Shown here: one piece after another, positions 1 to 64,000 of the stretch
How positions within the stretch are numbered: position 1 is the first letter of the stretch
Layout: the number at the start of each line of letters is the position of its first letter
IMG/VR virus record: IMGVR_UViG_3300030329_003436
Span: 31,471-95,470 of that record
Origin: a virus
DNA length: 64,000 nt
Direction: 5' to 3' (one strand)
Made by a program: the position numbers and the translations under genes
Notes under the pieces: generated by a model
Seen by the model: only the letters and a program-made list of their open reading frames with translations
Database searches by the model: none
Told to the model about the DNA's origin: nothing

Positions 1-3000
1 CTAAGAATTGCTGGATGACCCATAAACAGCCAGTCGGAAGCCCAGTAACCACCGTTATAAACAAGTGGTATATCTATCGGTTGGTCCAGTCCGGGGCAAC
101 CATCTCTTACGTCGTAATGTGTTTTGTAACAATTTATGCCAGTTGCGGTGCTTGGTGGAAATTCTGCGCCGCCTTCGTTTTCGCATTTATGTGCTATACA
201 GGTAGCCGACGTATCATCCCAAATACACTTATTCGTCGCATTACAGTCTTGATTATTAGTTTTCTGTGCGCATATGGCGCTAGTTTTATTGTCCCTTCCC
301 CATACTCCATTTCTGAAAGAACCATTAGGTGAACGCTCACAAGCGTCTCCACACCACGCGCCGTCACCCAGATTGGTAAACTGCTGATCACAAGTTATAA
401 AATCTGTTTCACATAGGTCATCTCTTCCTTTTGGGTAGCCGGTACATGGCTCACATTCGCAATGTCCAGCCATAGGTGTTGGTTCACAATCAGCAATCGC
501 CTGACCCCCGTTATCTTGACATTCATCGGGAAAGCCATCACCATCCGTATCAACCGGTGTCGCGTTTGCGGGATCGGCGCAGGTCGCGATAACAGCGAAG
601 TCCGTACTACTGCCTGTGTAAGAACACTGATATACGTCGGCCACCATGCGACACTTCATGTGATCACACCCCTTCGTCGGATGACACTGCCAGCTACCAT
701 CCGTTCCGCAGCCTCCACATTTTTGCACAAATTCCTCAATTGTGGGGTTTTCTGGACAGCCGGAATCACACGCTCTTCCAGCAGCATTTTTGTCCATGCT
801 CGTACATTCACAGTTACAGCATGGGTCAGTTAGTTTACCATGAGTTTGAAGCCAATCAATTGGGAGGCGGTCGTCATCAATGTAACTTTTTCTTGCATCA
901 ATCGGATGGAAAGCGCAATCGTCACAACACTGTTTATTACAATGTTCTGTAAGACAAACACCAGAAGGAAGCGTGTCTGGATCGGTATCTTCCATGCAAT
1001 CTGCTAAACAGGCTCCGTGTGTTTTGCCACAGTGTTCGTTCTGCATAACGCTACAAGTCTTACCGTCAGCATACGGTTTTAAATGCCCAGTCCATACGCC
1101 ATCCTCTGTGTAATCACGATTACATCGACTATAACCAGCTTTTAACAGTCTAAATATAGAAGTATCTTGTGGGTGTACAGTGGCAACCAAATTTTCAGGC
1201 ATAAAATGGTCAGCGCAAACAGGACAGTTCTCTTTTTGTTCTATTTGCACATAGTAATTGTCTGACATATTGGGCAAATCATACCTTGCCATGCCAGTGC
1301 CGTCCCAACCATCTCTATACTCATTTGAAAAATGATCGTAAGGTGTTGAGCTTTGGGTTTCAGGAGATATGTACCACATACCGGTATAAGGACATGTTTT
1401 ATACGCTTCGACTCCCGATGTTCCTGTTGCTGGGTCGCCTATATCACCAACTATGAAATCATGGGGATTATCCCATGAAAACTGCTGCCAACACCCTGTT
1501 CCGTCAATGTCGCCAAAGATGTTTAACTCTGCGCACGGGGCAATTTGACCAGCAACAGCGTCTGCATATTTATGACCATTATCTTCATCGTATGAAACAT
1601 AGACCTCCGCCAATTTACGACAATCCTCCAAGCTCATTATCGCTTCCGGCTGGGTTCCGGGCGGGTTTCCTCCAGCAACAATTTCACATCCACCATACGT
1701 AATACATGACTCTTCGCTTTCGAGAAAAACTTCAGGGCTTGAAATAACAGTCGTGCTTAGTCCAGTTCCATCAACTGTTTGGCATGGGCATGCGGGTCTC
1801 AACCCATTGTGAGTAGCTACATAGCTTCCGCAAACCTTTTTTGTGCCATCAGTGAGGTCGCAAGATGTAAATCCTGTTGCAGTAACTTTGCCGTCTAAAG
1901 GCTCTCCATCACATGTAAATAGCTTGAAATAATTTTCATCGTATTTTTCTACAACAACCCATGGGGCCGGAAGCGGATTCCCCTCGTCATCTTTGCCGCT
2001 GTAACAAGTGTCTATAGAAGTGCCATCCGAAAATGTTACTTGATAATTACAAGTACCATCGTCTTCTGGAGGGCATTTTGCTTCTGGCCATGCTTGTTTG
2101 TCACAATGTTCGCCCTTGCATTTTCCACCGTCTTTGTCTTCCCATACGGTTTCATTCCATTCCCTATTGGTCATTCTGTTTGCTTTAAAATTACCCAATA
2201 CACCATTTATCTCAATCTGATCACCATTCTTAAGCAGGTGATTTCTTGACTTGATAATAACAGGACTGGTATTGCTTGCTATTTCAACCCTGCCAGATCT
2301 GGTTGTGCCTACGCAACTGTCTGCTACATAACTAATTCCTTCTTCATCTGGGTTTGGGTAAAGACCAGTTCTTCCCCAATAATCTAAACTGTCTCCAGCG
2401 CTATTAGGCTGTATTAATTTAGTTCCGTTATGACTGTACCCATAAACTAAATCTTTTAGTTCCGAGGGTATTTCTACTGTACTCTTGCAGCCAACACAAT
2501 TACTAGAACCACACATGCCTAGCTCCTGACAGGAGCCTTGAATCCACTCAAGAACCGGCCCCACACAGTCTGCTTCCGAATGACTTGTTGTTGTCTGGTC
2601 ACTCGTTGTTCTACAGTAGCCTCCTTCGTTAATATCCCACTTACACTGTTCACTGTTACACTCTCCCGGCGTTTTGTTGCCTTCGCATGGGCAATTACTT
2701 CCGGGCAGATTCAGAGAATTCCATGAAAAATCTGCGGCCAAGCAGTCTGCTTCATTATCATAAGGTTGCGGATTACCGTCCACGTCTACACATTCTGTAA
2801 GGTCACATCCAAGCTCTGATTTCCCCCATCCACAACCTATCCAATAACCACCAAGGACCAATTCACAATCGTCCCTGCCAGTGTCTCTACCTATGATATT
2901 AGGAGAGGGCAGTCCTGATGCGGGCGGTCTAGATGACAAACATACGCCTCTTCCTTCGCATTCACTTGGAGTAACCAGAATAGGCTCCTGCATCGCGTCT

Positions 3001-5867
3001 AATTCCATACATTCTGGATCTTCACAGGGGAACCAAGTTTTCCAGTTTGGCCCAACCTCTCCCGGCATACCAGTGCCGTTACATCTGCCGCCACACTGTG
3101 TTTCGCCGTAATGAGCAATTGTCCAATCGAGAACCTGTCTACCAATAGTTCGACACGGACCTCCAGCGGCGTGCATATTGTCAGCGGCGGTATAGGCAAA
3201 ATCATTCTTAAACCAGAAATCATAACCCTGTGTCATGTCCCAGTTACAAAAAGCACCGCCCATCCCTGCGCCACAATCTTGATCACAATTTTCATGCGTG
3301 TCGCCTTCAGCTATGCATCCGTCATAGCATCGCCAATAACTCACTCCAGAATCTATACAGGCGCTAAACATAGCAGCGTCTGTAACCGCTTCATCATATG
3401 TCTTATGCTTTTTCTGTTCTTGCTCTGTAGCCTTGAATGGCTGTGGGTGTATATTTAAAGCCCTTAACTTATAATGCCCTTTGGGATTGTCAATGCGGGC
3501 AAAACCGTTGGTATAACTGCTTTCGTAGTAGACATATTTACCACACCAACTTATCACGTCGCCTTCATGATTGTGTTCGTAATCTGGATCTCCGTCTAGA
3601 TCTTCATCCCATATTGAACACCAAGATTTATAGTCTCTAGAGCTATAATTATATGTTCCGGGGTAGAATCCTGCCGGATTACCATCTATATCCCCTCTAC
3701 TATCTAACCATCTTGCCTGACCCCATTTTCCATCTTCACTGCCTTTAGCTCCAGCTATTGGGGTTTTTACGGTTAGGTCAAAGTTGGAACAATTGAGCAT
3801 TTGATCAACAGGTATAAACAATACTGTTTCAAGACCCGGAGCGCCCTGTTTATGAGAAAGTTTTTCTAATTCTGCCGCCCATTGGTTTTGAGTCCATGTA
3901 TGTATCGGATTACCATTATCATCTTTATATGACAAACAGTCTTCTTGCGTAACATAGCCAGTATCTTGACCCTCTTTGTCTATACAAGCACCATCAGCAA
4001 TACAGTCTTCACGATTATCATGTGTTGTTTCTTCAGGAGGAGTTGTTTGCTTCTGACAAACAGACGCCGGTCTTGATGAACAATCACCGTAGTAGTCACA
4101 ACCCCTCAATATCAATGTAAAGTAATTGCCTCCGGTCATAGCGTCACCGGCTAAGGAGGTTCGCATGTGTGCGTTTTGTATTGAAGAGCAGGAGCTTGAC
4201 GCGCCTAACATTGCTCCTCCCGACGCAATATTTTCAGCGCCGGGGATAAGAATGGCTTCTCTATATGGGGTTATACAGGTGCCTTGGAGTCTTTCCTTGG
4301 TTAGCCCCGGTCCTCCAGCATTCATTTGTGATGGCCCAGTTAGGTTGGGTTGGTGATTAGGCCCATCGTCTGAAATAGCATACCCACTACAACAGGCCGA
4401 AGGGTTGAAGCCACGATCCACCCACTTAGGATACCAATCTCCACCGCAAGCCATACACTGCAATTCACCAACATTCCTACCCTCACCGTAGCATGTTCCG
4501 GTACTTGAATTCCACATACAGCCTTCTACACCCAAGCAAGCGACTGGATCTGTGGTTGCTGCGCAGATATCGTCACAATCAGAGTGTAGTGGTATTTCAT
4601 CACCGTTTTCGTCTAACTGTTCGCTACAAGTGGCCGCAGCTAAACATTCACTCTCTGTACATCCTTTTTCTGGAATCCAATCAAAACCGTTGTTGGTACA
4701 CGTCTGTTCATCTTTAATTTGTGTATTTGTACATACTCCACCACAATCTTTAAAAGCAGTCCCGTCTTTGTTTAAGCATCTACCAGACAATTGCGGAGCG
4801 ATTTCACCATCTCTAAGACATCCAGTACGTATAACATTGCTATCTTCGTTCCTACCTCCATAAACAGGAACGTCATTAAAATCTCCATAAATATTAGAGG
4901 AGTTTATTCTCCGGCCATCTGGACCTTGCGCCAAACTATCAATAGAGTCATAGACACCCTTAATACCGGAATAATTACAGTTAGATCGTTTTGAAATGGA
5001 TTTTCCCGGCCATGGGTATGGTCTCCATTCTATTATTTTTTCGCCCCGCTGCATTGCTTCTAGAGCGCGAATCGACCGTTCGTTGAGTTCGTTTTTACCT
5101 CCAAAGTATGCATGTAGCGTATCTCGACACGTTTCAGTGGTAGGGAGTATCGCGCTAATTGCAGGGCCAACCAGTGGAATCCTGCTGATGACAGCACCAG
5201 TGACCCACCCACATAATTCATATAGATTCTCTGCATGGTTTGCCGCTTCAATAAGCCTGTCTCTTACGTCATCGCAGTCTGTTTTTGTGGTGTAATTTGT
5301 CATCTCCTTATTTTCAAGAAGAAGCATGCACTTTCCGTTAGTTTCTTCCCACGCTACTCTAGCCTGACTATCCGAAGTGTCTATAACGTCAATCGTAGTT
5401 ACATCACATGGGTCGCAGTTAGGGTATAGAAGAACATCTTCATATTCATTGCCATTATAAATCTGTCCTCTACTCTTGGATGTTCCACCATCACAACATT
5501 TTCTACCACGCCAAGCGCCGTTATGATATCGCAAAAAGAACGTGTCGTTACCGTGTTCTTTCTCGTCACCAATAACTTCTCTAGCATACCAACGACCTTG
5601 TTTGTCTTGAACCACGCTTATAAGAAGTTCCTCTGGAAGATAGCATGGTCTACCTTCGGTTTCGGGAGTGGCAAATTCCGAACAAACACTATGACACCCA
5701 CACCCTACGTTACAAGGATGGCCACCATTATAGAAATAATTGAGGACACTTTGTTCATGATAGCCGTCTTCATAAAACGAAGCTCCGGCGACCTTGCCCG
5801 AATACCGGCCAGTCTTCTGGTTTTGTAGTCCCCCAGAGGAGGTGTCAAAATTGTCCCCAATTCCCAT
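1..5867 (-). CDS. Giant cysteine-rich tail-tip/adhesin protein, C-terminus beyond the window
   Basis: The minus-strand frame starts at ATG 5867, with AGGA six bases upstream. It stays open to the left edge, so at least 1,955 residues are present and the C-terminus is missing. I read it by eye and found no in-frame stop, including at spot checks near 5235, 2040 and the left edge. The product is very rich in Cys, Asp, Gly and Trp, with many CxxC and CC pairs. It repeats a short module, Cys - acidic/Gly linker - [T/S/N]xx[D/E/T]C - 3-7 residues - (G)xW, for example DEQTCTNNGFDW, GELQCMACGGDW, NEADCLAADFSW and SEADCVGPVLEW. It is the last gene of the tail-tip run visible here. I recognise no catalytic domain. 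A distal tail or receptor-binding role is inferred from position only. Confidence 0.85.
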   Translation of the reverse strand, partial: MGIGDNFDTSSGGLQNQKTGRYSGKVAGASFYEDGYHEQSVLNYFYNGGHPCNVGCGCHSVCSEFATPETEGRPCYLPEELLISVVQDKQGRWYAREVIGDEKEHGNDTFFLRYHNGAWRGRKCCDGGTSKSRGQIYNGNEYEDVLLYPNCDPCDVTTIDVIDTSDSQARVAWEETNGKCMLLLENKEMTNYTTKTDCDDVRDRLIEAANHAENLYELCGWVTGAVISRIPLVGPAISAILPTTETCRDTLHAYFGGKNELNERSIRALEAMQRGEKIIEWRPYPWPGKSISKRSNCNYSGIKGVYDSIDSLAQGPDGRRINSSNIYGDFNDVPVYGGRNEDSNVIRTGCLRDGEIAPQLSGRCLNKDGTAFKDCGGVCTNTQIKDEQTCTNNGFDWIPEKGCTESECLAAATCSEQLDENGDEIPLHSDCDDICAATTDPVACLGVEGCMWNSSTGTCYGEGRNVGELQCMACGGDWYPKWVDRGFNPSACCSGYAISDDGPNHQPNLTGPSQMNAGGPGLTKERLQGTCITPYREAILIPGAENIASGGAMLGASSSCSSIQNAHMRTSLAGDAMTGGNYFTLILRGCDYYGDCSSRPASVCQKQTTPPEETTHDNREDCIADGACIDKEGQDTGYVTQEDCLSYKDDNGNPIHTWTQNQWAAELEKLSHKQGAPGLETVLFIPVDQMLNCSNFDLTVKTPIAGAKGSEDGKWGQARWLDSRGDIDGNPAGFYPGTYNYSSRDYKSWCSIWDEDLDGDPDYEHNHEGDVISWCGKYVYYESSYTNGFARIDNPKGHYKLRALNIHPQPFKATEQEQKKHKTYDEAVTDAAMFSACIDSGVSYWRCYDGCIAEGDTHENCDQDCGAGMGGAFCNWDMTQGYDFWFKNDFAYTAADNMHAAGGPCRTIGRQVLDWTIAHYGETQCGGRCNGTGMPGEVGPNWKTWFPCEDPECMELDAMQEPILVTPSECEGRGVCLSSRPPASGLPSPNIIGRDTGRDDCELVLGGYWIGCGWGKSELGCDLTECVDVDGNPQPYDNEADCLAADFSWNSLNLPGSNCPCEGNKTPGECNSEQCKWDINEGGYCRTTSDQTTTSHSEADCVGPVLEWIQGSCQELGMCGSSNCVGCKSTVEIPSELKDLVYGYSHNGTKLIQPNSAGDSLDYWGRTGLYPNPDEEGISYVADSCVGTTRSGRVEIASNTSPVIIKSRNHLLKNGDQIEINGVLGNFKANRMTNREWNETVWEDKDGGKCKGEHCDKQAWPEAKCPPEDDGTCNYQVTFSDGTSIDTCYSGKDDEGNPLPAPWVVVEKYDENYFKLFTCDGEPLDGKVTATGFTSCDLTDGTKKVCGSYVATHNGLRPACPCQTVDGTGLSTTVISSPEVFLESEESCITYGGCEIVAGGNPPGTQPEAIMSLEDCRKLAEVYVSYDEDNGHKYADAVAGQIAPCAELNIFGDIDGTGCWQQFSWDNPHDFIVGDIGDPATGTSGVEAYKTCPYTGMWYISPETQSSTPYDHFSNEYRDGWDGTGMARYDLPNMSDNYYVQIEQKENCPVCADHFMPENLVATVHPQDTSIFRLLKAGYSRCNRDYTEDGVWTGHLKPYADGKTCSVMQNEHCGKTHGACLADCMEDTDPDTLPSGVCLTEHCNKQCCDDCAFHPIDARKSYIDDDRLPIDWLQTHGKLTDPCCNCECTSMDKNAAGRACDSGCPENPTIEEFVQKCGGCGTDGSWQCHPTKGCDHMKCRMVADVYQCSYTGSSTDFAVIATCADPANATPVDTDGDGFPDECQDNGGQAIADCEPTPMAGHCECEPCTGYPKGRDDLCETDFITCDQQFTNLGDGAWCGDACERSPNGSFRNGVWGRDNKTSAICAQKTNNQDCNATNKCIWDDTSATCIAHKCENEGGAEFPPSTATGINCYKTHYDVRDGCPGLDQPIDIPLVYNGGYWASDWLFMGHPAIL

Positions 5868-5875
5868 GTCTGTTC

Positions 5876-7702
5876 CTACCTAATTGCGGTCAGCGGGTAA
5901 TCATCGTCTGGCCCGCAGTCTTCTCCAGTAACAAAACCTTGAGCAAAAAACTTTCTTGTACAAGATGACATTTCACCCTGTTCGCAACCGGCATGGCTTA
6001 CTATTTCCATCCCAAAGAATTCAGCTTGTAGTATTATATGAATAGGTATAACTTCTTTAACTGATATTGCTTCCTGATCAGTTACCGTACAAACCGTATC
6101 GCTTTTAGATCTACTATATTCGACTACAATTCTTCTACCTGTATCATAACTTAAAAAGTTATCTCCTAGCATAAGTCCTTGATTTAATGGATTTTCAATA
6201 ATTATTTTTTGGTATAAAAGCGGGAGGGCTGTTTCGCTGAAGGTTGGTTCGGATTTTGTGCCATCATCTTTTTGTTTTCCAAGAACCTTATCAACTAATT
6301 TTTCACCTTCTGTTTCGTAATCTTTTGTAGAACCCCATCCATGACACGGATCTCCTAATCTACGAGCATAAGGATTTCCACCAGCAGCTTTATAAAATTT
6401 GTCTCCACAGTTAATTCTTGAATTTTTTCCATCTACTACATGATCTGTAGACCTTAGTATAACTGCATCATAAAAAGGGACGCACGCTCTTACAAATTCA
6501 TTACAGTTTGCGTACAAGTTGTCGTTAGAATCTTTTTTGGCCAGACATTGACCACACCAGTTTTCATCTTCTGGGTCGTAAATTTCTATGTCTGGGTATA
6601 AAGAGCTTTTAGGAAAGTACATAAAATAGTCACATTCATCCGATGGACAAGGGTTTCTATAAAGTCTACCCAAAGAAGCTATATTATTATTTATACCAAA
6701 ATTAAAACTATTACTTCCATCTATTCCAGCTTTCGGTAGTATACACTTAGTTGCTTTGCATAAATAAATTCCATTATGTCTACCGCCAACCCATACTTTT
6801 CTATCTCTATCCCATCTTAGGTCAATGGGACCGCTTTTCCATTGATCAGTTCTTTGCAGATGATGAGGGAGAAAGTGTATTTTGGGATTTTTCTGCGCGT
6901 AGTTAGCCGGTTCGTTTCTGGGAGATCCCCAAAAATCTGATTCTCTATCACCAACTCTTTGCACTGCATCATATTTAGCATTTGGGACGGGCATACCATG
7001 CGTGTCATACCCCCATCCCGTAAGAACAGCCGGTCCTCTTAGTCCAACAGGTCTTCCGGCTCCTCCCAACGCTTGATTCTCAGCGGTTATTCCTCCCAGT
7101 TTAGGATATGCAGTGCCTTCACCACCGTGCGTAAACTTAAGCTGACCCTTAACATCTTCTGTGCTTTCTCCACGAACCATGTAATTGACATTATGTCCCG
7201 ATGGATATGGATATAAGGTTGATGAATTAACCGTGCCAGAACCAATATGCCCCCAATCGGAAAGAACGATTTCTTCACCCTTTTCGTCTACAAAACTATA
7301 GGGCTTCTCAAAATGAGGCATCGCCTTTTGGCCGTCTACAATAAACCCTGTGGATGTAGCTGATTCACCCGCCGCGTTTCTTTTTGCAAAAGCGGCACTA
7401 TAAGGAATAAAAAGACCATCAAGACTCATCCCCGACTGACTCTTCCAATGGTCGGCAGACTTATCATGATGCTTGTCTAAAAACTTGGTCTTAAAGTTGT
7501 TCTGTGTTGTGTATACAACTTGTGCAGTGACATCCAAGTTGTCTATTGTCTCACCATCGTGACCTATCAAAGGAGACCCTGTTGGGTCAAGACTTGCTCC
7601 CCCTAAGTTCCTGTACAGAGTGCCGCCGATCATATTGATAGATATGTCAGGGTTGTGTTTTTTACTGACATTTACGTCAGGATCTTTTCTTGGTTCTACC
7701 AT
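5876..7702 (-). CDS. Tail-tip-associated structural protein (608 aa)
   Basis: The start ATG at 7702 follows CAGAGGATAAC, a good ribosome site. The gene sits two bases after the 2,111-residue hub-like gene and eight bases before the giant Cys-rich gene, in the same tail-tip operon. The first 300 residues are Gly/Asn/Asp-rich, beta-type sequence. The second half has paired cysteines (PCPSDECDYF, WCGQCLAKK, SSCTRKFF). The C-terminal stretch has a regular beta pattern before a Cys-containing end. I do not recognise the family. Context suggests a virion protein at the distal tail. The Cys content links it in style to its neighbours, but the full Cys/Trp module seen in them is not evident here. Confidence 0.75.
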   Translation of the reverse strand: MVEPRKDPDVNVSKKHNPDISINMIGGTLYRNLGGASLDPTGSPLIGHDGETIDNLDVTAQVVYTTQNNFKTKFLDKHHDKSADHWKSQSGMSLDGLFIPYSAAFAKRNAAGESATSTGFIVDGQKAMPHFEKPYSFVDEKGEEIVLSDWGHIGSGTVNSSTLYPYPSGHNVNYMVRGESTEDVKGQLKFTHGGEGTAYPKLGGITAENQALGGAGRPVGLRGPAVLTGWGYDTHGMPVPNAKYDAVQRVGDRESDFWGSPRNEPANYAQKNPKIHFLPHHLQRTDQWKSGPIDLRWDRDRKVWVGGRHNGIYLCKATKCILPKAGIDGSNSFNFGINNNIASLGRLYRNPCPSDECDYFMYFPKSSLYPDIEIYDPEDENWCGQCLAKKDSNDNLYANCNEFVRACVPFYDAVILRSTDHVVDGKNSRINCGDKFYKAAGGNPYARRLGDPCHGWGSTKDYETEGEKLVDKVLGKQKDDGTKSEPTFSETALPLLYQKIIIENPLNQGLMLGDNFLSYDTGRRIVVEYSRSKSDTVCTVTDQEAISVKEVIPIHIILQAEFFGMEIVSHAGCEQGEMSSCTRKFFAQGFVTGEDCGPDDDYPLTAIR

Positions 7703-7703
7703 G

Positions 7704-10700
7704 TTATCCTCTGTAGTTACTACGGAACTGTTGTGGGTCTGGAAGTCTGCTTCTTCTCAGGTCTTCCTCCTGTTTTGTACGAATATCCCTTATCTGCTTT
7801 GCTTGTTCTCGAATACGTTGCTCTTGTATTTCTTGCAGATTTCCAAACTTTGGTTGTAGCTGCATGTTATAAGTTGTACTCATTCCATCCGGCCCTACAT
7901 CAACCGACATATCTGTGATTATCGGACCAAAATACGGAGTCGCAGGTGGCCCAACAGCGTATAACGCTTGTAAATGTGGTGGGATTCTCGCCGGAATAGG
8001 TAAAGTACCAAAAGAAACATGGGTTCCTAAATCATAAAAAGGTGGACCATCTAGCGTTACACTTCCCCTTTCGGTCTCTTGATTGATTTTAAATTGGTCT
8101 ACATCTGCCAAGCATTTAGCTCTCGCAGCAAAAGCCATTTCGCTTTCTGCACCAAAGATTCCGGGGTGATAAGATGAGTCGTTAATATATAAAATCTTGC
8201 CCCAGTCTTTACCCTTAGACCACGGACCCCAATAGTAAATCCGACTCTCCATAGGAACCCCGGCATAGTAAGGCTTAAACGCAGCAGAAACCATAGGGGC
8301 TTTATTTATATCGGCACCCATTCTCATATGAACTGGATGATGGAAATAGTTGTTCAAAGCAGCCTTTAGATAAGCGTCTGCTGTTCTTGAGTCGCCAACC
8401 TTTGTAAGAGGGATGCATAGACTCGTTCCTTGAACCAGTTTTCGCCCAGACGTATCAACCCAATTATGCATCGGTATTGCTTCACACGCCGCTTTATCTA
8501 ATATCGGCACGCTCGTGGCTGGATGAACTCTAACAACTCTTCCAGTAACTAAATCTTCACAATAACCACTACCTGCGGGGGTTACATTGTCAGCAGTGCA
8601 TCTACCACCACTTATCCATGCAAATAATGGAGCTAAACATTCATCTTTTGGCCTGTCAACAACCTTGTCGGTGGATCTTTCTATACAAACCGCTGTCTCC
8701 CAGTGGCATCCTTCAGAATCGGGACCGGTCTGACATTCGTGTCTCGCAACCTTGTCAACCCATGTTCCACCATTGTCTAAACATAGTTCAGGCGTTCCCC
8801 ATGTGGGATCGTTGTGGTCACGTTTGGCTATACCGGCGCCTGTATCACAGTAAGGTATTCTATCACCAGCATCACAGTTATCATCAAACTCTTCTCCATC
8901 AGGAAACAGTTGGGCGCGTTTGTCATTGTAGGTATCAGGTAGGTCATATCTCGCGGCTCCACCTTCTATACTTATGAGAGCGTAAGGTTTTAAGAATGAA
9001 CTTCGGACACTTCTCCCTTTCCATTCATGATTAGCAGACCCTACAGTATTGAGAGCTAAACATTCCGCCTTGCTTTTTGGTGGTGGGTCGATAGCGTAAT
9101 AAGGATCAGCCATTGGCTCGCCATCTTTAAAGCATTCTTTTTTTTCCGACTCATTGGTAAGAGTTTCTATATAACTAATCTCTGGCAACCAGTATATCTT
9201 AGGATCTACGCTAGCCTTAACAAATACGGTTCCATCTTGAGAAGCATCGCCAGCTATATCGGAATAGAATTGTTCTATATAGGTCTCAGGGTTAAATTCC
9301 CTAAAACTTAATTTGTGCGGCTGGTGGCTTAGTCTTTGAATTTCTGTATTAGGAAATGCTACAAAAGCTTCTAAATTACCATCAGAATTCCAGAAGTTTT
9401 GATTAGCGGGATATCTTAGGTTTTCTTTGCTATTTATTCTTGGTTCATCTTCTATCCATTCCACGGTGACATTATTATCAATACCATAAATATAACAATC
9501 GTTAAGCCTTCTAATTTCTATGAGTTCTTGTAAGTTGGTTGTATCTACGCATACCCCCACATCGTTAAATGGCCATCCGGCACTTGCTATGTCCCACCTA
9601 TTGTCTACAATAATAACTTCGCCGTCCTTTTTAGAGACAACAGCCTGCCATTCACTTTGTATTCCGTAAGTAGACCACTTATGACCGTCATCTTCGCAGT
9701 CGGATATACTGTTATATTTATTCCAAGTGGCAGTAAAATTGACACAGTCTGTTTCGTTATCAATGGGCTTCCCGCCGTCTTCGCATGGAGATTCAAAGAT
9801 GGCTGTTACCGACTTAGCCTTTTCCTCGCATCCCGCTCTGGTCGATACGTCCACGGAATTGCCAGCAACGGTGATCAGGCCAGTATGTAGATTGCCATTT
9901 TCGTCTTTGCAGCATTGACATGTAGGACTTGCCGAGCATCCAACCTCAAGAGGTGGAGCAAACGGAAGCTGCATCAAATAAGTTCTTCCGTAATACTTGG
10001 TAGCTACTTCGTTGACAACTCTCCAAGAGAAATTCTTCTCCATCTTCTTGTGTTCTTCTGGAGTTAAATCAGCCCTTGTTCCCTTGCAGAGAAATGGAAC
10101 ACCTTCGTTATGCTCATCAACAGAAGTGTCGCCACTTTCGGATGGTTTTAGTACAGGGGGAATCGCCGGATACTCTGGACGGCCAACACCAAAGAATGCC
10201 TCCATAGCATGTTTCAAACCACCCTGCGTACTATCGTTCATTATGCACTCTTTCCATTCCATCTTGCATGGAAGCCAAGAGTCATAATTTCTCATATATT
10301 TAAACCACGCATCCTGACTGGTAGCAGCGTGTCGCAATTCGGTAACTGTCGCTAGATAGTGGTTTTCAGCCACCCCGTCTACTAAAATGTCTTCGCCGCT
10401 AGGTCCATGAATAAACCCAGCCAAATGGAGATTGATAGGAATTGTAGCGGTGTCAGGACGAACCAAATCTCCGGTGCCGGGATTCCAACCAGTCCACTTA
10501 TGAGGCTCCCATCGTGTTTTACAGGTATTGTCACCAGCATGCTCCCTGCAACAATAGTCCCTACATCCTTGTTCGTCGCCTGCGGTTACTTCGCTTTCAA
10601 CGTCAGCACCTGTAGACGGATCTACCTCAATTTTTACACAAGTCCCTTCGTTTGCACATTCGCCAGCGGTCAGCCCTGATACTCCAGCGGGTGCAGCAGT

Positions 10701-13700
10701 ACTCGGATCAACATGGTAAGGTTCACATTTTGCGTTTTCGTCACAGTCCTGTTTGTTATTATGATCCGTGTTTATACACCCACCCTCTTGAGCTTGTCTC
10801 ATTCCGGTGATAAAATTATAAGGATCTGGTTCGTCGTGGAATGTGCATCTTGAAAATGTAACATCAACCTCTTCTGCTGTTACAATAGCGTTCCCCGTTC
10901 TTACCCAGCTACCACCCAATTTTTCGCAACATAGTTTGCTTTCTGGGTCACATTCAGGATCGGTGTCAGGACAGGTCATTCCCGTACAAGATCCTTCTTG
11001 CGAGCTTGTCATGACAACTTCTTTTCTTCCGTAAGGATCATGGCAAAACAATGTATAACTGTATCCAGTAGCTACTTTCTTTTTCCTCTTCTCTCCATTC
11101 TCTACTATAGTTACAGTATCATAGAGACATGTGTCCATCTCGTGGCGTGAATCTTTATAACCAATGTTATGAAAGTTAAGATTGGAGGGTGATGGAATAT
11201 GGACCGAACTACATTTTCCTTCGTATCTGTCGAAAAATTCCTTATTGCTATAAATTCCGTCTTCTGAATCAAAATCTCTGTATGGGTCGTCATCATTAAA
11301 TGCGCCTTTGATCGGGTTTCCTCTAGTTGTATTTTTTACAAACCCATCAGAAGGAGTATTGATTAGCTGCTGATCGCTTATTGACCACCCCCACATCGGA
11401 TACAGATCTATGTAACCATCCCCTTCTTCAAAAGAATTGGACAACCAAACCGCTCCACGGTTGCCGCTAGAGTCTGTCCATGCAGCACAGTTTACTCTAC
11501 TCGATTCGTCAATCTTAGTCCAAGTACCAAGAGGGGAAGCTGGAGGTGTATCACAACTAACCTTACTGCTTCTTCCGGCTATAACATCACCAGCACCATC
11601 AAGGCACGCATAACAATTTCCACCAAAATCTATTCCTTCACAGGACTCATCGCCGTTGTGGTTATTTTCGTCAGATTCTTCCGAAGCATCAGCGTGCGGA
11701 GTACAATTGCCTCTTGCGGCCTCATTAAGCCTGCCCATGTCAGCCTTTATAATGCCTTCATCATCGTCAAAAGGATGAAAATGATTTTGCCAAGCTCGAT
11801 ATTCATCGCTTGACCAGCCAAGAGTGTATGTCCACTTCTCCCATTTTTTACCAGCGGCAATACAAGCAGCTTCTGTTGTGTGTGCCGGATCGTCACATTG
11901 TCCTGTGCATGTAGCAGGATACCCTCTTTGAGTCCCCGGAGCCTCATGACCTTCTGGGGTTAGACATATACCACCCCTAGCTCTCGCTTTGCCTCTTTCA
12001 TCGTAAGTGTCTATAGGTTGACTTCCAGTAACATAACCCAGACTTGCTCCATCTAATTCTGTACTGGGTAAGTATTCCATAGGCCATTCGTCGGGAATAC
12101 CATCGCCATCCTTATCAACATATTCGTCGTATCTGGGTTTTCGCTTACCTAATGGAGTTACGCCAACAACTCTTGTTCTTGGCCCTCCAAGCATAAATAC
12201 GCCAGTATAAACATCGTTGTATTCATAGCCGACATTTGTATTGCGGATGATAGGTTCAGAGTAGCCTAATGATGTACCATCCCACTTGAACTGTTCTTCC
12301 GTCCACCATGCGGTTGGGCTTCTTTTTACCAAAGCGTCATCAATACTGTCTGAAACAATATGAGGAACAATCTTATCTGCTTGGTTTCTTGGAATTGCCC
12401 ATACTTTAATAATTCCAGCATAGGTACTATCTTGAACAGTGGGTGCAGCAACACGCGAGGGTCCATACCAATTATTATATGCAATCCCGGCAAACGGGGT
12501 TACGCTTCCGGGTTCTGGGTCACGAATTAACTCAACAAAAAAATCTGCTCCGGCGGCTTCACAAATGGTTTGGATAAGAGAAAGTAGACTGACATGATTT
12601 TCGTTTATACGAAGACTCGAATCTAGATTTCCTCCCCCCCAAGGACGTTGACTACCCGGAATTTTAGAAGGGGGATTTTTAACCTTATGAAGATTATATA
12701 AATCAGTCAGATCTACTTTATATCTATACGGGCCTTCTTTTCTGTCAGAAGTCCTGCCTCTACCAGCGATAACCACGGGTTCATCGTCTGGACTAAAAGT
12801 ATTTCTGTTGTCTGTGACATAATACGATGGGCCACCCATAGGCTCATTTGCTCTTTTATAACATTCGTCTCCACCCATGAGCATAAAATTAAGAGCTGGT
12901 AGAATACCAAATTCCTGTTTTTCAAAAGGCGTGCCGCTAAGTCCTAGTGCGGCACCACCCCAAGTGCCACCGGGATCACACCCAAAAGGAGGATCAATTT
13001 TGACATCGGGATCGTACCATACCATCCCAGCTTCTTTCATTTCAGCGTTTCCAAACCTTCCGTTTGGATTGGCTCCGCTATTACCCAACTCTTCAAAAAT
13101 ACCGCCGGGAGGAGCAAGGTAATCAGATGCGGTAGGTGTTAAATCTGCAAACCCGTCAATATCCGGTCTAAACTGAGAGAACTCATAGTACCCAAACACG
13201 TTCAATATATTATAATAGCCGCTATACCCTTTTTCCATAGCCCTCATGTTGGGGATATCTCTGGTGTTTGCTGGTTCCGTCCCAGAATAGCCACTGATTA
13301 AATCATTACCGTCATAGAACCCTTCTACCGCATCTGGGTAATCAATATCTGCTGGCGCCACGGGGTTTATAAATCTTTCCCCTAACAACACTATGGTGTC
13401 TTCCAGAACAACTCTTGGGTCTACTACCTCTACCTGATAGGTTATTCCACGTTCGCTATAGTCTTTTTTTACATTTTTGATAATACCATTAAATTCAAAA
13501 ATAGAGCTATCTTGGTAATCATATTGATCTGCACCAGTAGCCGGTGGTGGTTTATGATTAGGATGCGTTACCCCCCACTCGCGTAATCTATAATTAAAAT
13601 AGACCGGCGCGCCAGCCCTTGGTTTAAAAAAGTAATCGCCGTTCTGTAAGTAGTCTGGTACTTCGTCAACAACTCTCCTGCTACTTGCATTAATAGCGGC

Positions 13701-14039
13701 ACAGTCGCAGTTTTCCCAAGGTCGGATATCAGTTACGCAATTGGGCGCGCAAGGCTGTCCAACTTTAACACCAGTAGAACGTTCTGCATCATAAAGTTCT
13801 AGTGGAAATGCCTGAGTATCCCAAGGATGATATCCTTCCTTAACAGCGTTTGGATTTCTTAGAAACTTATCATCTTCCACTAAAGACACATTTAGCGTAG
13901 AGGGCTGGCTATTTAGCCCTAAATTAACGCTAAAGTTTGTAATAGACGCACCAAGAAAAGACTGTTGAAATATTTCTTGGTTAATTTTATTTTTTGCGTT
14001 ACTGGGAAGAGTAACTGGATTGTTTTGTGGTTTAGGCAT
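7704..14039 (-). CDS. Giant tail hub-like protein with Cys/Trp-rich insertions (2,111 aa)
   Basis: The start at 14039 follows ACACAGGATAAAA. The N-terminal 250 residues look like a tail-hub barrel domain: a beta-rich opening (SFLGASITNFSVNLGL) followed by FNGIIKNVKKDYSERG and YQVEVVDPRVVLEDT, a pattern seen in gp27/gp44-type hub proteins. The last 150 residues return to ordinary tail-protein sequence ending in a charged helix (EIQEQRIREQAKQIRDI). Between them lie many Cys-rich segments, with endings such as TTEAACIAAGKKW, NETDCVNFTATW, TPELCLDNGGTW, PKDECLAPLFAW and DKAACEAIPMHNW. Typical hub proteins are 350-1,000 residues, so the extra length appears to come from these insertions. Its place after the tape measure fits a hub or tail-associated lysin-type protein. 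No peptidase motif was seen. Confidence 0.8.
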   Translation of the reverse strand: MPKPQNNPVTLPSNAKNKINQEIFQQSFLGASITNFSVNLGLNSQPSTLNVSLVEDDKFLRNPNAVKEGYHPWDTQAFPLELYDAERSTGVKVGQPCAPNCVTDIRPWENCDCAAINASSRRVVDEVPDYLQNGDYFFKPRAGAPVYFNYRLREWGVTHPNHKPPPATGADQYDYQDSSIFEFNGIIKNVKKDYSERGITYQVEVVDPRVVLEDTIVLLGERFINPVAPADIDYPDAVEGFYDGNDLISGYSGTEPANTRDIPNMRAMEKGYSGYYNILNVFGYYEFSQFRPDIDGFADLTPTASDYLAPPGGIFEELGNSGANPNGRFGNAEMKEAGMVWYDPDVKIDPPFGCDPGGTWGGAALGLSGTPFEKQEFGILPALNFMLMGGDECYKRANEPMGGPSYYVTDNRNTFSPDDEPVVIAGRGRTSDRKEGPYRYKVDLTDLYNLHKVKNPPSKIPGSQRPWGGGNLDSSLRINENHVSLLSLIQTICEAAGADFFVELIRDPEPGSVTPFAGIAYNNWYGPSRVAAPTVQDSTYAGIIKVWAIPRNQADKIVPHIVSDSIDDALVKRSPTAWWTEEQFKWDGTSLGYSEPIIRNTNVGYEYNDVYTGVFMLGGPRTRVVGVTPLGKRKPRYDEYVDKDGDGIPDEWPMEYLPSTELDGASLGYVTGSQPIDTYDERGKARARGGICLTPEGHEAPGTQRGYPATCTGQCDDPAHTTEAACIAAGKKWEKWTYTLGWSSDEYRAWQNHFHPFDDDEGIIKADMGRLNEAARGNCTPHADASEESDENNHNGDESCEGIDFGGNCYACLDGAGDVIAGRSSKVSCDTPPASPLGTWTKIDESSRVNCAAWTDSSGNRGAVWLSNSFEEGDGYIDLYPMWGWSISDQQLINTPSDGFVKNTTRGNPIKGAFNDDDPYRDFDSEDGIYSNKEFFDRYEGKCSSVHIPSPSNLNFHNIGYKDSRHEMDTCLYDTVTIVENGEKRKKKVATGYSYTLFCHDPYGRKEVVMTSSQEGSCTGMTCPDTDPECDPESKLCCEKLGGSWVRTGNAIVTAEEVDVTFSRCTFHDEPDPYNFITGMRQAQEGGCINTDHNNKQDCDENAKCEPYHVDPSTAAPAGVSGLTAGECANEGTCVKIEVDPSTGADVESEVTAGDEQGCRDYCCREHAGDNTCKTRWEPHKWTGWNPGTGDLVRPDTATIPINLHLAGFIHGPSGEDILVDGVAENHYLATVTELRHAATSQDAWFKYMRNYDSWLPCKMEWKECIMNDSTQGGLKHAMEAFFGVGRPEYPAIPPVLKPSESGDTSVDEHNEGVPFLCKGTRADLTPEEHKKMEKNFSWRVVNEVATKYYGRTYLMQLPFAPPLEVGCSASPTCQCCKDENGNLHTGLITVAGNSVDVSTRAGCEEKAKSVTAIFESPCEDGGKPIDNETDCVNFTATWNKYNSISDCEDDGHKWSTYGIQSEWQAVVSKKDGEVIIVDNRWDIASAGWPFNDVGVCVDTTNLQELIEIRRLNDCYIYGIDNNVTVEWIEDEPRINSKENLRYPANQNFWNSDGNLEAFVAFPNTEIQRLSHQPHKLSFREFNPETYIEQFYSDIAGDASQDGTVFVKASVDPKIYWLPEISYIETLTNESEKKECFKDGEPMADPYYAIDPPPKSKAECLALNTVGSANHEWKGRSVRSSFLKPYALISIEGGAARYDLPDTYNDKRAQLFPDGEEFDDNCDAGDRIPYCDTGAGIAKRDHNDPTWGTPELCLDNGGTWVDKVARHECQTGPDSEGCHWETAVCIERSTDKVVDRPKDECLAPLFAWISGGRCTADNVTPAGSGYCEDLVTGRVVRVHPATSVPILDKAACEAIPMHNWVDTSGRKLVQGTSLCIPLTKVGDSRTADAYLKAALNNYFHHPVHMRMGADINKAPMVSAAFKPYYAGVPMESRIYYWGPWSKGKDWGKILYINDSSYHPGIFGAESEMAFAARAKCLADVDQFKINQETERGSVTLDGPPFYDLGTHVSFGTLPIPARIPPHLQALYAVGPPATPYFGPIITDMSVDVGPDGMSTTYNMQLQPKFGNLQEIQEQRIREQAKQIRDIRTKQEEDLRRSRLPDPQQFRSNYRG

Positions 14040-14058
14040 TTTTATCCTGTGTCCATTT

Positions 14059-16557
14059 TTATGGCGTATCTACTCTAGTGTTGTTAGCATCAATTACATT
14101 TCCAAATGGGTATCTCAATGGAACGGTAGGACTAGATATTCCATTAGTGGTATTAAACCATGTAGGATTATTTGTTTGAGTAGGCGCAGCGGCAGGCCAA
14201 ACCCCTGCACCACCTACAGGCGGAACCCCACCATTGGTTGCTTGAGTATAAGGCTCTTCAATCTCATAAACCCAAGATATGTCAAGCGTATAAGCTCCAG
14301 TTCTTGGATTCCAAGACTCCGTAGGGGAGTTCATGAATACTTTTGTCACGCCGTCTATTCCGGGTATTGGTCTAAACATATTCACCACCCTCATTAATGA
14401 GGTTTTCTGGCCAATGCTATTAGATGGCTTCTCTTTCATTGCATCAAGATATCCTACTTTGTACTTTTCTCCTGTAACTGGATGCACCTTTTCTGAAAAG
14501 CGAGGAACTCTAAGCTCTCCAGCTAGTTGTTCTTCACCCCATAAGTTTGTATCTCCAATCCTTGTCTTATCAAGACCTTCAACTTGGTTCGGGTTTGCGC
14601 TTCTAACAATTGAGATGTCATCATGTTGTCTGTCATCAAAAACAAATTCACTTATAGTATCTACTATACAGCTTATACTTAACCTTCTTTCCCATTGTGT
14701 TTGAGTATTTATATTTTGGAAAACCGGACCTCTTGTTCTACCGAGAACTAGATGGCTACCATAAACCTCTCCCGGCATCGTGTCGTTTACACTGATGTCC
14801 TCCGATAAGGCAAACGGTAAATATGTTTCGGGACCATTATTAAATGAGAACCCGTATGTTATAACACCCGTCAGTGGACTTAGACTGTTGCTAACGCTGG
14901 TCGGTTTTGGGTTAATTTTAACATCATATCTTCCAAGCCTATTAACAGAAGATTGTACAGTTTGATATAATGTTCTTTGGTAAAAGTTAAATCTTGCTTC
15001 TGCCGCTTGATATTTAGACTGGAATGTTGGTGCTAATGCAATTGTGGTTTGATTTCCGGGGTTTGTTGTTTTTGGAGCATCTGTATGGTCTCCTGTTGCA
15101 CCCAAGTTATAATCAACATCGTCATCAGCCTCATAGTTCCAGTATATATCTTGTCTGTTTCCGTAGCTATCAATCCAAGAGGCGTTGTCAACAAGTCCTT
15201 CAATAGTGCCATTTATTGACACTTCAATAATTGGACTGTCGCCTGACTCGTTTACAGACATTTCCATTGTTTCTAAAGCTATACTGTCTGCGGGTGCAAC
15301 TATCCAATTTTCTGTTACAGTGAAACCACCTCCTAATTTGTCTACCTGTTGACTTCTTGTATAATTAAATCCTTTAAACGCATCTATACCTAGACCGTCT
15401 AAATTAATACCGCCTTTATCAAGGTCGTCATTATCAAGGGTCATTAAACCAGACCCAAAACCCGGACCAAAAGACGTAGTATTTCCTTCTATCTGATTCA
15501 TGCCTTTCAAGAACCAGTCTCCATACCTTAATGTATCATACACAAAACCCCTAGCTTGTTGCCAAGCTTCTCTATTATATGTATCGTTTGGATTATAAGC
15601 CTTCCAAAAATGTACAGGTGTTGCAACAGTTGGATTATCTCCTCTAGAGACATCAGTATAATAGTCTGATGCGACTGCGGGTGTAACAGCCTCGGAAGCA
15701 AATTGTCCCTTGCCTACCGCACTAACAGTTCTAGTCATTTGATAAACTTTATGTGTTTTAAATATAGACTCCTCTAAGACATCTCCAAATGTACCTGAAG
15801 AAAATCCTGTTTCAAAGTCAACTACATTTCCATCCGCGTCTGTGTTTACAGCAGCGCTAGCAGTTCCGTCGCCAGCACCCCTCTCTGGATTGTCGGACCT
15901 TCTAATGGTTCTGCTTTCTGTTTCTTGTATATCCCAGCTTTCTTGAGCGTCTGATATCATCCAAGCAACTTCTTTGGCAGTGGCATGTCTCTGACCATTA
16001 ATAAAACTGTCGTAATCACGCCAGTGCTGATATAACAGTGTTTCCGCTGGCCCCCAGATAGTATCTGCTTCTAACTGAATGGTATACTGTGATATGTTTG
16101 GATTACCGGGATCATGAGAGGGAAAATCTAGACTCACAAATCTGGGATAGATAATCATCCCGTCAAAGCTTTGATTGTTGGGTGGGATTATATGTAATAA
16201 GCCACCCTCATTTCTTTTGGAGAAGAGATTCATTAAAAGCTTTTGCTTCGCCTGTATTGCTCTATACTCCCTTCCTTCTAGTTTGCCCCACGTAATTCTG
16301 TCATCACCCTTATCTCCGGTATCTAGAGAACTTTTATCATCACTAAAAATTGCTCGCATCTCGCCTGTTGCGTCATCAAACGCAATATAGGGCGACCCCA
16401 TGCCCGCCATGAGAGTTCCTTCAAGAGTAATGCTGTAAGTTACTCCTAGTATTTCTCCACTACCTGATTTCGCAAAGTTTTTTGTTATATTTACAAATGG
16501 GGTGGGATGTATGAAATGCACCTCTGATGAATTTGGATTTTGATATGATAGTGGCAT
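14059..16557 (-). CDS. Distal-tail/baseplate-like structural protein (832 aa)
   Basis: The start ATG at 16557 follows GGGGATTAAA. The N-terminal portion (about residues 15-180: TPFVNITKNFAKSGSGEILG and GVTYSITLEGTLMAG, then QYTIQLEADTIWG) has the beta pattern of tail-tube-related distal tail proteins. The middle and C-terminal parts are beta-rich with Asn/Gly turns, and Cys is scarce compared with its neighbours. It lies one base from the LamG protein upstream and 19 bases from the giant hub-like gene downstream. Order tape measure - LamG protein - this protein - hub suggests a distal tail or hub-base role. That role is inferred; I recognise no named family with certainty. Confidence 0.72.
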   Translation of the reverse strand: MPLSYQNPNSSEVHFIHPTPFVNITKNFAKSGSGEILGVTYSITLEGTLMAGMGSPYIAFDDATGEMRAIFSDDKSSLDTGDKGDDRITWGKLEGREYRAIQAKQKLLMNLFSKRNEGGLLHIIPPNNQSFDGMIIYPRFVSLDFPSHDPGNPNISQYTIQLEADTIWGPAETLLYQHWRDYDSFINGQRHATAKEVAWMISDAQESWDIQETESRTIRRSDNPERGAGDGTASAAVNTDADGNVVDFETGFSSGTFGDVLEESIFKTHKVYQMTRTVSAVGKGQFASEAVTPAVASDYYTDVSRGDNPTVATPVHFWKAYNPNDTYNREAWQQARGFVYDTLRYGDWFLKGMNQIEGNTTSFGPGFGSGLMTLDNDDLDKGGINLDGLGIDAFKGFNYTRSQQVDKLGGGFTVTENWIVAPADSIALETMEMSVNESGDSPIIEVSINGTIEGLVDNASWIDSYGNRQDIYWNYEADDDVDYNLGATGDHTDAPKTTNPGNQTTIALAPTFQSKYQAAEARFNFYQRTLYQTVQSSVNRLGRYDVKINPKPTSVSNSLSPLTGVITYGFSFNNGPETYLPFALSEDISVNDTMPGEVYGSHLVLGRTRGPVFQNINTQTQWERRLSISCIVDTISEFVFDDRQHDDISIVRSANPNQVEGLDKTRIGDTNLWGEEQLAGELRVPRFSEKVHPVTGEKYKVGYLDAMKEKPSNSIGQKTSLMRVVNMFRPIPGIDGVTKVFMNSPTESWNPRTGAYTLDISWVYEIEEPYTQATNGGVPPVGGAGVWPAAAPTQTNNPTWFNTTNGISSPTVPLRYPFGNVIDANNTRVDTP

Positions 16558-16558
16558 T

Positions 16559-19099
16559 TTAATCCCCTTTGATTAATATTTTTAATATACCGCTTGGAGA
16601 AGCGATTGTATTTGGTATTGACAAATTCATTGTTCCTGACGGTCTTGCAAGTCCAGTGGTAAATAGATTCATGCTATCGTTTGTGGTAATTGCGGGTAGT
16701 CCAGCAACAGAACCTATACCAGCCAAATCTCTTTGGTTCAAATATAGATTCATTATACCACTTGCATTTTGTCTAATTGGAGAATCAATAAAGAGTTTTA
16801 TACTATTGTTTATAGCTGTAGTACTTTGTTGTGCAAAAAGATTAAGTGTGGCAGTTGGTTTTGTACCTTCCGTATACAGCAGTCTTCTATTATTTATAGT
16901 TCCAATACCAACGTTAGGCATAGCTAATATCATTGTCCCGCTAGGAGTGCCTCTTCCGGGCGGTCCTAGTATATACAGATCTCTTGTGCTATTTAGGAAT
17001 GGGTAGGATACAGTTGCGCCTAAAGTGTATAAATCTGCCGTGCGTCTTGTTGATGTAAAATCGTCAACTTTTGCATACAGATTCATAGCGGCGGCACTCA
17101 TACCACCCTTGGAGAACAAGTTCATTGTTCTATTTGTAATTACAGACGCGCCAGCCGTGATAAAACCATGGCCAGTATCTCCTAATGCCGAAGATGATTC
17201 CTTCTTCACAAAGAGGTTCATACTTGCGGCGGCAACATCGGCGTCTACAAATAGATTCATATCACTGTTGATTGCCGTGACAGTTGTACCTCTAGTAAAT
17301 AGATTCGGGCCATTTAGACTTAAACTATTAAAAGTTTCAAAACTACTGTATTTTACTCTTGTTGAATATATCTTAAATTCGCCGTCATATGGAAAATCAG
17401 CTTTTGGGTATACTACAGTAAGGTTTAGTTTATGATTTGCAAAAGCGTTAAAGAAAGATAAACCATCTTTACCATATATAACGTCAGGCATATCAGCGCT
17501 AAACGTAAGCTTGGTCTTTCCTCCAGAAGGAACATACTTATAGCCGCCAGCCCAATTAACGTTAAGACCAGACGCTGCTGTAGCTGTTTTGTTTGTTATT
17601 GATGCGTAAATATCCGCACCACTTGGATGATTAGTTGAGTTCTCTACCCAAGCCTCTACGGTTAAACCGGTAAGCTGGAAAAAATTTGTTGGAGGATTAA
17701 CAAGATCAAAACTGAGTACGGAAGATACGGCGTTCTTGGTAGGTGTTCTTACAAGACTGCCACAGTCACCACTTGCCTTATTGTAGTTATATAGAGCAAA
17801 AGCACCGCCTTTGGTATTGGTGCCATCTACTCCAGACTCCACAGAGAGTTCAATATACTCAGTATCTAAAGCGTCAAATGCGCCCGTTCCTGTCTCGGTG
17901 GTTGGCCAGAAATCGTCACTTCCACCAAAAGCCTGACCGTCAAATGCCCCACCTGTTGGCGAACCAAGTTCCTCAACAAAGTTTCCAAGACGATAGATAG
18001 AGTTATAGAAGTTCTTAATGTCTTTATCTTTTAGGCCACTACCCATGACAGCAAGTTCGTCAAACCATCCACGGAAACCCTGCTCCAAGAAGGGGCGATG
18101 TTTCTTGCCTACCATAATCTCAGTATGGGCGCACGAGGAAGTGTCTCTGGAAAAACTCCCTGATGAACCTTCCAGATTGCCATTAACATAGATCCTCAGT
18201 TGTCCTTCGTCATATTTTCCTATGACATGGGTTGGGAACCTGTAGGAATCAAACCTATTAAGGGTTCTGGCATATCTTGCGGTGTTTACCCCGGACACGC
18301 TTTGATCCGCGCGAATATAATACCTTCCGTCGTAATCACACCCCATTATAATGTTGGCTGGGTCTTCTTTGTGTTGCGACATGAAGATGGAGTTAGTGGG
18401 TTCGCCACTGGGGAGAATCTTTGCGTAAGCTGTGTAATCACCACAAAGGTTAACACCACTACCGAGATTAAGGTGGGCATCTTTAGAAAGGTACAAGGCT
18501 CTTGCGGGGATTGCATCTCTACCCACTTCACATCTTAAAGCACCGCCTTCGTACCATTGGGCATGTCCACCCGTGGTGGTATACTGGATTGTGGTAGCCG
18601 ACCCTACGCATGTTCCTGCGTCCGTATCCGAGTCTGACTCCCCGATACGTGTTGGAGCAACCGGATTACATCCTACCGCTGCCGAACATTCACTTGTTAG
18701 CGCGGACCATTCTCCCGACCATGTTCCACCACAAGCGTCACACTCTGTTTTTGTGGTTTCTGACCCCATACAGGTTCCACCTGAACAAGAACTGCCTGTC
18801 CATTGCCAATCGCCATCCTTACCAGAGCAGTCGTCACCTTCTGATGCAGTTCCACTACCCGGAATACTGACAACAGGACTTCCGCCATAGACACCACTAC
18901 CTTCTAGCGGTAAAAACCTTCCACCAGCTTCACTAAACTTAGACTTTATTTCTTTGTAATAATTGCCTCGCCAGTAACCATAGTCGCGGTTTTTCTCACC
19001 GGCATCATTAATAGTTCCGCTAGGTGCGAGCGCCTTCTCACCGGCGTTTGACACACCGGCTAGAATGACTAATCCTACATTACCATTTATTGATGCCAT
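16559..19099 (-). CDS. LamG-domain tail protein with Cys module and MNLF repeats (846 aa)
   Basis: The start at 19099 follows AGGATCATTAA. Three regions are visible. About residues 85-200 are Cys/Trp-rich and include TKTECDACGGTW, the module found in the neighbouring giant proteins. About residues 205-370 look like a concanavalin A/LamG fold (Laminin_G_3 type), with YAKILPSGE, GQLRIYVNGNLEGS and GWFDELAVMGSGL; such domains bind glycans. From about residue 600 to the end, a short unit ending in MNLF, LNLF or MNLY recurs a dozen or so times (SDMNLFVDA, NRTMNLFSKG, SGTMNLSIP), suggesting a stacked beta structure. It is the first gene after the tape measure, so it is probably exposed at the tail tip and may bind a surface polysaccharide. 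Confidence 0.8.
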   Translation of the reverse strand: MASINGNVGLVILAGVSNAGEKALAPSGTINDAGEKNRDYGYWRGNYYKEIKSKFSEAGGRFLPLEGSGVYGGSPVVSIPGSGTASEGDDCSGKDGDWQWTGSSCSGGTCMGSETTKTECDACGGTWSGEWSALTSECSAAVGCNPVAPTRIGESDSDTDAGTCVGSATTIQYTTTGGHAQWYEGGALRCEVGRDAIPARALYLSKDAHLNLGSGVNLCGDYTAYAKILPSGEPTNSIFMSQHKEDPANIIMGCDYDGRYYIRADQSVSGVNTARYARTLNRFDSYRFPTHVIGKYDEGQLRIYVNGNLEGSSGSFSRDTSSCAHTEIMVGKKHRPFLEQGFRGWFDELAVMGSGLKDKDIKNFYNSIYRLGNFVEELGSPTGGAFDGQAFGGSDDFWPTTETGTGAFDALDTEYIELSVESGVDGTNTKGGAFALYNYNKASGDCGSLVRTPTKNAVSSVLSFDLVNPPTNFFQLTGLTVEAWVENSTNHPSGADIYASITNKTATAASGLNVNWAGGYKYVPSGGKTKLTFSADMPDVIYGKDGLSFFNAFANHKLNLTVVYPKADFPYDGEFKIYSTRVKYSSFETFNSLSLNGPNLFTRGTTVTAINSDMNLFVDADVAAASMNLFVKKESSSALGDTGHGFITAGASVITNRTMNLFSKGGMSAAAMNLYAKVDDFTSTRRTADLYTLGATVSYPFLNSTRDLYILGPPGRGTPSGTMILAMPNVGIGTINNRRLLYTEGTKPTATLNLFAQQSTTAINNSIKLFIDSPIRQNASGIMNLYLNQRDLAGIGSVAGLPAITTNDSMNLFTTGLARPSGTMNLSIPNTIASPSGILKILIKGD

Positions 19100-19114
19100 T
19101 TAATGATCCTGCTA

Positions 19115-22100
19115 TTATTGCCCCATTGGTCCCAAGGGGGTTTTAGTGAACGTGCTTTGTCTTCCTATTTGGGGGAAGTGTTTTGCGAGCATGTCATTGA
19201 TACCCTTTGTAATCTGATTATCTACCATGTTCCCAACACTGCCTTTTATATTGGCGAGTGTTTCTGCGGCAGGTATATGTACAACAACATCAACTTTTCC
19301 TCCTACCTGTACACTAAACCCTTTGCCTAATACTTCGCCCAGTCTATCTATGTGTCCAGAAAATCTGTTTACACTTGCATCAAAAGCGCTACTATCAAGA
19401 GACACACCCATGCCTCCATTTGCAAGATATGCAGTCCCACCCTTACTAAAACCTTTTGCCATGCCTTTTGCACCTTGAGAATTTAAAGCCTTCAAGAATG
19501 GAATACCGACAGACTTAACTGCTTGTCTCCTTACAACAAACTCTCCCGGTGTTAACATGGCAGGAACCGTGTCAGTTCCTCGTGGTATAAATCTTCCGCC
19601 GCTTGCATATACTACACCGCCACTAGCCTTGTTTTGCGTAAATTTCTCGGCTCTCTGTTCAGCTTGTTTTGCGGTTTCTTTACTTTTGTTAATATTTTGC
19701 GTAGCCTCTTCTATCCTCTCTGCCGCATCTTCAACGGACTCTTTCAATTTTCCAAAACTATCATTCATGGATATTTTTTCTAAATCTTCATATATGTCGG
19801 CTGCAAATTTTTCATTTCTAAATTTCGCCATTTCTCCCCGTTTGAAACCAGCATCTCCCATGTCGCGTTGAAAATTTTCCTTCGCCGTTTCTAATTCTTC
19901 CTTAACATCAGTAGCTCTCCCCGCCATAAATGTTTCAAAGTGTTCAAAAATTTCATCCATTTCTTCATTCATGCTTGCCAGCCCTTGCGCGCCGCCAACA
20001 CCAGTTGTTTTCCATTTCTCGAAGCCTGCCATAACTTCATCAACTACCTTCTGCTGCTCGTCTCCAGTAGTACCCTGCGCAGATAACCTATTTCTAGTTT
20101 GAAGTTCTAAATCTTTCTCCATAGTTTCTAAGAATCTACTAGCTTCGGAAATGTCACCGATGTTGTTGTCATCCATCCAGCCGAAACCGAAAGCACCTTG
20201 ATTGTCACCATAAGCGTCCTTTGTATAATCAAAGAAGTTTTTGCCGCCCTTAACAACTTCAGCCGCTCCCTCAGCAGTCCGAATCCGTTCTGATGCATTG
20301 GCAAACATGTCAATATTTTCCTGTTGACCTTTCATCGCCTTTATTGCAGCAGTTCTATCTGCGTCACTCATTGCATCGAACCTGTCTTTTCCAACGACCT
20401 TTTTGAGGGTTTCTGACATACGCTCCATTCTGTCGTTTGCGTCACCCATCGCTGCTTCTTGCGAAGCCTTCTCTTTTTGCTCTCTTGTTTGGAATTTCTC
20501 TTCAAGTATTTTTTGGAATTTTACAAGGAAGTTTTCGTGTATAGTAGTTAAAACTTTATTTAACTCATCACGATCTTGCTTAAGAGGTTCAATAAGCGCA
20601 TCAGCAGCAGTTTCACCCTCTCGCATGATACCTTTAGCCTCCTCAATTTTGTCCTTTTCTTCTTGTGTGGCCTCAAGACCCATCCTACCTCTGGCTTGTG
20701 AAGTTCCCCATGAAGGTCCACCAACGCCTGTAGCAAAGTTTCCTAATAATTGCTCCATCATCTGTTGTCTAGTTTGACCGGTAGCAGCAAAGATTTGGTT
20801 TTCATTCATAGAATTTAATAACTGCTGCACTCCACGCCTATCTTCTCCAGATAGGGCTTCTAGTCCTCTAGGATCAGATAATGCTCTTTGCAGATTATTA
20901 ACACTGTCTGCCCACTTTTCACGGTCTTCATCAGTACCAAAAGCAAGATCTTCCATGGTCTTTTCTTTAGAAGCTCGTATTTCTTGAAGTCGAGTAAGTT
21001 CCTCTGTTACTGCACTAAGCCGTTCTTGAATATTGGTATAGCTTTTAAGCGCGCCTTCTACCTGCTTGTATTGCTTTTTAAGGTTATCATTTTCTTTTTG
21101 TGCTTCAGCAAACTTGTCACCAAGCTTCTCAGTCTCTTCCCCTGTTGAGCCTGTTGTAGCACCAAAGTTTGAAAGTCTATTATTAGATTCATTTATACGC
21201 TGTTTTAATGATAGCAACTCTTGACCTAGATCATCAGCCCCAACCAATCCTGTTCCGCCTTTAGCTTTAGCTATATCAGTTCCGCCAAGCTGAATCTGCT
21301 GTTTTCTAATTTCGACAGCTCGGAAGTCTGCTTGCGTGATATCTCTGCCCTCCATTTTGGCGAGCCTTTTTTCGTTAGACCACTGCATGCTTACAACGCC
21401 CTTTTGGGCTTCGATGATATCCATTTCAACTTTTCTACGTTCTGCATAAGCTTGGGCTAATTGCGTATTAAACGTATCAAATAACTTGGCCGTCTCTTCA
21501 AAAGCCTGTCGCATTGGTTCAAAACCACTAGCCAGATCCTCTTGTATTGAGGCACCAGCCTCCTCAAAAGCTTCATTGAAGTCTTTACCACCTTCAACCT
21601 CTGCTGTAGCAGCGTCCAGTCTAGCCTTAATTTTCTTCTTGAGGTGTTGCGGAAGTTCGTCAAACGTACCTCCTCCAAATTGTAGATCAATATCGTCTTT
21701 AAGCCTGTCCATGACCCGCTTGCCCATAGATTGGCCTTCAATCTTTCCACGGTCTTTTTCAGCCCCCAAAGCGCCGGTTATATTACTCATTATTTTTTGC
21801 GCGCCAAGCATGTCTGTTGCCATGGCCCCGCCACCGGTTCCCATTTCACCAGCGATATTCTTGACCCTTTCCTCAAAAGCTGCTTGTTCACTTTTTGTGC
21901 TAATAGCGGCAACTTCAGCGGAAGAGAACCTACCTCCCATCTTTCCAGCGGTAACAGCTCCGTCCATGTTAGAAGACAGGTTAGCCATTCTGTTATCAAC
22001 AGCTTCAACAGAAGCTCCCATGCTCGTAACGGCATCAGAAACCTCAATGGATTTCATAAGATTTTCAGTAGACGCTTTAACAGCCTCGTCAAATTCCTTC

Positions 22101-25100
22101 ATAGCCTGAGTGACTTTATAGTGAGCTTCAGCCTCTGCCATTACCTGAGACCTAAGTTCAGCCGTGGTTTTGCCTTGCATCCTTGCGTGGTCACTGAGAG
22201 TTGTTCCGCTCTTTTCAAGATTGCTTTCAAAGTCTTTAAAACTTTGCTGTGCAAATCTTACTGAAGCAGCATCTTCTCCTTCTACTTCTTCCTGAATAAC
22301 CCTGCCTGTTGCTGTTGTTTTTACTCTTATTGCCGTTCCTTCTTCACTTCTTTTAATTTCCGCATCTTGTTTTTCAAAAGCGGCAGCTTGTGCAAATGCT
22401 ACAATCTGAGGGCTGGCTTCTTTTAAAGCAATTTTAAATTCTTCAAGAGCCTGAACAGATTCCTCAGAAGCATGTTTATCCCAGAACCAACCATTCTGCA
22501 CAAGCTCCCCAGCTCTTTTAGAGGCAGCATCATTGGCTCTACTATAATCCCTAAGAACCGATTCTGTAGTCTTCAAGCCTTTTTCATGATCGGTTAATGA
22601 TTTTTCCCAAGCTGTGGCTGCGGCGTTAAATTCTAGTCTTGAAATGTCTTCTAGCGCTTGCGAAGTTCCATTTATTGCACTTGTGAACCAACCGAATGCT
22701 CCGCCCACCGCTGAACCAACAGCAGCGCCAACCGCTGCCCCAAGGGGGCCACCAATCATCCCTACAAGACCACCAACAATCCCTCCAACTGTCGATCCAG
22801 TAGAAGCATCGCTTACCTTCTCCTGTGTTATTAGAGCCTGCTGCTCACCTGCGGTTAAAGCCCTACCACTCTCCTCTGCCTGTGTCATCATTGCTTGCGC
22901 TTGATTTTTTAGCGATCCAGCGTAGCTTGCTAAAGCAATATCTGCTATAGCAGCCGCCGCTCCTAATGCGCTTAAAGCTTTTGCCGCTTTTGGCCCCACG
23001 TTGGCCATTGTACGAGCAAATTTACCCATGCCCTGAGCGGTTTTTTGTGTTGCTGTATTTAATCCGTGTAATATTTTGCTACTACCCCTTGTGTGGCCAA
23101 GTCTTCCGGCCTCAGAAGCGGCAAAGCCTGCCCGCCCCGAAACTGATTTTATATTTGGGCCGAACCTGCCGTACAACTTCCTCGCTTCACCTCGTCGAAC
23201 GATCTTTCCGGGCGAGTCGCCCATACCCATAGCAATATTAGGACCGCCGCTTCTACCGGCACGGAAAGATTCTAGGGTTCCTCTTCCATAACCACCAATC
23301 CTTTGTCCAAACCCAGTCATTGCACCTCTGGCTTTTTTTGCAGCAACTCCAGCTCCACCCACTCCAGCACCAGTAAGTAGAGCTTTACCCCAACCAAAAG
23401 TTCCTGCTGCTATGTCAGCCAGTTTGCCACCAAACATTTTAAGACCGCTCATGAGACCCGCCATGTCCATTTCCCGCACAATGCTAAACATCTGCATCGC
23501 GGTAGCGGCCATAACGGTTGAGTCAATTAAAAAATGCATAGAATCTGAGGCGCCAAATACACTGTCGGCAAATTGAGTGGCTATTCCACCAAGAACAGAC
23601 CATTTCGTATAAACCATCAGTCCTGTTTGAGCTATATTGCCCAATACGGGTAGCATTTCTCCCATAGCATGTTTTATGCCACCAGCAGAATCTTTAACAC
23701 CGTCTAAAGCTTCAGTACCCTCTTTAGCCGTGCCACTAAATCCCCCCATCACCCCTTGGAGCATAGCAAACTGCATTATAATGCTAGTTAGGTCTAAACC
23801 ACCGCCGCCACCTCCGACTTCTAGGAATCCACCACCACCAACAACGCCGCCATCGGCCATCTTGTTCATACTATATAGATTGCCGTAGCCTATACTTTGG
23901 GCTGACTTCTTATTGATTACAAACTCGCCGGGAGTTAGAAGAGAAGGAACGGTGTCTGTGCCATGACCAGTTATCCCACCCGCAGCGTTATGTTGAGTGC
24001 CTCGCACGCCGCCGGTTGTTTTCGGCTGCACCGTAAAAGCGTCTATATGTCTTAATGTTGCAGCAGTAGGAATAAATTCAGCAACTGAGCCGATTCTAAA
24101 ATGATCGTCTCCATGAGTGGCTTTTTTACCTGTAAGAAAGCCTTCCTCGTTTAAAAATCTATGTCTGTATAGCTTATTGGCCATAAGAGAATCGCTGTGA
24201 GACTTCGCACTAATTGCTGCGTCTCCAATTGCACCACCAAGAGTGCCATCCAAAGGAGGACTTGATCCTTTGAATTTGGTTAGTTTTTTCGACCCAGCTA
24301 ACAGGGCTTCCCAAGCTCGACCCTGTTCCGTTAGGTCTCCCGTCTTTCTTGCTTGTTTATAGCGAGTTGCAAGAGCTGGATATTTCTGCAATGTTGAGGC
24401 ATGAAAACCGACAGGTTTGTGAGTGTTCTGTGCGGTAAAAGTATCATCAAGACCAAATTGATTAATTAGATCACCGCTTTTTTTCCAAGGCACCCCTCTT
24501 TCTTTATCCCAATCTCTACCAGCTTTACGGTTGAATAAGTCTCCAACACCTCTACGATAAGGACGAAGATCGCTTCCCTTAGCGGTTACAGAACCGCCTT
24601 TGGCATACCTATTCATGCTAGCAAGTCTGCCAGCACCAATACTATTAACAGCACTTTTACGAAGAACAAACTCACCACTTTCTAATAGCGCCGGAACCGT
24701 ATCGCCATTACCCTTGCCCGGAACCAATCCACCACTAGAAAAACGACTAACCCTACCGCCAAATTGTTTACCGGCAGCTCCATCGCCGCCGCCAAAAATC
24801 CTCCCAAAGCCAAATTTAGCTATCTTAACCGCGCCCAATGTAGCAAGCATGGGAAGGATGGGGGCGAGCGTGTCTCCGATTTTAACCAACGCATCAGCTA
24901 ACTTAAGAGCGCCGCTAGCAAGAACCTGAAAAGCTTTGGATTCAACGATGCTACGGAATAGTTCTTTTACGTCTTCAGTGAGTTTTTGAATTTGTATCGC
25001 TAATGAGGCTTGGGCGGTAATAGCGTCCCTACTTAAACTACCGCTCTCTTTTTGGGCAACATTAAGCGCAGCTTGGGCCGTGCTAAATTGCTGGATTAAT

Positions 25101-26128
25101 GGAATTACCTTAGAAACCTGTCTAAAACCACCAAGCTGTTCAACAATTTGAGAATAGCGAACATCTCTAGGGTCTAAACCAGCAAGCGCTTTATTAAGCC
25201 TGTTAACGGCTTCATATGGACCAACAAACTTTCCTTCTAAATCTTGCAACTCAATACCAAAGGTTCTTAAGAACTCAATTGTTTCAGGTCTTTGCATACG
25301 TGTAAAGATAGTACGAAAACCGGTAGCAATAGTTTCAGCAGTTTCACGAGTCGTACTACGTACAGAAGTGAACAACGCAATAAGTTCTTCTAATTCACCA
25401 CCAGCAGATTTAAACGCGCCACCAGCACGTCTAATGGCTACACCAATATCACCGGCTTCAACAGCAAATTTTCCAGCAACAGAGTTGATTTGGCCAAGAA
25501 CTCTATCTAGATCTTTGGCTTCCAATTTGAACTGCCGCATAGCAGCAATAGCGGTTTCCGTGGTATCTGTAATGTCATCAAAAGTAGGAGCTAGACTGGT
25601 TTTAGCCAAGGACTCTAATGCAATTTTAACATCCTTAGCACTTAAACCTGTCTGTGCTAAAACACGAGATGTTTTAACTAAAGAGGCTGACGAAACACCC
25701 AAGTTGGTAGACAGTCTTGATATTTCGTTCTGAAGGTCTTTAAGAGCGCTCATGCTCTGGTTAGTAACCTGAGCAACTTTGATCATTTCTCGCTCAAAAT
25801 CTATAGCAGCTCTTACATTGTCCTCAAGAGTGCGACGAAAAGTATTTAAAATGGCTCTAGCAATATCATATCTAAACACTTGTTTAAGAGCCTTACCAAG
25901 AGCAAGGTCCATTTTTCTTACGCCACCAGCAGACTTTTCCATCTCCTTGCCCATCTGCTTAGTGGCATCTGCTGCTGCCTTGATATCTTTTTGAGCTTTT
26001 GCAGCACCTTTAACATCAATATCTACATGCACGCCCTTCAGTTGTTTATTGATGTCACGAACAACAGATCGAACGTTTTTGGGTGCTTGCAGTTGAAGCT
26101 GGGCGGTTAATACGAATTTTTGTGCCAT
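19115..26128 (-). CDS. Tail tape measure protein (2,337 aa)
   Basis: This protein sets tail length and lines the tail tube. The N-terminal third has a typical tape-measure core (AIDFEREMIKVAQVTNQ, GFRTIFTRMQRPETIEFL). The rest is long coiled coil (Lys/Glu/Gln-rich), with a Gly/Ala-rich hydrophobic segment near residues 1,100-1,150 (GGIVGGLVGMIGGPLGAAVG). A glycine-flanked DTVPxLLxxGEFV motif occurs three times: near residues 470, 725 and 2,180. The first two copies flank a separate basic domain of about 200 residues. I chose ATG 26128 (MAQKFVL) over the upstream ATG at 26155 because GGGG lies eight bases before it and the conserved-looking sequence starts there. It follows the chaperone genes, as expected in siphoviruses. 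At 1.5 Å per residue, tail length would be about 350 nm. Confidence 0.95.
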   Translation of the reverse strand: MAQKFVLTAQLQLQAPKNVRSVVRDINKQLKGVHVDIDVKGAAKAQKDIKAAADATKQMGKEMEKSAGGVRKMDLALGKALKQVFRYDIARAILNTFRRTLEDNVRAAIDFEREMIKVAQVTNQSMSALKDLQNEISRLSTNLGVSSASLVKTSRVLAQTGLSAKDVKIALESLAKTSLAPTFDDITDTTETAIAAMRQFKLEAKDLDRVLGQINSVAGKFAVEAGDIGVAIRRAGGAFKSAGGELEELIALFTSVRSTTRETAETIATGFRTIFTRMQRPETIEFLRTFGIELQDLEGKFVGPYEAVNRLNKALAGLDPRDVRYSQIVEQLGGFRQVSKVIPLIQQFSTAQAALNVAQKESGSLSRDAITAQASLAIQIQKLTEDVKELFRSIVESKAFQVLASGALKLADALVKIGDTLAPILPMLATLGAVKIAKFGFGRIFGGGDGAAGKQFGGRVSRFSSGGLVPGKGNGDTVPALLESGEFVLRKSAVNSIGAGRLASMNRYAKGGSVTAKGSDLRPYRRGVGDLFNRKAGRDWDKERGVPWKKSGDLINQFGLDDTFTAQNTHKPVGFHASTLQKYPALATRYKQARKTGDLTEQGRAWEALLAGSKKLTKFKGSSPPLDGTLGGAIGDAAISAKSHSDSLMANKLYRHRFLNEEGFLTGKKATHGDDHFRIGSVAEFIPTAATLRHIDAFTVQPKTTGGVRGTQHNAAGGITGHGTDTVPSLLTPGEFVINKKSAQSIGYGNLYSMNKMADGGVVGGGGFLEVGGGGGGLDLTSIIMQFAMLQGVMGGFSGTAKEGTEALDGVKDSAGGIKHAMGEMLPVLGNIAQTGLMVYTKWSVLGGIATQFADSVFGASDSMHFLIDSTVMAATAMQMFSIVREMDMAGLMSGLKMFGGKLADIAAGTFGWGKALLTGAGVGGAGVAAKKARGAMTGFGQRIGGYGRGTLESFRAGRSGGPNIAMGMGDSPGKIVRRGEARKLYGRFGPNIKSVSGRAGFAASEAGRLGHTRGSSKILHGLNTATQKTAQGMGKFARTMANVGPKAAKALSALGAAAAIADIALASYAGSLKNQAQAMMTQAEESGRALTAGEQQALITQEKVSDASTGSTVGGIVGGLVGMIGGPLGAAVGAAVGSAVGGAFGWFTSAINGTSQALEDISRLEFNAAATAWEKSLTDHEKGLKTTESVLRDYSRANDAASKRAGELVQNGWFWDKHASEESVQALEEFKIALKEASPQIVAFAQAAAFEKQDAEIKRSEEGTAIRVKTTATGRVIQEEVEGEDAASVRFAQQSFKDFESNLEKSGTTLSDHARMQGKTTAELRSQVMAEAEAHYKVTQAMKEFDEAVKASTENLMKSIEVSDAVTSMGASVEAVDNRMANLSSNMDGAVTAGKMGGRFSSAEVAAISTKSEQAAFEERVKNIAGEMGTGGGAMATDMLGAQKIMSNITGALGAEKDRGKIEGQSMGKRVMDRLKDDIDLQFGGGTFDELPQHLKKKIKARLDAATAEVEGGKDFNEAFEEAGASIQEDLASGFEPMRQAFEETAKLFDTFNTQLAQAYAERRKVEMDIIEAQKGVVSMQWSNEKRLAKMEGRDITQADFRAVEIRKQQIQLGGTDIAKAKGGTGLVGADDLGQELLSLKQRINESNNRLSNFGATTGSTGEETEKLGDKFAEAQKENDNLKKQYKQVEGALKSYTNIQERLSAVTEELTRLQEIRASKEKTMEDLAFGTDEDREKWADSVNNLQRALSDPRGLEALSGEDRRGVQQLLNSMNENQIFAATGQTRQQMMEQLLGNFATGVGGPSWGTSQARGRMGLEATQEEKDKIEEAKGIMREGETAADALIEPLKQDRDELNKVLTTIHENFLVKFQKILEEKFQTREQKEKASQEAAMGDANDRMERMSETLKKVVGKDRFDAMSDADRTAAIKAMKGQQENIDMFANASERIRTAEGAAEVVKGGKNFFDYTKDAYGDNQGAFGFGWMDDNNIGDISEASRFLETMEKDLELQTRNRLSAQGTTGDEQQKVVDEVMAGFEKWKTTGVGGAQGLASMNEEMDEIFEHFETFMAGRATDVKEELETAKENFQRDMGDAGFKRGEMAKFRNEKFAADIYEDLEKISMNDSFGKLKESVEDAAERIEEATQNINKSKETAKQAEQRAEKFTQNKASGGVVYASGGRFIPRGTDTVPAMLTPGEFVVRRQAVKSVGIPFLKALNSQGAKGMAKGFSKGGTAYLANGGMGVSLDSSAFDASVNRFSGHIDRLGEVLGKGFSVQVGGKVDVVVHIPAAETLANIKGSVGNMVDNQITKGINDMLAKHFPQIGRQSTFTKTPLGPMGQ

Positions 26129-26200
26129 GTTGGGAACCCCAAAAAAAATGGGCATACCGATAGCGCAGAGCTACGCGATACACCCACTATCTTTTATAAA

Positions 26201-27133
26201 CTAACCTTGGGAGACTTCTTTTTCCGTGGTGGCCTTCTTAGTAGTCCTTTTCCTTGTAGTGGTCTTTTTTCTTGCAACAGTTTTCTTCTTGGGGGCTTCT
26301 GCTTCCGGTTTCTTGCCCGGAATTGGAATTGGGTTGCCGTCATCGTCTAAAAATACCGCTTCTTCATCACCAATATAGTTTCCTTCTTCGTCAACTTTTC
26401 TTCCTTCATAGTCAACAAAGTATTGGGCGCCATCTTCGTCAAATTCAATAAACCTACCGCTATCATCTACATATCTTCCAGAAGCGTCAACTTTTCTGCC
26501 TTCATCATCCACTAAATGAAAGTCTTCATCGACCAACTCATACTTTTTCAAAAATGTGTTTTCTGGAAGATTTTTATCATAATCTGGATCTAATCCATAA
26601 AGCCTTTTGGCTAAAGCAGAGGCTGCATCAACAACATACGGTTGAGCATCTGCATTTTCATATTCGTCAAAAGTTTCAAAAATTCTTTCTCCATTTTCAT
26701 CTCTTAGACATGCAAAAACTAAAAAAGCAAATCTGGCATTGTCAGCCTGACCCTCTACGGTGTTTGCATCCATAGATGTTTTTTGAGCAACCAAACTTCT
26801 AAAACTAACCCTAGCCCTTCTCATCCTGATTGCAATTTGTTTGGCTTCCTCCAGTTTGATGCCGCCGGTAGCAAGCTGTCTCTCCCATTCAGTAATGTTC
26901 GTTATAAGGTCATAGTGGAGAGCTTCTTTATCGCTATCCCACAAGCCCTGTTCTTCCATTACATCACCGAGTTTTTGTCTAAGGATGGCGCCGGAATCGA
27001 GCGCGTCTCTAAAAGCCCTATTGTAAACCAACTGAGCCTCTTTATTAATTTGCGCGTCAGGCAAAACCAAAAACGCAATCTTTTCTTTGCCGTCGTTGTC
27101 CTTACCTTTAATTTCAATCCTATTCGTTGCCAT
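26201..27133 (-). CDS. Tail assembly chaperone-like protein with Lys-rich tail (310 aa)
   Basis: This gene lies directly before the tape measure, the usual place for tail assembly chaperones that coat the tape measure before tube assembly. I chose ATG 27133 (MATNRIEIK) because AAGGAG lies six bases upstream. Residues 30-100 (AFRDALDSGAILRQKLGDVM then EEQGLW) resemble residues 40-95 of the product of 27529-28545, so the two look like paralogues. Residues 205-265 hold Asp/Gly-rich repeats built on VDxxGRxVDxxG (VDDEGRKVDASGRYVDDSG). The last 40 residues are Lys/Arg/Thr-rich (KKKTVARKKTTTRKRTTKK), an unstructured basic tail. The gene overlaps the 131-residue gene upstream by 14 bases. Confidence 0.7.
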   Translation of the reverse strand: MATNRIEIKGKDNDGKEKIAFLVLPDAQINKEAQLVYNRAFRDALDSGAILRQKLGDVMEEQGLWDSDKEALHYDLITNITEWERQLATGGIKLEEAKQIAIRMRRARVSFRSLVAQKTSMDANTVEGQADNARFAFLVFACLRDENGERIFETFDEYENADAQPYVVDAASALAKRLYGLDPDYDKNLPENTFLKKYELVDEDFHLVDDEGRKVDASGRYVDDSGRFIEFDEDGAQYFVDYEGRKVDEEGNYIGDEEAVFLDDDGNPIPIPGKKPEAEAPKKKTVARKKTTTRKRTTKKATTEKEVSQG

Positions 27134-27515
27134 CTTCATCTCCTTGGGTATTAATGTCGTCTAATTTCTTGACGGGTAATTCCATCTTATATCTATTCCA
27201 GCTTATATCGTAACTAGCAAACTCCGCTTCAAGATTTCTACTCTGAGCATTCCCTCTGTCTAAAATCTCAGAGCGAACCTCGTCATATAGGTCTCTTAAG
27301 TGTTGCTGTTCTGGTGTAAGCTGTTCCTCTGTACCATGACCCCACAAAAAACCAAATTGTTTTTCAATAGTGCTTAATGCACCAATCATAGTCGTTTGTA
27401 TTTTCTTCTTTGATATTTTTAATAGTCTATCTTTTGAAACATCTTTGTACTTGGCGTCTTTTGCCGCCTTGAACTGTTCATGTTTCCTGACTAGTTCTTC
27501 GTAAGATTCTTCCAT
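27120..27515 (-). CDS. Small tail-assembly protein of the chaperone cluster (131 aa)
   Basis: The reading frame is open from 27557, but the better start is ATG 27515 (MEESYEELVRK), with AAAAGG eight bases upstream. ATG 27521 is also possible. The product is charged and helical, with VRKHEQFKAAKDAKYKDV and a central EEQLTPEQQHLRDLYDEVR. It lies between two chaperone-like paralogues that precede the tape measure and overlaps the downstream gene by 14 bases. Many siphoviruses make their second tail chaperone by frameshifting. I looked at the junction with the upstream gene and found no convincing slippery heptamer, so I treat it as an independently started gene. The function is inferred from position. 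Confidence 0.65.
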   Translation of the reverse strand: MEESYEELVRKHEQFKAAKDAKYKDVSKDRLLKISKKKIQTTMIGALSTIEKQFGFLWGHGTEEQLTPEQQHLRDLYDEVRSEILDRGNAQSRNLEAEFASYDISWNRYKMELPVKKLDDINTQGDEDGNE

Positions 27516-27528
27516 TTTCATGTCCTTT

Positions 27529-28545
27529 TTAGTTTGCCATTCTTTCACTATTAACACGCATTTTCACGTCAGAAAACTGTGAATAGTTAAGTTCTTTTAT
27601 CTTTTCTAGAGACTTTATTCTGCTTTTCCTGATCATTTCACCTCCGCCATCATTTAATTCATACACCCTTTTGGCGTCTTCAGAAGTTTCAGCGGGTATG
27701 AATACTTCTTGAGCGCCCGGATGTACGTTCATTAATTCGTCTGCGGCTTTTTGACCTCTTTGTTTGTCTCGTTTTCTTCTTTGGTCTATCAAATAACCAT
27801 CACAAGCATCATCATCATTAATCACGTCATCAGGAGGTGCTTCGTATGATTCCCTTATACTATCATATATAGATGACCACGCCATTAGCACTTGTTGTTC
27901 TCTCGTTAACGAAAAAGTTTCCTCTCTAAATAAAATGCCTGTTTTTTTACTCGTAGCCCAAATGTTTGTCCAAGGTGATTCTCTTGCTATATCTCTTATC
28001 TTTTTTTCACTTAACTGCATACGATCTTTTTTTTGTAGTATCTCATGAGAAGTAAAATGCGAAAAGTCATAAGGACTACCGTCTTTCAGTTTTGTGGACT
28101 TTTCAATTATCCAATTTAGTTTTGCGTAATTGGCTACTCCCTCGGCATCCACATGATCATATGTGTGTTTTTTGCTTAGTAAATCAGAATACTCTCGTTC
28201 CTGTAATCTTAAATCTTGTCTCGCTTTTTCTCTACTAACCGACTTGAAATAAAGACTGTATATATCAATCTTATACTGCTCCATGTCTTTTTCAAGCTGT
28301 TTGACTCTTGCTTCTTCTTCTGTACTCCAAACTCCTGTTTCCAGCATTTTTTCATAAGACTCTTTTCGGCTCATGACGCCTGTGTCTAGAGCCTCCATCA
28401 AAGCCTCCTGAAAAATTTCAGTCGCTTCAAACGCCTCGTCCCGTGTCAACGGATTCACATACACAACAACATCAGGGCTAACCTTGATCTTGTAATATCC
28501 TGTGCTTATCCTAGCTATAAAAAATTCCCGCTCATGCAGTTCCAT
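27529..28545 (-). CDS. Tail assembly chaperone-like protein (338 aa)
   Basis: This is the first gene downstream of the tail-tube terminator. Start ATG 28545 has only a weak ribosome site. The N-terminus (ARISTGYYKIKVSPDVVVYV, then NPLTRDEAFEATEIFQEAL) is followed by MEALDTGVMSRKESYEKML and ETGVWSTEEEARV. This segment resembles the corresponding region of the 310-residue protein two genes downstream (ALDSGAILRQKLGDVM-EEQGLW). The middle is coiled coil (VKQLEKDMEQYKIDIYSLY). The C-terminal half is mixed charged helix. Its position between tail tube and tape measure matches tail assembly chaperones. The exact family was not recognised. Confidence 0.65.
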   Translation of the reverse strand: MELHEREFFIARISTGYYKIKVSPDVVVYVNPLTRDEAFEATEIFQEALMEALDTGVMSRKESYEKMLETGVWSTEEEARVKQLEKDMEQYKIDIYSLYFKSVSREKARQDLRLQEREYSDLLSKKHTYDHVDAEGVANYAKLNWIIEKSTKLKDGSPYDFSHFTSHEILQKKDRMQLSEKKIRDIARESPWTNIWATSKKTGILFREETFSLTREQQVLMAWSSIYDSIRESYEAPPDDVINDDDACDGYLIDQRRKRDKQRGQKAADELMNVHPGAQEVFIPAETSEDAKRVYELNDGGGEMIRKSRIKSLEKIKELNYSQFSDVKMRVNSERMAN

Positions 28546-28570
28546 AGAACTTTACCAACGGGAAAATTGA

Positions 28571-28582
28571 ATTGTGTACCAT
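28571..28582 (-). promoter_or_regulatory. Weak candidate for the leftward promoter-like motif
   Basis: On the minus strand this reads ATGGTACACAAT, matching 8 of 12 positions of the motif TTGGTGTATAAT found upstream of other virion genes. It sits 26-37 bases before the start of the first tail-chaperone gene and beyond the tail-tube terminator, where a promoter would be expected. The match is weak and may be chance. The rest of the 28,546-28,741 gap holds only the terminator; no RNA gene was seen. Confidence 0.25.
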
Positions 28583-28684
28583 AAACTATCCTTTATAAGG
28601 GGTCAGCACGTTCACTCGCCATCTATCCTTCTCAATCCTACGGCAAATATATAGACAAATCTGGCTATCGCAACACGTACTGAC

Positions 28685-28712
28685 AAAACGGGGGCCGGGA
28701 ATCCGACCCCCG
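28685..28712 (-). terminator. Rho-independent terminator after the tail tube gene
   Basis: On the minus strand a GC-rich hairpin (28689-28712) pairs CGGGGG with CCCCCG, then one mismatch, then CGG with CCG around a four-base loop. It is followed by TTTTGTCA. It lies 30 bases after the tail tube stop codon. It would isolate the abundant tail tube transcript from the chaperone/tape-measure genes. Confidence 0.75.
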
Positions 28713-28741
28713 CAATTATCAGTTAATCATTAACTATTATC

Positions 28742-29944
28742 CTACGGCTGGTTCATTTCCATATCAGTGTCAGGAAGCATCGGCATTTTCGACTTAACTG
28801 TCAAATCGTTAAAGTTACGATATGAATAAGTGACAGTCGAGTTAGCACCACCAGTATCACCACCACCCCAAGTTACCGAAGTAAGCTTGTTTTTGACACC
28901 AAGGTCAAAGTGGGCAACCGCGTTGGTGGATTCCGTGTTGCCACCAGCACTGTTGTCATAAGTTGCAATTGGTGTCTTCAACTCATCAGTCGGCTCAATA
29001 AAGAACTCAATCCGTCTTTCGTTAACATTGTCTGCTTCTGGAAGGGCGTCAACATTATCTCCACCACGAGCCAAGACTTCAATTTCACACGTTACTTCAA
29101 CTGGGAAGGTAACATATCTGAAGTATGGAAGCTTCTGACCAAGAACGTTAATTTGTTCACGACCAAAGTCAACACTAATGGTTGCGCTTGTGATCTTGGC
29201 TTCATTGTCCGCAGTCGGTTGACCATCAACATCACTCCATGCGGTGGTATAGCCGGAAATATCTCTATGGACATTGGTTAAGTTATTCGCATCCGTATCT
29301 TGTGTATAAAGACGAACATTTTGGCGTCTTTGAACACGACCAGAGTGTAATCCCTGCTTTGAACCCGTAGTGGTAGTCTTGTCTTTACTAGGCACGCCAT
29401 GGATGTGTTTGGCGGGCGTTGCATACCATTTTTTGTGGTTTCCAACAAGCGTGATGGATTCAGTCAGGTTTCCGTCTGTTGACAGACTAAATGAGGCGGA
29501 AGACATGTACAACCCCGACATCCATACGGCGGTTGTGGGTTCAGCGTCACCAGCATTATTATGCGCATCGCTTGTTAAACTAAACCAAGCATCAACTTTG
29601 TTGTTTTGCATCTGCGGAATTGTTTTTGCAGCATCGGCATCATTGAAATCTGCACATCTACTGTATAGAAGCTTGTGACTATCAATAACGCGCTCAATAG
29701 AAACTTCCACGTCGGGAACTTCTTCTACGTCTTGATAGATAGAAAGTTGACCCATTTCAAATACCTGTTCTAGGTTGAAAGTGGTCGTAATACCAACGCT
29801 CTGAACGCCGGGAACATAGACGGCATTCATTATGTTTTGACCGCCGTTGGGGTCAGCGATACGCGCACCAGCGCCGTCTACGCTGCCTTCTCGCCCGATT
29901 CCAAGAGCCTGAATCGCCCAATAAATTCTATTATAATCAGCCAT
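28742..29944 (-). CDS. Major tail tube protein (400 aa)
   Basis: The protein forms the tail tube. The start ATG 29944 follows GGAGAGAAATTAC. The N-terminal half has the usual siphoviral tail-tube sequence style: VQSVGITTTFNLEQVFEMGQ, then a long beta region VEVSIERVIDSHKLLYSRC. Cys is rare. It is followed by the terminator at 28685-28712 and preceded by a perfect copy of the motif TTGGTGTATAAT, so it is probably a single-gene high-output transcript. Its place between the connector genes and the tail chaperones/tape measure is diagnostic. At 400 residues it is larger than minimal tube proteins (about 150-250), so an extra surface domain is likely. I see no sheath gene beside it. Confidence 0.82.
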   Translation of the reverse strand: MADYNRIYWAIQALGIGREGSVDGAGARIADPNGGQNIMNAVYVPGVQSVGITTTFNLEQVFEMGQLSIYQDVEEVPDVEVSIERVIDSHKLLYSRCADFNDADAAKTIPQMQNNKVDAWFSLTSDAHNNAGDAEPTTAVWMSGLYMSSASFSLSTDGNLTESITLVGNHKKWYATPAKHIHGVPSKDKTTTTGSKQGLHSGRVQRRQNVRLYTQDTDANNLTNVHRDISGYTTAWSDVDGQPTADNEAKITSATISVDFGREQINVLGQKLPYFRYVTFPVEVTCEIEVLARGGDNVDALPEADNVNERRIEFFIEPTDELKTPIATYDNSAGGNTESTNAVAHFDLGVKNKLTSVTWGGGDTGGANSTVTYSYRNFNDLTVKSKMPMLPDTDMEMNQP

Positions 29945-29989
29945 GTAATTTCTCTCCTATGGGATTTAGGTAAGTTATTTTACCAATGT

Positions 29990-30001
29990 ATTATACACCA
30001 A
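29990..30001 (-). promoter_or_regulatory. Leftward promoter-like motif upstream of the tail tube gene
   Basis: The minus strand reads TTGGTGTATAAT, 46 bases before the tail tube start. It contains a perfect TATAAT with no good -35 hexamer 16-18 bases upstream. An identical 12-mer lies before the portal gene, with near copies before other leftward genes. The leader after it also holds a small inverted repeat, GGTAA/TTACC. Confidence 0.6.
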
Positions 30002-30014
30002 TTGTTATTTTTTT

Positions 30015-31073
30015 TTACTTAACTACCTCAGCAGTTAAGCGTACTGTTCCATGATATAGATTATGACTAATAGTTTCATGCTGCTGTATTTTTGCATCTT
30101 TTAGCAAGATACTGCCATCATAATAGTTATGCCTATATCCACCATCCCCGCTTGGCTGAACCAATTCTGGGTATCTTATGGAATTGACAATATTTCCATC
30201 CTTATCTGTATTTTTAGTAGATCCACGATAATCCAAGGGAAAAACACCACTTCTCCCGATCCTGTCGCTGTCAAACATACGGATTGTTTTTTCATCTTGG
30301 TATGAAATAATGTCCAGAAGCTTGTCTCTTGTGTAGTCATCTTCGGCCAAGACATGAAATAAAAGATCACTTTGTATGTAATGCCCCCCACCAAGCTGGT
30401 AAGGCTCTAAAGTTCTTCTATTTACAAATTCAACAGCAATAGCGGGAAGTTGAAGTCTAGTTTCTCCTAATTGCGTGTAATCTCCAGATCCTGTCAAATT
30501 AAAATCTTGTGGAGCTTCCTCTACCCTATACTGTATTTCTCTGAAAAATCTACTGTCCGCAGGCACAACGTTAACATTTTTAAAGCTATACGAACTGGTG
30601 ACATCGCTGGTTGTACTAATCGCAGTATCAAAAACAACGCGACCGTTTGGGTAATCAATGTAGTGAGCGTAGGTTCCATCACCGGACGTGGGCTGAAATA
30701 CGTTATTAACATATACGCCGGAAATTCCGGGTAGCCTTCTTTGGTTTGGATAGTTAGTGTGGTCTGGTCTAAGGTTGGTCATAACCAATGGCTGATGTGT
30801 TGTCCCTAAACCGCTTTGCCACACCCAGTTAGAATGAAATGCCTCCCACACCTGCCCACTGTTAAAGTTGGGGTCGTTGACCGGACGTAAGTTTGCCCTG
30901 TAGTCACCGTATATACCGGAGCCAGCATGAATAGAGTTTGTTACATTTGTATAGCCACCGGCTTCAAGAAAGGCCCAATCAAAGAACTCAATAATGTTGT
31001 CCCTCAGAAGTGGGCCAACGGTACTATTTCCGATGTTGGTTATTTTGTTAAATGTTGTATATGAGTATGACAT
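30015..31073 (-). CDS. Tail terminator/neck-region structural protein (352 aa)
   Basis: The start ATG 31073 has GGGGAT upstream, four bases after the preceding stop. It opens with FNKITNIGNSTVGPLLRDNI and is beta-rich, with aromatic segments (WEAFHSNWVWQSGLG). A later part (LQLPAIAVEFVNRRTLEPYQ, SDLLFHVLAEDDYTRDKLLD) has the pattern of tail-terminator/tail-completion proteins, in which a target-value strand is followed by a helix. The gene immediately precedes the tail tube, the position of the tail terminator in siphoviruses. No family was assigned with certainty; a tail sheath was considered and rejected. Confidence 0.65.
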   Translation of the reverse strand: MSYSYTTFNKITNIGNSTVGPLLRDNIIEFFDWAFLEAGGYTNVTNSIHAGSGIYGDYRANLRPVNDPNFNSGQVWEAFHSNWVWQSGLGTTHQPLVMTNLRPDHTNYPNQRRLPGISGVYVNNVFQPTSGDGTYAHYIDYPNGRVVFDTAISTTSDVTSSYSFKNVNVVPADSRFFREIQYRVEEAPQDFNLTGSGDYTQLGETRLQLPAIAVEFVNRRTLEPYQLGGGHYIQSDLLFHVLAEDDYTRDKLLDIISYQDEKTIRMFDSDRIGRSGVFPLDYRGSTKNTDKDGNIVNSIRYPELVQPSGDGGYRHNYYDGSILLKDAKIQQHETISHNLYHGTVRLTAEVVK

Positions 31074-31076
31074 TTT

Positions 31077-31745
31077 TTATCCCCAGAACTTTTTCATGCT
31101 TTGTTCTAGTATTGAATTTATTCTGGTTTTTACCTTATCGTCGAATGCTCTAGTAATAAAGTTATCTTCTATGGTTCCAGAAATACTTGGTGGAACTCTC
31201 CACCCACCTACCGCCTTTTTCATTCTCCCCTGACCGCTTCTACCTCTTCCCGGCTCAACAGCAAACTCAAATTTTCCCACAATAATTGAATCGCCTTTTG
31301 TTAAAAGCCACTCAAGCCAATCTAATTTTACAGAAGTTTTATATGTTGAAGATTTATAACTAAGCTCTCCCGAAGACAAAGATAAAACGTTCCTCAGTTG
31401 TGCCGGTTGTACATTTACAGTAATTCCTCCGGTAATTTTTGTACCCGATTTCTTAAATTTTTTAACCACAATTTCAGTTGATTCTGAGATTGACGCGGCA
31501 ATGTCATTAATGGCACTGTTCAGCATCGACTCTTTTAAGCCCAACTCCCCTCTTATGTTACCCCTCTTCAAGGTTTGTATTTCGGAGCTTTGTTTGATTG
31601 TTTCTTCAATCAAGCCAACAATTTTATCTCTGGCATCAGCAGATACGTCAGATACAATACTGTTTAGCTCTTTGATTAAAAGACCATCAACAACTCTTTG
31701 TATATCTTTTGGGTTGTCTTTAAGCTCCAAAGTCACCTTTAGCAT
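31077..31745 (-). CDS. Neck/tail-completion-like protein (222 aa)
   Basis: I chose ATG 31745 (MLKVTLELK) because it overlaps the upstream stop as TAATG and has GGGAGAGGG just before it. The product has N-terminal helices (DVSADARDKIVGLIEETIKQ) and a C-terminal basic, glycine-rich stretch (VEPGRGRSGQGRMKKAVGGW). This resembles the general build of HK97 gp10-like neck proteins. It sits between the zinc-ribbon connector and the terminator-like gene. The family assignment is by position and shape only. Confidence 0.6.
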   Translation of the reverse strand: MLKVTLELKDNPKDIQRVVDGLLIKELNSIVSDVSADARDKIVGLIEETIKQSSEIQTLKRGNIRGELGLKESMLNSAINDIAASISESTEIVVKKFKKSGTKITGGITVNVQPAQLRNVLSLSSGELSYKSSTYKTSVKLDWLEWLLTKGDSIIVGKFEFAVEPGRGRSGQGRMKKAVGGWRVPPSISGTIEDNFITRAFDDKVKTRINSILEQSMKKFWG

Positions 31746-32236
31746 TAGACCCTCTCCCAAAATATGACCATATACTGGGTGGGATTTTGCTTAAATCCTT
31801 GAACAAAAGGTTCGGTAAGCCTCTTATACCTAAGCTGATTATGCTTGCCAACATCGACAAGTATCTCTTTTGCTTTGGCTATCTTCTCGTAATCATCCAT
31901 GTAACAAACTGTCTGAATGGTTCCTTGCGGGATATCAACCTGAAGACCAATATCCACAAATTCCTTTCTATTATGGTAAACCCTCATTTGCACCGTCTCT
32001 TTCGATTCGGTGTATTTGAAACCGTCGCCCCCACAATATGGACATAGAGAACCTCGCCTAAAAGGTATTGGTCCACCAGTCTTATAAAAATTGACCCCTC
32101 TTCCACCTATAGTGTTTTGGAAACAGTTAGGACACTTTTCCTTCTTCTCTGGATATACCAGAGTAACAGTCTTATTAAATAATAAGATAGCTTCGTTAAG
32201 AAGCGTAAATACGTCTGATGGAATTTTAAGAGCCAT
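31745..32236 (-). CDS. Head closure-like protein with zinc ribbon (163 aa)
   Basis: The start ATG 32236 has AAGGGGTGA upstream. Residues 34-71 carry two Cys pairs, KCPNCFQNTIGG and LCPYCGGDGF, spaced about 30 residues apart. This is a zinc-ribbon/DnaJ-type arrangement unusual in a small connector. The remainder is beta-rich (TVQMRVYHNRKEFVDIGLQV), like head-closure (stopper) proteins. It overlaps the next gene by one base (TAATG), suggesting translational coupling. Order adaptor - this gene - neck protein - terminator-like protein - tube supports a connector role. The zinc site is read from sequence; metal binding is inferred. Confidence 0.65.
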   Translation of the reverse strand: MALKIPSDVFTLLNEAILLFNKTVTLVYPEKKEKCPNCFQNTIGGRGVNFYKTGGPIPFRRGSLCPYCGGDGFKYTESKETVQMRVYHNRKEFVDIGLQVDIPQGTIQTVCYMDDYEKIAKAKEILVDVGKHNQLRYKRLTEPFVQGFKQNPTQYMVIFWERV

Positions 32237-32246
32237 TAGTCACCCC

Positions 32247-32441
32247 TTAACCTACGGCGTCACCTGCATAATAACGAGGATCATCGAATCTGTTTGTATA
32301 CTTTGTTTCTAAAGCGGCAGCATCTTGAGCGTCGTTTTGTACTGCATCAATAGTTTTATAGTTACCATGAACGTCAACCGCAGTTACTATGGTGCCGTTC
32401 TTTTCTGTGGTGCCTTTTGCATTTGTAGCTACATCGGCCAT
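32247..32441 (-). CDS. Small unknown protein (64 aa)
   Basis: The start ATG 32441 has a strong AAGGAG seven bases upstream, and the gene fits neatly between the S74 fibre and the zinc-ribbon protein. The 64-residue product is acidic and Asp/Ala/Thr-rich with no cysteine, membrane segment or recognised motif. It ends in NRFDDPRYYAGDAVG. It is probably a minor virion or assembly protein by context. Confidence 0.55.
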   Translation of the reverse strand: MADVATNAKGTTEKNGTIVTAVDVHGNYKTIDAVQNDAQDAAALETKYTNRFDDPRYYAGDAVG

Positions 32442-32452
32442 TGTTTATCTCC

Positions 32453-34693
32453 TTATGAAGATTCTAAATCTGAAATTCTAGTTAAAGCTGCATCAAGTTG
32501 TGTTTTTAGTTCTTGCACAGCGGCAACTAAATGTATATTAATTGCATGAGCATCCAATCCCTTAACGTTTGAAACCGCAATCTCTCCTGTTTCATGGTCT
32601 TCAATATCAGTGTCCGTATCTATTACAGAGTCTGGAAATACAGTCTCGACTTCTTGTGCTAAGAAGTTGTAATGCGTTTTGTCATGATCTGATTTAATAC
32701 AATGACAAAAGTGTTCTGTATATTTAAAGCTTACCGGTCTTAACTGCATTATTTTGGTTAAGGCGGTAGAAGTATCTATTGTAGATATATCTTCTTTAAG
32801 TCTTTGGTCAGAGGTGTTAATCCACAAAGTACTCGTGGGCTGTGCGCCCTGACCGCTATTAAGCTCAAAACTATAAGTACCGCCCGGAACTTTGCCGATA
32901 GCGACATTACCACCGTCACTAATTTTGATTCCTTCACTACCACCATCATTACTAATCCAATTGCTATTTAAAGCAAAATTACCATGAATTTTAATTAGGT
33001 CAGAATAAAGGTCTAATTGACTAATATTAGCTCCATCAGTATCAAATCTACTAATGGCCAACTTAGCGTCTGCGTCTGCTGCGCTAGTACCAGCTTGTAG
33101 ATAAGCAGTGTTATTAGTACTTCTGGAGCCTAGCAACCTAATCGCAGAATCACCAGCCCCTCCAGTATTCCCAACCGTCATGGCCGCATTGGAGCCATAG
33201 ACTTGGAACCAGTTAGTTCCTATAGAAGAGGTATTATGTGGCGAGTCTGTATTGACCCCAACTTGACCAAGACGATTGACTGTTAGGTGAGAAGGAACAA
33301 AAGATCCTGAATTATTGATCTTTAATACTTCGGAAGCGCTCTTGTAGCCTATGGAAGACCAGTGGCCTATTTCGTCATTTAGCGATGGATATGTTAAAAC
33401 CCCGCTCCCAAGAGTATTCTTTCCTAAGTGAATAGATACTCCTTGGTTTGTGGGGCTTTCTACGGCAAAGTTAACAGCACCACCGCTACCGGAAACATGC
33501 AGGTTATAATTCGGTCGCCAGTTAGCGGCTCTAATTCCCGAATGAGCAACCCCTACATTTCCATTGGTAGCGTCTAGAATTAACTGATGTTGATGCTCAC
33601 CATAGCCCTTACGGGTTGAAAATCTTGCTTGGTTATAAGTCGGCTCCCACATTACACGGGCAAAGTTGGATGCAGTAGTTCCTACCCCAGAACCAACAAT
33701 AAGATTAGATCTTCCGGTTGAAGACCCAATAGATAATGAATTACCGTCTGAAGCAGTGGAGAGACTCCCTAAGTCATCCCCAACAACTAGTTTTTGAGAA
33801 GGATGAAGAGCGCCAAGCCCCATACGACCGCCGCTATCTAAAACGAGCAAATGGTCTGCTGGAAGGACGTTAAAATCTCTGTTACCATCTGCACCTATAA
33901 AGAATCTACCTGCTCCACTAGCCATAGTGGTAACACCCATACCAAAACCGATGTAGTAGTCATCTTTACCGTAGGCTGTGGTTCCATGGCTGTACTTGCT
34001 AAAGATTAAATCAGCCTTGGAATTATTTTGCGAATCCATCCTCCACATTGCTTCACCAGACCCCCGAATATGCAGAGGGTTTTGTGGGTCTACCCCAATT
34101 CCAAACTTACCCCTATTGTCAATTTTGACTCTCTGGGTAAAGGTCGATGTGCCACTATTCCATTCACCAATCTCAAAACTAGTGTCGTTTGGATATGCTA
34201 TATTCTTAGGAGAGCCATCTAGCAGTAGGTTAACGCCAGAACTATGAATAGATTTTACATGTAGTGATGGAGTAGAAACCCCACTGCCATAAATGACAAC
34301 TTGTCCATCGGTCTCAATAGACATTCTCTTTTTCAGTCCCGGTCCACCTGTAGCAGAACTAGCGCCAGAAGGGGCGGTATAAAATATAATGGAGCCGTCA
34401 TCTTTATTCGTTGTGTCACTACCGGTCTTAAACTGCATAGCGGCAACGTTGTTATTATTCCATTGACCATAGATATAACCAATAGATTCATTAGCTCCAG
34501 TAACATTATTGTCTTTAACATTTATGCCGTATGAAAAGTAGTTACTTTGTCCACTAGCCATAATTGGCACAATAGAATCAACAATGTGATTCATGTTATC
34601 TCTTACGTCGGCTGCGGAAATAGCACCACTGGTATTGTCAGCTAGATCTGCACTGATCTTTGCTTTTAGATCTGCCTTTTTATATTCAGCCAT
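32453..34693 (-). CDS. Tail/head fibre with C-terminal S74 intramolecular chaperone (746 aa)
   Basis: The last ~130 residues hold the endosialidase-type intramolecular chaperone (Peptidase_S74): TSDQRLKEDISTIDTSTALT, then MQLRPVSFKYTEHF and FLAQEVETVFPDSV. In this family the domain drives trimer folding of the fibre and then cuts itself off. The central 500 residues are repeats of fibre units (RGKFGIGVDPQNPLHIRGSG, GRMGLGALHPSQKLVVGDDL). Residues 5-45 (LKAKISADLADNTSGAISAA, DVRDNMNHIVDSI) match the N-terminus of the 204-residue product of 48378-48992, probably a shared virion-attachment module. The gene overlaps the upstream gene by one base (TAATG). Confidence 0.88.
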   Translation of the reverse strand: MAEYKKADLKAKISADLADNTSGAISAADVRDNMNHIVDSIVPIMASGQSNYFSYGINVKDNNVTGANESIGYIYGQWNNNNVAAMQFKTGSDTTNKDDGSIIFYTAPSGASSATGGPGLKKRMSIETDGQVVIYGSGVSTPSLHVKSIHSSGVNLLLDGSPKNIAYPNDTSFEIGEWNSGTSTFTQRVKIDNRGKFGIGVDPQNPLHIRGSGEAMWRMDSQNNSKADLIFSKYSHGTTAYGKDDYYIGFGMGVTTMASGAGRFFIGADGNRDFNVLPADHLLVLDSGGRMGLGALHPSQKLVVGDDLGSLSTASDGNSLSIGSSTGRSNLIVGSGVGTTASNFARVMWEPTYNQARFSTRKGYGEHQHQLILDATNGNVGVAHSGIRAANWRPNYNLHVSGSGGAVNFAVESPTNQGVSIHLGKNTLGSGVLTYPSLNDEIGHWSSIGYKSASEVLKINNSGSFVPSHLTVNRLGQVGVNTDSPHNTSSIGTNWFQVYGSNAAMTVGNTGGAGDSAIRLLGSRSTNNTAYLQAGTSAADADAKLAISRFDTDGANISQLDLYSDLIKIHGNFALNSNWISNDGGSEGIKISDGGNVAIGKVPGGTYSFELNSGQGAQPTSTLWINTSDQRLKEDISTIDTSTALTKIMQLRPVSFKYTEHFCHCIKSDHDKTHYNFLAQEVETVFPDSVIDTDTDIEDHETGEIAVSNVKGLDAHAINIHLVAAVQELKTQLDAALTRISDLESS

Positions 34694-35202
34694 TATTCAA
34701 ACCATCCTGACCTACTGGACATATTAGTTCTTGCTATGTTATCACTTCCGGGTGAATACGGGCTAAGTACAGCTTGACCCACAACACCATTAAGTTTGTA
34801 TTGCATTTTTGCGTCTTCGTATTTCTTACACATATGTTCGTGCAATATATGTAAGTTGGCAACAATCCCACGAGTATCAATAGATGAGGGGCCGTCTTTA
34901 ATTGCCATCGCGCTTAGGGCGTTAGTCTTTACTTCGCTACTTAGAAGCAGGCAGGCAGTTTTGAGGGAAACGATATTTATAAACGAATCGTCTTTATCAC
35001 TGGAAGAAGTAGGATCAGGTGAAAGAGAAGACCCGTCAACCTCTATAGTGTAAGTATTTTCAAAATCTACTTCCAAAGACGCAAGCTGCGCTGAAACCAG
35101 TATGGCTTCTTCTATTCTGTCATTAGTAAACGTGTAATCGCTGGAATCCAAGTCATTTACTAGGTGGCGCACTATCAGGGCCATTTCATTTTGCCAACTC
35201 AT
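34693..35202 (-). CDS. Head-tail adaptor-like protein (169 aa)
   Basis: The product is largely helical: EMALIVRHLVNDLDSSDYTF and NDRIEEAILVSAQLASLEVD at the start, a predicted strand/loop (NTYTIEVDGSSLSPDPTSSS), then helices. This layout resembles gp6-like head-tail adaptors that sit under the portal. The order, upstream of the zinc-ribbon head-closure-like protein and neck protein, is consistent, although a fibre gene intervenes. A one-base TAATG overlap couples it to the S74 fibre downstream. Confidence 0.5.
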   Translation of the reverse strand: MSWQNEMALIVRHLVNDLDSSDYTFTNDRIEEAILVSAQLASLEVDFENTYTIEVDGSSLSPDPTSSSDKDDSFINIVSLKTACLLLSSEVKTNALSAMAIKDGPSSIDTRGIVANLHILHEHMCKKYEDAKMQYKLNGVVGQAVLSPYSPGSDNIARTNMSSRSGWFE

Positions 35203-35214
35203 AATTACGCCTCC

Positions 35215-35523
35215 TTAAAGGTTTCTATGGACTTTGAATGTTGTTATATCCGTGCTAAAGGTTCCATCAGAAATAATAACTTTTCCTTGAAGCTGATAAG
35301 TTCCCACTTCATCTAGGTCATCAGCAATAGTTGTGTAGTACATTTTTCCATCTGTTCCGTCACTGTTAAAAGTGGCGGTTTTTGTTAGCTTTGTGCCAGA
35401 TGGTTTTTTTATTAATATTTGTTTGGTGCCTGCGCTGGATATATCGACAACAGAGCTACCATCTTTTACTGTGACTAAGAACTTTGTCCCTACATCATCT
35501 AGGTGTATTTCATTGGCTGGCAT
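35215..35523 (-). CDS. BppU N-terminal-like Ig-fold virion protein (102 aa)
   Basis: A complete small beta protein with the features of BppU_N/DUF2479-type baseplate modules: DVGTKFLVTVKDGSSVVDIS, then KQILIKKPSGTKLTKTATFN, SDGTDGKMYYTTIADDL and GTYQLQGKVIISDGTF. In other phages this Ig-like unit attaches fibres or receptor-binding proteins to the virion. It follows the 395-residue repetitive fibre-like gene by one base. It may act as an adaptor for one of the fibres in this cluster. Confidence 0.65.
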   Translation of the reverse strand: MPANEIHLDDVGTKFLVTVKDGSSVVDISSAGTKQILIKKPSGTKLTKTATFNSDGTDGKMYYTTIADDLDEVGTYQLQGKVIISDGTFSTDITTFKVHRNL

Positions 35524-35524
35524 A

Positions 35525-36712
35525 TTATCTCTCTCTCACAAGATCTTTGTCTACCTGTTTATCTATATATCCAGTAAGTGAGTTTTGCTTATCTAAATAT
35601 GCAGAAAGCAAACACTGGCTGTCCACTAATCCATCAACTGAAACAGTTTTCCTAATAAACCCGTCAACATCTCTTGTCTTATCAAGATATAACGTAAATT
35701 TCGCCACATCTTGGTTTTCGTTGGGCGAAGTTAAAAATCCGCTTAAAATAGAGGTAGCTGTTAATACTTCAGCATCCCCTCCTATTAATAATACACTATT
35801 TGGCGATAAACTTGCAGTAATATCAAGACTTGCTTCACCAAACGGATTTGCTGCCATTATTGCGCTACCTATAGCAGATAGCGAAGCTTTTCCTGTACCT
35901 AAAGCTGCAAATGGAGTTATTGAAGAAGATGCAATTAATCGAGCGCCATCTATATGAGGCGTACCGACCATAAAGTTGCTCTTCAAGAAGCCTTTAGTAA
36001 ATCCAGTAGTAAAGGCATCGTTGGAACCTATTTTAGCCTGACCAAGTTTGGATACCTGCCCGTTGATCGAAACCGTTCCAGAAACACTGGTTGACGACGA
36101 TAACAAAGCATCTAATCTACCTGATGGAGATAGAGACCCAGACATTGAAATTGCTGACAGGGCAGATGTTTGACTCGTAGATGTGGCAGAAATTGTCCCG
36201 GTTTTATCTAACTGAGACTGTCCAAGCTTATCTACTATAGCACTTGATGACAAACTTCCCGAAGCTGAGAAGGCAGACAGTCCACCAATTTCTGAAATAC
36301 CATTACTACTTAAAGAACCAGCTTTGGATATGCTGGACTCAGAATCTATAACCAAAACAGCAGAAGGAGATAGGGTGCTAGATTCTGTTATTAAGCTAGC
36401 AGCGGCAATTCTTAACTGAACTGACAAAGAGGTGTCAGCAGCCATAGATTGTGCGGACTTGGCGGATATTTCAACAACACCGGATATAGTGGTTGATGAA
36501 GATTGATTAAGAGCTGAAGCTCCCAATTTTTCAACAGTAGCGTTAGGAGCAATAGTGCCAGAAGCAGATATCGCAGAAGCATTACCACTAACAATAGCGC
36601 CTGATGTAGAAACATTGCCGGTAGCGCTTAATAAAGCTACTCCAGTAATAGTATCACCAGTAACCGCTGTAGTAGATAGCGGCAGCTCACTTATGGCACT
36701 AAAACCTAACAT
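35525..36712 (-). CDS. Repetitive Ser/Ala-rich fibre-like protein (395 aa)
   Basis: Start ATG 36712 follows TAGGGTTGCTT. The first ~270 residues repeat a unit of roughly 25-30 residues built on SASGSLS or STSGTVS alternated with KLGxSxL (DKLGQSQLDKTGTISATSTS). This is low-complexity Ser/Ala/Thr sequence expected to form a stacked beta rod. The last ~70 residues switch to a shorter unit of about 11 residues around YxDK or FIRK (YLDKTRDVDGFIRK, YLDKQNSLTGYIDK). No catalytic motif. It is probably a fibre or whisker shaft, perhaps partnering the Ig-like protein downstream. Confidence 0.65.
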   Translation of the reverse strand: MLGFSAISELPLSTTAVTGDTITGVALLSATGNVSTSGAIVSGNASAISASGTIAPNATVEKLGASALNQSSSTTISGVVEISAKSAQSMAADTSLSVQLRIAAASLITESSTLSPSAVLVIDSESSISKAGSLSSNGISEIGGLSAFSASGSLSSSAIVDKLGQSQLDKTGTISATSTSQTSALSAISMSGSLSPSGRLDALLSSSTSVSGTVSINGQVSKLGQAKIGSNDAFTTGFTKGFLKSNFMVGTPHIDGARLIASSSITPFAALGTGKASLSAIGSAIMAANPFGEASLDITASLSPNSVLLIGGDAEVLTATSILSGFLTSPNENQDVAKFTLYLDKTRDVDGFIRKTVSVDGLVDSQCLLSAYLDKQNSLTGYIDKQVDKDLVRER

Positions 36713-36757
36713 AAAGCAACCCTATTAATGGCTAATTAAAATATATTATCTATAATA

Positions 36758-36769
36758 GATATACACTAA
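36758..36769 (-). promoter_or_regulatory. Degenerate leftward promoter-like motif in a fibre intergenic gap
   Basis: The minus strand reads TTAGTGTATATC, 9 of 12 positions of the motif TTGGTGTATAAT. It lies 46 bases before the 395-residue fibre-like gene. Immediately downstream is an inverted repeat TATCTAT/ATAGATA (36747-36761) that could be an operator or part of the initiation region. Confidence 0.4.
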
Positions 36770-36779
36770 TTTTTAGTTA

Positions 36780-37901
36780 TCAGTCTACAAACATAATAAA
36801 TGCAGCGCCAGTAGTAGCTTCTTGCACAAGCTCATGCGCTCCAATGTCCCAAGTATCTCCATTGGAATCTCTATTCCTTCCATTAATATCTATCTCTACG
36901 CCGCTAGTAGTTCCTAAGTCTGCTCCAGCGTCCACGCAATCCGAATCTTCATCTATATGAAGGTCTTCTGAGCCGCCAGTTGTAGACACGAAAGATATAT
37001 CAGCTAAGCTCTTTCCTGTTAAGGCGGTGCTGTCATTCAAATTTTGCCCCATGTCTTCGGCGTTTGAATTTGCATCTGTAGTAGTGTCTGATAAGTTGTT
37101 AGCTGTGTGAACTGTGGAGGAGGCATTCTCTTTATAATATGCTCGCTTATCATCACTAGCTGATAAGGTCGATACAATATTATTCTTTATATAAGAAACA
37201 CTAGAAGACTGGTTAGCAAATCTAATAGCAATAACGGCTTTATTTCCACCTTGTGCTGTGAGCTTATAAAGAGTATTGTTGTAAATATACAAGGTTTGTT
37301 CATAACTCCAAAACACAATTCCTTGAGTGTGGTCATTGCTAGTTTCGACGACATTATATATAATGTTATTTAATATGTATACGTTATCTCCCGATGATCC
37401 CGCAGTTGTTCCCTGTATCATAGTTGGCCCAGAACTGCCGGGATTCCCTCCTTTATCATGTATAAGATTGTTTCTTACAATGCAATTACCACCCCCTCCA
37501 AGCTGAATTGCTTTATTAGTAGTTGTAGAATCTAAGCTGTCTAAACTGATATCTAGCCATTCAATAGTAAAGTCATCTCTTTCTACTTTGATAATTCCTG
37601 TATTATGAGTAGCACCAGCTGTCGGTTTTAATAATGCTCCACTTTCTGCTGTGCCATCATGTCTATTTCCAGCAGCCACAGTTAGTTTAACAGAATTAAG
37701 ATCTTGGCCAGAACTCCCACCGATACTAGTTCCTCCGTCTATAGTTGTCTGAGCGCCTGTGAATGTAGAGTCTGCATACATTTCTCCAACAGCATCATCC
37801 CCATCTGAATATATAGATTCATCAGATAAGTCTGCCTCCCATGCAGAAATAGTAGAGTAGTCTCTACTGCTGGTTCCTATAGTTTTTGTTACAGTAGCCA
37901 T
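36780..37901 (-). CDS. Right-handed beta-helix fibre/adhesin (373 aa)
   Basis: The repeated short strands with Asn ladders (NCIVRNNLIHDKGG, NVYILNNIIYNVVETSND, TLYIYNNTLYKLTA, SYIKNNIVSTLSA) are typical of a parallel right-handed beta-helix of the pectate-lyase/tailspike type. The C-terminal GRNRDSNGDTWDIGAHELV is a motif common at the end of such helices. A glycan-binding or depolymerase role is possible, but I see no clear catalytic acid pair. Coupled by TAATG to the upstream 275-residue gene. Confidence 0.75.
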   Translation of the reverse strand: MATVTKTIGTSSRDYSTISAWEADLSDESIYSDGDDAVGEMYADSTFTGAQTTIDGGTSIGGSSGQDLNSVKLTVAAGNRHDGTAESGALLKPTAGATHNTGIIKVERDDFTIEWLDISLDSLDSTTTNKAIQLGGGGNCIVRNNLIHDKGGNPGSSGPTMIQGTTAGSSGDNVYILNNIIYNVVETSNDHTQGIVFWSYEQTLYIYNNTLYKLTAQGGNKAVIAIRFANQSSSVSYIKNNIVSTLSASDDKRAYYKENASSTVHTANNLSDTTTDANSNAEDMGQNLNDSTALTGKSLADISFVSTTGGSEDLHIDEDSDCVDAGADLGTTSGVEIDINGRNRDSNGDTWDIGAHELVQEATTGAAFIMFVD

Positions 37902-38728
37902 TACAACAACCCTTCTGTGATCTTATCATAAGTTAAAATATCAATATGCTCTCTTTCATCCATTGGTTTTCTGCAATCACACATATGGTCTGGGTTTCTC
38001 AGGTCATCTATAGAACTTCCAAGTTCGGTAGACAAATCCCAATAGGGAACAAACCATTTTCTCTTTGCTAAAACAACTGGTTCGTAATCCTCTGGAGTGT
38101 CTTCAGGAATATCTTCAATAGCAGGTAAAGCTCTTTCTGTTACAGTGCCGCCGGAAAGTTCAACTCTAGTAAAAGAATCTCCATCGTAATTTCTTCCCGA
38201 AGTATTGATGCAAACGAAATGCCTTTTCTCTAGGTCTGTAAAAGGCCAGCTATTATGACTGCTTTGTAAATTGTCGCTTTCGGTCTCTATGTGATTCCAA
38301 GCTACTGGAATGAAAACCTCAGCATCATTTCTCATCTTGCCATACCATACTTCACCACCACTAGGCCCAAATATTTTGTGTCTAGGGTTTTTAAGTCTTC
38401 TAGATATATATTTGTAAGCATTGATAGCTTCGCCCTCTGCATTTGGAATAGTGTTTAAGATGTCTTCTTCGCTGGTTAACAGGTTGGTTCTCTTGACATC
38501 ATTACTATTCATTCTTTCAAACTTATAAACATGTGTAGCTTCTTGAAATTTTTGAAGCAGAGTACCTAAGTCTCTAGTTCCATTAGTGTTAAAACCGAAG
38601 TTATTAGGATGGCATATCATCTCTGCGTGAGCTAAATAAATACGATCAAGAGACATAGCTTCTACTACGTCGCCATCTTGATATCGCGGGTTAGACCCTT
38701 CAGATTTAATTTTTACTATTAGTTCCAT
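37901..38728 (-). CDS. Unknown virion-associated protein (275 aa)
   Basis: No recognised family. The product is mixed alpha/beta with a Cys-poor body and a C-terminal segment NPDHMCDCRKPMDEREHIDI. The middle contains IFGPSGGEVWYGKMRND and EVFIPVAWNHIETESDNLQS, followed by a beta-rich region. It overlaps the GT34-like gene upstream by 10 bases and the beta-helix gene downstream by one base, so it is co-translated with both. It could be a fibre component or an accessory of the modification cassette; sequence alone does not decide. Confidence 0.5.
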   Translation of the reverse strand: MELIVKIKSEGSNPRYQDGDVVEAMSLDRIYLAHAEMICHPNNFGFNTNGTRDLGTLLQKFQEATHVYKFERMNSNDVKRTNLLTSEEDILNTIPNAEGEAINAYKYISRRLKNPRHKIFGPSGGEVWYGKMRNDAEVFIPVAWNHIETESDNLQSSHNSWPFTDLEKRHFVCINTSGRNYDGDSFTRVELSGGTVTERALPAIEDIPEDTPEDYEPVVLAKRKWFVPYWDLSTELGSSIDDLRNPDHMCDCRKPMDEREHIDILTYDKITEGLL

Positions 38729-39480
38729 TTGACTTTCTCTGAGTATTTTTCCATTAAGGATTTTCTATGTGGAGCGCAATGTTTACCTGCAAAATGTATG
38801 ATAAAATCGCCTTCGTTATATGCCGTTCCAAATTCTTCTGCCAAGTCTTTAGACTTTTTAGCTCTAAACCAAGTCTCTCCCCACTCTTTAAATTCCATAG
38901 GTTCATCTTTGTTATTCATAAAGTAAAAAGAATTAAATGCCCTATTGTTTGGTTCTATCTTTACATGTTCTTCAAAACCCATCGCGTTTTCACGATAAAG
39001 ATAATTCATACCGCACTGTTCCCAGTAACTATCCTCTTTATATTTTTCAAATTCTTCGTTAGGCCACCTCCACAAAAGCCTAAGAAAATCTTTTGACCAT
39101 TTTGTATTTTTTATGAAGTAATGTCCGCAGCATAAACAACTTTTACTTTTTATACCGCAGTATTCACCTCTTCCCTGATCAGGTATTACTATATCGTATT
39201 TGTTTTCTATAAAGCTTTCTAGCTTCACGGTTTGATCCATTATCAACGCATCAATATCAGACCAAAAAACCCAATCAACATTTGTTTTTTCAAGTGTTTC
39301 AAGTATCAATAATATACTATGCCAACTTGGGTGTCTTTCTTCAAAGTTTGTTTTATAAAGACCTCGTTTTGTTACTAAGTCATAACCGTGTTTGTCACAA
39401 TATATCTGTTTGTTTCTTATGGGTATCTTTGCCCAGTCATCAAAATGGTTTGTGTAAAGTTGAGCTATTGCTATCTTCAT
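38719..39480 (-). CDS. Glycosyltransferase, GT34 (GMA12/MNN10)-like (253 aa)
   Basis: The fold markers of GT34 galactosyl/mannosyltransferases are visible: N-terminal AIAQLYTNHFDDW, then HPSWHSILLILETLEKTNVD followed by WVFWSDIDALIMD, which contains the DxD metal/nucleotide-sugar site. A C-terminal DFIIHFAGKHCAPHRKSL carries the usual His. It would transfer a sugar from a nucleotide sugar, in the cytoplasm. The gene overlaps the upstream methyltransferase by four bases (ATGA) and belongs to a tight five-gene cassette placed between fibre genes. The target could be fibre glycosylation or a host glycan; this is inferred. Confidence 0.72.
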   Translation of the reverse strand: MKIAIAQLYTNHFDDWAKIPIRNKQIYCDKHGYDLVTKRGLYKTNFEERHPSWHSILLILETLEKTNVDWVFWSDIDALIMDQTVKLESFIENKYDIVIPDQGRGEYCGIKSKSCLCCGHYFIKNTKWSKDFLRLLWRWPNEEFEKYKEDSYWEQCGMNYLYRENAMGFEEHVKIEPNNRAFNSFYFMNNKDEPMEFKEWGETWFRAKKSKDLAEEFGTAYNEGDFIIHFAGKHCAPHRKSLMEKYSEKVKWN

Positions 39481-40064
39481 TTCTTTCTAATCCATACCTG
39501 ATAATCTTTGTATATAATTTCAAGTTCGTCTTGAAACACATCAAGAAAATAATCAATTGCTTTTTTTGTTGATCCATTCATAGCCTTTGATCCGGGGCTA
39601 TTTGGGTACTTTATTCCTAATAGATAATCGTCAAAAGCTATCATGCCTCCCTTTTTCAAAACTCTAAAAGATCCTATTGCATCTTTGATAACAGCCTTTT
39701 CGTCATGATCTCCATCTACATAGATAAAATCAAAGTATTCTTTTGGAAATATTCTTAACTCCTCTGAAGAGTCTCCTTTGACAATACGGACTTTGTCTTT
39801 AAGCCCTGTCTTATTTATATTTTCTACAAATCTTACAAAGGCATCTTCAGTCCATTCAGCCCAAGCATCAATGCAAAAAAGTCTTGACTCTTTGTTTGTT
39901 AGTATATTTTCTAACATCCATATAGTTGACATTCCTTCAAAAGATCCAATCTCAAGAAATGTCAAAGGTTTATCCTTGAACTCAGATAAAAACTCGTCAA
40001 ATTGACGAACTACTTTTTCTGGGTTATTCTCAGAAAACCAATCTTCCGTAAATTTATAATCCAT
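39477..40064 (-). CDS. SAM-dependent methyltransferase, Methyltransf_24 type (195 aa)
   Basis: Class I Rossmann methyltransferase features are present: motif I FLEIGSFEGMSTIWMLEN, an acidic residue after the next strand (LFCIDAWAEW), then YFDFIYVDGDHDEKAVIKDA and LKKGGMIAFDDYLLG. This arrangement fits the Methyltransf_24/TylF-like group, often O-methyltransferases acting on sugars. Coupled by TAATG to the upstream gene and by ATGA to the GT34-like gene. It is the second of two related methyltransferases in the cassette, so each may methylate a different position or glycan. Confidence 0.78.
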   Translation of the reverse strand: MDYKFTEDWFSENNPEKVVRQFDEFLSEFKDKPLTFLEIGSFEGMSTIWMLENILTNKESRLFCIDAWAEWTEDAFVRFVENINKTGLKDKVRIVKGDSSEELRIFPKEYFDFIYVDGDHDEKAVIKDAIGSFRVLKKGGMIAFDDYLLGIKYPNSPGSKAMNGSTKKAIDYFLDVFQDELEIIYKDYQVWIRKK

Positions 40065-40744
40065 TATAACTTTTTAAGTTCTACAGAGCTTCTAACATGC
40101 CACTTATCTGTATTAGGTAAGAACCAATATACGCTAGCAACATTACCAAGCTCATAAAAGCTACCTGTACTACTAGCATTATGCTCAATGCCAAACCTGT
40201 TTTCCTCATCGTGCTTTAAGAACTCCTTGCCGTAAAAGTAATAATTTGAAATATACTCCAAATCACTCTCTACTCTTTCGTTTAACTTAAAACCGAACCT
40301 TATACCTTTTCCACTGGTTGTTATATAACAAAAAAGTATTCTTTCATCTTGACTTAATTTGTTAAATAATTGATTTGTGTATTCATCCTCAGAATACTCT
40401 TTATGCTTCTGCTGCATTATTGGAAATTTTATTTTCATTAGAGAGACGTTCTTCTCTCTATCTAGCTCCTTTGCTACTCTTGAGTTGTCTGGTCTGAATC
40501 TTTTTAAATGTTCTAAAGAATCAAACTCTCCTATGACTATTCTCACATCATGAGAAACGTAATCTATGGGATGATAAACATTGTGTCTGACATCCCTTTT
40601 TTCATCCTTGTGCAGTCCGAAAAGTTTTAAGTCTTGTACGTCTTTGCTTTCTTGCTTAGAGCCATAATCAAAAACATCTTCAAGGCTTGCATGTATCTTT
40701 TCCCATTTTGGCATCTGCTTTATATCGGTTAAATATATCAGCAT
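40064..40744 (-). CDS. Unknown cassette protein with weak primase-like (BT4734/VirE-N) resemblance (226 aa)
   Basis: No confident family. The segment ILFCYITTSGKGIRFGFKLN recalls the PSGxGL(K/R) strand-turn of BT4734/VirE N-terminal domains, which are related to archaeo-eukaryotic primases. It is followed by a helix and NRFGIEHNASSTGSFY where such proteins have their second conserved block. The catalytic acids of active primases are not evident. The gene lies between two methyltransferases with 7-base and 1-base overlaps, an odd place for a replication protein. It may instead be a carbohydrate- or fibre-related protein that I cannot name. Confidence 0.5.
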   Translation of the reverse strand: MLIYLTDIKQMPKWEKIHASLEDVFDYGSKQESKDVQDLKLFGLHKDEKRDVRHNVYHPIDYVSHDVRIVIGEFDSLEHLKRFRPDNSRVAKELDREKNVSLMKIKFPIMQQKHKEYSEDEYTNQLFNKLSQDERILFCYITTSGKGIRFGFKLNERVESDLEYISNYYFYGKEFLKHDEENRFGIEHNASSTGSFYELGNVASVYWFLPNTDKWHVRSSVELKKL

Positions 40745-41358
40745 AGCTCTTCAAAAATCCCTTTTGCTATCTCATGTTTATCCTTGTCTCTAGAAGCAAA
40801 AAAGAGTCCTCTTTCTGTGTGTTCATCTGGCCTCTTTTCTTTGTCTTCTACCCAATAATAATCTTTATGTGACTTTAAAACTCTACCTAGAAGCTCAGCC
40901 CCCTTTCCGTCATAATTACTATCAAGACTAAAAAGGTTGGTGTCGTGAGCCATGACAGTTGGGATTTCGTGTCTAAGTACCATCAACAATTCAGCGCCAG
41001 CCGCATCTATATTGTGATTGCCATCTATAAATACAAAATCAAAACCTGTCCAATGTTCTAATAAATTTTCACCCGTCTTAACATGTAACATAACGTTGTT
41101 GGGTTTATTACACATAGAAAGCAAAGTCTCTAATTGTCTAGTAGGATTTGGCTCAGCAATGTGAAAATTGAAGTCTTTGCCTTGATTCAAAGCTTCAATA
41201 AAAGCTGCGGTAGAAAGCCCTGAATATGAACCTATCTCAGCGACTCTAGTAAAATCATTCGCCATTAAAAATTCATATATAACTTCTATATGTCTTAGGT
41301 CTGTAAGCCAATGAGGGTAGTCGCAGTCTAGAGTAAATTCATATCTTTTAAAGTCCAT
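40738..41358 (-). CDS. SAM-dependent methyltransferase, Methyltransf_24 type (206 aa)
   Basis: Motif I is VAEIGSYSGLSTAAFIEALN, with FNFHIAEPNPTRQ carrying the ribose-binding region, FDFVFIDGNHNIDAAGAELL, and a later TVMAHDTNLF. This is the same subfamily style as the product of 39477-40064, about equally long, and the two are probably distant paralogues. Start ATG 41358 has GAGG seven bases upstream and lies inside the 3' end of the sulfotransferase gene (31-base overlap). Likely substrate is a sugar or other small hydroxyl-bearing group. Confidence 0.75.
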   Translation of the reverse strand: MDFKRYEFTLDCDYPHWLTDLRHIEVIYEFLMANDFTRVAEIGSYSGLSTAAFIEALNQGKDFNFHIAEPNPTRQLETLLSMCNKPNNVMLHVKTGENLLEHWTGFDFVFIDGNHNIDAAGAELLMVLRHEIPTVMAHDTNLFSLDSNYDGKGAELLGRVLKSHKDYYWVEDKEKRPDEHTERGLFFASRDKDKHEIAKGIFEELC

Positions 41359-41981
41359 TTGACTTCCTCATAATTCGATATTATATCTTTTATCGGTCTG
41401 GTTTCCTGTTTTTTTAAACTCGCAGGTCTTATCCTAAAATGTTCTAACTCTAAATAGTCTTGAATTGACTTTACTGTCCCGTCAAAATCGTCGAGCAAGT
41501 CCTCGTAAAATACTGTCTTGTATTCCACTCCAGAACTCTCAAAGGCGGCATGGGCTTTTTTCTCTCGATCTATAAACCATTCTAATTGTGCTATGTTGAG
41601 TTCTATCTGATGTGTGGATTTCTTATCTCTCCAGCAGTTTGTTCTGGTTGCTATCATCAGTGATGTAAGCTGTCCTAATATGCCCCTTCTTTTTAATAAA
41701 ATAAACTTGTCAATCTTTGAAAGAGGCAGGTCGCTACTAAGTGTTAAATGCCACACAAACCCAACATAGTGAAATTTAGCTATAGATGGGTCAATAGTGT
41801 TGTTGTATACATAATCTTTTATTTGAAAATGCTCTTTGTACTTTGGTGATGTTCTATATTTATCGTCTGGTCTAAAAAATTCACTCGCAAGTTTTATTTT
41901 TGGATGGTTGTTCAAACTCATCCTTAAATAGTGAGTGCCTGATCTTGGCGTGCTTACTATTGCACACTTTTTAGGTTTCAT
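41328..41981 (-). CDS. Sulfotransferase, Stf0-like (217 aa)
   Basis: The N-terminal STPRSGTHYLRMSLNNHP is the 5'-phosphosulfate-binding loop of PAPS-dependent sulfotransferases. The FHYVGFVWHLTLSSDLPLSK and ILLKRRGILGQLTSL region matches the Stf0-type 3'-phosphate site. FYEDLLDDFDGTVKSIQDYL near the C-terminus is also typical. The enzyme would move sulfate from PAPS to a glycan or small molecule. It is the first gene of the modification cassette, two bases after the 1,876-residue fibre gene. The phage carries a second, different sulfotransferase at 59415-60167. Confidence 0.78.
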   Translation of the reverse strand: MKPKKCAIVSTPRSGTHYLRMSLNNHPKIKLASEFFRPDDKYRTSPKYKEHFQIKDYVYNNTIDPSIAKFHYVGFVWHLTLSSDLPLSKIDKFILLKRRGILGQLTSLMIATRTNCWRDKKSTHQIELNIAQLEWFIDREKKAHAAFESSGVEYKTVFYEDLLDDFDGTVKSIQDYLELEHFRIRPASLKKQETRPIKDIISNYEEVKWTLKDMNLL

Positions 41982-41982
41982 A

Positions 41983-44900
41983 TTAGTTGTCGTTTACAGG
42001 CATGTTTTGACCGATTACGAATCCATCCATATGGCCTTCAGCCCTAATAATAAATCCATAGGTGTCAGCTTTATCATCTGTAGCAGTCATGGTTGGGGCG
42101 GTTCCTCCGGGCCAACTAATGGTAACGGCTACTGCACTTCCACCACCATCAAAGTCCATAGTGACTGCATCCCAAGCGATAGTATATGGGCCTGAACTAG
42201 CATCTTGTTCAAACCTTATCATAAATCTTTGACCAACTTTTCCATGTGTAAAGTCTATGTCTGTTACATTAGCATTTAATTCTACATCAAAGTAATTAGC
42301 CTTTCTTAAATCTATGTTTACTGTAGCATCTTCAGGTTCTGCTTCAGCGTTTGCTATAGGATGATAAACAGCTTTGGCCATACTTATAGAACCGCCATCA
42401 TGAATAGTAATGGCATCATCGCCGTCTGTGTATTCTATTAAAGCAGTTTTTAAAGCAGTTGAGGCAGTGATAGTTGTGCCTGAAATTGTATCGCCTGTTG
42501 CAATTGTTCCAAACCCAGAAGTAATCGAACCAGCATCTAAAGCTCCTACAGTAACAATACTAGAACTACCAGCAGTAGCACCTTTAGTCTCTACCGCTGT
42601 CTCTACAGCTTGTATAGCCGCTTTGATTGTTTGATTGTCTGCTATCGTACTTCCAGTAAATGTCCCTAAATGCTCATCAGTATCGGCAGAAGCTCCCACT
42701 AAAGTAAATAGATGGTCTAAGTCAAAACTCGCCTTAGTGTATGTAGTGTCTGTATCTGGAGGAACCTGCCAAGAACATGTACCATCGCCATCCACTCGCA
42801 AAAACTTGGATGTTCCCGTTTCTCCGGTAGAGGCTAATTCAGTTCCTTCTAAGTTACAAGTAATGGTGGATGAATATGCTCCGCTTCCAGTGTTAGTTTC
42901 GCTGTCAATGCTAATACCAGTACCGCCAGTTAAATCAACGCCGGTCATATCACCAACGCCTTTTGTCTCTAATTCAGTCTCTAAATCCTGAAGGGCTTGC
43001 TTGATAGTTCTGCTATCCGATATGGTACTTCCGGTAAACGTGCCAAGATTTTCATCTGTATCAGCAGAGGCGCCGACTAAGGTAAATAAGTGGTCTAAGT
43101 CAAAGCTTGCTTTAGTATATGTTGTATTTGTATCAGTGGCGGCAATAGTAATAGACCCATCACCGTTTGTTATACTGATATTACTACCAGCAGTCAGGGC
43201 AGCATTATCCCACACAGACGCCGTGTTATCATAAATAATCAAATGACCAGCGGCAGCGGATGATATATTTGTATCGTTAAGTTCAGCTAAAGTATCTTCA
43301 CTAGCTACGGCAGCATTAATTCTGTCATCAATAGCCGCAGAGGTCATTAAGCTTGTGTCATTGTCTGCAAATGACTCGCTAGCTGTCTGTATAGCCGTGA
43401 TGCCAACACTATCTACAGTAAGAGTTCCAGCAGTAGTAAATCCACCCGCAGTAATAGTTCCAGTAGTAGTATCATCGGCATCATTTACAAGAAAAGCGTC
43501 ATCTACATTAAGAGTGTCGCCAGAAAGACTGATATTAGTACCAGCGGTTAGGTTGGTGTCATCGCCAATATCAATTTGGCCCAATGTTATCGCTTGGCTA
43601 GAGATTGATAGGTAGTCATGCGAAGTAGTAACCAGAGTAACATCCGTAGAGTTATCTGTACCCGCTGCATCGACACCCAGAGCTGTTCTGGCTGCACTCG
43701 CGCTAGTAGCACCTGTTCCACCATCTCCTATAGCAAGAGTTCCAGTTATAGAACTAGCACCAAGGTCTACCGCAATCTCGGTAGACTCAATTACCAAGCC
43801 TCCATTTGCCTTGAGATCAGCCGAAAATTCAGTGCCGCTTAAACCTAATCCATCACCAGCGGTATAAGTAGTATTGGTGTCAGTAACTGTAGATGAGATA
43901 GTAACTGTTCCATCTGCCGTAGTCTCGCAGGTAATGCCAGTACCTGCTGCAAACATCAAATCGTCACCTTGAGTTATGGTAGTAGCATTACTGTCGGTAG
44001 TTGCCGATACAGTAAATCCAGAACCCATAGTATTCGTATCAGTAGCCGCTATCGTTACGGTGTCACTAGCAGCGGTTGTGGTAATGGTAACATTAGAACC
44101 AGCAGCCAATGTTAAAGTGTCGGTTGTAGTGTCCGCTACAACGTCGTCTTGGCCTGATACTGATATTGTCTTAAAGGAGAATTCGTTAGCTTCACCACCA
44201 GAACCAGCAGCGACCCAAGTAAATCCGCCACTAGAATCATCGTATGATAAGAGATAATTATCAGTAGGGCTATTGGTAGCATTTAAATGCTCTTCATCAA
44301 TAGAGCCTGCTACATAATGTTCGCTATCAACAACATCGTCGGCAATCTTGTCCCCATTAATAGCGTCATTTGCTATGTATGCTTGAGCTATCGCTGTACC
44401 CTGCCAAGTACCGGTAGAAACTTGTCCGCTGCTATTTACAACAAATATATCAGTGCCGCTGTTGTTTTCAATTTCTATTAAATTACCGCTGTGACTTCCG
44501 GCCATCTTTGCATAGAAAGCGGGGTCGGCGGCATCTTGGGTGTAAACCTGAAATGTTGGAGAACCAGCAGAAACAGTAAGTGAATCAGCTACACCAACAG
44601 CGACATGCTTGTTTTCCATATCGGCTTTGATAATAGTCTCGCTGGAAGATGGCGAGTCCCAGCCTATAAACAGCATCTTATCCGAAGTATTGCTAGCTCC
44701 GGCGTTATGGCCTAAATACACACACTTATCGCCTGTCGAAGAGCTTCCGGCGCCAGCACCAATCGCTACGGTGTCGGTGGTTGAAATAGGAGTCCCCGAT
44801 GAACCCTTAAGAGCGGCATCACCAATCGCAACAGCACCATTGCCAGCATTCCATTCTCCCGCTTGAGGCCCAATATGTACCGTATATTGGTTATTCGCCT

Positions 44901-47613
44901 CCATCCCGGCTTGATGTCCTACATGGACATTGTACCCATAAGATGACCTATCATCACTCGATGAATAGCCAGCACGATACCCAACGACTACACTTTTGCT
45001 ATGACTATCTACTAATCCATGTCCAGCTTCATATCCTATAAAAACATTTTCGGAAGAGCCTGTAGTTAAGTTTTCTCCAGCATAAGAGCCTATGAGAATA
45101 TTTTTAGAACTATTGAGCAGAGAACTAAGACCGCCCGTGATTGCTGTCCCAGTATTATAGCCAATAGCTATATTGTCATCCGATGTAGTGACAGCATCAA
45201 GAGCAGTAGTTCCAATTGCGATGTTTCGTTCAGCCGTGCTTGTAGTGCTGGAAGGGTCATTACCAAGGTATATTGAGTCATTTTCTACCAAAGCGTCTGA
45301 AAGGCCAGTTATATTGCTAGCTCCTCCTGAAGAAGAAGCCTCCCAGTCAACAGTTCCATCTGCTTGTATGGTAAGAACATCACCATCGCTATGTCCGGCA
45401 GAAGTGACAATACCAACCGATCCAGTGCCTGTTCCTGCTATTATATCGCCAATAGCAATAGCGGATATATCGAGTTCCAGTCCGCCAACTTCGTGTTTAA
45501 GAACTCCATCTGAAGCAGTAAATGCGGTAATTGTCGTAGGATCAGTGGAGTTATCACCAACCACAATGACACCATCGCCTAAAACTGACATGGCTGTAAC
45601 AGCACCAGTTCCACTTCCTAAAAGAATGCCGCCATCAGTTAAAGTTGTAGCGCCAGTACCACCCTTTGCAACAGTAACGGTGTCTGACAGTGTAGAGCCA
45701 GCAGCAGTTATAGTTATGTTTGCAGTGCCATCAAAAGAAGTACCATTGATAGTTCTAGCAGTTTCCAAAGCCGTAGCCGTAGCTGCATTTCCGGTGGTAT
45801 CTTGATTAAGCGTGCCAATAACAAAGTCCAAAGTGCCATCACCATCTTCATAGGTGACTGCAATTCCGGTCTCTGTGTTTCCAGTTACCATGCCTCCTAC
45901 AATGTCTTGAACTTCTTCTGTGCTAAGTTGTGTATTAGTGTCAGTGGCGGCGATTGTAATAGTATCAGTTCCAGCGGCTGTTGTAATCGTTACATTAGAA
46001 CCAGCAGCAAGTGTTAAGGTATCTGTTGCAGAATCTGCCACAACATCATCTTGTCCTGAGACGGATATGGTTTTAAAGATGTTGTTATTGCTATTTAATA
46101 GGGTTGCGATACTGGTTAAGCCAGTTCCCCCGTTGGCTACTGGAAGGGTTCCTGTAACATCTGCCGTTAAATCTATTGCGTTTCTTGTTATTTCTTGGCC
46201 TGATATAGTTATATAATCAAGAGAGCCAGCAAGAGTAACATCTGTAGAATTGTCAGTGCCTGCTGCGTCTACGCCTAAATTAGTTCTAGCGTCAGCGGCG
46301 GTAGAAGCCCCAGTACCACCATCACCAACTGCAAGGGTAGAAATGCTTCCAGTAGTAATTTCTCCAGTAGAATCTACAACAAATAAATCAGTACCAGAAG
46401 AGTTTTGGATTTGTATTAAATTAGCCGAGTGGCTTGTTGGCATCTTTACAAAGATAGCTTCGTCCGCTGCATCTTTGGGGTAAATTTGTAGAGTCGCATC
46501 ACCAGCAGAATTACTGAAAAGATCATCAGCCATACCAATCGCAACGTGTTTTTCTGACATGTCTGCTTTGATGATAGTTCCATCGTTTGCTTCAGTATTA
46601 TCAGCAATATACAACATGCTGTCATCAGAGGTGTGTGCATAACCCGCCGTGTAACCAATGAAAATGTTCTTATCGCCTGTTGTTAGGCCATAGCCCGCTG
46701 ACGCACCAATAGCGGTATTATAGTTTTGTCCAGTGCTATCTGCTGTACCCTGTAGCGCATTTCTACCAACGGCGGTGTTGTATGATCCATCTAGAACACG
46801 TTGTAGGGCGTAGTCACCCAAGCCAATATTGTGACTACCGGTGGTAACTTTATCCAACGCAAAAGTTCCCATAGCAATGTTTGAATCGCCACTGGTAATA
46901 TCTCTTGCAGTATAATCACCTATAGCAATATTATAGGAATTTCCTGTTGTGCTAGTTCCATCAGAATTTCCCATCAACGAATACTGACCGAGGGCTATAT
47001 TACTAAAGCCATCATTTGCGTGTCTTTGGGACTCATAGCCAATCGCAATGTTGTTTGCACCGGTGGTTAATTCATTTAAAGCATAATATCCAAGTGCAAC
47101 ACTTTTATCAGCACTCGTTATTGACGCTAAGGCGCTATAACCAATTCCTACATTATTTTCAGCACTACTTAGAGTACCGGTACTCGGCGTTGAACCGGGA
47201 TTGTTAATAAGAAAGCTTCTTGAGAAGTCAGTGCCACCACATTTGACATCAGGAATATCATCTAGAGTAAAACTAGTAGTCCCATTGGCAACTAGATATA
47301 CAGCTTTACCAGCAGGATAGGTCGCAAAAACTGTGTGCGTACCGCTAGACAGTGTAATGGCGTCTGTGTCACCATTACTGTTTGCAAGAATGGTGGTACG
47401 GGCAAGAGTGTCGGGAGAAGCGTCGGTAACAGTACCTAAACCTACTTCCCACGCAGTGCCATTAGCATCTTCGATTGCGTAATAGGTAGTATTGGTGCTA
47501 CCCACTCCGGCAACAAAAGTTTGAAAGCCACTAACTGCACCGGCCAAGTTAATTGTGCCTGTACCGGTAGTAGTCGTGGTTTCTTTTACTCTGTCTTTAA
47601 CCACTAAAGCCAT
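41983..47613 (-). CDS. Very large fibre/adhesin with YadA-like head repeats (1,876 aa)
   Basis: Start ATG 47613 has GGAGG six bases upstream. Two blocks (about residues 155-350 and 790-965) contain repeats of NIAIGxxA/NTAVGRNAL type, as in the left-handed beta-roll of trimeric YadA-like adhesins (NIAMGTFALDKVTTGSHNIG). Elsewhere long units are duplicated: ISVSGQDDVVAD...TDTLTLAAGSNVTIT occurs twice, and KASFDLDHLFTLVGASADTD occurs twice with near identity. The C-terminus is a compact domain (GQRFMIRFEQDASSGPYTIA, then WDAV) common in marine phage fibres. Trimer formation and receptor binding are expected from the fold. This is the largest adhesin outside the tail-tip cluster. Confidence 0.87.
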   Translation of the reverse strand: MALVVKDRVKETTTTTGTGTINLAGAVSGFQTFVAGVGSTNTTYYAIEDANGTAWEVGLGTVTDASPDTLARTTILANSNGDTDAITLSSGTHTVFATYPAGKAVYLVANGTTSFTLDDIPDVKCGGTDFSRSFLINNPGSTPSTGTLSSAENNVGIGYSALASITSADKSVALGYYALNELTTGANNIAIGYESQRHANDGFSNIALGQYSLMGNSDGTSTTGNSYNIAIGDYTARDITSGDSNIAMGTFALDKVTTGSHNIGLGDYALQRVLDGSYNTAVGRNALQGTADSTGQNYNTAIGASAGYGLTTGDKNIFIGYTAGYAHTSDDSMLYIADNTEANDGTIIKADMSEKHVAIGMADDLFSNSAGDATLQIYPKDAADEAIFVKMPTSHSANLIQIQNSSGTDLFVVDSTGEITTGSISTLAVGDGGTGASTAADARTNLGVDAAGTDNSTDVTLAGSLDYITISGQEITRNAIDLTADVTGTLPVANGGTGLTSIATLLNSNNNIFKTISVSGQDDVVADSATDTLTLAAGSNVTITTAAGTDTITIAATDTNTQLSTEEVQDIVGGMVTGNTETGIAVTYEDGDGTLDFVIGTLNQDTTGNAATATALETARTINGTSFDGTANITITAAGSTLSDTVTVAKGGTGATTLTDGGILLGSGTGAVTAMSVLGDGVIVVGDNSTDPTTITAFTASDGVLKHEVGGLELDISAIAIGDIIAGTGTGSVGIVTSAGHSDGDVLTIQADGTVDWEASSSGGASNITGLSDALVENDSIYLGNDPSSTTSTAERNIAIGTTALDAVTTSDDNIAIGYNTGTAITGGLSSLLNSSKNILIGSYAGENLTTGSSENVFIGYEAGHGLVDSHSKSVVVGYRAGYSSSDDRSSYGYNVHVGHQAGMEANNQYTVHIGPQAGEWNAGNGAVAIGDAALKGSSGTPISTTDTVAIGAGAGSSSTGDKCVYLGHNAGASNTSDKMLFIGWDSPSSSETIIKADMENKHVAVGVADSLTVSAGSPTFQVYTQDAADPAFYAKMAGSHSGNLIEIENNSGTDIFVVNSSGQVSTGTWQGTAIAQAYIANDAINGDKIADDVVDSEHYVAGSIDEEHLNATNSPTDNYLLSYDDSSGGFTWVAAGSGGEANEFSFKTISVSGQDDVVADTTTDTLTLAAGSNVTITTTAASDTVTIAATDTNTMGSGFTVSATTDSNATTITQGDDLMFAAGTGITCETTADGTVTISSTVTDTNTTYTAGDGLGLSGTEFSADLKANGGLVIESTEIAVDLGASSITGTLAIGDGGTGATSASAARTALGVDAAGTDNSTDVTLVTTSHDYLSISSQAITLGQIDIGDDTNLTAGTNISLSGDTLNVDDAFLVNDADDTTTGTITAGGFTTAGTLTVDSVGITAIQTASESFADNDTSLMTSAAIDDRINAAVASEDTLAELNDTNISSAAAGHLIIYDNTASVWDNAALTAGSNISITNGDGSITIAATDTNTTYTKASFDLDHLFTLVGASADTDENLGTFTGSTISDSRTIKQALQDLETELETKGVGDMTGVDLTGGTGISIDSETNTGSGAYSSTITCNLEGTELASTGETGTSKFLRVDGDGTCSWQVPPDTDTTYTKASFDLDHLFTLVGASADTDEHLGTFTGSTIADNQTIKAAIQAVETAVETKGATAGSSSIVTVGALDAGSITSGFGTIATGDTISGTTITASTALKTALIEYTDGDDAITIHDGGSISMAKAVYHPIANAEAEPEDATVNIDLRKANYFDVELNANVTDIDFTHGKVGQRFMIRFEQDASSGPYTIAWDAVTMDFDGGGSAVAVTISWPGGTAPTMTATDDKADTYGFIIRAEGHMDGFVIGQNMPVNDN

Positions 47614-47625
47614 ATCGACCTCCGA

Positions 47626-47925
47626 TTAGGAAGGATCGGTGATAGCAATATCTATAGCTTCAATAGCTGCAACCCTAGCTGCTTCTGCTGCCTGTTTTGA
47701 TTCCCAAGCTTTGACGTTATTAATGAGAAAGTCTCTCACTACACCGTTGGCAAATTCACCAATAGTTACAGGATTGGCGATGGTTTTTGGGTTGTCATCT
47801 CCTTCGGGAAGAGACGTATCAAAATCAGGATTTTCTACAGTTGGGCTGTATCCATATTGATTGGCTATAGCGTTAATCACACGATCTAAATGTTCATCTG
47901 GAATTTCTACACAGTGTTGGGCCAT
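47626..47925 (-). CDS. Small virion-associated protein (99 aa)
   Basis: The product begins MAQHCVEIPDEHLDRVINAI, followed by ANQYGYSP. It is a helix-turn style found in many phages as a short protein next to fibre genes, of unknown exact role. The C-terminal half is helical and Ala-rich (SKQAAEAARVAAIEAIDIAI). It lies between the 142-residue virion protein and the large fibre gene with 11-12-base gaps. It may be a fibre-assembly or connector component; this rests on context. Confidence 0.6.
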   Translation of the reverse strand: MAQHCVEIPDEHLDRVINAIANQYGYSPTVENPDFDTSLPEGDDNPKTIANPVTIGEFANGVVRDFLINNVKAWESKQAAEAARVAAIEAIDIAITDPS

Positions 47926-47936
47926 TATAAAATTCC

Positions 47937-48365
47937 CTATGCGAAGGTGATATCTAGATCATTGGCGTTAAACTTAAAGACATCGCCATCTTTAACGTCT
48001 CTAGGTGTAGTTAATGCTCCGTGCATTAGAATGTTTCCGCCACTAGCAGCATCTGCAATAAACACGCCAGAAACCATTCCCCAGTCAGCAGTCGCGGTGG
48101 GGAAAGTGATAGCGGTGTTATTGTCGATAACGCCTGAAGTACCAACGGCATGAGCATCCCGCCAGTCCGTATGTTGAACTCTAGCATACGCACCGCCAGT
48201 AAGTTCTTTTCCACCGGCTGGGGTTGTTTTGGAAGTTTCTAGAACACCTGCTTCATAAAAAGCAATCAGACCAACATAAATGCTGGTTCCGGGGGTAGTA
48301 AAAGCTTGGTTTCTAAAAACATGATGTATAAGTTTATTTTCTAAATATTCAGTAAGAGCCGACAT
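47937..48365 (-). CDS. Phage virion protein of the 'YLENKLxxHVFRNxxFTxP' family (142 aa)
   Basis: Start ATG 48365 has AGGAGA six bases upstream. The N-terminus SALTEYLENKLIHHVFRNQA, then FTTPGTSIYVGLIAF, is a pattern I recognise from a widespread small structural protein in marine and other phages, usually annotated as a virion or tail-fibre protein. The remainder is a beta sandwich (GGAYARVQHTDWRDA, ADWGMVSGVFIADAASGG). Located in the fibre cluster just downstream of the capsid terminator. Probably a capsid- or fibre-associated protein. Confidence 0.7.
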   Translation of the reverse strand: MSALTEYLENKLIHHVFRNQAFTTPGTSIYVGLIAFYEAGVLETSKTTPAGGKELTGGAYARVQHTDWRDAHAVGTSGVIDNNTAITFPTATADWGMVSGVFIADAASGGNILMHGALTTPRDVKDGDVFKFNANDLDITFA

Positions 48366-48377
48366 GTCTGTCTCCTG

Positions 48378-48992
48378 TTAAAATGAACTCAGTTCTGATC
48401 TGCGCCAAAGGTTGGTATCAACACAAACATAAAGGTAGTCATTAGAACCTTTTACAAATACTACTTCACCTTTGACGCATGATGGGGCAGCACTAACTCC
48501 ACCGGTAAAGTCTGTTTTTGTAACGTTATCTAATCCTTCTGTAATAGTAGTATTACCCGGAGTTCCAGTACTAGCTTGGGTAAGAGTCAATACGCCAGAA
48601 CCGCTGTCCGAAACTGTAATAGTTCCATTGTGACCATTGCCAGCCTCAATGCAAGCTTTTAGCGACGTTGCTGCTGCGTCTTTTGTTCCACTCACATTAA
48701 AATGACCAAAGGTTGTGTCTTCACCTGCGGTTTTTGCCGTGTACGTTTTTTCTGTACCAGAAGCGTCTGTAATAGCAATTGTTTGGTTATTATCGGGTAA
48801 ACCACTAAAGGTAATAGTGGCAGATGCATATGCACCCGCAGCGGTTGGAGCAGTAGAATCCCATAAAACAAGAGAATCAGCATAATCTGTAAATACACTT
48901 CTTATGTCTTCTGGACTAATTTCTGCATTAGTATTATCTGGCAATAAAGTAGTAAGCTGACTAGCCAATTCTGTTTTGGTTCTTTTTGTCAT
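48378..48992 (-). CDS. Short fibre protein sharing an attachment module with the S74 fibre (204 aa)
   Basis: Residues 7-40 (ELASQLTTLLPDNTNAEISP, EDIRSVFTDYADSL) resemble the N-terminus of the 746-residue S74 fibre, suggesting a shared virion-binding module. The rest is a beta-rich Thr/Gly domain (ATITFSGLPDNNQTIAITDA and GTITVSDSGSGVLTLTQAST) ending in a small domain YLYVCVDTNLWRRSEL. It is the first gene after the capsid terminator and the motif at 49030-49041, so it probably opens the fibre transcript. Confidence 0.65.
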   Translation of the reverse strand: MTKRTKTELASQLTTLLPDNTNAEISPEDIRSVFTDYADSLVLWDSTAPTAAGAYASATITFSGLPDNNQTIAITDASGTEKTYTAKTAGEDTTFGHFNVSGTKDAAATSLKACIEAGNGHNGTITVSDSGSGVLTLTQASTGTPGNTTITEGLDNVTKTDFTGGVSAAPSCVKGEVVFVKGSNDYLYVCVDTNLWRRSELSSF

Positions 48993-49029
48993 TTGTGCAT
49001 AATCCTATTGCAATACAATTGTACGTATT

Positions 49030-49041
49030 ATTATACACCAT
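49030..49041 (-). promoter_or_regulatory. Leftward promoter-like motif opening the fibre transcript
   Basis: The minus strand reads ATGGTGTATAAT (11 of 12 matches to the motif) immediately after the capsid terminator and 38 bases before the first fibre gene. A terminator followed directly by this motif is strong positional evidence that it starts a new transcript. Confidence 0.6.
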
Positions 49042-49043
49042 AT

Positions 49044-49079
49044 AAAAAAAACCGCCCCCAAAAATTAATTTGAGAGCGG
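49044..49079 (-). terminator. Rho-independent terminator after the major capsid gene
   Basis: On the minus strand CCGCTCTCAAA pairs with TTTGGGGGCGG (two G-T wobbles) around a six-base loop, followed by eight T's. It lies 31 bases after the capsid stop. This is the clearest terminator in the window and would limit capsid-level transcription of the fibre genes. Confidence 0.88.
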
Positions 49080-49109
49080 CTTTTTAGAGGTTATGAACCT
49101 ACTTACCGA

Positions 49110-50117
49110 TTAGAAGGAGCCAAGGAGGATTCTTCGGTTATCGAGTACAGCAAATCCAATTTCAGCCCAGCCGTAGAAACCGGCTCGTTGATGGCGATGA
49201 AGAGCATCGTCTTCAAAGATCTGAACATCCTGCTTGATAGGCATAATAAAGCTATCGTTAGCAGAGAGGTCCAAGCCAACTACAAGCTCAGAATCGCTGG
49301 AAGCGAGACCACCGAGAAGTTGATCAGTGAAGAACCTCTGGTACTCTTGGCCTTCGCCAATTTCGTCCATGTCGTGAAGATTAACACCAAACACGCGAGT
49401 GATAGCAGCGCCATCGTCTCCGGCTTGATAAATCTCACGGCGGGTTACTTCGTCAACTTGATCAATACCCCAGTTGCGGATGTCCTCAAGGGCTTCCGGC
49501 GAGAGGTAAATGTCAGTCAAGCGACCACGATTCAATGAACCTGAGTTACCGCCACCATTTCGGCGCATAACCGTCTTCATTAGAGAAACGAGACGTTTGG
49601 TGAACTGACCCTGAGCAGCGTCGGCATCGTAGACCAAAATATTTCGGTCAACGCCAGCAGCCAGCAAGGTGTGCCAACCATCATCGTTCATCTTCTTAAC
49701 AAAACCGGCTTCGAGAACCTGCATTGCGCGACCAACAACATCCCAGCGAGCTTCGCGGGCATATCGCAGAAGGTAGTCAATCGAAGATGCTACGCTATAG
49801 GTCGGAACCATGACGTAATCGCCTTCGACCGCTCGTTCTGGAATACGACCGTGGCCGGGGTTGGTATAAGCAACATGCTCATTCTCAGTACCGGGGGCGA
49901 GAAGATCAAGCGGGAACTCAGCAGCAGTTCCGGGTTCCATGTTAATCTTTTCAAAAATACCATCTAAAACATCACCAACCAAAACACCCTTGCGAAGGGG
50001 AGTTTCTAGGGCCACGGCTAGTTCGTGTTGAGCAACGAGAGCTTCGTTCTTGTCAACACTACCGGAGCGTTTGATGAGTTCGATAAAATGATCATCAGGT
50101 CGAGTCATTCTACTCAT
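49110..50117 (-). CDS. Major capsid protein (335 aa)
   Basis: Start ATG 50117 has AAGGAG nine bases upstream. The size, position (after scaffold and decoration protein) and sequence fit an HK97-fold major capsid protein: a helical N-arm (NEALVAQHELAVALETPLRK), ITRVFGVNLHDMDEIGEG in the middle and a C-terminal beta part FYGWAEIGFAVLDNRRILLG. Unlike HK97 there is no in-frame protease or long delta domain; scaffolding comes from a separate gene upstream. Codon use looks more even and GC-richer than in neighbouring fibre genes, as expected for an abundant product. A strong terminator follows. Confidence 0.87.
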   Translation of the reverse strand: MSRMTRPDDHFIELIKRSGSVDKNEALVAQHELAVALETPLRKGVLVGDVLDGIFEKINMEPGTAAEFPLDLLAPGTENEHVAYTNPGHGRIPERAVEGDYVMVPTYSVASSIDYLLRYAREARWDVVGRAMQVLEAGFVKKMNDDGWHTLLAAGVDRNILVYDADAAQGQFTKRLVSLMKTVMRRNGGGNSGSLNRGRLTDIYLSPEALEDIRNWGIDQVDEVTRREIYQAGDDGAAITRVFGVNLHDMDEIGEGQEYQRFFTDQLLGGLASSDSELVVGLDLSANDSFIMPIKQDVQIFEDDALHRHQRAGFYGWAEIGFAVLDNRRILLGSF

Positions 50118-50146
50118 TATTCTATTCTCCTTAGAAAGGGTTAATA

Positions 50147-50653
50147 TTAAGCGTCAGCAGCAGCAGCGGCGGCTACGTTCTGCGGCATTGGCAAGTTGAC
50201 TTCAACCTTAGCATAGCCGTCTTCATCCTTGGTGGACATAAAACGACCAACAGCGTTGTACTTACCATCAGCCACGGAGCCTGCTACAGCAAACTTACCA
50301 GTGTCTGCATCATCAAGATATGCAAGAGCGCCAGCAGTAGGCGTTCCTTCAATCTGATCTGTTACGATATAACCCTTCTTCAGGAGGGTAACTTTCCCGC
50401 CTTTCTGGACTTCATCTTTATGCCAGTTAATATGCTGGCGAGTGAGGTCGATATCAACCACATCATTGAGCAAAACGCCAACTGGAATCGTGGACGCAGT
50501 TGCAGCAGCAACCGTTACCAACGCGCCAGCTTGATCCATTGCAGCCCCAGAACCAACGGTACTGAGAACAACAATCTGACCCTTTTCGGCAGTTTCGTTC
50601 ATGAAAAACGAAATATCGACATCGAGTTCATGTCTATCAGCTTTTAAAGCCAT
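50147..50653 (-). CDS. Head decoration-like protein (168 aa)
   Basis: Start ATG 50653 follows GAGGAGAATAGAAA, an excellent ribosome site. The product is a beta-rich domain with central Ala-rich segment (TVAAATASTIPVGVLLNDVV) and GGKVTLLKKGYIVTDQIEGT, ending in an alanine-rich tail. This is the pattern of small capsid-stabilising/decoration proteins encoded just before the major capsid gene. The name rests on position, size and fold style rather than a certain family match. Confidence 0.7.
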   Translation of the reverse strand: MALKADRHELDVDISFFMNETAEKGQIVVLSTVGSGAAMDQAGALVTVAAATASTIPVGVLLNDVVDIDLTRQHINWHKDEVQKGGKVTLLKKGYIVTDQIEGTPTAGALAYLDDADTGKFAVAGSVADGKYNAVGRFMSTKDEDGYAKVEVNLPMPQNVAAAAAADA

Positions 50654-50684
50654 TTTCTATTCTCCTCGTATTGAGATTAATTGT

Positions 50685-51377
50685 TTAGTCTTGAAGGCTA
50701 GCCGTTGTACGAAGAACGTTTGACTCCAACCAGTCACTAGCGCTTGTGCGAGCTTCCGCTACGCTATCGTCACCAGCATCAGTCAAAGCAGCTTCTGCTT
50801 CTTCTTCAACTTCTTCCAAGATTTCTGCTTCAGCTTCAACCTCAGCTTCGTCTTGTTCTTCAGCCTCTACTTCGGTTTCTTCAGAAGACTTAGCATCTTC
50901 TTTTTCTTCATCTTCCTCTTCGTCATCTTTCTTCGGAGGGAAGTTGGCCTTCTTTTTCATGTAGCCAGCAAACTCTTCAAAAAGTTCGTCACTTACTTCA
51001 GCGAACTTCTCTAAAGCAGCTTCTACATCTTCGTCTTCAAGACCTGCCTCTGCCAGCAAAACCTTACGTGCTTCACGCTTTGCTTCAGCTTCATGAGCTT
51101 CAACTTTAGCATTGATTTCAGCAAGTTCTTCCTTAGCTTGAGCAAGAGATGCCTCTAGCTCAGTCACTTGAGCTTTAGAGGCTTCAATGGCTTCGTTAAG
51201 CTCTACAATTTTAGAATCTTTTTCGGCTACAGTAGCTTCAAAAGCTTCAATCTTTGTGTTAAATTCTTCATCTTTTTGGGATGAAATTTCGGCCTTAAGA
51301 GACTCTTCAGCAGCCTTGGCTTCGGCCAATTGAGCTTTAAGTTCTTGGACCTGAGTTTCTAGTGTCAAATCTGACAT
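50685..51377 (-). CDS. Nested in-frame scaffold protein (internal start; 230 aa)
   Basis: Inside the protease/scaffold gene, ATG 51377 (MSDLTLETQVQELKAQL) is preceded by AAGGGAGAATCAA. The GGGAGAAT core resembles the ribosome sites of the decoration and capsid genes (GGAGAATAGAAA). It is in frame (267 codons after the main start) and begins exactly where coiled-coil scaffold sequence starts. The product would be an acidic, Glu/Ala-rich scaffold (EEDEEKEDAKSSEETEVEAE) ending in the C-terminal helix that usually binds capsid. It parallels lambda C/Nu3 and similar nested scaffolds. Confidence 0.65.
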   Translation of the reverse strand: MSDLTLETQVQELKAQLAEAKAAEESLKAEISSQKDEEFNTKIEAFEATVAEKDSKIVELNEAIEASKAQVTELEASLAQAKEELAEINAKVEAHEAEAKREARKVLLAEAGLEDEDVEAALEKFAEVSDELFEEFAGYMKKKANFPPKKDDEEEDEEKEDAKSSEETEVEAEEQDEAEVEAEAEILEEVEEEAEAALTDAGDDSVAEARTSASDWLESNVLRTTASLQD

Positions 51378-52178
51378 TTGATTCTCCCTTAAACTAGAAT
51401 GAGTAATCGCGAATATCTCACTCGTTCGGAAAGGATCTGAATCAGTAATAATCACGCTTCTAGGATTGGCGGGTTTACTGACAAGACCTTTACCAGAAAA
51501 AGTTATGTTACGTAATAATCTACCTATCTTGTGTCCTTCATATTCTCCCTGTCCTCCGTAAGCTCTTAAATACTTAGTTAAAAAAGCGGACTCTTCATTT
51601 CTGGCAATCGTCTTGTGCTGACCTTCAGGATCAACAACAGCATAATCAAAGCCAGCAAAAAGTGCTTCCATGCTGACAAACCATTCGTCAGACTCAATTT
51701 GATCAATTATCTTTGCCATCCTAGCCTTAAGCTTTGGATTGGTCCAACTGTTATATAGAACAGCACTAGTGATAATATCAAACTGGCCGTCAGATAGTTG
51801 GTTTAAGTCTTTTACTTCATTACCACTTCTATCGAGAACAACGTTACCGGTTATATGACCAATAATGTCCGTCTCATCATGCATAAAATTGAACTGCTTA
51901 TCTTCGGGCGTATCTTTAGCAGCCCAAGTTTCCTGAGCATCAAAAACGTCGTCGTTCTTATTCCATCCTGTAGATACTAAAACAGAGTTTATATAGTAAA
52001 GATCCATTTGATCTTTATTTTCGGCTTCTGTTTTAAGAGCAATAATCTTAGCTTGCTCTTCTTCTGTTCTCGTCGGTATAAAAGATCTAACTGGAGCCAC
52101 GTATGCACAACTTGCACTGGCCTTGATAGATTCTTCTAAACCGGCTTCTATTTCAGCTTTATAGATTGGAATATTCAT
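50685..52178 (-). CDS. Prohead protease-scaffold fusion (497 aa)
   Basis: I chose ATG 52178 (MNIPIYKAEIEAG) because GAGG lies eight bases upstream; the open frame extends to 52223 but the extra residues are hydrophobic and atypical. The N-terminal ~250 residues look like a prohead maturation protease: FNFMHDETDIIGHITGNVVL places a His-Asp in the usual early position, and FSGKGLVSKPANPRSVIITD resembles the late conserved part. From about residue 268 the protein is coiled-coil scaffold with an acidic tail. A nested start probably makes the scaffold alone. Protease identity is by layout and order between portal and decoration gene. Confidence 0.75.
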   Translation of the reverse strand: MNIPIYKAEIEAGLEESIKASASCAYVAPVRSFIPTRTEEEQAKIIALKTEAENKDQMDLYYINSVLVSTGWNKNDDVFDAQETWAAKDTPEDKQFNFMHDETDIIGHITGNVVLDRSGNEVKDLNQLSDGQFDIITSAVLYNSWTNPKLKARMAKIIDQIESDEWFVSMEALFAGFDYAVVDPEGQHKTIARNEESAFLTKYLRAYGGQGEYEGHKIGRLLRNITFSGKGLVSKPANPRSVIITDSDPFRTSEIFAITHSSLRENQMSDLTLETQVQELKAQLAEAKAAEESLKAEISSQKDEEFNTKIEAFEATVAEKDSKIVELNEAIEASKAQVTELEASLAQAKEELAEINAKVEAHEAEAKREARKVLLAEAGLEDEDVEAALEKFAEVSDELFEEFAGYMKKKANFPPKKDDEEEDEEKEDAKSSEETEVEAEEQDEAEVEAEAEILEEVEEEAEAALTDAGDDSVAEARTSASDWLESNVLRTTASLQD

Positions 52179-52194
52179 AAAGTACCTCACAAAG

Positions 52195-52206
52195 AATATA
52201 CACCAT
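52195..52206 (-). promoter_or_regulatory. Leftward promoter-like motif upstream of the protease-scaffold gene
   Basis: The minus strand reads ATGGTGTATATT (10 of 12 matches). It ends only 17 bases before the start codon, so a transcript starting about seven bases downstream would have a very short leader containing the ribosome site. That spacing is unusual; the site may be a shared regulatory motif rather than the only promoter. Confidence 0.4.
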
Positions 52207-52233
52207 AAAACAAAATAAATCAAAAAAATACCA

Positions 52234-54462
52234 TTAGTTACGAACTATAGCATAGGCCGAAACATGGATATGGCGCAGCTCTTCTATTGTCGGATTGCGA
52301 TCATTTTTATCAGCAAACTCTTTTTTAAGTTCCGACACAACGTTTGAAGTAGTTAGGTCAACACTAGATTGGTCTTTAAGAATCTGATTGATAACCTCCG
52401 CATCAATATCAACATAAGGTTGGAGATTGCAAAGTATACAAAGTTTTATATACTCTAGTTCGTCAGATTCTTTCTTAGTAAGACTTCTCAGATTCTTCTT
52501 ATCATAGAACGCTAAAAGAGGCTTATGCACAATATCCGCAATGGTTTTTTGTGCTTTAGAAGTCCACAAGGTCAGGTTAACAAAACTGGAGTCTGCGGCA
52601 GTCCTCGGTTGGACATCCTTTTGCTTCCTCTTTTGTTTGTCTTTAGCAAGTCTAGGTCTTCCGTCTTCCGGCCTGCCTGTAGGGTTATTCTCTTTCCGTT
52701 CTTCTTGTTTATCAAATTTCTTCTCATCCCTTTCGTCTTGCTTGTCTTTCTGTTCCTCTTTCTTCTCCTCAATTTGTTGGTCACTTCTTCTGTCGTCGGG
52801 GTCAGAAAATGGATGATTTCCAGTATCATCAGAAGGAACCAGCCCAAGATCCTGTGGCGACATTGCGTCTTTCGTAAGGGCAATCTTCTCAAGATCATTT
52901 CTGTGTTGAGGATTGTGATAGGGACCAGCTTGTTGTGGAATCACTTCTTTTTTCCTGTCTCTGTCCTCCCGTCGAATTCTAATCTTCTCTATTTCTGGAA
53001 TTTCACCAAATCTTTCTACAACGGTTTCAGAACTAATAATATTTCTATCCGCTAATTGAATAAGGAGATTCTTTTCAGTAGCCTCGTCAGACAAAACCAT
53101 GGTATCGAAATGAATTTTTGCGGGAAGCCTAAAGCCCATAGCCTGTCTAACTCTTTCAACCTCTTCCTGCCAAAAAGAAACAAGAACAGATCTTCCATAC
53201 TCTAGTCTTTCGACGAGAGTTTTAAGACTAATGAAATTATTGGTAAAACTACCGCCGCCACCGCTGGCCATACCGGTGAGGGTAGGGGGAACACCAAGGC
53301 CAGCGTAAATATTGGTAAGAACCGGTTCATACTTTTCTTTACCCAAAAATCTATACACCTGTGTGCTTGACTCAGTAAATTTAAGTTCTGGACCCCACAC
53401 TAAGTCCATTGTTCCGCCACCAACATTTCCAGCTAAAATATTCCTTAGTTTGTTGATCGCATTTTTTGTAGGTAGAATTTTATTATCTAGATCGCCAAGA
53501 CTCCAAAGTCTAATGTTAGAAATAGCACCATCTAAAGCTGAAATATCTGCCAGCTTCATTTTCTCTAACATTATAACGTCATCTAAAATGGCGTAGATCA
53601 TAGGGTTTGCCCATAGTAGCCAATCGTCCTTCTTGTAGTGAAAGACTGATATCTTAGATGAGTCTAGGGGAATTAAGTCTTGCCCCTCTTTAATTGCCTG
53701 CTGAAGGTCAGGGGGTAATTGAGATGCTAGGTTAGCATTATACTTTGAAGAACCGCCAAGACCTCTTTTTGTTAATCCTCTGACCAGCTTGGAAACCTTT
53801 AGCGCGTACTGTTTGTCGCCAACAAAAGACGCTAGGTTTCCGCCGAGAACTTCGATTGAAAGAGGGTTGAGAAAATCGTGCTTCCATGGAATTTCACGTT
53901 TATTGACTTGTAATTTTTCGATCTCCATGTCTGGAGAGCCAAGAGATTTTTTAAGGTCGTTTTCTATTTTCTTGCTTATCTTGGCTGTTCTTCTTTTGAC
54001 TACTACGTTCCCACATCTGTAGAGGGTATTCAGAAACCTCTCTGATCTATCTCGCCCGCCAATTTTTTCAAACCACTTCCTGTAGAACTTCTCTATTCTT
54101 TTATTGGGGTGAACAATGTTAATTCCATGACAAGCAAAGTCACCCATCAAATCAATAACATTTCTGATGATGCCAACCTTATCGTAGGCAGTCATGCACA
54201 TTTGTATAGCTTCTTTTTGAAGCTGTGGGACCGCCTCTTCGCTCCTAAAGCGGTTGTAATCTTCTCTAGTAAAGCCTGTTCTAACTGAACGCTGTGGCTC
54301 TATATCTAAAAAAGACCTACGAAAACCGCCAAGAGACTTCTGAACACCATCGTAGTGATCAAGGTTGTCAGACACTTGAGATAAAGCTTCTTGCTTGTCT
54401 GACTCATCCCCCCATGTGATGAAAGCCTCTGCTTTTTCAGTGTTTTTTATTGGGTTGTCCAT
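52234..54462 (-). CDS. Portal protein with charged linker and C-terminal domain (742 aa)
   Basis: I chose ATG 54462 (MDNPIKN) with AAGG eight bases upstream. Portal features: AYDKVGIIRNVIDLMGDFAC near residue 90, WYFxxW-type KWFEKIGGRDRSERFLNTLY, and a wing/stem region ending near residue 520. Residues ~560-640 are highly charged (EEKKEEQKDKQDERDEKKFD), then a folded C-terminal domain of ~110 residues (FVNLTLWTSKAQKTIADIVH to the end). Typical portals are 400-600 residues, so the linker plus domain is an extension. It directly follows the large terminase, as expected. Confidence 0.87.
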   Translation of the reverse strand: MDNPIKNTEKAEAFITWGDESDKQEALSQVSDNLDHYDGVQKSLGGFRRSFLDIEPQRSVRTGFTREDYNRFRSEEAVPQLQKEAIQMCMTAYDKVGIIRNVIDLMGDFACHGINIVHPNKRIEKFYRKWFEKIGGRDRSERFLNTLYRCGNVVVKRRTAKISKKIENDLKKSLGSPDMEIEKLQVNKREIPWKHDFLNPLSIEVLGGNLASFVGDKQYALKVSKLVRGLTKRGLGGSSKYNANLASQLPPDLQQAIKEGQDLIPLDSSKISVFHYKKDDWLLWANPMIYAILDDVIMLEKMKLADISALDGAISNIRLWSLGDLDNKILPTKNAINKLRNILAGNVGGGTMDLVWGPELKFTESSTQVYRFLGKEKYEPVLTNIYAGLGVPPTLTGMASGGGGSFTNNFISLKTLVERLEYGRSVLVSFWQEEVERVRQAMGFRLPAKIHFDTMVLSDEATEKNLLIQLADRNIISSETVVERFGEIPEIEKIRIRREDRDRKKEVIPQQAGPYHNPQHRNDLEKIALTKDAMSPQDLGLVPSDDTGNHPFSDPDDRRSDQQIEEKKEEQKDKQDERDEKKFDKQEERKENNPTGRPEDGRPRLAKDKQKRKQKDVQPRTAADSSFVNLTLWTSKAQKTIADIVHKPLLAFYDKKNLRSLTKKESDELEYIKLCILCNLQPYVDIDAEVINQILKDQSSVDLTTSNVVSELKKEFADKNDRNPTIEELRHIHVSAYAIVRN

Positions 54463-54516
54463 TATCAAAACCTTAATTGAATTGTATTGGGAATGTTCGG
54501 TAGATTAATCCATATG

Positions 54517-54528
54517 ATTATACACCAA
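54517..54528 (-). promoter_or_regulatory. Leftward promoter-like motif upstream of the portal gene
   Basis: The minus strand reads TTGGTGTATAAT, identical over 12 bases to the copy before the tail tube gene. It lies two bases after the terminase stop and 54 bases before the portal start. No convincing -35 hexamer is seen. Confidence 0.6.
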
Positions 54529-54529
54529 A

Positions 54530-56533
54530 TTAGTAAACATCCCTCATTCCTTCTGTAAACCAAGCTGGTCCAGAGAATTCAGGACCGCCGTCTCCTTTGG
54601 GGTTTCCTGTAGCAAAACCTCCAACTATTTCATATGGAGGGGGAGCAGGGTTTCTCCTTAGCTTTCTGGCTGACATATTTGCCATAATCAATGCACTATA
54701 GCGGTCTTTTCTGAGTCTATCTTTTCTACCTCCGGGCAGTTTTACCTCTGGAGTATCCCACTTATCTCGACCGGCTGGAGTCTGAGACATTATAATCATT
54801 GCCAATTCATCTTTCAGTTCCTCGATTTCCATAATTGAGTCTTCTAACGTGTCGTATGATCGGTCTTTTAATTTGTCGTCTGCGATGGCCAATCCTAAAG
54901 TTGCGGAATCAAAATAGGGAAAGAGAAGAACCTTGTCTTCAAAGTCTTTTCTTGTTCCGTGATTTGCTTCATTAACCCAATCGGATTTAGCAAACTGAAT
55001 CATTTCTAGTATGTGAAGACCCGCCTCTCCGTCAGTATCCTTTTCCTTGTCTTCGTCGATAGTTGGCCACAGGGGTAGCTCTCCCGGCTCCATCTTGTCG
55101 GGATCATGTAAAGCTTCAGAAATTGCAATACCTCCACCCTGAGCGTCTAAGGCTATCTCTTCGCAAGGAAAGGTTTTCATGAGGTCTCGTATTTTTCTAG
55201 CACAATACGAATAAAAGTCTCTCTCTGTTGCCAGACCCTTCTTTAGTTCTTCTTTGTGTCTACCTCTATTTGTTGTCCAGCAATGAACTATTCTAGCATG
55301 GTCTTCATGAAGTTCTAGAACAACAATACTGAAATTATCAACTTCGGAAGCGGGGTCAATTCCATACACATATCTGGCCGAAGGATTACCTCTTACCATG
55401 GACTGAAAATTAACTTCTCCACTTGGAAGACTGATCGGGTTGTCTGGCGACACAACGCAAGATTCAATGAGTGAGCGTTTAAAAAAGCCATTGCTGTCTG
55501 TAGAAAAACAAGCGCCAAATTCCATCTCATAAATTCCAGAATGAACGGTTGCTTTAGATCTTGCAACTTGAGCAGCATCCATAAACCCTTCTGGAAGGAG
55601 TTCAAAAGGAATTCTTATAATTGAGTATTGTGTCCAGTCAAAGCCTTTTGGTACACCATCGTCTCCGAAGATTTCGGCTAATTTTTTTTCTTCACCTTCA
55701 CTGTTTATAATTTGCTTCCACTTTTTCCAGTATTCCGCAAAGTGATTGAAGTCATAGTAAGCAGTACCAGACAAGACAATTTGGTTGCCCATCTCGTCTT
55801 CTTCTTCCGCCATAATCTCTTGTTCGGTTTGTTCGCCAAGTTCGACAGATTTTTTCTTTGACGCTATTCTTTTTACATTCTCGATAGGAGAAGCACTAAC
55901 AGCAGCAAAACCAGCAACAACGTTTTCAAAGATTTCTCGCGGAATAGATGCAAATTCGTCAGCAACGATATCGTTGGCGCGTTGACCACGAATCTTACTT
56001 CCGTCACCAAGGGGTAAACAAGTAACTGTGCTATCACCCAAGATCATTCGACATCTATCTACGTCACGTCTTGGGCCACTATTACCACCCACAATATCTC
56101 TTAAAATGGGAGCGTTGCGCCATATAGTATCCATGTATTCAAAGAGAACTTTTGATTGACGAAAAGCTGCACCAACAATCACAATCTTTCTGCCGGGAAA
56201 CAATAGCGCCCGCATCATCGAATACAAAGACAATATAAATGATTTACCAAACCCACGACTGGCTATGAGCATCGGGAACTTCCTGTTCCACATTTCTTTA
56301 AGCATTAATGCTTGCACGGGAAGAACTTCAACGTTAAAAATCTCTTTACATATAAAAGAGAAATACTCTGGGTTGGTCATTAGCCAAGTGAGTTTAGTTG
56401 TAAACTCTTCATCAGTATCCATGTTAAATGGATTAATGACTCTTTGGTTCTGCCCTATGTTCAGCCAAGCGTCGTCGATTATGTTTTTGATGTCACTCTG
56501 ATTCTTCACGAGCCAGTATCTCCGTAACATCAT
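54530..56533 (-). CDS. terL: Terminase large subunit (667 aa)
   Basis: The DNA-packaging motor and headful/cos nuclease. Walker A is MLIASRGFGKSFILSLYSMM (near residue 90); Walker B is DIVADEFASIPREIFENV. The C-terminal RNase H-like nuclease shows YVYGIDPASEVDNFSIVVLE and EIALDAQGGGIAISEAL, followed by the late region EIEELKDELAMII. Two ATGs and an upstream TTG lie at 56530-56536, with a GTG at 56509; the start is uncertain. The gene overlaps the ERCC4-type nuclease gene upstream by about 40 bases, suggesting coupling. Confidence 0.95.
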   Translation of the reverse strand: MMLRRYWLVKNQSDIKNIIDDAWLNIGQNQRVINPFNMDTDEEFTTKLTWLMTNPEYFSFICKEIFNVEVLPVQALMLKEMWNRKFPMLIASRGFGKSFILSLYSMMRALLFPGRKIVIVGAAFRQSKVLFEYMDTIWRNAPILRDIVGGNSGPRRDVDRCRMILGDSTVTCLPLGDGSKIRGQRANDIVADEFASIPREIFENVVAGFAAVSASPIENVKRIASKKKSVELGEQTEQEIMAEEEDEMGNQIVLSGTAYYDFNHFAEYWKKWKQIINSEGEEKKLAEIFGDDGVPKGFDWTQYSIIRIPFELLPEGFMDAAQVARSKATVHSGIYEMEFGACFSTDSNGFFKRSLIESCVVSPDNPISLPSGEVNFQSMVRGNPSARYVYGIDPASEVDNFSIVVLELHEDHARIVHCWTTNRGRHKEELKKGLATERDFYSYCARKIRDLMKTFPCEEIALDAQGGGIAISEALHDPDKMEPGELPLWPTIDEDKEKDTDGEAGLHILEMIQFAKSDWVNEANHGTRKDFEDKVLLFPYFDSATLGLAIADDKLKDRSYDTLEDSIMEIEELKDELAMIIMSQTPAGRDKWDTPEVKLPGGRKDRLRKDRYSALIMANMSARKLRRNPAPPPYEIVGGFATGNPKGDGGPEFSGPAWFTEGMRDVY

Positions 56534-56975
56534 CAAAAATTCTTATCACTCTATCTTTTGCTGTTTCCCTGTTGTCGCAGAAAACAACCTGTATGCCGTG
56601 ATCCTCTTCATACTCGCTTAGTTTTCGCCACATGAATTTTCCATTCATTCTGACAAATCGCCATTTTGATTTCGGGATTCCTGAATTCTTAGGGAACATC
56701 ATGAGATCGTCTATTGAGAACTCACATATGATATATGCCCATCTGAAGTGAGACATGCGTTCTATCTCAGCCTCAAATGTCTTCCGCTTCTTACCGAGAT
56801 TCATAGCCAGTTCGCCAGTGCTTGCCTTACGCTCGATACAGAGGCTCGTTTCCAAGCCTTCCAAAGTGTAGTCACCCGTCTTCAGACCAATGTCTATTTG
56901 GGCCTCACACTTCTCAAGTGGCTCGAAATCCCAGCCTTGCTTCTCTCTTGTGTCTCTAAGTATTACGTGTTTCAT
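56493..56975 (-). CDS. ERCC4/XPF-type nuclease (160 aa)
   Basis: The single-domain ERCC4 nuclease core is clear: LRDTREKQGWDF, KTGDYTLEGLETSLCIERKA and STGELAMNLGKKRKTFEAEI, followed by ERM. These contain the acidic/basic catalytic residues of the ERKxxxD-like site (here IERKAST, with the final Asp replaced by a Glu-containing segment). Such proteins cut branched DNA. Overlaps the HNH gene upstream by 20 bases and the terminase downstream. Location beside terminase suggests resolution of branches before packaging. Confidence 0.8.
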   Translation of the reverse strand: MKHVILRDTREKQGWDFEPLEKCEAQIDIGLKTGDYTLEGLETSLCIERKASTGELAMNLGKKRKTFEAEIERMSHFRWAYIICEFSIDDLMMFPKNSGIPKSKWRFVRMNGKFMWRKLSEYEEDHGIQVVFCDNRETAKDRVIRIFDDVTEILAREESE

Positions 56976-57231
56976 TATCTCTTACTATCTGCATAAACAG
57001 TGCCTCGTACTGTTGTTCTGAGCCTGTTACTTCTTTATGACACTTCCAGCACAATGTAATGCCATTACTAACATCGTACCTCAAATAAGCTGCATCTGCC
57101 CATCTGCGTATGTGGTGCGCGTTGAGTCTTTTCCTTTTCGCACTGCATCCGGGCATTTGACACTTGTGAGAATCCCTCTTGTAGACACGAGTGCGCCAGT
57201 CTTCATATATCGGATCTTTGTAGTTTCTCAT
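56956..57231 (-). CDS. HNH endonuclease (91 aa)
   Basis: Classical HNH motif: KCQMPGCSAKRKRLNAHHIR, then NGITLCWKCHKEV, with two CxxC pairs that bind structural zinc and the AHH catalytic histidines. HNH proteins next to terminase are part of cos cleavage in HK97-like phages and are required for packaging in some. It is coupled by ATGA to the glycosyltransferase-like gene upstream and overlaps the ERCC4-type nuclease by 20 bases. Confidence 0.87.
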   Translation of the reverse strand: MRNYKDPIYEDWRTRVYKRDSHKCQMPGCSAKRKRLNAHHIRRWADAAYLRYDVSNGITLCWKCHKEVTGSEQQYEALFMQIVRDNETRNT

Positions 57232-58172
57232 AACAGATGCGTCTCAAATATTCTTATAAGTTGTTTCTCTAGTGTGTTATCTAAGGCCCATTGTTTCTGT
57301 TTTTCTATTAGTTTGTTATACAGAAATCTGTTGTCTTTTAACTCTTTAATTATCTTAGCCGCTCCTTGCCAATCGCCATATCTATAAATCGGAATGAACG
57401 AACCAATTTCTACTACGTCGGGGAAACTGTCATAAATCAGTAGACTACCGCAGAAGGGAGCTATCCAGTCACGAAACCCTTTCATGCTTCTCAGTTCGCT
57501 TGACATGCAAGAAGTTGTAGTTCCCAAGGTTATCCAAGACTGAGAATACAGATTGAAGATGTTGTTCAGATCATGTTCGTTCAGATTTCTTAAGACCCAT
57601 AATGCCGCTTCGTCTAAAGCTTGAAACATTTCTTTACGAACGCCGGATTGATTATCTGTGGAACAGAGACATATGGCATCATACTTTTTTGTACTCTCTA
57701 ATTCCGAAGATTCAATTTGATCAATAATATTCTGAGATATTGACCAGTAGTAATGTGCAGAAGTAAACTTTGACTTAGCTTCTTCTACAACCTCTTTCAT
57801 TGTGTCCAGATACAAATCTAGAGGCCACTCTATACGCTCAAGACCTACTAATGACCCTGATTCGGTTTTGCCATCATAATGCGTATCGGAAGCCAAGAAG
57901 ACTGTTTTAATCTTCGGCATCTTCTCTTTGATACGGTCATAATGCTCTCGTGTCCATCTGTTGTTATATGTTGTGATAAAGATGAGGTCGTCTTCTATGT
58001 CTGGTAGCTTATCCACTACCTCGTTACCATCTTCCCACTGTCCTTCTATCACAAGAGGCATATACTCAAAATTGAAATGCTTTGATACATTTTGTAACGC
58101 CGGAAAAAACGTTAAATCATTTAAGAAAATACCAGCCCCATGTCCTCTTGGGAGCAACGCACAGATTATCAT
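57228..58172 (-). CDS. Glycosyltransferase-like protein, CgeB style (314 aa)
   Basis: The second half fits a GT-B glycosyltransferase of CgeB type: RSMKGFRDWIAPFCGSLLIY, DSFPDVVEIGSFIPIYRYGD, then a helix pair and ALDNTLEKQLIRIFETHLL. The first half (MIICALLPRGHGAGIFLNDL, KIKTVFLASDTHYDGKTESG) would be the acceptor-side domain. It follows the small protein by ATGA overlap and is in one unit with Gmd and a sulfotransferase, so it may use a GDP-sugar made by Gmd. The acceptor is unknown. Confidence 0.6.
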   Translation of the reverse strand: MIICALLPRGHGAGIFLNDLTFFPALQNVSKHFNFEYMPLVIEGQWEDGNEVVDKLPDIEDDLIFITTYNNRWTREHYDRIKEKMPKIKTVFLASDTHYDGKTESGSLVGLERIEWPLDLYLDTMKEVVEEAKSKFTSAHYYWSISQNIIDQIESSELESTKKYDAICLCSTDNQSGVRKEMFQALDEAALWVLRNLNEHDLNNIFNLYSQSWITLGTTTSCMSSELRSMKGFRDWIAPFCGSLLIYDSFPDVVEIGSFIPIYRYGDWQGAAKIIKELKDNRFLYNKLIEKQKQWALDNTLEKQLIRIFETHLL

Positions 58173-58426
58173 TTAGATGTCTTTCCAGTCCTTATTCTTA
58201 TCACCCGAATGTTTGCAGAAATTTCTGGCATGGCATCCTTCACCTTTTTAGTATTGTTTTCTCTTAGTATGTCGGCACAAATCTTTTCCTTAGCCTTGCT
58301 ACAAACTTCATCGGGGTCTTCTCCCGTGATCCAAAGGGTTATCACAGGCTCCCTATGTGTTTGTACGCCCGCCCGCACTAGATAAGGCCGAACCTTGTCC
58401 ATGTTCACTTCTACTTTGTATATCAT
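58169..58426 (-). CDS. Small unknown protein overlapping the 3' end of gmd (85 aa)
   Basis: The product starts MIYKVEVNMDKVRPYLVRAG and contains ITLWITGEDPDEVCSKAKEK. It is basic, with one helix-strand pattern and no recognised family. GAGGAG lies upstream: ATG 58426 is 11 bases away, while TTG 58432 is five bases away, so either could be used. The start lies inside gmd, whose last ~24 codons overlap it. It is coupled by ATGA to the glycosyltransferase-like gene. Confidence 0.55.
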   Translation of the reverse strand: MIYKVEVNMDKVRPYLVRAGVQTHREPVITLWITGEDPDEVCSKAKEKICADILRENNTKKVKDAMPEISANIRVIRIRTGKTSK

Positions 58427-59414
58427 GATCAACCATTCTCCTCACAAGCCCCTCAAAAGAGGTTTGAGGTTCCCATTCCAAGTGCGTTGCGGCCTTGCCG
58501 GGATGACCTCTTAAATAAGGAACTTCAGATGGTCTATATAGTTTTTGGTCTATAGTTATATAATTTTGGTAGTCATATATATTTATACACTTAAATGCTT
58601 CTATAACGAACTCTTCTACGCTGTGAGTCTCTCCTGTTGCTATGACGTAATCATTAGGCTTCTCTTGCTGTAACATCAAAAACATTGCCCTAACGTAGTC
58701 TTCAGCATGTCCCCAGTCTCTTTCAGAGTACAGATTCCCCAGACGCAGCTTGGGTATCTGCTCGCCTTTTGCGAGAGCGTGGTGTAGGTCTGCAACGTAC
58801 TGTGTCACCTTGCGGGTTACAAAGCGATCTCCGCGACGTTCGCTCTCATGGTTAAATAGGATGCCGGAACAGGCGAAGAGGCCGTAGGAACGCCTGTAGA
58901 GGCCCGTGGCGTGGTGTGCGGCAAGCTTGGCAATCGCATACGGAGACTGCGGATTGAACATAGTTTCTTCATCCTGATACTTTCCGTGACCACCATCCTC
59001 AAAATACATTATCTCCATGGAGTCGCCAAACATCTCACTGGAGCTGGCCTGATAAAATCGCGGCCTTTTTTCCATATCCCTAATGACTTCGAGAATATTC
59101 AGACAGCCCTTGCCGGTAACATCCCACGTCAATCCCGGCTGATCAAAAGAAGTCCATACATGAGACTGAGCAGCAAGGTTATACACCTCATGAGGCTTTG
59201 CGTTGTGGAGAATCCGGTAAACACTACCAACATCAGTGATATCACCCTGTACCAGATTGAATCTCTTACAATGTAATAAATGTGCTATGCGTGGAGTATT
59301 GTCACACGAGGTACGTCTAGCTACACCAGTAACCTTGTAGCCTAGAGAAAGTAATAGGTCAGATAGGTATGAGCCATCTTGTCCAGTAACGCCAAATATA
59401 ACAGCCCTTTTCAT
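58353..59414 (-). CDS. gmd: GDP-mannose 4,6-dehydratase (353 aa)
   Basis: Converts GDP-D-mannose to GDP-4-dehydro-6-deoxy-mannose, precursor of fucose, rhamnose and related deoxysugars. The NAD(P) Rossmann motif is FGVTGQDGSYLSDLLLSLGY; catalytic residues are in SSSEMFG and YAIAKLAAHHATGLYR (YxxxK); the diagnostic ILFNHESERRGDRFVTRKVT is present. Length matches Gmd of bacteria. Abuts the sulfotransferase upstream with no gap. No reductase or epimerase (such as WcaG) is in the window, so the final sugar depends on host or unseen phage enzymes. Confidence 0.95.
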   Translation of the reverse strand: MKRAVIFGVTGQDGSYLSDLLLSLGYKVTGVARRTSCDNTPRIAHLLHCKRFNLVQGDITDVGSVYRILHNAKPHEVYNLAAQSHVWTSFDQPGLTWDVTGKGCLNILEVIRDMEKRPRFYQASSSEMFGDSMEIMYFEDGGHGKYQDEETMFNPQSPYAIAKLAAHHATGLYRRSYGLFACSGILFNHESERRGDRFVTRKVTQYVADLHHALAKGEQIPKLRLGNLYSERDWGHAEDYVRAMFLMLQQEKPNDYVIATGETHSVEEFVIEAFKCINIYDYQNYITIDQKLYRPSEVPYLRGHPGKAATHLEWEPQTSFEGLVRRMVDHDIQSRSEHGQGSALSSAGGRTNT

Positions 59415-60167
59415 CTATGGTACTCCTAGTATGTAATCACTCTCTTGTAAGAGATCCTTGTTATCGGCAAGAATAGCTCTGTACGTAGGGTTGGTCTCCA
59501 TTTCCTTGTATCTTTGAGTGACGTTCATGGCAGAAGCGTTCTTCAGGTACTTCATGCCGTCAAAGGAGCTACCATTACCAAATATAGAGAGTTGGTCTAG
59601 GGCAGCGTCTGTAAAGTGTAGGCCAAGTCTTTCAGCAAGATCTTGTCTGTATTTAGGGTCTTTAACCCATTGGTTGTATTTGACAAACACAATACTGCCA
59701 ACCGGAGAGTACCAATTTAGGTGGTCAGCGTATGTGTCTATGTCAATTGAGTCAATAAGCATGTCTATTGGTTTGTTATCACGTTCAGCCATCTTGACAC
59801 AACTTGCAACCCAATTGCGAAAGTCTCTAAGAACAACAACCAGTCTCGGTTTATCAACAAAAACCGGCGATTCCGAGTGAGCATAAGCCACTTCGGTTAG
59901 TTTTTCACGTTCATGGGTAGAAATAAGTAAGTCCGGCTTAATGTCCCACATCAAGTCAGTGAATTTCAGCTTGTCTGGGTGTTCGTTGGGGCCAGTCTTG
60001 ATAGGATTGTTGGCCAGTACCGATAACTCACCACCGTTTTTTATTAGAAATAGCCATTGTGTCAAAGTATTTATAGAAAAATCAGAAATACCTTGTTGTT
60101 GGTGTAGTAACCAAATGGCCACAGGGTGGTGTCCAGTCCTATGCATACCAGCTACGACTATTTTCAT
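59415..60167 (-). CDS. Sulfotransferase-like P-loop protein (250 aa)
   Basis: N-terminal VVAGMHRTGHHPVAIWLLHQ occupies the place of the 5'-phosphosulfate loop. PRLVVVLRDFRNWVASCVKM is the 3'-phosphate-binding stretch typical of PAPS-dependent sulfotransferases (R..R/S pattern). VFVKYNQWVKDPKYRQDLAE resembles the later conserved helix. Different in sequence from the Stf0-like protein at 41328-41981. Lies between the HTH protein (TAATG overlap) and gmd. Expected to sulfate a glycan. Confidence 0.68.
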   Translation of the reverse strand: MKIVVAGMHRTGHHPVAIWLLHQQQGISDFSINTLTQWLFLIKNGGELSVLANNPIKTGPNEHPDKLKFTDLMWDIKPDLLISTHEREKLTEVAYAHSESPVFVDKPRLVVVLRDFRNWVASCVKMAERDNKPIDMLIDSIDIDTYADHLNWYSPVGSIVFVKYNQWVKDPKYRQDLAERLGLHFTDAALDQLSIFGNGSSFDGMKYLKNASAMNVTQRYKEMETNPTYRAILADNKDLLQESDYILGVP

Positions 60168-60961
60168 TATCCGCCCTTTGTTGTGTCAGGGGTGAGAAAA
60201 GGTTGATCGACTAGATTGTCTTCATATTGGTGCCATTCAGACAGTCGTTCTTGTTCAGAACCCATAGCAATTCTCATTTTTTCCATGTCTTCGCCCATCT
60301 TTCGACGAGTTTCAGGGTTTGACATGAGATTTCTTACCCAACCAATGAAAGTTTGCTTAGAATCTTCCAGTCTTTTGATACGCTGCTCTCTTGTAGCCTT
60401 TAGATCTTTAAGCATTGCTGCTTTTTTGGTCTGTAAGTCTTTGTAGTCGCGTGTTAGAGTCTCTTGAGCGGAACGTAAAACAGCAATTTGTCGTTCTAGG
60501 TTGAAGATATAGTCCTTGTCCTGTATTTCGAGTGGCTGTTGCTTCTCAGCAGTAACCATTTCCTCATATCTGTCTATGTCGATCATGTTCGTTTGTTGAT
60601 TTTTAAGTGCGCGATTCATTAAAACCTCAAGCTTGATAGCATCCAGCACTTGTAATTCCTCTGTTGGAAGAACATCATCGCGAAATTGAGAGATAATACG
60701 TCCCCAGTGATAGACAATAATATCCAGTTCATCTTTTGAGAACTGACTCTCTAGGTCTTTCCAGTATGCGCGTGACTTCAAGTCGTATGCAGCTTCAAGT
60801 TCTCGCTTCTGAATCTTACTAGAACCCAGTTTTTTCTCTATATGGTCTTTAACAGACTGCGGGTCACGGTCTAATTGTGACGCGATTTGATTCACAGACA
60901 AAGATTCGTGGTTTTCTTTGATAAAAGCCTGCTCTGTCTTAGAAAATCTACCCTTCTTCAT
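60167..60961 (-). CDS. HTH/coiled-coil protein, candidate small terminase subunit (264 aa)
   Basis: Residues 5-45 (FSKTEQAFIKENHESLSVNQ, IASQLDRDPQSVKDHIEKKL) form a helix-turn-helix of Myb/SANT style. The middle is alpha-helical and ends in a long coiled coil (FNLERQIAVLRSAQETLTRD). This domain plan (DNA-binding N-terminus plus oligomerising coiled coil) is like small terminases, which recognise the packaging site. It lies upstream of the large terminase but separated from it by the modification and nuclease genes, so a regulatory role (for example with the sigma factor just upstream) is also possible. Confidence 0.5.
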   Translation of the reverse strand: MKKGRFSKTEQAFIKENHESLSVNQIASQLDRDPQSVKDHIEKKLGSSKIQKRELEAAYDLKSRAYWKDLESQFSKDELDIIVYHWGRIISQFRDDVLPTEELQVLDAIKLEVLMNRALKNQQTNMIDIDRYEEMVTAEKQQPLEIQDKDYIFNLERQIAVLRSAQETLTRDYKDLQTKKAAMLKDLKATREQRIKRLEDSKQTFIGWVRNLMSNPETRRKMGEDMEKMRIAMGSEQERLSEWHQYEDNLVDQPFLTPDTTKGG

Positions 60962-61478
60962 AGCCGTTTTCTCGTAAAATACCCTGTATTTCTTTATAAA
61001 TTTGCTCCCTACGTGGCTTAGACACGTAGACGTTGTGTAAAATTCTCAAATAATCGGAGCGAAGAGAAACACTGAGGTTCTCATCTATTAAATCAAACAG
61101 TTCTTTGTCTTCAATCATGCGAATAAAATCATCATCAAGCCGCATATTCCGTTCGGCCTCATCACGTATGTTGGTGATATCCAGAGGCTCCATCAGATGT
61201 TTCTTGGAATTGTTAATATTGCTTTCGTTCTTTGATTGTCTATAGAAATTATCTCGTTTGAAATTGTTTAGCCGATTTTTAACATGAACAGCTAAGAAGT
61301 TTTCAAGTGGACGCTTTCCGTCATAGCGATCAAGAGCCTCCATAGCAATTATAAACGCTTCTTGTTTAATATCTTCAGGTGTGTAGTATGCAAATTGAAA
61401 TTTGTATGCGTATCTATTCGCTATCTTCTCTATCGTCTCCGTCACTTGTTGTTCTGTCATGCCCTTGGGGATCTTCAT
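60948..61478 (-). CDS. Phage sigma factor, sigma-70 region 2 type (gp55-like; 176 aa)
   Basis: Residues 28-78 match sigma region 2: FAYYTPEDIKQEAFIIAMEA, LDRYDGKRPLENFLAVHVKN, RLNNFKRDNFYR. The first part is the core-polymerase-binding helix and -10 reading helix. The rest is helical and lacks an obvious -35-reading region 4, so it resembles T4 gp55 (185 residues), which recognises an extended -10-like late promoter without a -35. Starts at ATG 61478, with GAGG 11 bases upstream. It is near the start of the leftward virion block, and probably drives it. The function is inferred from family. Confidence 0.78.
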   Translation of the reverse strand: MKIPKGMTEQQVTETIEKIANRYAYKFQFAYYTPEDIKQEAFIIAMEALDRYDGKRPLENFLAVHVKNRLNNFKRDNFYRQSKNESNINNSKKHLMEPLDITNIRDEAERNMRLDDDFIRMIEDKELFDLIDENLSVSLRSDYLRILHNVYVSKPRREQIYKEIQGILRENGYEEG

Positions 61479-61614
61479 CTTCAGTTTCGGCCTCTAATAT
61501 TGCCATTGCTTCTTCTACCGGTGGATCTTCCTTCTGAAGATCTTCCAGCACAGATTCCTCGACAGTCGCGGTAGCCTTTACCCTCAGCTTGCCAAGTACA
61601 TCGTAAAAATTCAT
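61414..61614 (-). CDS. Small acidic protein (66 aa)
   Basis: The first leftward gene from the divergent junction. Start ATG 61614 has GAGG seven bases upstream. Product MNFYDVLGKLRVKATATVEE is followed by an extremely acidic tail (ILEAETEDEDPQGHDRTTSD), ending within the sigma gene after a 65-base overlap. No family recognised. Acidic small proteins next to phage sigma factors can act as RNA polymerase or sigma-binding regulators; that is inference here. Confidence 0.65.
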   Translation of the reverse strand: MNFYDVLGKLRVKATATVEESVLEDLQKEDPPVEEAMAILEAETEDEDPQGHDRTTSDGDDREDSE

Positions 61615-61654
61615 GTCTTACCTCTTTCGGTGTGCTTAAAAAATAAAAGTCGCC

Positions 61655-61670
61655 GTATAGTACACTATAC
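61655..61670. repeat. Inverted repeat in the divergent junction
   Basis: GTATAG-TACA-CTATAC, six-base arms around four bases. It lies in the centre of the 61,615-61,707 junction between the two divergent blocks. Each arm, read outwards on its own strand, gives a -10-like TATAGT, so it could be a shared operator or back-to-back promoter element. No clear -35 was found for either. Confidence 0.5.
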
Positions 61671-61675
61671 ACAAG
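61664..61675 (-). promoter_or_regulatory. Leftward motif copy upstream of the acidic/sigma genes
   Basis: The minus strand reads CTTGTGTATAGT, 9 of 12 matches to TTGGTGTATAAT. It overlaps the inverted repeat of the divergent junction and lies 50 bases before the acidic-protein start. If real, the sigma gene would be autoregulated. Confidence 0.4.
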
Positions 61676-61707
61676 TAGTAGTTTTTCAGCATATTAATAG
61701 AGATGAT

Positions 61708-61929
61708 ATGAAACTAAGTGACGCAGAAAAACAATATATAGAAAAGACCTGCAACATCTACAAAGACGAACGTCTTGCTTTTGAGTTGACCAGAATACGT
61801 TATGAAATGGGTGTGCGCGAAAGCGTAACGATAGACCAAGTGAGAAAAGCTAGGTACAAGATGGGGATAGCTAAAAAGGCAGGTAGAGGTAAGTGTCAGG
61901 TGGTTAAGAAGGAGAAGGAAAATGAGTAA
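61708..61929 (+). CDS. Small basic protein, possible DNA-binding (73 aa)
   Basis: The open frame begins at 61630, but ATG 61708 (MKLSDAEKQYIEKTCNIYKD) gives a compact product and places the start downstream of the inverted repeat. The product is helical and basic, ending ARYKMGIAKKAGRGKCQVVK. A helix-turn-helix is possible in the segment ERLAFELTRIRYEMGVRESV and TIDQVRKARYKMG. First gene of the rightward block; overlaps the HNH gene by ATGA. Could be a regulator; family not recognised. Confidence 0.6.
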   Translation: MKLSDAEKQYIEKTCNIYKDERLAFELTRIRYEMGVRESVTIDQVRKARYKMGIAKKAGRGKCQVVKKEKENE

Positions 61930-62374
61930 TACCTATTTTGAGATACATTTGAATGGTATTCTGGGGGCGGGAAAATCCGCTAAGGTAAGCCCAGAAGACT
62001 TTGCTCTGCTAAGTCAATACAGTTGGCATGTTAATCAGAATGGGTATGCCGTCACAAAGATCAAAGGGCGGCAGAAAGCCATGCATAGAATGGTCACAGG
62101 TACTCAGAGTCCATATATCTTCGTGGATCATGCAGACAATGATCGTTTAAATAACACCCGCGAAAATCTGAGAGAGATGACCCCGAAAGAAAATGCCAAC
62201 AACATGAAGTCCAATGTAAAGATAGAGGCGTTTGGAGAAGAAAAGAACATCGGGGAATGGGTAGAGGATGACAGATGCGAGGTTTCATACGCCGCATTTT
62301 ACAACCGTCTTAAGAAAGGGATAGACCCCGAAGTTGCCATGACAAAGAATGGTAGCAAGAGGGGTATCTCGTAG
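61922..62374 (+). CDS. HNH homing endonuclease-like protein (150 aa)
   Basis: HNH core: KAMHRMVTGTQSPYIFVDHA, DNDRLNNTRENLREMTPKEN with the catalytic VDHxDxDxLNN and ENLR motifs. The C-terminal ~45 residues (EWVEDDRCEVSYAAFYNRLK, KGIDPEVAM) look like a NUMOD-type DNA-binding helix-turn-helix seen in free-standing homing endonucleases. Start has AAGGAG 11 bases upstream. Likely a selfish or nick-inducing element in the early region. Confidence 0.75.
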   Translation: MSNTYFEIHLNGILGAGKSAKVSPEDFALLSQYSWHVNQNGYAVTKIKGRQKAMHRMVTGTQSPYIFVDHADNDRLNNTRENLREMTPKENANNMKSNVKIEAFGEEKNIGEWVEDDRCEVSYAAFYNRLKKGIDPEVAMTKNGSKRGIS

Positions 62375-62685
62375 TGAGTATACAAGATCATATTTATCGG
62401 GCGAAATTGATTCGGTGTGTAGATGGAGATACCGCAGACCTACATGTGGATCTAGGGTTTTACACTTATAAAGTTATCCGGGCGAGGCTGATTGGTGTGA
62501 ATACGCCCGAAAGAGGACAGCCCGACTTCAAAAAAGCAACTGCTATGCTAGAAAATCTGATAGCCACACAAACGGATGAGAATGGTTGGGTAAGAATCAT
62601 GTCATTCAAAACCGGTAAATTCGGAAGGTGGCTGGTAGATATAATAGGGGTGAATAGTGTCTTGGCAGAAAGATGGCCGTACTAA
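62374..62685 (+). CDS. Staphylococcal nuclease-like protein (103 aa)
   Basis: Starts at GTG 62374, overlapping the preceding stop (TAGTG). SNase fold markers are visible: YRAKLIRCVDGDTADLHVDL, then RARLIGVNTPERGQPDF (DGDT calcium site and the R..E catalytic pair) and GKFGRWLVDI (the third conserved Arg). At 103 residues it is a minimal core and lacks a signal peptide, so it acts inside the cell. A role in host DNA or RNA degradation is plausible. Confidence 0.78.
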   Translation: MSIQDHIYRAKLIRCVDGDTADLHVDLGFYTYKVIRARLIGVNTPERGQPDFKKATAMLENLIATQTDENGWVRIMSFKTGKFGRWLVDIIGVNSVLAERWPY

Positions 62686-62875
62686 TCCGTATAAGCCTCC
62701 CGAAGAAGACAGCGAGAGGCGTCTAAGAAACTCAGATCTCTGGGGTGAGAAGTATCGGCCTCCGACAACCGATTGGTCAGACTTCGCCTTCGTTATGACT
62801 ATATTGACTCTGGCGTTCTTCAGCCCCGTGCTTATCGAGTGGCTCGCACAGATATTAAGAGGATGGTTTAGCTAA
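62657..62875 (+). CDS. Small single-pass membrane protein (72 aa)
   Basis: Starts at GTG 62657 (MSWQKDGRTNPYKPPEEDSE), overlapping the nuclease gene by 29 bases. The N-terminal 40 residues are polar and charged; residues ~42-62 form one membrane helix (FAFVMTILTLAFFSPVLIEW) with a short amphipathic end. No family recognised. Small membrane proteins in phage early regions often act on host processes or in lysis; I cannot choose. Confidence 0.55.
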   Translation: MSWQKDGRTNPYKPPEEDSERRLRNSDLWGEKYRPPTTDWSDFAFVMTILTLAFFSPVLIEWLAQILRGWFS

Positions 62876-62989
62876 TACAACGGACGAAATTGCTCTTCAT
62901 TTTGTCTACACCACCCCGGCTTTTTTGAGATTCAATCTCAATAAGCAATGCTAACAGAAAACCCCACCCTATTCCCTTATTCGTTCAAG

Positions 62990-63018
62990 TTGTCGGTACT
63001 ATAAGCCGATACTATAGA
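62990..63018 (+). promoter_or_regulatory. Rightward sigma-70-type promoter P1
   Basis: TTGTCG, 17 bases, TATAGA. Inside it TACTATA occurs twice at a 13-base spacing (62997-63003 and 63010-63016), and the spacer contains GCCGATA, also found in the two promoters downstream. It lies 19 bases before the 28-residue microprotein. The 62,876-62,989 gap upstream holds only a short hairpin (TTGAGA/TCTCAA, 62925-62941) with no terminator features. Confidence 0.6.
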
Positions 63019-63036
63019 TAGAAAGGTAGGTGATAA

Positions 63037-63123
63037 ATGACTACAAGTTTACTATTATTTAGTGCAGTTGTTTGGGGTTTAATCGGTGCAGAAGTATGGA
63101 ATAGACACATAGAAAATATCTAG
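63037..63123 (+). CDS. Membrane microprotein (28 aa)
   Basis: ATG 63037 with AAAGGTAGG upstream. Product: MTTSLLLFSAVVWGLIGAEV, then a short charged end (WNRHIENI). One membrane helix covers most of it. It has its own promoter (P1). Too short for family assignment, but the good ribosome site and promoter argue that it is translated. Confidence 0.6.
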   Translation: MTTSLLLFSAVVWGLIGAEVWNRHIENI

Positions 63124-63152
63124 AAAATATCTAAATTTATTCTAGTATTCTC

Positions 63153-63180
63153 TTGACATATGCCGATATGTATGTATAAT
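63153..63180 (+). promoter_or_regulatory. Rightward sigma-70 promoter P2
   Basis: Perfect TTGACA and TATAAT, 16-base spacer. The spacer start forms an inverted repeat CATAT-GCCG-ATATG (63157-63170), and GTATGT/ACATAC (63170-63191) can pair across the -10 and start region, so an operator is likely. Nearly identical to P3. Confidence 0.9.
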
Positions 63181-63223
63181 GAAAGACATACAAAACACAA
63201 TGCTTTTTGAAAGGGTAAACAAA

Positions 63224-63331
63224 ATGGCACAACTAGAAACACTTGCAACAGTTATCGTATACAGTGGAGTTGTTGCGTCCTTTGTAGGTTTATTTGCTAA
63301 TATAATTTATTGGAATATTTTAGGAAAATAG
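63224..63331 (+). CDS. Membrane microprotein (35 aa)
   Basis: ATG 63224 with AAAGGG upstream, downstream of P2. Product starts MAQLETLATVIVYSGVVASF and continues VGLFANIIYWNILGK; it is almost entirely one membrane segment. No family. Its promoter and leader duplicate those of the next gene. Confidence 0.62.
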   Translation: MAQLETLATVIVYSGVVASFVGLFANIIYWNILGK

Positions 63332-63342
63332 TACAGACACTA

Positions 63343-63370
63343 TTGACATATGCCGATAAGTATGTATAAT
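63343..63370 (+). promoter_or_regulatory. Rightward sigma-70 promoter P3
   Basis: TTGACA, 16 bases, TATAAT, differing from P2 by one base in the spacer (GATAAG for GATATG). Downstream CATACAAAACA and a T-run before the ribosome site also match P2's leader. The GTATG/CATAC pair (63360-63380) is kept. Confidence 0.9.
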
Positions 63371-63410
63371 AGAGGCATACAAAACAACAGCGTTTTTTGG
63401 AGAAAATAAG

Positions 63411-63629
63411 ATGACAAAGTTTAACGAAAATATCAGCGTAGAAGAAACTGAAGCCTACAAGATGGGCGAGCTAATGGAAGCATCCCGCGAAGTGCAGGAA
63501 GCTGAGGCTTCCCGCCCGATTCACGAACAATTCGGCATGACTGTCGAAGAGTGGAACAGGTCACAAGAGGCTTGGGACGTGTTGCACGATATGCACGGCC
63601 TAAGAGGTTTAGAGGGTAGGGCGTGGTAG
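63411..63629 (+). CDS. Small acidic soluble protein (72 aa)
   Basis: ATG 63411 with GGAGAAAATAAG upstream, driven by P3. Product is Glu-rich and helical (VEETEAYKMGELMEASREVQ) with a Trp/His-rich end (NRSQEAWDVLHDMHGLRGL). No cysteine or membrane segment. No family recognised. Position and strong promoter suggest an abundant early protein. Confidence 0.75.
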   Translation: MTKFNENISVEETEAYKMGELMEASREVQEAEASRPIHEQFGMTVEEWNRSQEAWDVLHDMHGLRGLEGRAW

Positions 63630-63709
63630 ATGGGTAGCCTTGCTATTCCTGAGTGAAGCCTAACACTATAACAATGGCGCCTACCTAATTTTTAACTGGA
63701 GAAAACAAA

Positions 63710-63883
63710 ATGAGCTATCTATCTGACAACTTCGACAACTTCCAAGAGTCCATCATCAATGGCGGGTACGACCCGCAAGAGCAGGACAATCACCCTGTGC
63801 AGGGTGGCGACGATTGGATGTTTGGATGGGACGCCGAGCCATACGAGGACAACCCCTACGATGGGACATATTCCGAGGAATAA
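63710..63883 (+). CDS. Small acidic Asp/Tyr/Gly-rich protein (57 aa)
   Basis: ATG 63710 after ACTGGAGAAAACAAA, the same type of ribosome site as the neighbouring genes. Product starts MSYLSDNFDNFQESIINGGY and is very acidic with Trp/Tyr (DDWMFGWDAEPYEDNPYDGT). No family. Acidic, aromatic small phage proteins can mimic DNA or bind host enzymes; this is speculation. Confidence 0.7.
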   Translation: MSYLSDNFDNFQESIINGGYDPQEQDNHPVQGGDDWMFGWDAEPYEDNPYDGTYSEE

Positions 63884-63902
63884 ATTTTTTGGAGAAAATA
63901 GA

Positions 63903-64000
63903 ATGTACGAAAATATAACCGTAATTGATAGAATCACCATCGGATCAGCACTAACTACTAAGTATGAGCGGATCAAGGAAATGATCGAACAAGATCCAGC
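63903..64000 (+). CDS. Partial gene running off the right edge
   Basis: ATG 63903 after TTTTTTGGAGAAAATAGA. The visible 32 codons read MYENITVIDRITIGSALTTK, then YERIKEMIEQDPA. Too little for an assignment. The ribosome site repeats the TTTTTTGGAGAAAATA leader of the 72-residue gene, tying it to the same small-gene cluster. Confidence 0.6.
   Translation, partial: MYENITVIDRITIGSALTTKYERIKEMIEQDP

Follow-up and report, generated by a model that had tools for sequence, protein, structure and literature searches.

Tiny cysteine-stabilised repeats are familiar from extracellular proteins, in which EGF-like and PSI domains carry six to eight cysteines. In phages, Ig-like and other add-on domains of about 80-100 residues occur as small inserts in unrelated virion proteins and are gained and lost, and a large survey of shared phage-protein fragments required a length of 50 residues (PMC10684548). 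Disulfides have been described in the tail and baseplate of Agrobacterium phage Milano, where they link subunits and where the tail contracts in vitro only if a reducing agent is present (PMC10811340). Closest to the sequences considered here are two baseplate proteins of phage T4: a loop of gp8 (residues 139-163 of PDB 1N7Z; PF09215) and domain 3 of gp10 (PF22670; about residues 329-354) share the pattern C-x10-C-x6-W together with a capping box and a Gly-Gly pair. A review of the T4 tail gives Cys555 as the only gp10 cysteine conserved across all T4-like phages (PMC3004832), which agrees with the absence of this unit from some gp10 proteins. The open-access literature yielded no description of the unit, nor of the cysteine pair of gp8 or gp10; it is already visible in the solved T4 structures, but as far as we found it has not been named there as a module.

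The window analysed here is a stretch of 64,000 nucleotides, bases 31471-95470 of a virus record of 97,582 bases. Whereas T4 gp8 and gp10 each hold one copy in a known fold, the window phage carries many, some of them in arrays, in unrelated giant proteins. At about 20-25 residues, with a predicted disulfide closure and a position inside loops, the module is far smaller than the Ig-like domains; its cysteines are a predicted local pair within one loop, unlike the described Milano bonds; and it has one cysteine pair and one Trp, unlike the EGF-like and PSI domains, whose Pfam models it did not match. We consider it likely, at a probability of roughly two in three, that each repeat is a copy of a single autonomous, self-folding, disulfide-closed mobile mini-domain that stiffens exposed loops.

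The tail block and its repeats

The repeats lie in a minus-strand block (1-26155) whose gene order runs from the tape measure protein F through E, D, C and B to A. The features are as follows, G009 being a distant relative described below.

19115..26155, minus strand: protein F, tape measure (Pfam PhageMin_Tail, E=2.9e-31), 2346 residues, no Cys
16559..19099, minus strand: protein E, LamG-like (Pfam Laminin_G_3, E=5e-11), 846 residues, 13 Cys, module or modules in the N-terminal part
14059..16557, minus strand: protein D, 832 residues, 1 Cys, without the module, orthologue in G009
7704..14039, minus strand: protein C, putative hub-like tail-tip protein, 2111 residues, 62 Cys, orthologue in G009
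5876..7702, minus strand: protein B, 608 residues, without the module, 13 of 14 Cys kept in G009
3..5867, minus strand: protein A, Cys-dense giant, N-terminal 1955 of 3096 residues in the window, running on to record base 28047

The full length of A follows from its extension beyond the left edge of the window, and its cysteine content (187 of 3096 residues, 6%) sets it, with C and E, against D and F. Judged by gene position, with the module-bearing E, C and A adjoining the tape measure gene, this is a tail-tip block. Because A, B, C and D all went unmatched in domain-family searches, the hub role of C is likewise proposed from its position. None of these four matched gp8 (PF09215) over the whole protein, and when the proteins were searched singly, viral contigs gave no relative for C or D and phage records none for C or A. 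Elsewhere the window encodes a protein with a terminal endosialidase-chaperone S74 domain (32453-34693), a tail-spike-like virion protein of 1876 residues (41983-47613; phrog_6002, phrog_4636) and a GDP-mannose 4,6-dehydratase (58353-59414; Pfam E=2.8e-109). By eye, many genes at about 3255-24700 of record G000 (L001, L002) resemble those for sugar-nucleotide enzymes and glycosyltransferases, as does the dehydratase gene of the window, and G009 has a similar cluster.

A preliminary description of this stretch had reported a Cys/Trp motif recurring at least 15 times in three proteins, and all motifs quoted there indeed occur in the minus-strand reading frames of E, C and A; B and D, in the same interval, had no copy. 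The loose pattern [TSND]xx[DETAKQ]C-x(3,7)-W, compared with composition-preserving shuffles, gave nine copies in A against 2.0 (nine being reached in 0 of 2000 shuffles), four in C against 0.6 and one in E against 0.07. When an upstream Cys was required, about 15 distinct copies remained within the window, and A has three more to the left of it. We also built a profile of 73 copies from other, nearly all viral, sequences, with every window sequence left out; at 2 bits or more it recovered ten window copies (five in A, four in C and one in E) against a shuffle background of about 0.01 per protein, or about 0.03 in total. This was the strongest of the tests, and it confirms the motif. The copies are listed below, the relative being G009.

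18719..18772, minus strand: module in E, residues 110-127, CMGSETTKTECDACGGTW; scoring 10.0 bits against the window-free profile; Trp end opposite a gap in the relative
11841..11897, minus strand: module in C, residues 715-733, CDDPAHTTEAACIAAGKKW; found by the profile; AlphaFold strand-helix-strand, pLDDT 83-90 at fragment residues 21-40
10905..10952, minus strand: module-like copy in C, residues 1030-1045, ending CEKLGGSW; 6.6 bits; mostly gap in the relative
10743..10778, minus strand: degenerate copy in C, residues 1088-1099, CINTDHNNKQDC, without Trp; 4.4 bits
9723..9785, minus strand: module in C, residues 1419-1439, CEDGGKPIDNETDCVNFTATW; wholly opposite a gap in the relative
9675..9710, minus strand: second half-module in C, residues 1444-1455, SISDCEDDGHKW; kept in the relative as NRADCTDNGYDW
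8760..8849, minus strand: module in C, residues 1731-1760, ending TPELCLDNGGTW, first of a three-member array; 10.5 bits; opposite a gap in the relative
8616..8687, minus strand: module in C, residues 1785-1808, CIERSTDKVVDRPKDECLAPLFAW, second array member; found by pattern; within the same insertion as the first
8460..8561, minus strand: module in C, residues 1827-1860, ending DKAACEAIPMHNW, third array member; found by pattern; partly opposite a gap in the relative
4677..4733, minus strand: module in A, residues 379-397, CTNTQIKDEQTCTNNGFDW; aligned with a module of the relative
4512..4565, minus strand: module in A, residues 435-452, CAATTDPVACLGVEGCMW; aligned with a module of the relative
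4434..4457, minus strand: module end in A, residues 471-478, CMACGGDW; aligned with CLAAGNTW of the relative
2841..2942, minus strand: module in A with a long first loop, ending GRDDCELVLGGYW (residue 1009); found by pattern
2721..2792, minus strand: module in A, residues 1026-1049, CVDVDGNPQPYDNEADCLAADFSW; 3.8 bits; second Cys and Trp not conserved in the relative
2637..2687, minus strand: module-like copy in A, residues 1061-1077, CEGNKTPGECNSEQCKW; found by pattern
2544..2615, minus strand: module in A, residues 1085-1108, CRTTSDQTTTSHSEADCVGPVLEW; the relative has the two Cys and the Trp at matching positions
219..272, minus strand: module in A, residues 1866-1883, CAQKTNNQDCNATNKCIW; found by pattern; second Cys and Trp aligned in the relative

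Many of the window copies are divergent, and a few lack the Gly-Gly or the Trp. Three of them (E 110-127, C 715-733 and C 1731-1760) fit or nearly fit the gp8/gp10 rule, the others being looser. Simple DNA duplication within the window is unlikely, as had been supposed, because the copies differ too much.

Sequence rule and predicted fold

In its canonical form the motif reads C-x(10)-C-x(4)-GxW, with Asp or Glu before the second cysteine (Cys2), in a unit of about 20-25 residues. Among the 73 profile copies, 54 had ten residues between the first cysteine (Cys1) and Cys2, followed by Gly-Gly, and 69 had a helix N-cap residue (Asn, Thr, Ser or Asp) four positions before Cys2. At the module, Pfam and NCBIfam gave no match at curated cut-offs, the EGF-like, PSI, zinc and other families all being negative. 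A four-cysteine variant, C-x-C...C-x6-W-x-C, was seen in L014 (9584-12325), L040, L046 and L019, with up to three copies per protein.

Structure prediction, proposed in the preliminary description, was run with AlphaFold on a tail-tube-like family unrelated to the window proteins and on residues 690-760 of the window protein C. Both runs returned a strand, a two-turn helix and a second strand, with Cys1 ending the first strand, Cys2 in the helix and the Trp starting the second strand, and confidence was 83-90 within the module and about 50-70 outside it; only the tube-like run is fully independent, since the alignment used for C presumed homology. A Foldseek search with the 71-residue module model gave no usable match.

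From these predictions the module would be a strand that ends in Cys1, a loop (ten residues between the cysteines in most copies) and a two-turn, N-capped helix in which Cys2 directly follows the capping box [N/T/S/D]-x-x-[D/E], after which a Gly-Gly turn would lead into a second strand beginning with the Trp. Spacing and co-conservation strongly suggest a local disulfide between Cys1 and Cys2, and the Trp probably packs on the hairpin. Such a piece, held by the disulfide and the Trp packing, would fold alone with its ends kept close, and could for that reason be inserted into surface loops of unrelated virion proteins with the host fold undisturbed. Its most likely job would be mechanical, that of a stapled loop cap which stiffens exposed loops and offers a surface for subunit contacts; for receptor binding, which had been put forward beside stabilisation, we found no support.

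The synthesis of phage proteins in a reducing cytoplasm speaks against a disulfide, and the preliminary description had called dense disulfides odd for this reason. They are unusual in phage virions, but phage Milano supplies a precedent, having tail disulfides despite a reducing cytoplasm (PMC10811340), and in the module the cysteine pair may be oxidised after the virion is released from the cell. It is improbable, in our estimate, that the pair is instead a metal site or a redox switch triggering a change in the tail. An invariant cysteine pair with an acidic residue beside Cys2 and often a His or Tyr in the loop would suit such a role, as would the reductant needed for Milano tail contraction in vitro (PMC10811340), whereas the two cysteines of the module are joined by no further invariant ligand, the position of the His is also taken by Tyr and other residues, and no zinc-binding family matches.

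Comparison with a syntenic relative

The relative G009 (L033, with L406-L408; IMG/VR 3300030098_004740, 92.6 kb) was recovered through the module pattern only and not by the single-protein searches. It holds A to E in the same order, with 24-48% identity over aligned blocks and a weaker match for F; its A protein has 3768 residues and 167 Cys. Several modules of A and the half-module at C 1444-1455 are common to both phages. G009 has neither the copy at C 1419-1439 nor an insertion of about 100 residues that holds most of the three-module array, and 28 of the 62 cysteines of C lie opposite gaps. The window proteins therefore contain both old and lineage-specific copies, some being shared with G009 and others absent there.

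These alignments bear on a further possibility, that larger Cys-rich domains of A and C were duplicated internally in the ordinary way and inherited vertically, the window copies being only the visible part of them and unlinked to the T4-type module. Protein A would allow this, many of its 187 cysteines lying outside the motif and 102 aligning with cysteines of G009. Such a history is nevertheless improbable, although marginally less so than the metal or redox site, in view of the profile that recovers the window copies from other viruses alone, the location of copies in three different proteins (E, C and A) and the several copies that are insertions relative to G009.

Occurrence in other phages

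Far from being limited to the window phage, a DNA pattern for [DE]CxAxGGTW occurred in at least 119 IMG/VR stretches, mainly within open frames that also encode a Cys upstream. The stricter two-Cys DNA pattern matched 61 viral stretches against nine in bacterial and archaeal genomes totalling 257 Gb, for which our own estimate of the chance expectation is about eight; three of the nine also score with the profile, and among these profile-scoring matches two look exported (L131, with a signal-peptide-like start, and L137, PilY1-like). Single modules in bacteria were noted in a Patescibacteria protein (L131), a PilY1-like protein of a Nitrospirae MAG (L137) and a repetitive Marinicella protein (L138).

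Matches were found in 858 records of annotated phages, and nearly all among the matches listed were baseplate wedge genes. Against solved structures, the profile ranked T4 gp8 first (1N7Z, E=5e-4; module at residues 142-160) and the gp8 of another phage second, followed by weaker matches to gp10 of T4 and of that other phage; the E-value for gp10 was only 0.2, and the alignment retains all key residues. In the T4-like phage RB14 the profile matched exactly two sites in 165 kb, within genes 8 and 10, and a wedge protein of Pseudomonas phage Illi-2 also carries the module. One T4-like record (IMG/VR 2974739009; L362 and L363) carries gp8 twice, in genes of equal similarity separated by about 13.5 kb, from either duplication or an assembly artefact.

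After masking of the module, 265 module-bearing frames fell into 37 clusters that blastp did not join, which is no proof that all are unrelated, and about 20 of these had complete modules. The backgrounds include gp8, gp10, tail-tube-like proteins (from a fold search), head or connector-like proteins (phrog_2941), fibre-like proteins, podovirus tail proteins and LamG proteins, among others. Two proteins that could not be aligned (L030 and L023) had modules identical at 16 of 19 residues, including loop residues.

Convergence is the most serious alternative, unrelated proteins having independently reached a capped helix turn, a Gly-Gly, a Trp and one disulfide as loop staples, with no mobile module. 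The motif is short, every conserved residue has a plausible structural reason, and it appears in a few cellular proteins; moreover, near-identical DNA was not found across backgrounds, the best nucleotide identity in a limited sample being 79%. With that value no recent transfer was caught, the case for mobility comes from presence and absence together with protein similarity, and convergence keeps about one chance in six. It accounts poorly for identities of up to 16 of 19 residues, loop residues included, between unalignable proteins, for the strong phage bias and for clean insertions and losses of the whole cassette. We infer common descent, and with it some route by which copies have moved between genes.

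Gain and loss of the module

In the tube-like family, 26 homologues had both Cys and the Trp, 22 had none of the three, and no partial state was found. A tree of the family, made with the module columns left out, implied six gains or losses, at least four of them forced by well-supported branches. Two members that are near-identical outside the module (L181 and L183) are set apart by a single insertion, exact to the codon and about 30 codons long; in L181 this insertion is bordered on either side by the six-base word AATACT, which may be the footprint of a deletion or insertion or may be chance. This family (A5) was considered as a form of gp8 and rejected, because its Pfam and PHROGs match covers the module alone and its fold is tail-tube-like. 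Three members of the connector-like family (L211, L214 and L216) carry a different Cys-pair insert (STEAQCNILGDSAAVSYDAATNYCTI) in another loop, perhaps a second kind of stapled insert.

For gp8, C142, C153 and W160 were present in 48 of 48 sequences, the neighbouring Cys133 in 34 of 48 and Cys114 in 7 of 47. For gp10, 40 homologues had the complete module and all others lacked both Cys and the Trp. The one-Cys state was thus unseen in the tube-like, gp8 and gp10 families, in agreement with the predicted disulfide.

The module would accordingly be read as a cassette that is acquired or shed whole in T4-like wedge, tube-like and connector-like proteins and in fibres, and repeatedly in E, C and A. 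The earlier proposal of a mobile module spread through tail-tip loops is well supported as to mobility by the all-or-none gain and loss, the roughly 20 backgrounds, the shared predicted microfold and the insertions relative to G009. Its restriction to tail tips has to be given up, given the copies in T4 gp8 and gp10, tail-tube-like and connector-like proteins and fibres.

Conclusions

Beyond the mobile mini-domain that we favour for the window repeats, we lean somewhat toward the broader view that this stapled cassette of about 20-25 residues commonly serves tailed-phage virions as a mobile building block, present in about 20 unrelated structural proteins, two of the T4 baseplate among them, and proliferated into giant tail-tip arrays in some uncultured phages. 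A domain-shuffling survey of 50-residue fragments would overlook it, and that requirement (PMC10684548) may explain its lack of a name. If the broader view is true, the module would rank with the smallest known protein domains that are mobile and would offer a loop insert that is natural and minimal, and many virions would be stabilised by disulfides formed after release. It would also give a reason for the invariant cysteines of T4 gp8 and gp10, undiscussed in one review, and it makes testable both the routine use of extracellular disulfides by phages assembled in the cytoplasm and the minimum size at which a protein module still moves between unrelated genes.

Follow-up and report, generated by a model that had tools for sequence, protein, structure and literature searches.

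P1 and P2, two near-identical promoters of an uncultured virus, as probable members of a multi-copy early promoter class with a spacer motif

The virus record IMGVR_UViG_3300030329_003436 carries two promoter units that are nearly the same in sequence, each followed by a small open reading frame. This raises the question of whether the pair is peculiar to one genome or belongs to a wider set of promoters, and of what the bases held in common between the −35 and −10 hexamers may do. The DNA analyzed (the window) is a 64,000-base stretch that represents bases 31471–95470 of the 97,582-base record. The two units, termed P1 and P2, probably belong to a multi-copy class of host sigma70-type early promoters, which often carry a putative regulator site and are found in a large family of uncultured aquatic tailed phages. 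The promoter class itself is very probable; the number of its copies, their strand bias, the motif, the geometry of the start and the small size of the genes are documented below by sequence comparison.

The P1 and P2 units and their surroundings

Features of the locus are listed in Table 1. A sigma70-type promoter was defined by the hexamers TTGACA and TATAAT with 16–18 nt between them, and both P1 and P2 match this consensus at 12 of 12 positions. The earlier note had described two near-identical units, and this is correct, coordinates included: the 28-base cores are identical at 27 of 28 positions and spaced 190 bases apart, and each is followed by a leader with CATACAAAACA. The spacers are 16 nt each with one difference. 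A direct repeat of 31 nt displays 94% identity between the units, and a leader repeat of 25 nt displays 76%. Transcription from sigma70-type promoters is expected to start ~7 nt past the −10, with a purine preferred. No stable fold was found in either the P1 or the P2 leader.

GCCGATA had also been noticed upstream of P1. It is present there, and lies in a putative degenerate promoter, P0, whose orientation and motif agree with the family pattern. A search for homologues of the 28-aa open reading frame behind P0 in related loci gave none. The 35-aa and 72-aa products encoded behind P1 and P2 show no significant Pfam or PHROG family.

Table 1. Features of the P1/P2 locus and of elements to the right of the window (window positions unless a locus is named)
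Feature	Position	Strand	Remarks
HTH + long coiled-coil protein	60167..60961	−	PHROG "D5-like transcriptional regulator", E 3e-5; 63/63 loci
Phage sigma-like protein	60948..61478	−	Pfam Sigma70_r2; present in 63/63 loci; divergent from early genes
P0, putative degenerate promoter, TTGTCG-N17-TATAGA	62990..63018	+	GCCGATA at 63005-63011; weak, hexamers 4/6 each
28-aa hydrophobic microprotein MTTSLLLFSAVVWGLIGAEVWNRHIENI	63037..63123	+	ORF behind P0
P1 early promoter core, TTGACA-N16-TATAAT	63153..63180	+	−35 63153-63158; −10 63175-63180; GCCGATA 63162-63168
CATACAAAACA, predicted start and initial transcribed leader of P1	63187..63197	+	A at 63188; family A+1/T+2 spacing; P1 one base farther from −10
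Ribosome-binding site GAAAGGG, P1 unit	63209..63215	+	from sequence
35-aa single-helix membrane microprotein MAQLETLATVIVYSGVVASFVGLFANIIYWNILGK	63224..63331	+	behind P1; homologue L027:1696-1794, E 6e-7
P2 early promoter core, TTGACA-N16-TATAAT	63343..63370	+	−35 63343-63348; −10 63365-63370; GCCGATA 63352-63358
CATACAAAACA, predicted start and leader of P2	63376..63386	+	A at 63377; family start pattern
Ribosome-binding site GGAGAA, P2 unit	63399..63404	+	from sequence; similar TGGAGAAAA sites at 63692, 63885
72-aa acidic protein	63411..63629	+	behind P2; homologues in L011, L017, L008
Hairpin copy	L005:3854-3937		in this record, right of window
Second-class promoter site	L005:4209-4226 (record 96209-96226)		in this record
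Hairpin copy	L005:5237-5312		in this record, right of window

The 16-mer TTGACATATGCCGATA is present in exactly two copies in the window, and also two in the whole record. Within the early region of the record, the early strand has no perfect or one-mismatch promoter besides P1 and P2, and a third perfect copy is absent from the 97,582-base record, from which most of the early region is probably missing. The rightward early genes begin near 61.6 kb and leave the right end of the record ~4.6 kb beyond the sigma gene; an N gap interrupts this stretch. At the left end, the first genes are those of a DNA polymerase exonuclease subunit and the polymerase. The distance between the sigma gene and the polymerase is ~60–83 kb in four longer relatives, and sequences of the relatives G003, G011 and G012 span across the record's ends. 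The presence of only two copies is thus ascribed to the record having been cut, with most of the early region likely absent. For the same reason, the proposal of the earlier note that a lack of further copies would refute its interpretation does not apply to this record. The search for more copies that it had suggested finds none in the record, but about 16–26 in the long early region of each of the relatives, and the exact 16-mer is found again in G003 and G013.

No cultured phage matched the region by megablast. The exact 28-mer was not found in viral contigs, because the relatives vary the spacer.

The promoter class in related viral loci

With the sigma-like protein as an anchor, 63 related viral loci were collected. 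The sigma-like gene is paired with the HTH/coiled-coil neighbor in all 63; its protein has no match among cultured phages. Promoters were counted in 40 non-redundant loci (607 kb) using the pattern TTGACA-N15..18-TATAAT. There are 93 perfect promoters, every one of them on the early strand (divergent from the sigma gene). A shuffle control, run five times, gave 0, 0, 1, 3 and 1. Among whole records, 14 of 15 hold perfect promoters, those of each record all pointing in one direction, with a maximum of 19 per genome. Counting near-perfect as well as perfect copies, the early strand of four larger relatives carries 16, 24, 26 and 20, vs 0–3 on the opposite strand. Multiple copies in a single direction in the early region are thus a property of the relatives; the record itself, whose early region is incomplete, has two. 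Scanning for the modal pattern gave matches in at least 119 viral stretches; among the 117 of these that were read, 80 have at least two such promoters, and in no case is there one on the opposite strand. The family consensus gave only weak matches to cultured phages, none over 80% of the query.

Family promoters are preceded by A-rich tracts and have −35 and −10 hexamers that are perfect or nearly so, with spacers of 16–17 nt. At 5 nt past the −10 are found C, A (83%) and T (75%), the likely start being CA(+1)T as judged by conservation only. The leader has a median length of 33 nt and is half A. The earlier suggestion that a repeated kind of promoter precedes small genes is borne out, with products of 35 and 72 aa at this locus and a median of 65 aa for the first open reading frame downstream in the family. 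It had been suggested further that the cassette is a module that can be copied, and here only the repeated promoter class holds. Spacers are more alike within a genome than between genomes (0.52 vs 0.43; 0 of 200 label shuffles), but upstream flanks and leaders show no greater likeness within genomes than between them. This pattern favors selection by a shared factor over copying of the whole cassette. Lineage effects may account in part for the within-genome likeness of spacers.

The promoters would most likely be fired by the host housekeeping RNA polymerase at once on DNA entry, since they appear to require no phage factor and to out-compete host promoters. Each would give a short A-rich leader with a ribosome-binding site, leading to one small early gene. 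The early promoters of phage T4 are very strong host-sigma70 promoters of the UP/−35/TGn/−10 type with extra conserved bases, and are thought to out-compete host promoters (PMC2988021). The class described here resembles them in having many strong UP/−35/−10 promoters of the host-sigma70 type before early genes (PMC2988021), and differs in what is conserved in addition, here a floating 7-bp motif within the spacer. Multi-copy phage early promoters are a known kind of element; the variant described here has a floating motif embedded in it. By terminase, the phage is not of the T4 type: its matches in cultured phages all have <60% identity, and are to phages of Bacillus, Lactococcus, Staphylococcus and others, none of Escherichia.

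GCCGATA in the promoter spacer

GCCGATA is present in 35 of 92 spacers, vs 0.04 in shuffled spacers. The broader pattern G[ACT]CGAT[AG] is present in 48 of 92, vs 0.27 in shuffled spacers, and is mostly GCCGATA. In the same 92 promoters the motif was found neither in the 17 nt upstream nor in reverse orientation in the spacer. The early regions examined total 163 kb; of their 65 forward copies of GCCGATA, 59 lie between −35-like and −10-like hexamers, and none of three reverse copies is in a promoter context. The position of the motif varies, from 2–8 nt from the −35 and 1–7 nt from the −10, and it is often followed by nnTAT. About half of the perfect promoters do not have the motif, and one lineage (L062) is almost wholly without it. 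A literature search for GCCGATA together with phage found nothing relevant among the papers searched.

A separate DNA-binding protein fits a floating distance better than does a fixed polymerase contact. GCCGATA is most likely a putative binding site for a sequence-specific, probably phage-encoded regulator, which would block the promoters jointly later in infection and bring about an early shut-off. Joint shut-off of the promoters by a regulator bound at GCCGATA is favored, with modest confidence, on the sequence patterns. The HTH/coiled-coil neighbor of the sigma gene was considered as the regulator. This is unsupported: all relatives have the protein, even those in which the motif is absent, and its model weakly resembles a small terminase, which according to the model match it could be instead. 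It is thus a weak candidate.

A doubtful alternative, though one with several points in its favor, is that GCCGATA is a strength element read directly by host RNA polymerase or sigma, with no regulator. The motif is found only in the spacer and always in the orientation of transcription, it often precedes nnTAT, and no regulator has been assigned to it. Against a direct polymerase contact, the distance from motif to the −10 and −35 varies by ~6 nt, which turns it to different sides of the helix; within the same genomes, many perfect promoters do not have GCCGATA; and a second promoter class (described below) has nCGATA over the −10 itself.

The operator of a lysogeny repressor, in the style of the cluster A mycobacteriophages, is unlikely. 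The L5-type operators and stoperators are asymmetric sites, many per genome, with orientation correlated with transcription (PMC9283540), and GCCGATA is likewise asymmetric, numerous and aligned with transcription, as are L5-type repressor sites (PMC9283540). The L5-type sites, however, are also intergenic stop sites outside promoters, whereas 59 of 65 sites here are inside promoter spacers and copies outside promoters are almost nil. The cognate repressor of the L5 type is a monomeric HTH protein; here neither an HTH_3 repressor nor a tyrosine integrase was found in eight records, which may be incomplete. For this reason shut-off in a lytic infection is preferred to lysogeny.

The earlier note had proposed inverted repeats as a shared operator: GTATG/CATAC on either side of the −10, and CATA/TATG in the spacer around the motif, the latter for P2 only. 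Both repeats are real and are present in P1 as well as in P2, but they are not conserved in the family, and as an operator they are very improbable. Of 92 promoters, 12 have the repeat across the −10, slightly over a re-paired mean of 6 (3 of 500), and the other 80 do not; for the repeat around the motif the count is about as expected, 7 of 48 vs a re-paired mean of 5. The element that is shared is instead the asymmetric GCCGATA of the spacer. The weakest explanation, local duplication of one promoter in one phage with no wider meaning, would account for the 27/28 identical cores and the two exact copies in the record, but is already contradicted by the 16–26 copies of the class in relatives, by an upstream flank identity of 33%, which is background level, and by the layout in L027 (sigma-like protein 47% identical to that of this record), where the homologue of the 35-aa microprotein lies between two family promoters, the second of them immediately following the stop codon.

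With the regulator reading of GCCGATA preferred, a broader role can be put forward tentatively: one phage regulator may read (n)CGATA in two promoter classes, in the early spacers and over the −10 of the box-dependent class, and so time the switch from early to later transcription family-wide, together with a multi-copy structured RNA carried by the same transcripts. What appeared to be a two-copy curiosity points to a family-wide regulatory code, with tens of near-identical early promoters per genome. The promoters flag likely host-takeover genes of a widespread group of uncultured aquatic phages. The motif can be used to locate such genes, and its putative binding protein is a definite target.

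Host matches, second promoter class and RNA hairpin

A host search with the promoter pattern in bacterial genome contigs gave mostly single matches across unrelated taxa. Multi-copy contigs belong to MAGs labeled SAR202, Micavibrio and Gammaproteobacteria. With scattered single matches and mixed MAG labels, no host could be called. Two SAR202 MAG-binned contigs, L218 and L279 (VFHP01000007, VFHP01000013), have several such promoters, and another contig of the SAR202 MAG has a relative of the sigma-like protein (43%). These contigs are a possible host hint or mis-binned phage.

The phage itself encodes a second sigma-like protein, in the replication block (L003:2746-3261), in addition to the one of Table 1, which is beside late genes. 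A block of glycosyltransferase and nucleotide-sugar epimerase genes is found in the rightward arm (L003:3258-11754, L004:2345-4230). The sequence GGTGTATAAT, with no −35, is upstream of leftward (late) genes at window positions 29944, 48992 and 54468 and is a possible late promoter. Candidate late promoters of the form GGTGTATAATA number three in the record, all on the late strand, and are too few for a claim.

The second promoter class has the sequence AGTGACC-N4-GTGTCAC placed 10 nt before [GT]ATAAT. The AGTGACCTAACGTGTCAC box is centered near −31, there is no −35, and the distance to the GATAAT/TATAAT −10 is fixed at 10 nt. The −10 usually reads CGATAAT, so that nCGATA is kept over it, usually with G replacing the first T. 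A is at +1 in 16 of 16 sites from nine genomes, including this record; the other sites are in L007, L008, L010, L011, L017, L030, L053 and L054. As in T4 middle promoters with a MotA box (PMC2988021), a box near −31 replaces the −35 and the −10 is separate. Unlike the MotA box, the box here is a palindrome with 5-bp arms.

A hairpin element consists of GGGTAAGACGAG, a covarying stem of 14–18 bp and a loop CnGTCTCA. In seven sequences 10 of 18 pairs are doubly changed, and none of 500 shuffles reaches the covariation score. Approximately 35 copies were found, up to ~10 per 10 kb, between genes and nearly all on the early strand. Besides this record, the hairpin is present in its nearest relatives, L007, L008, L009, L010, L011 and L012; no copies elsewhere were reported at E up to 1. 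An Rfam search of the right end of the record gave a chance hit only, with no family for the two hairpin copies there. The hairpin is possibly a cis-acting leader RNA, and GTCT of the loop could pair with an upstream AGAC.
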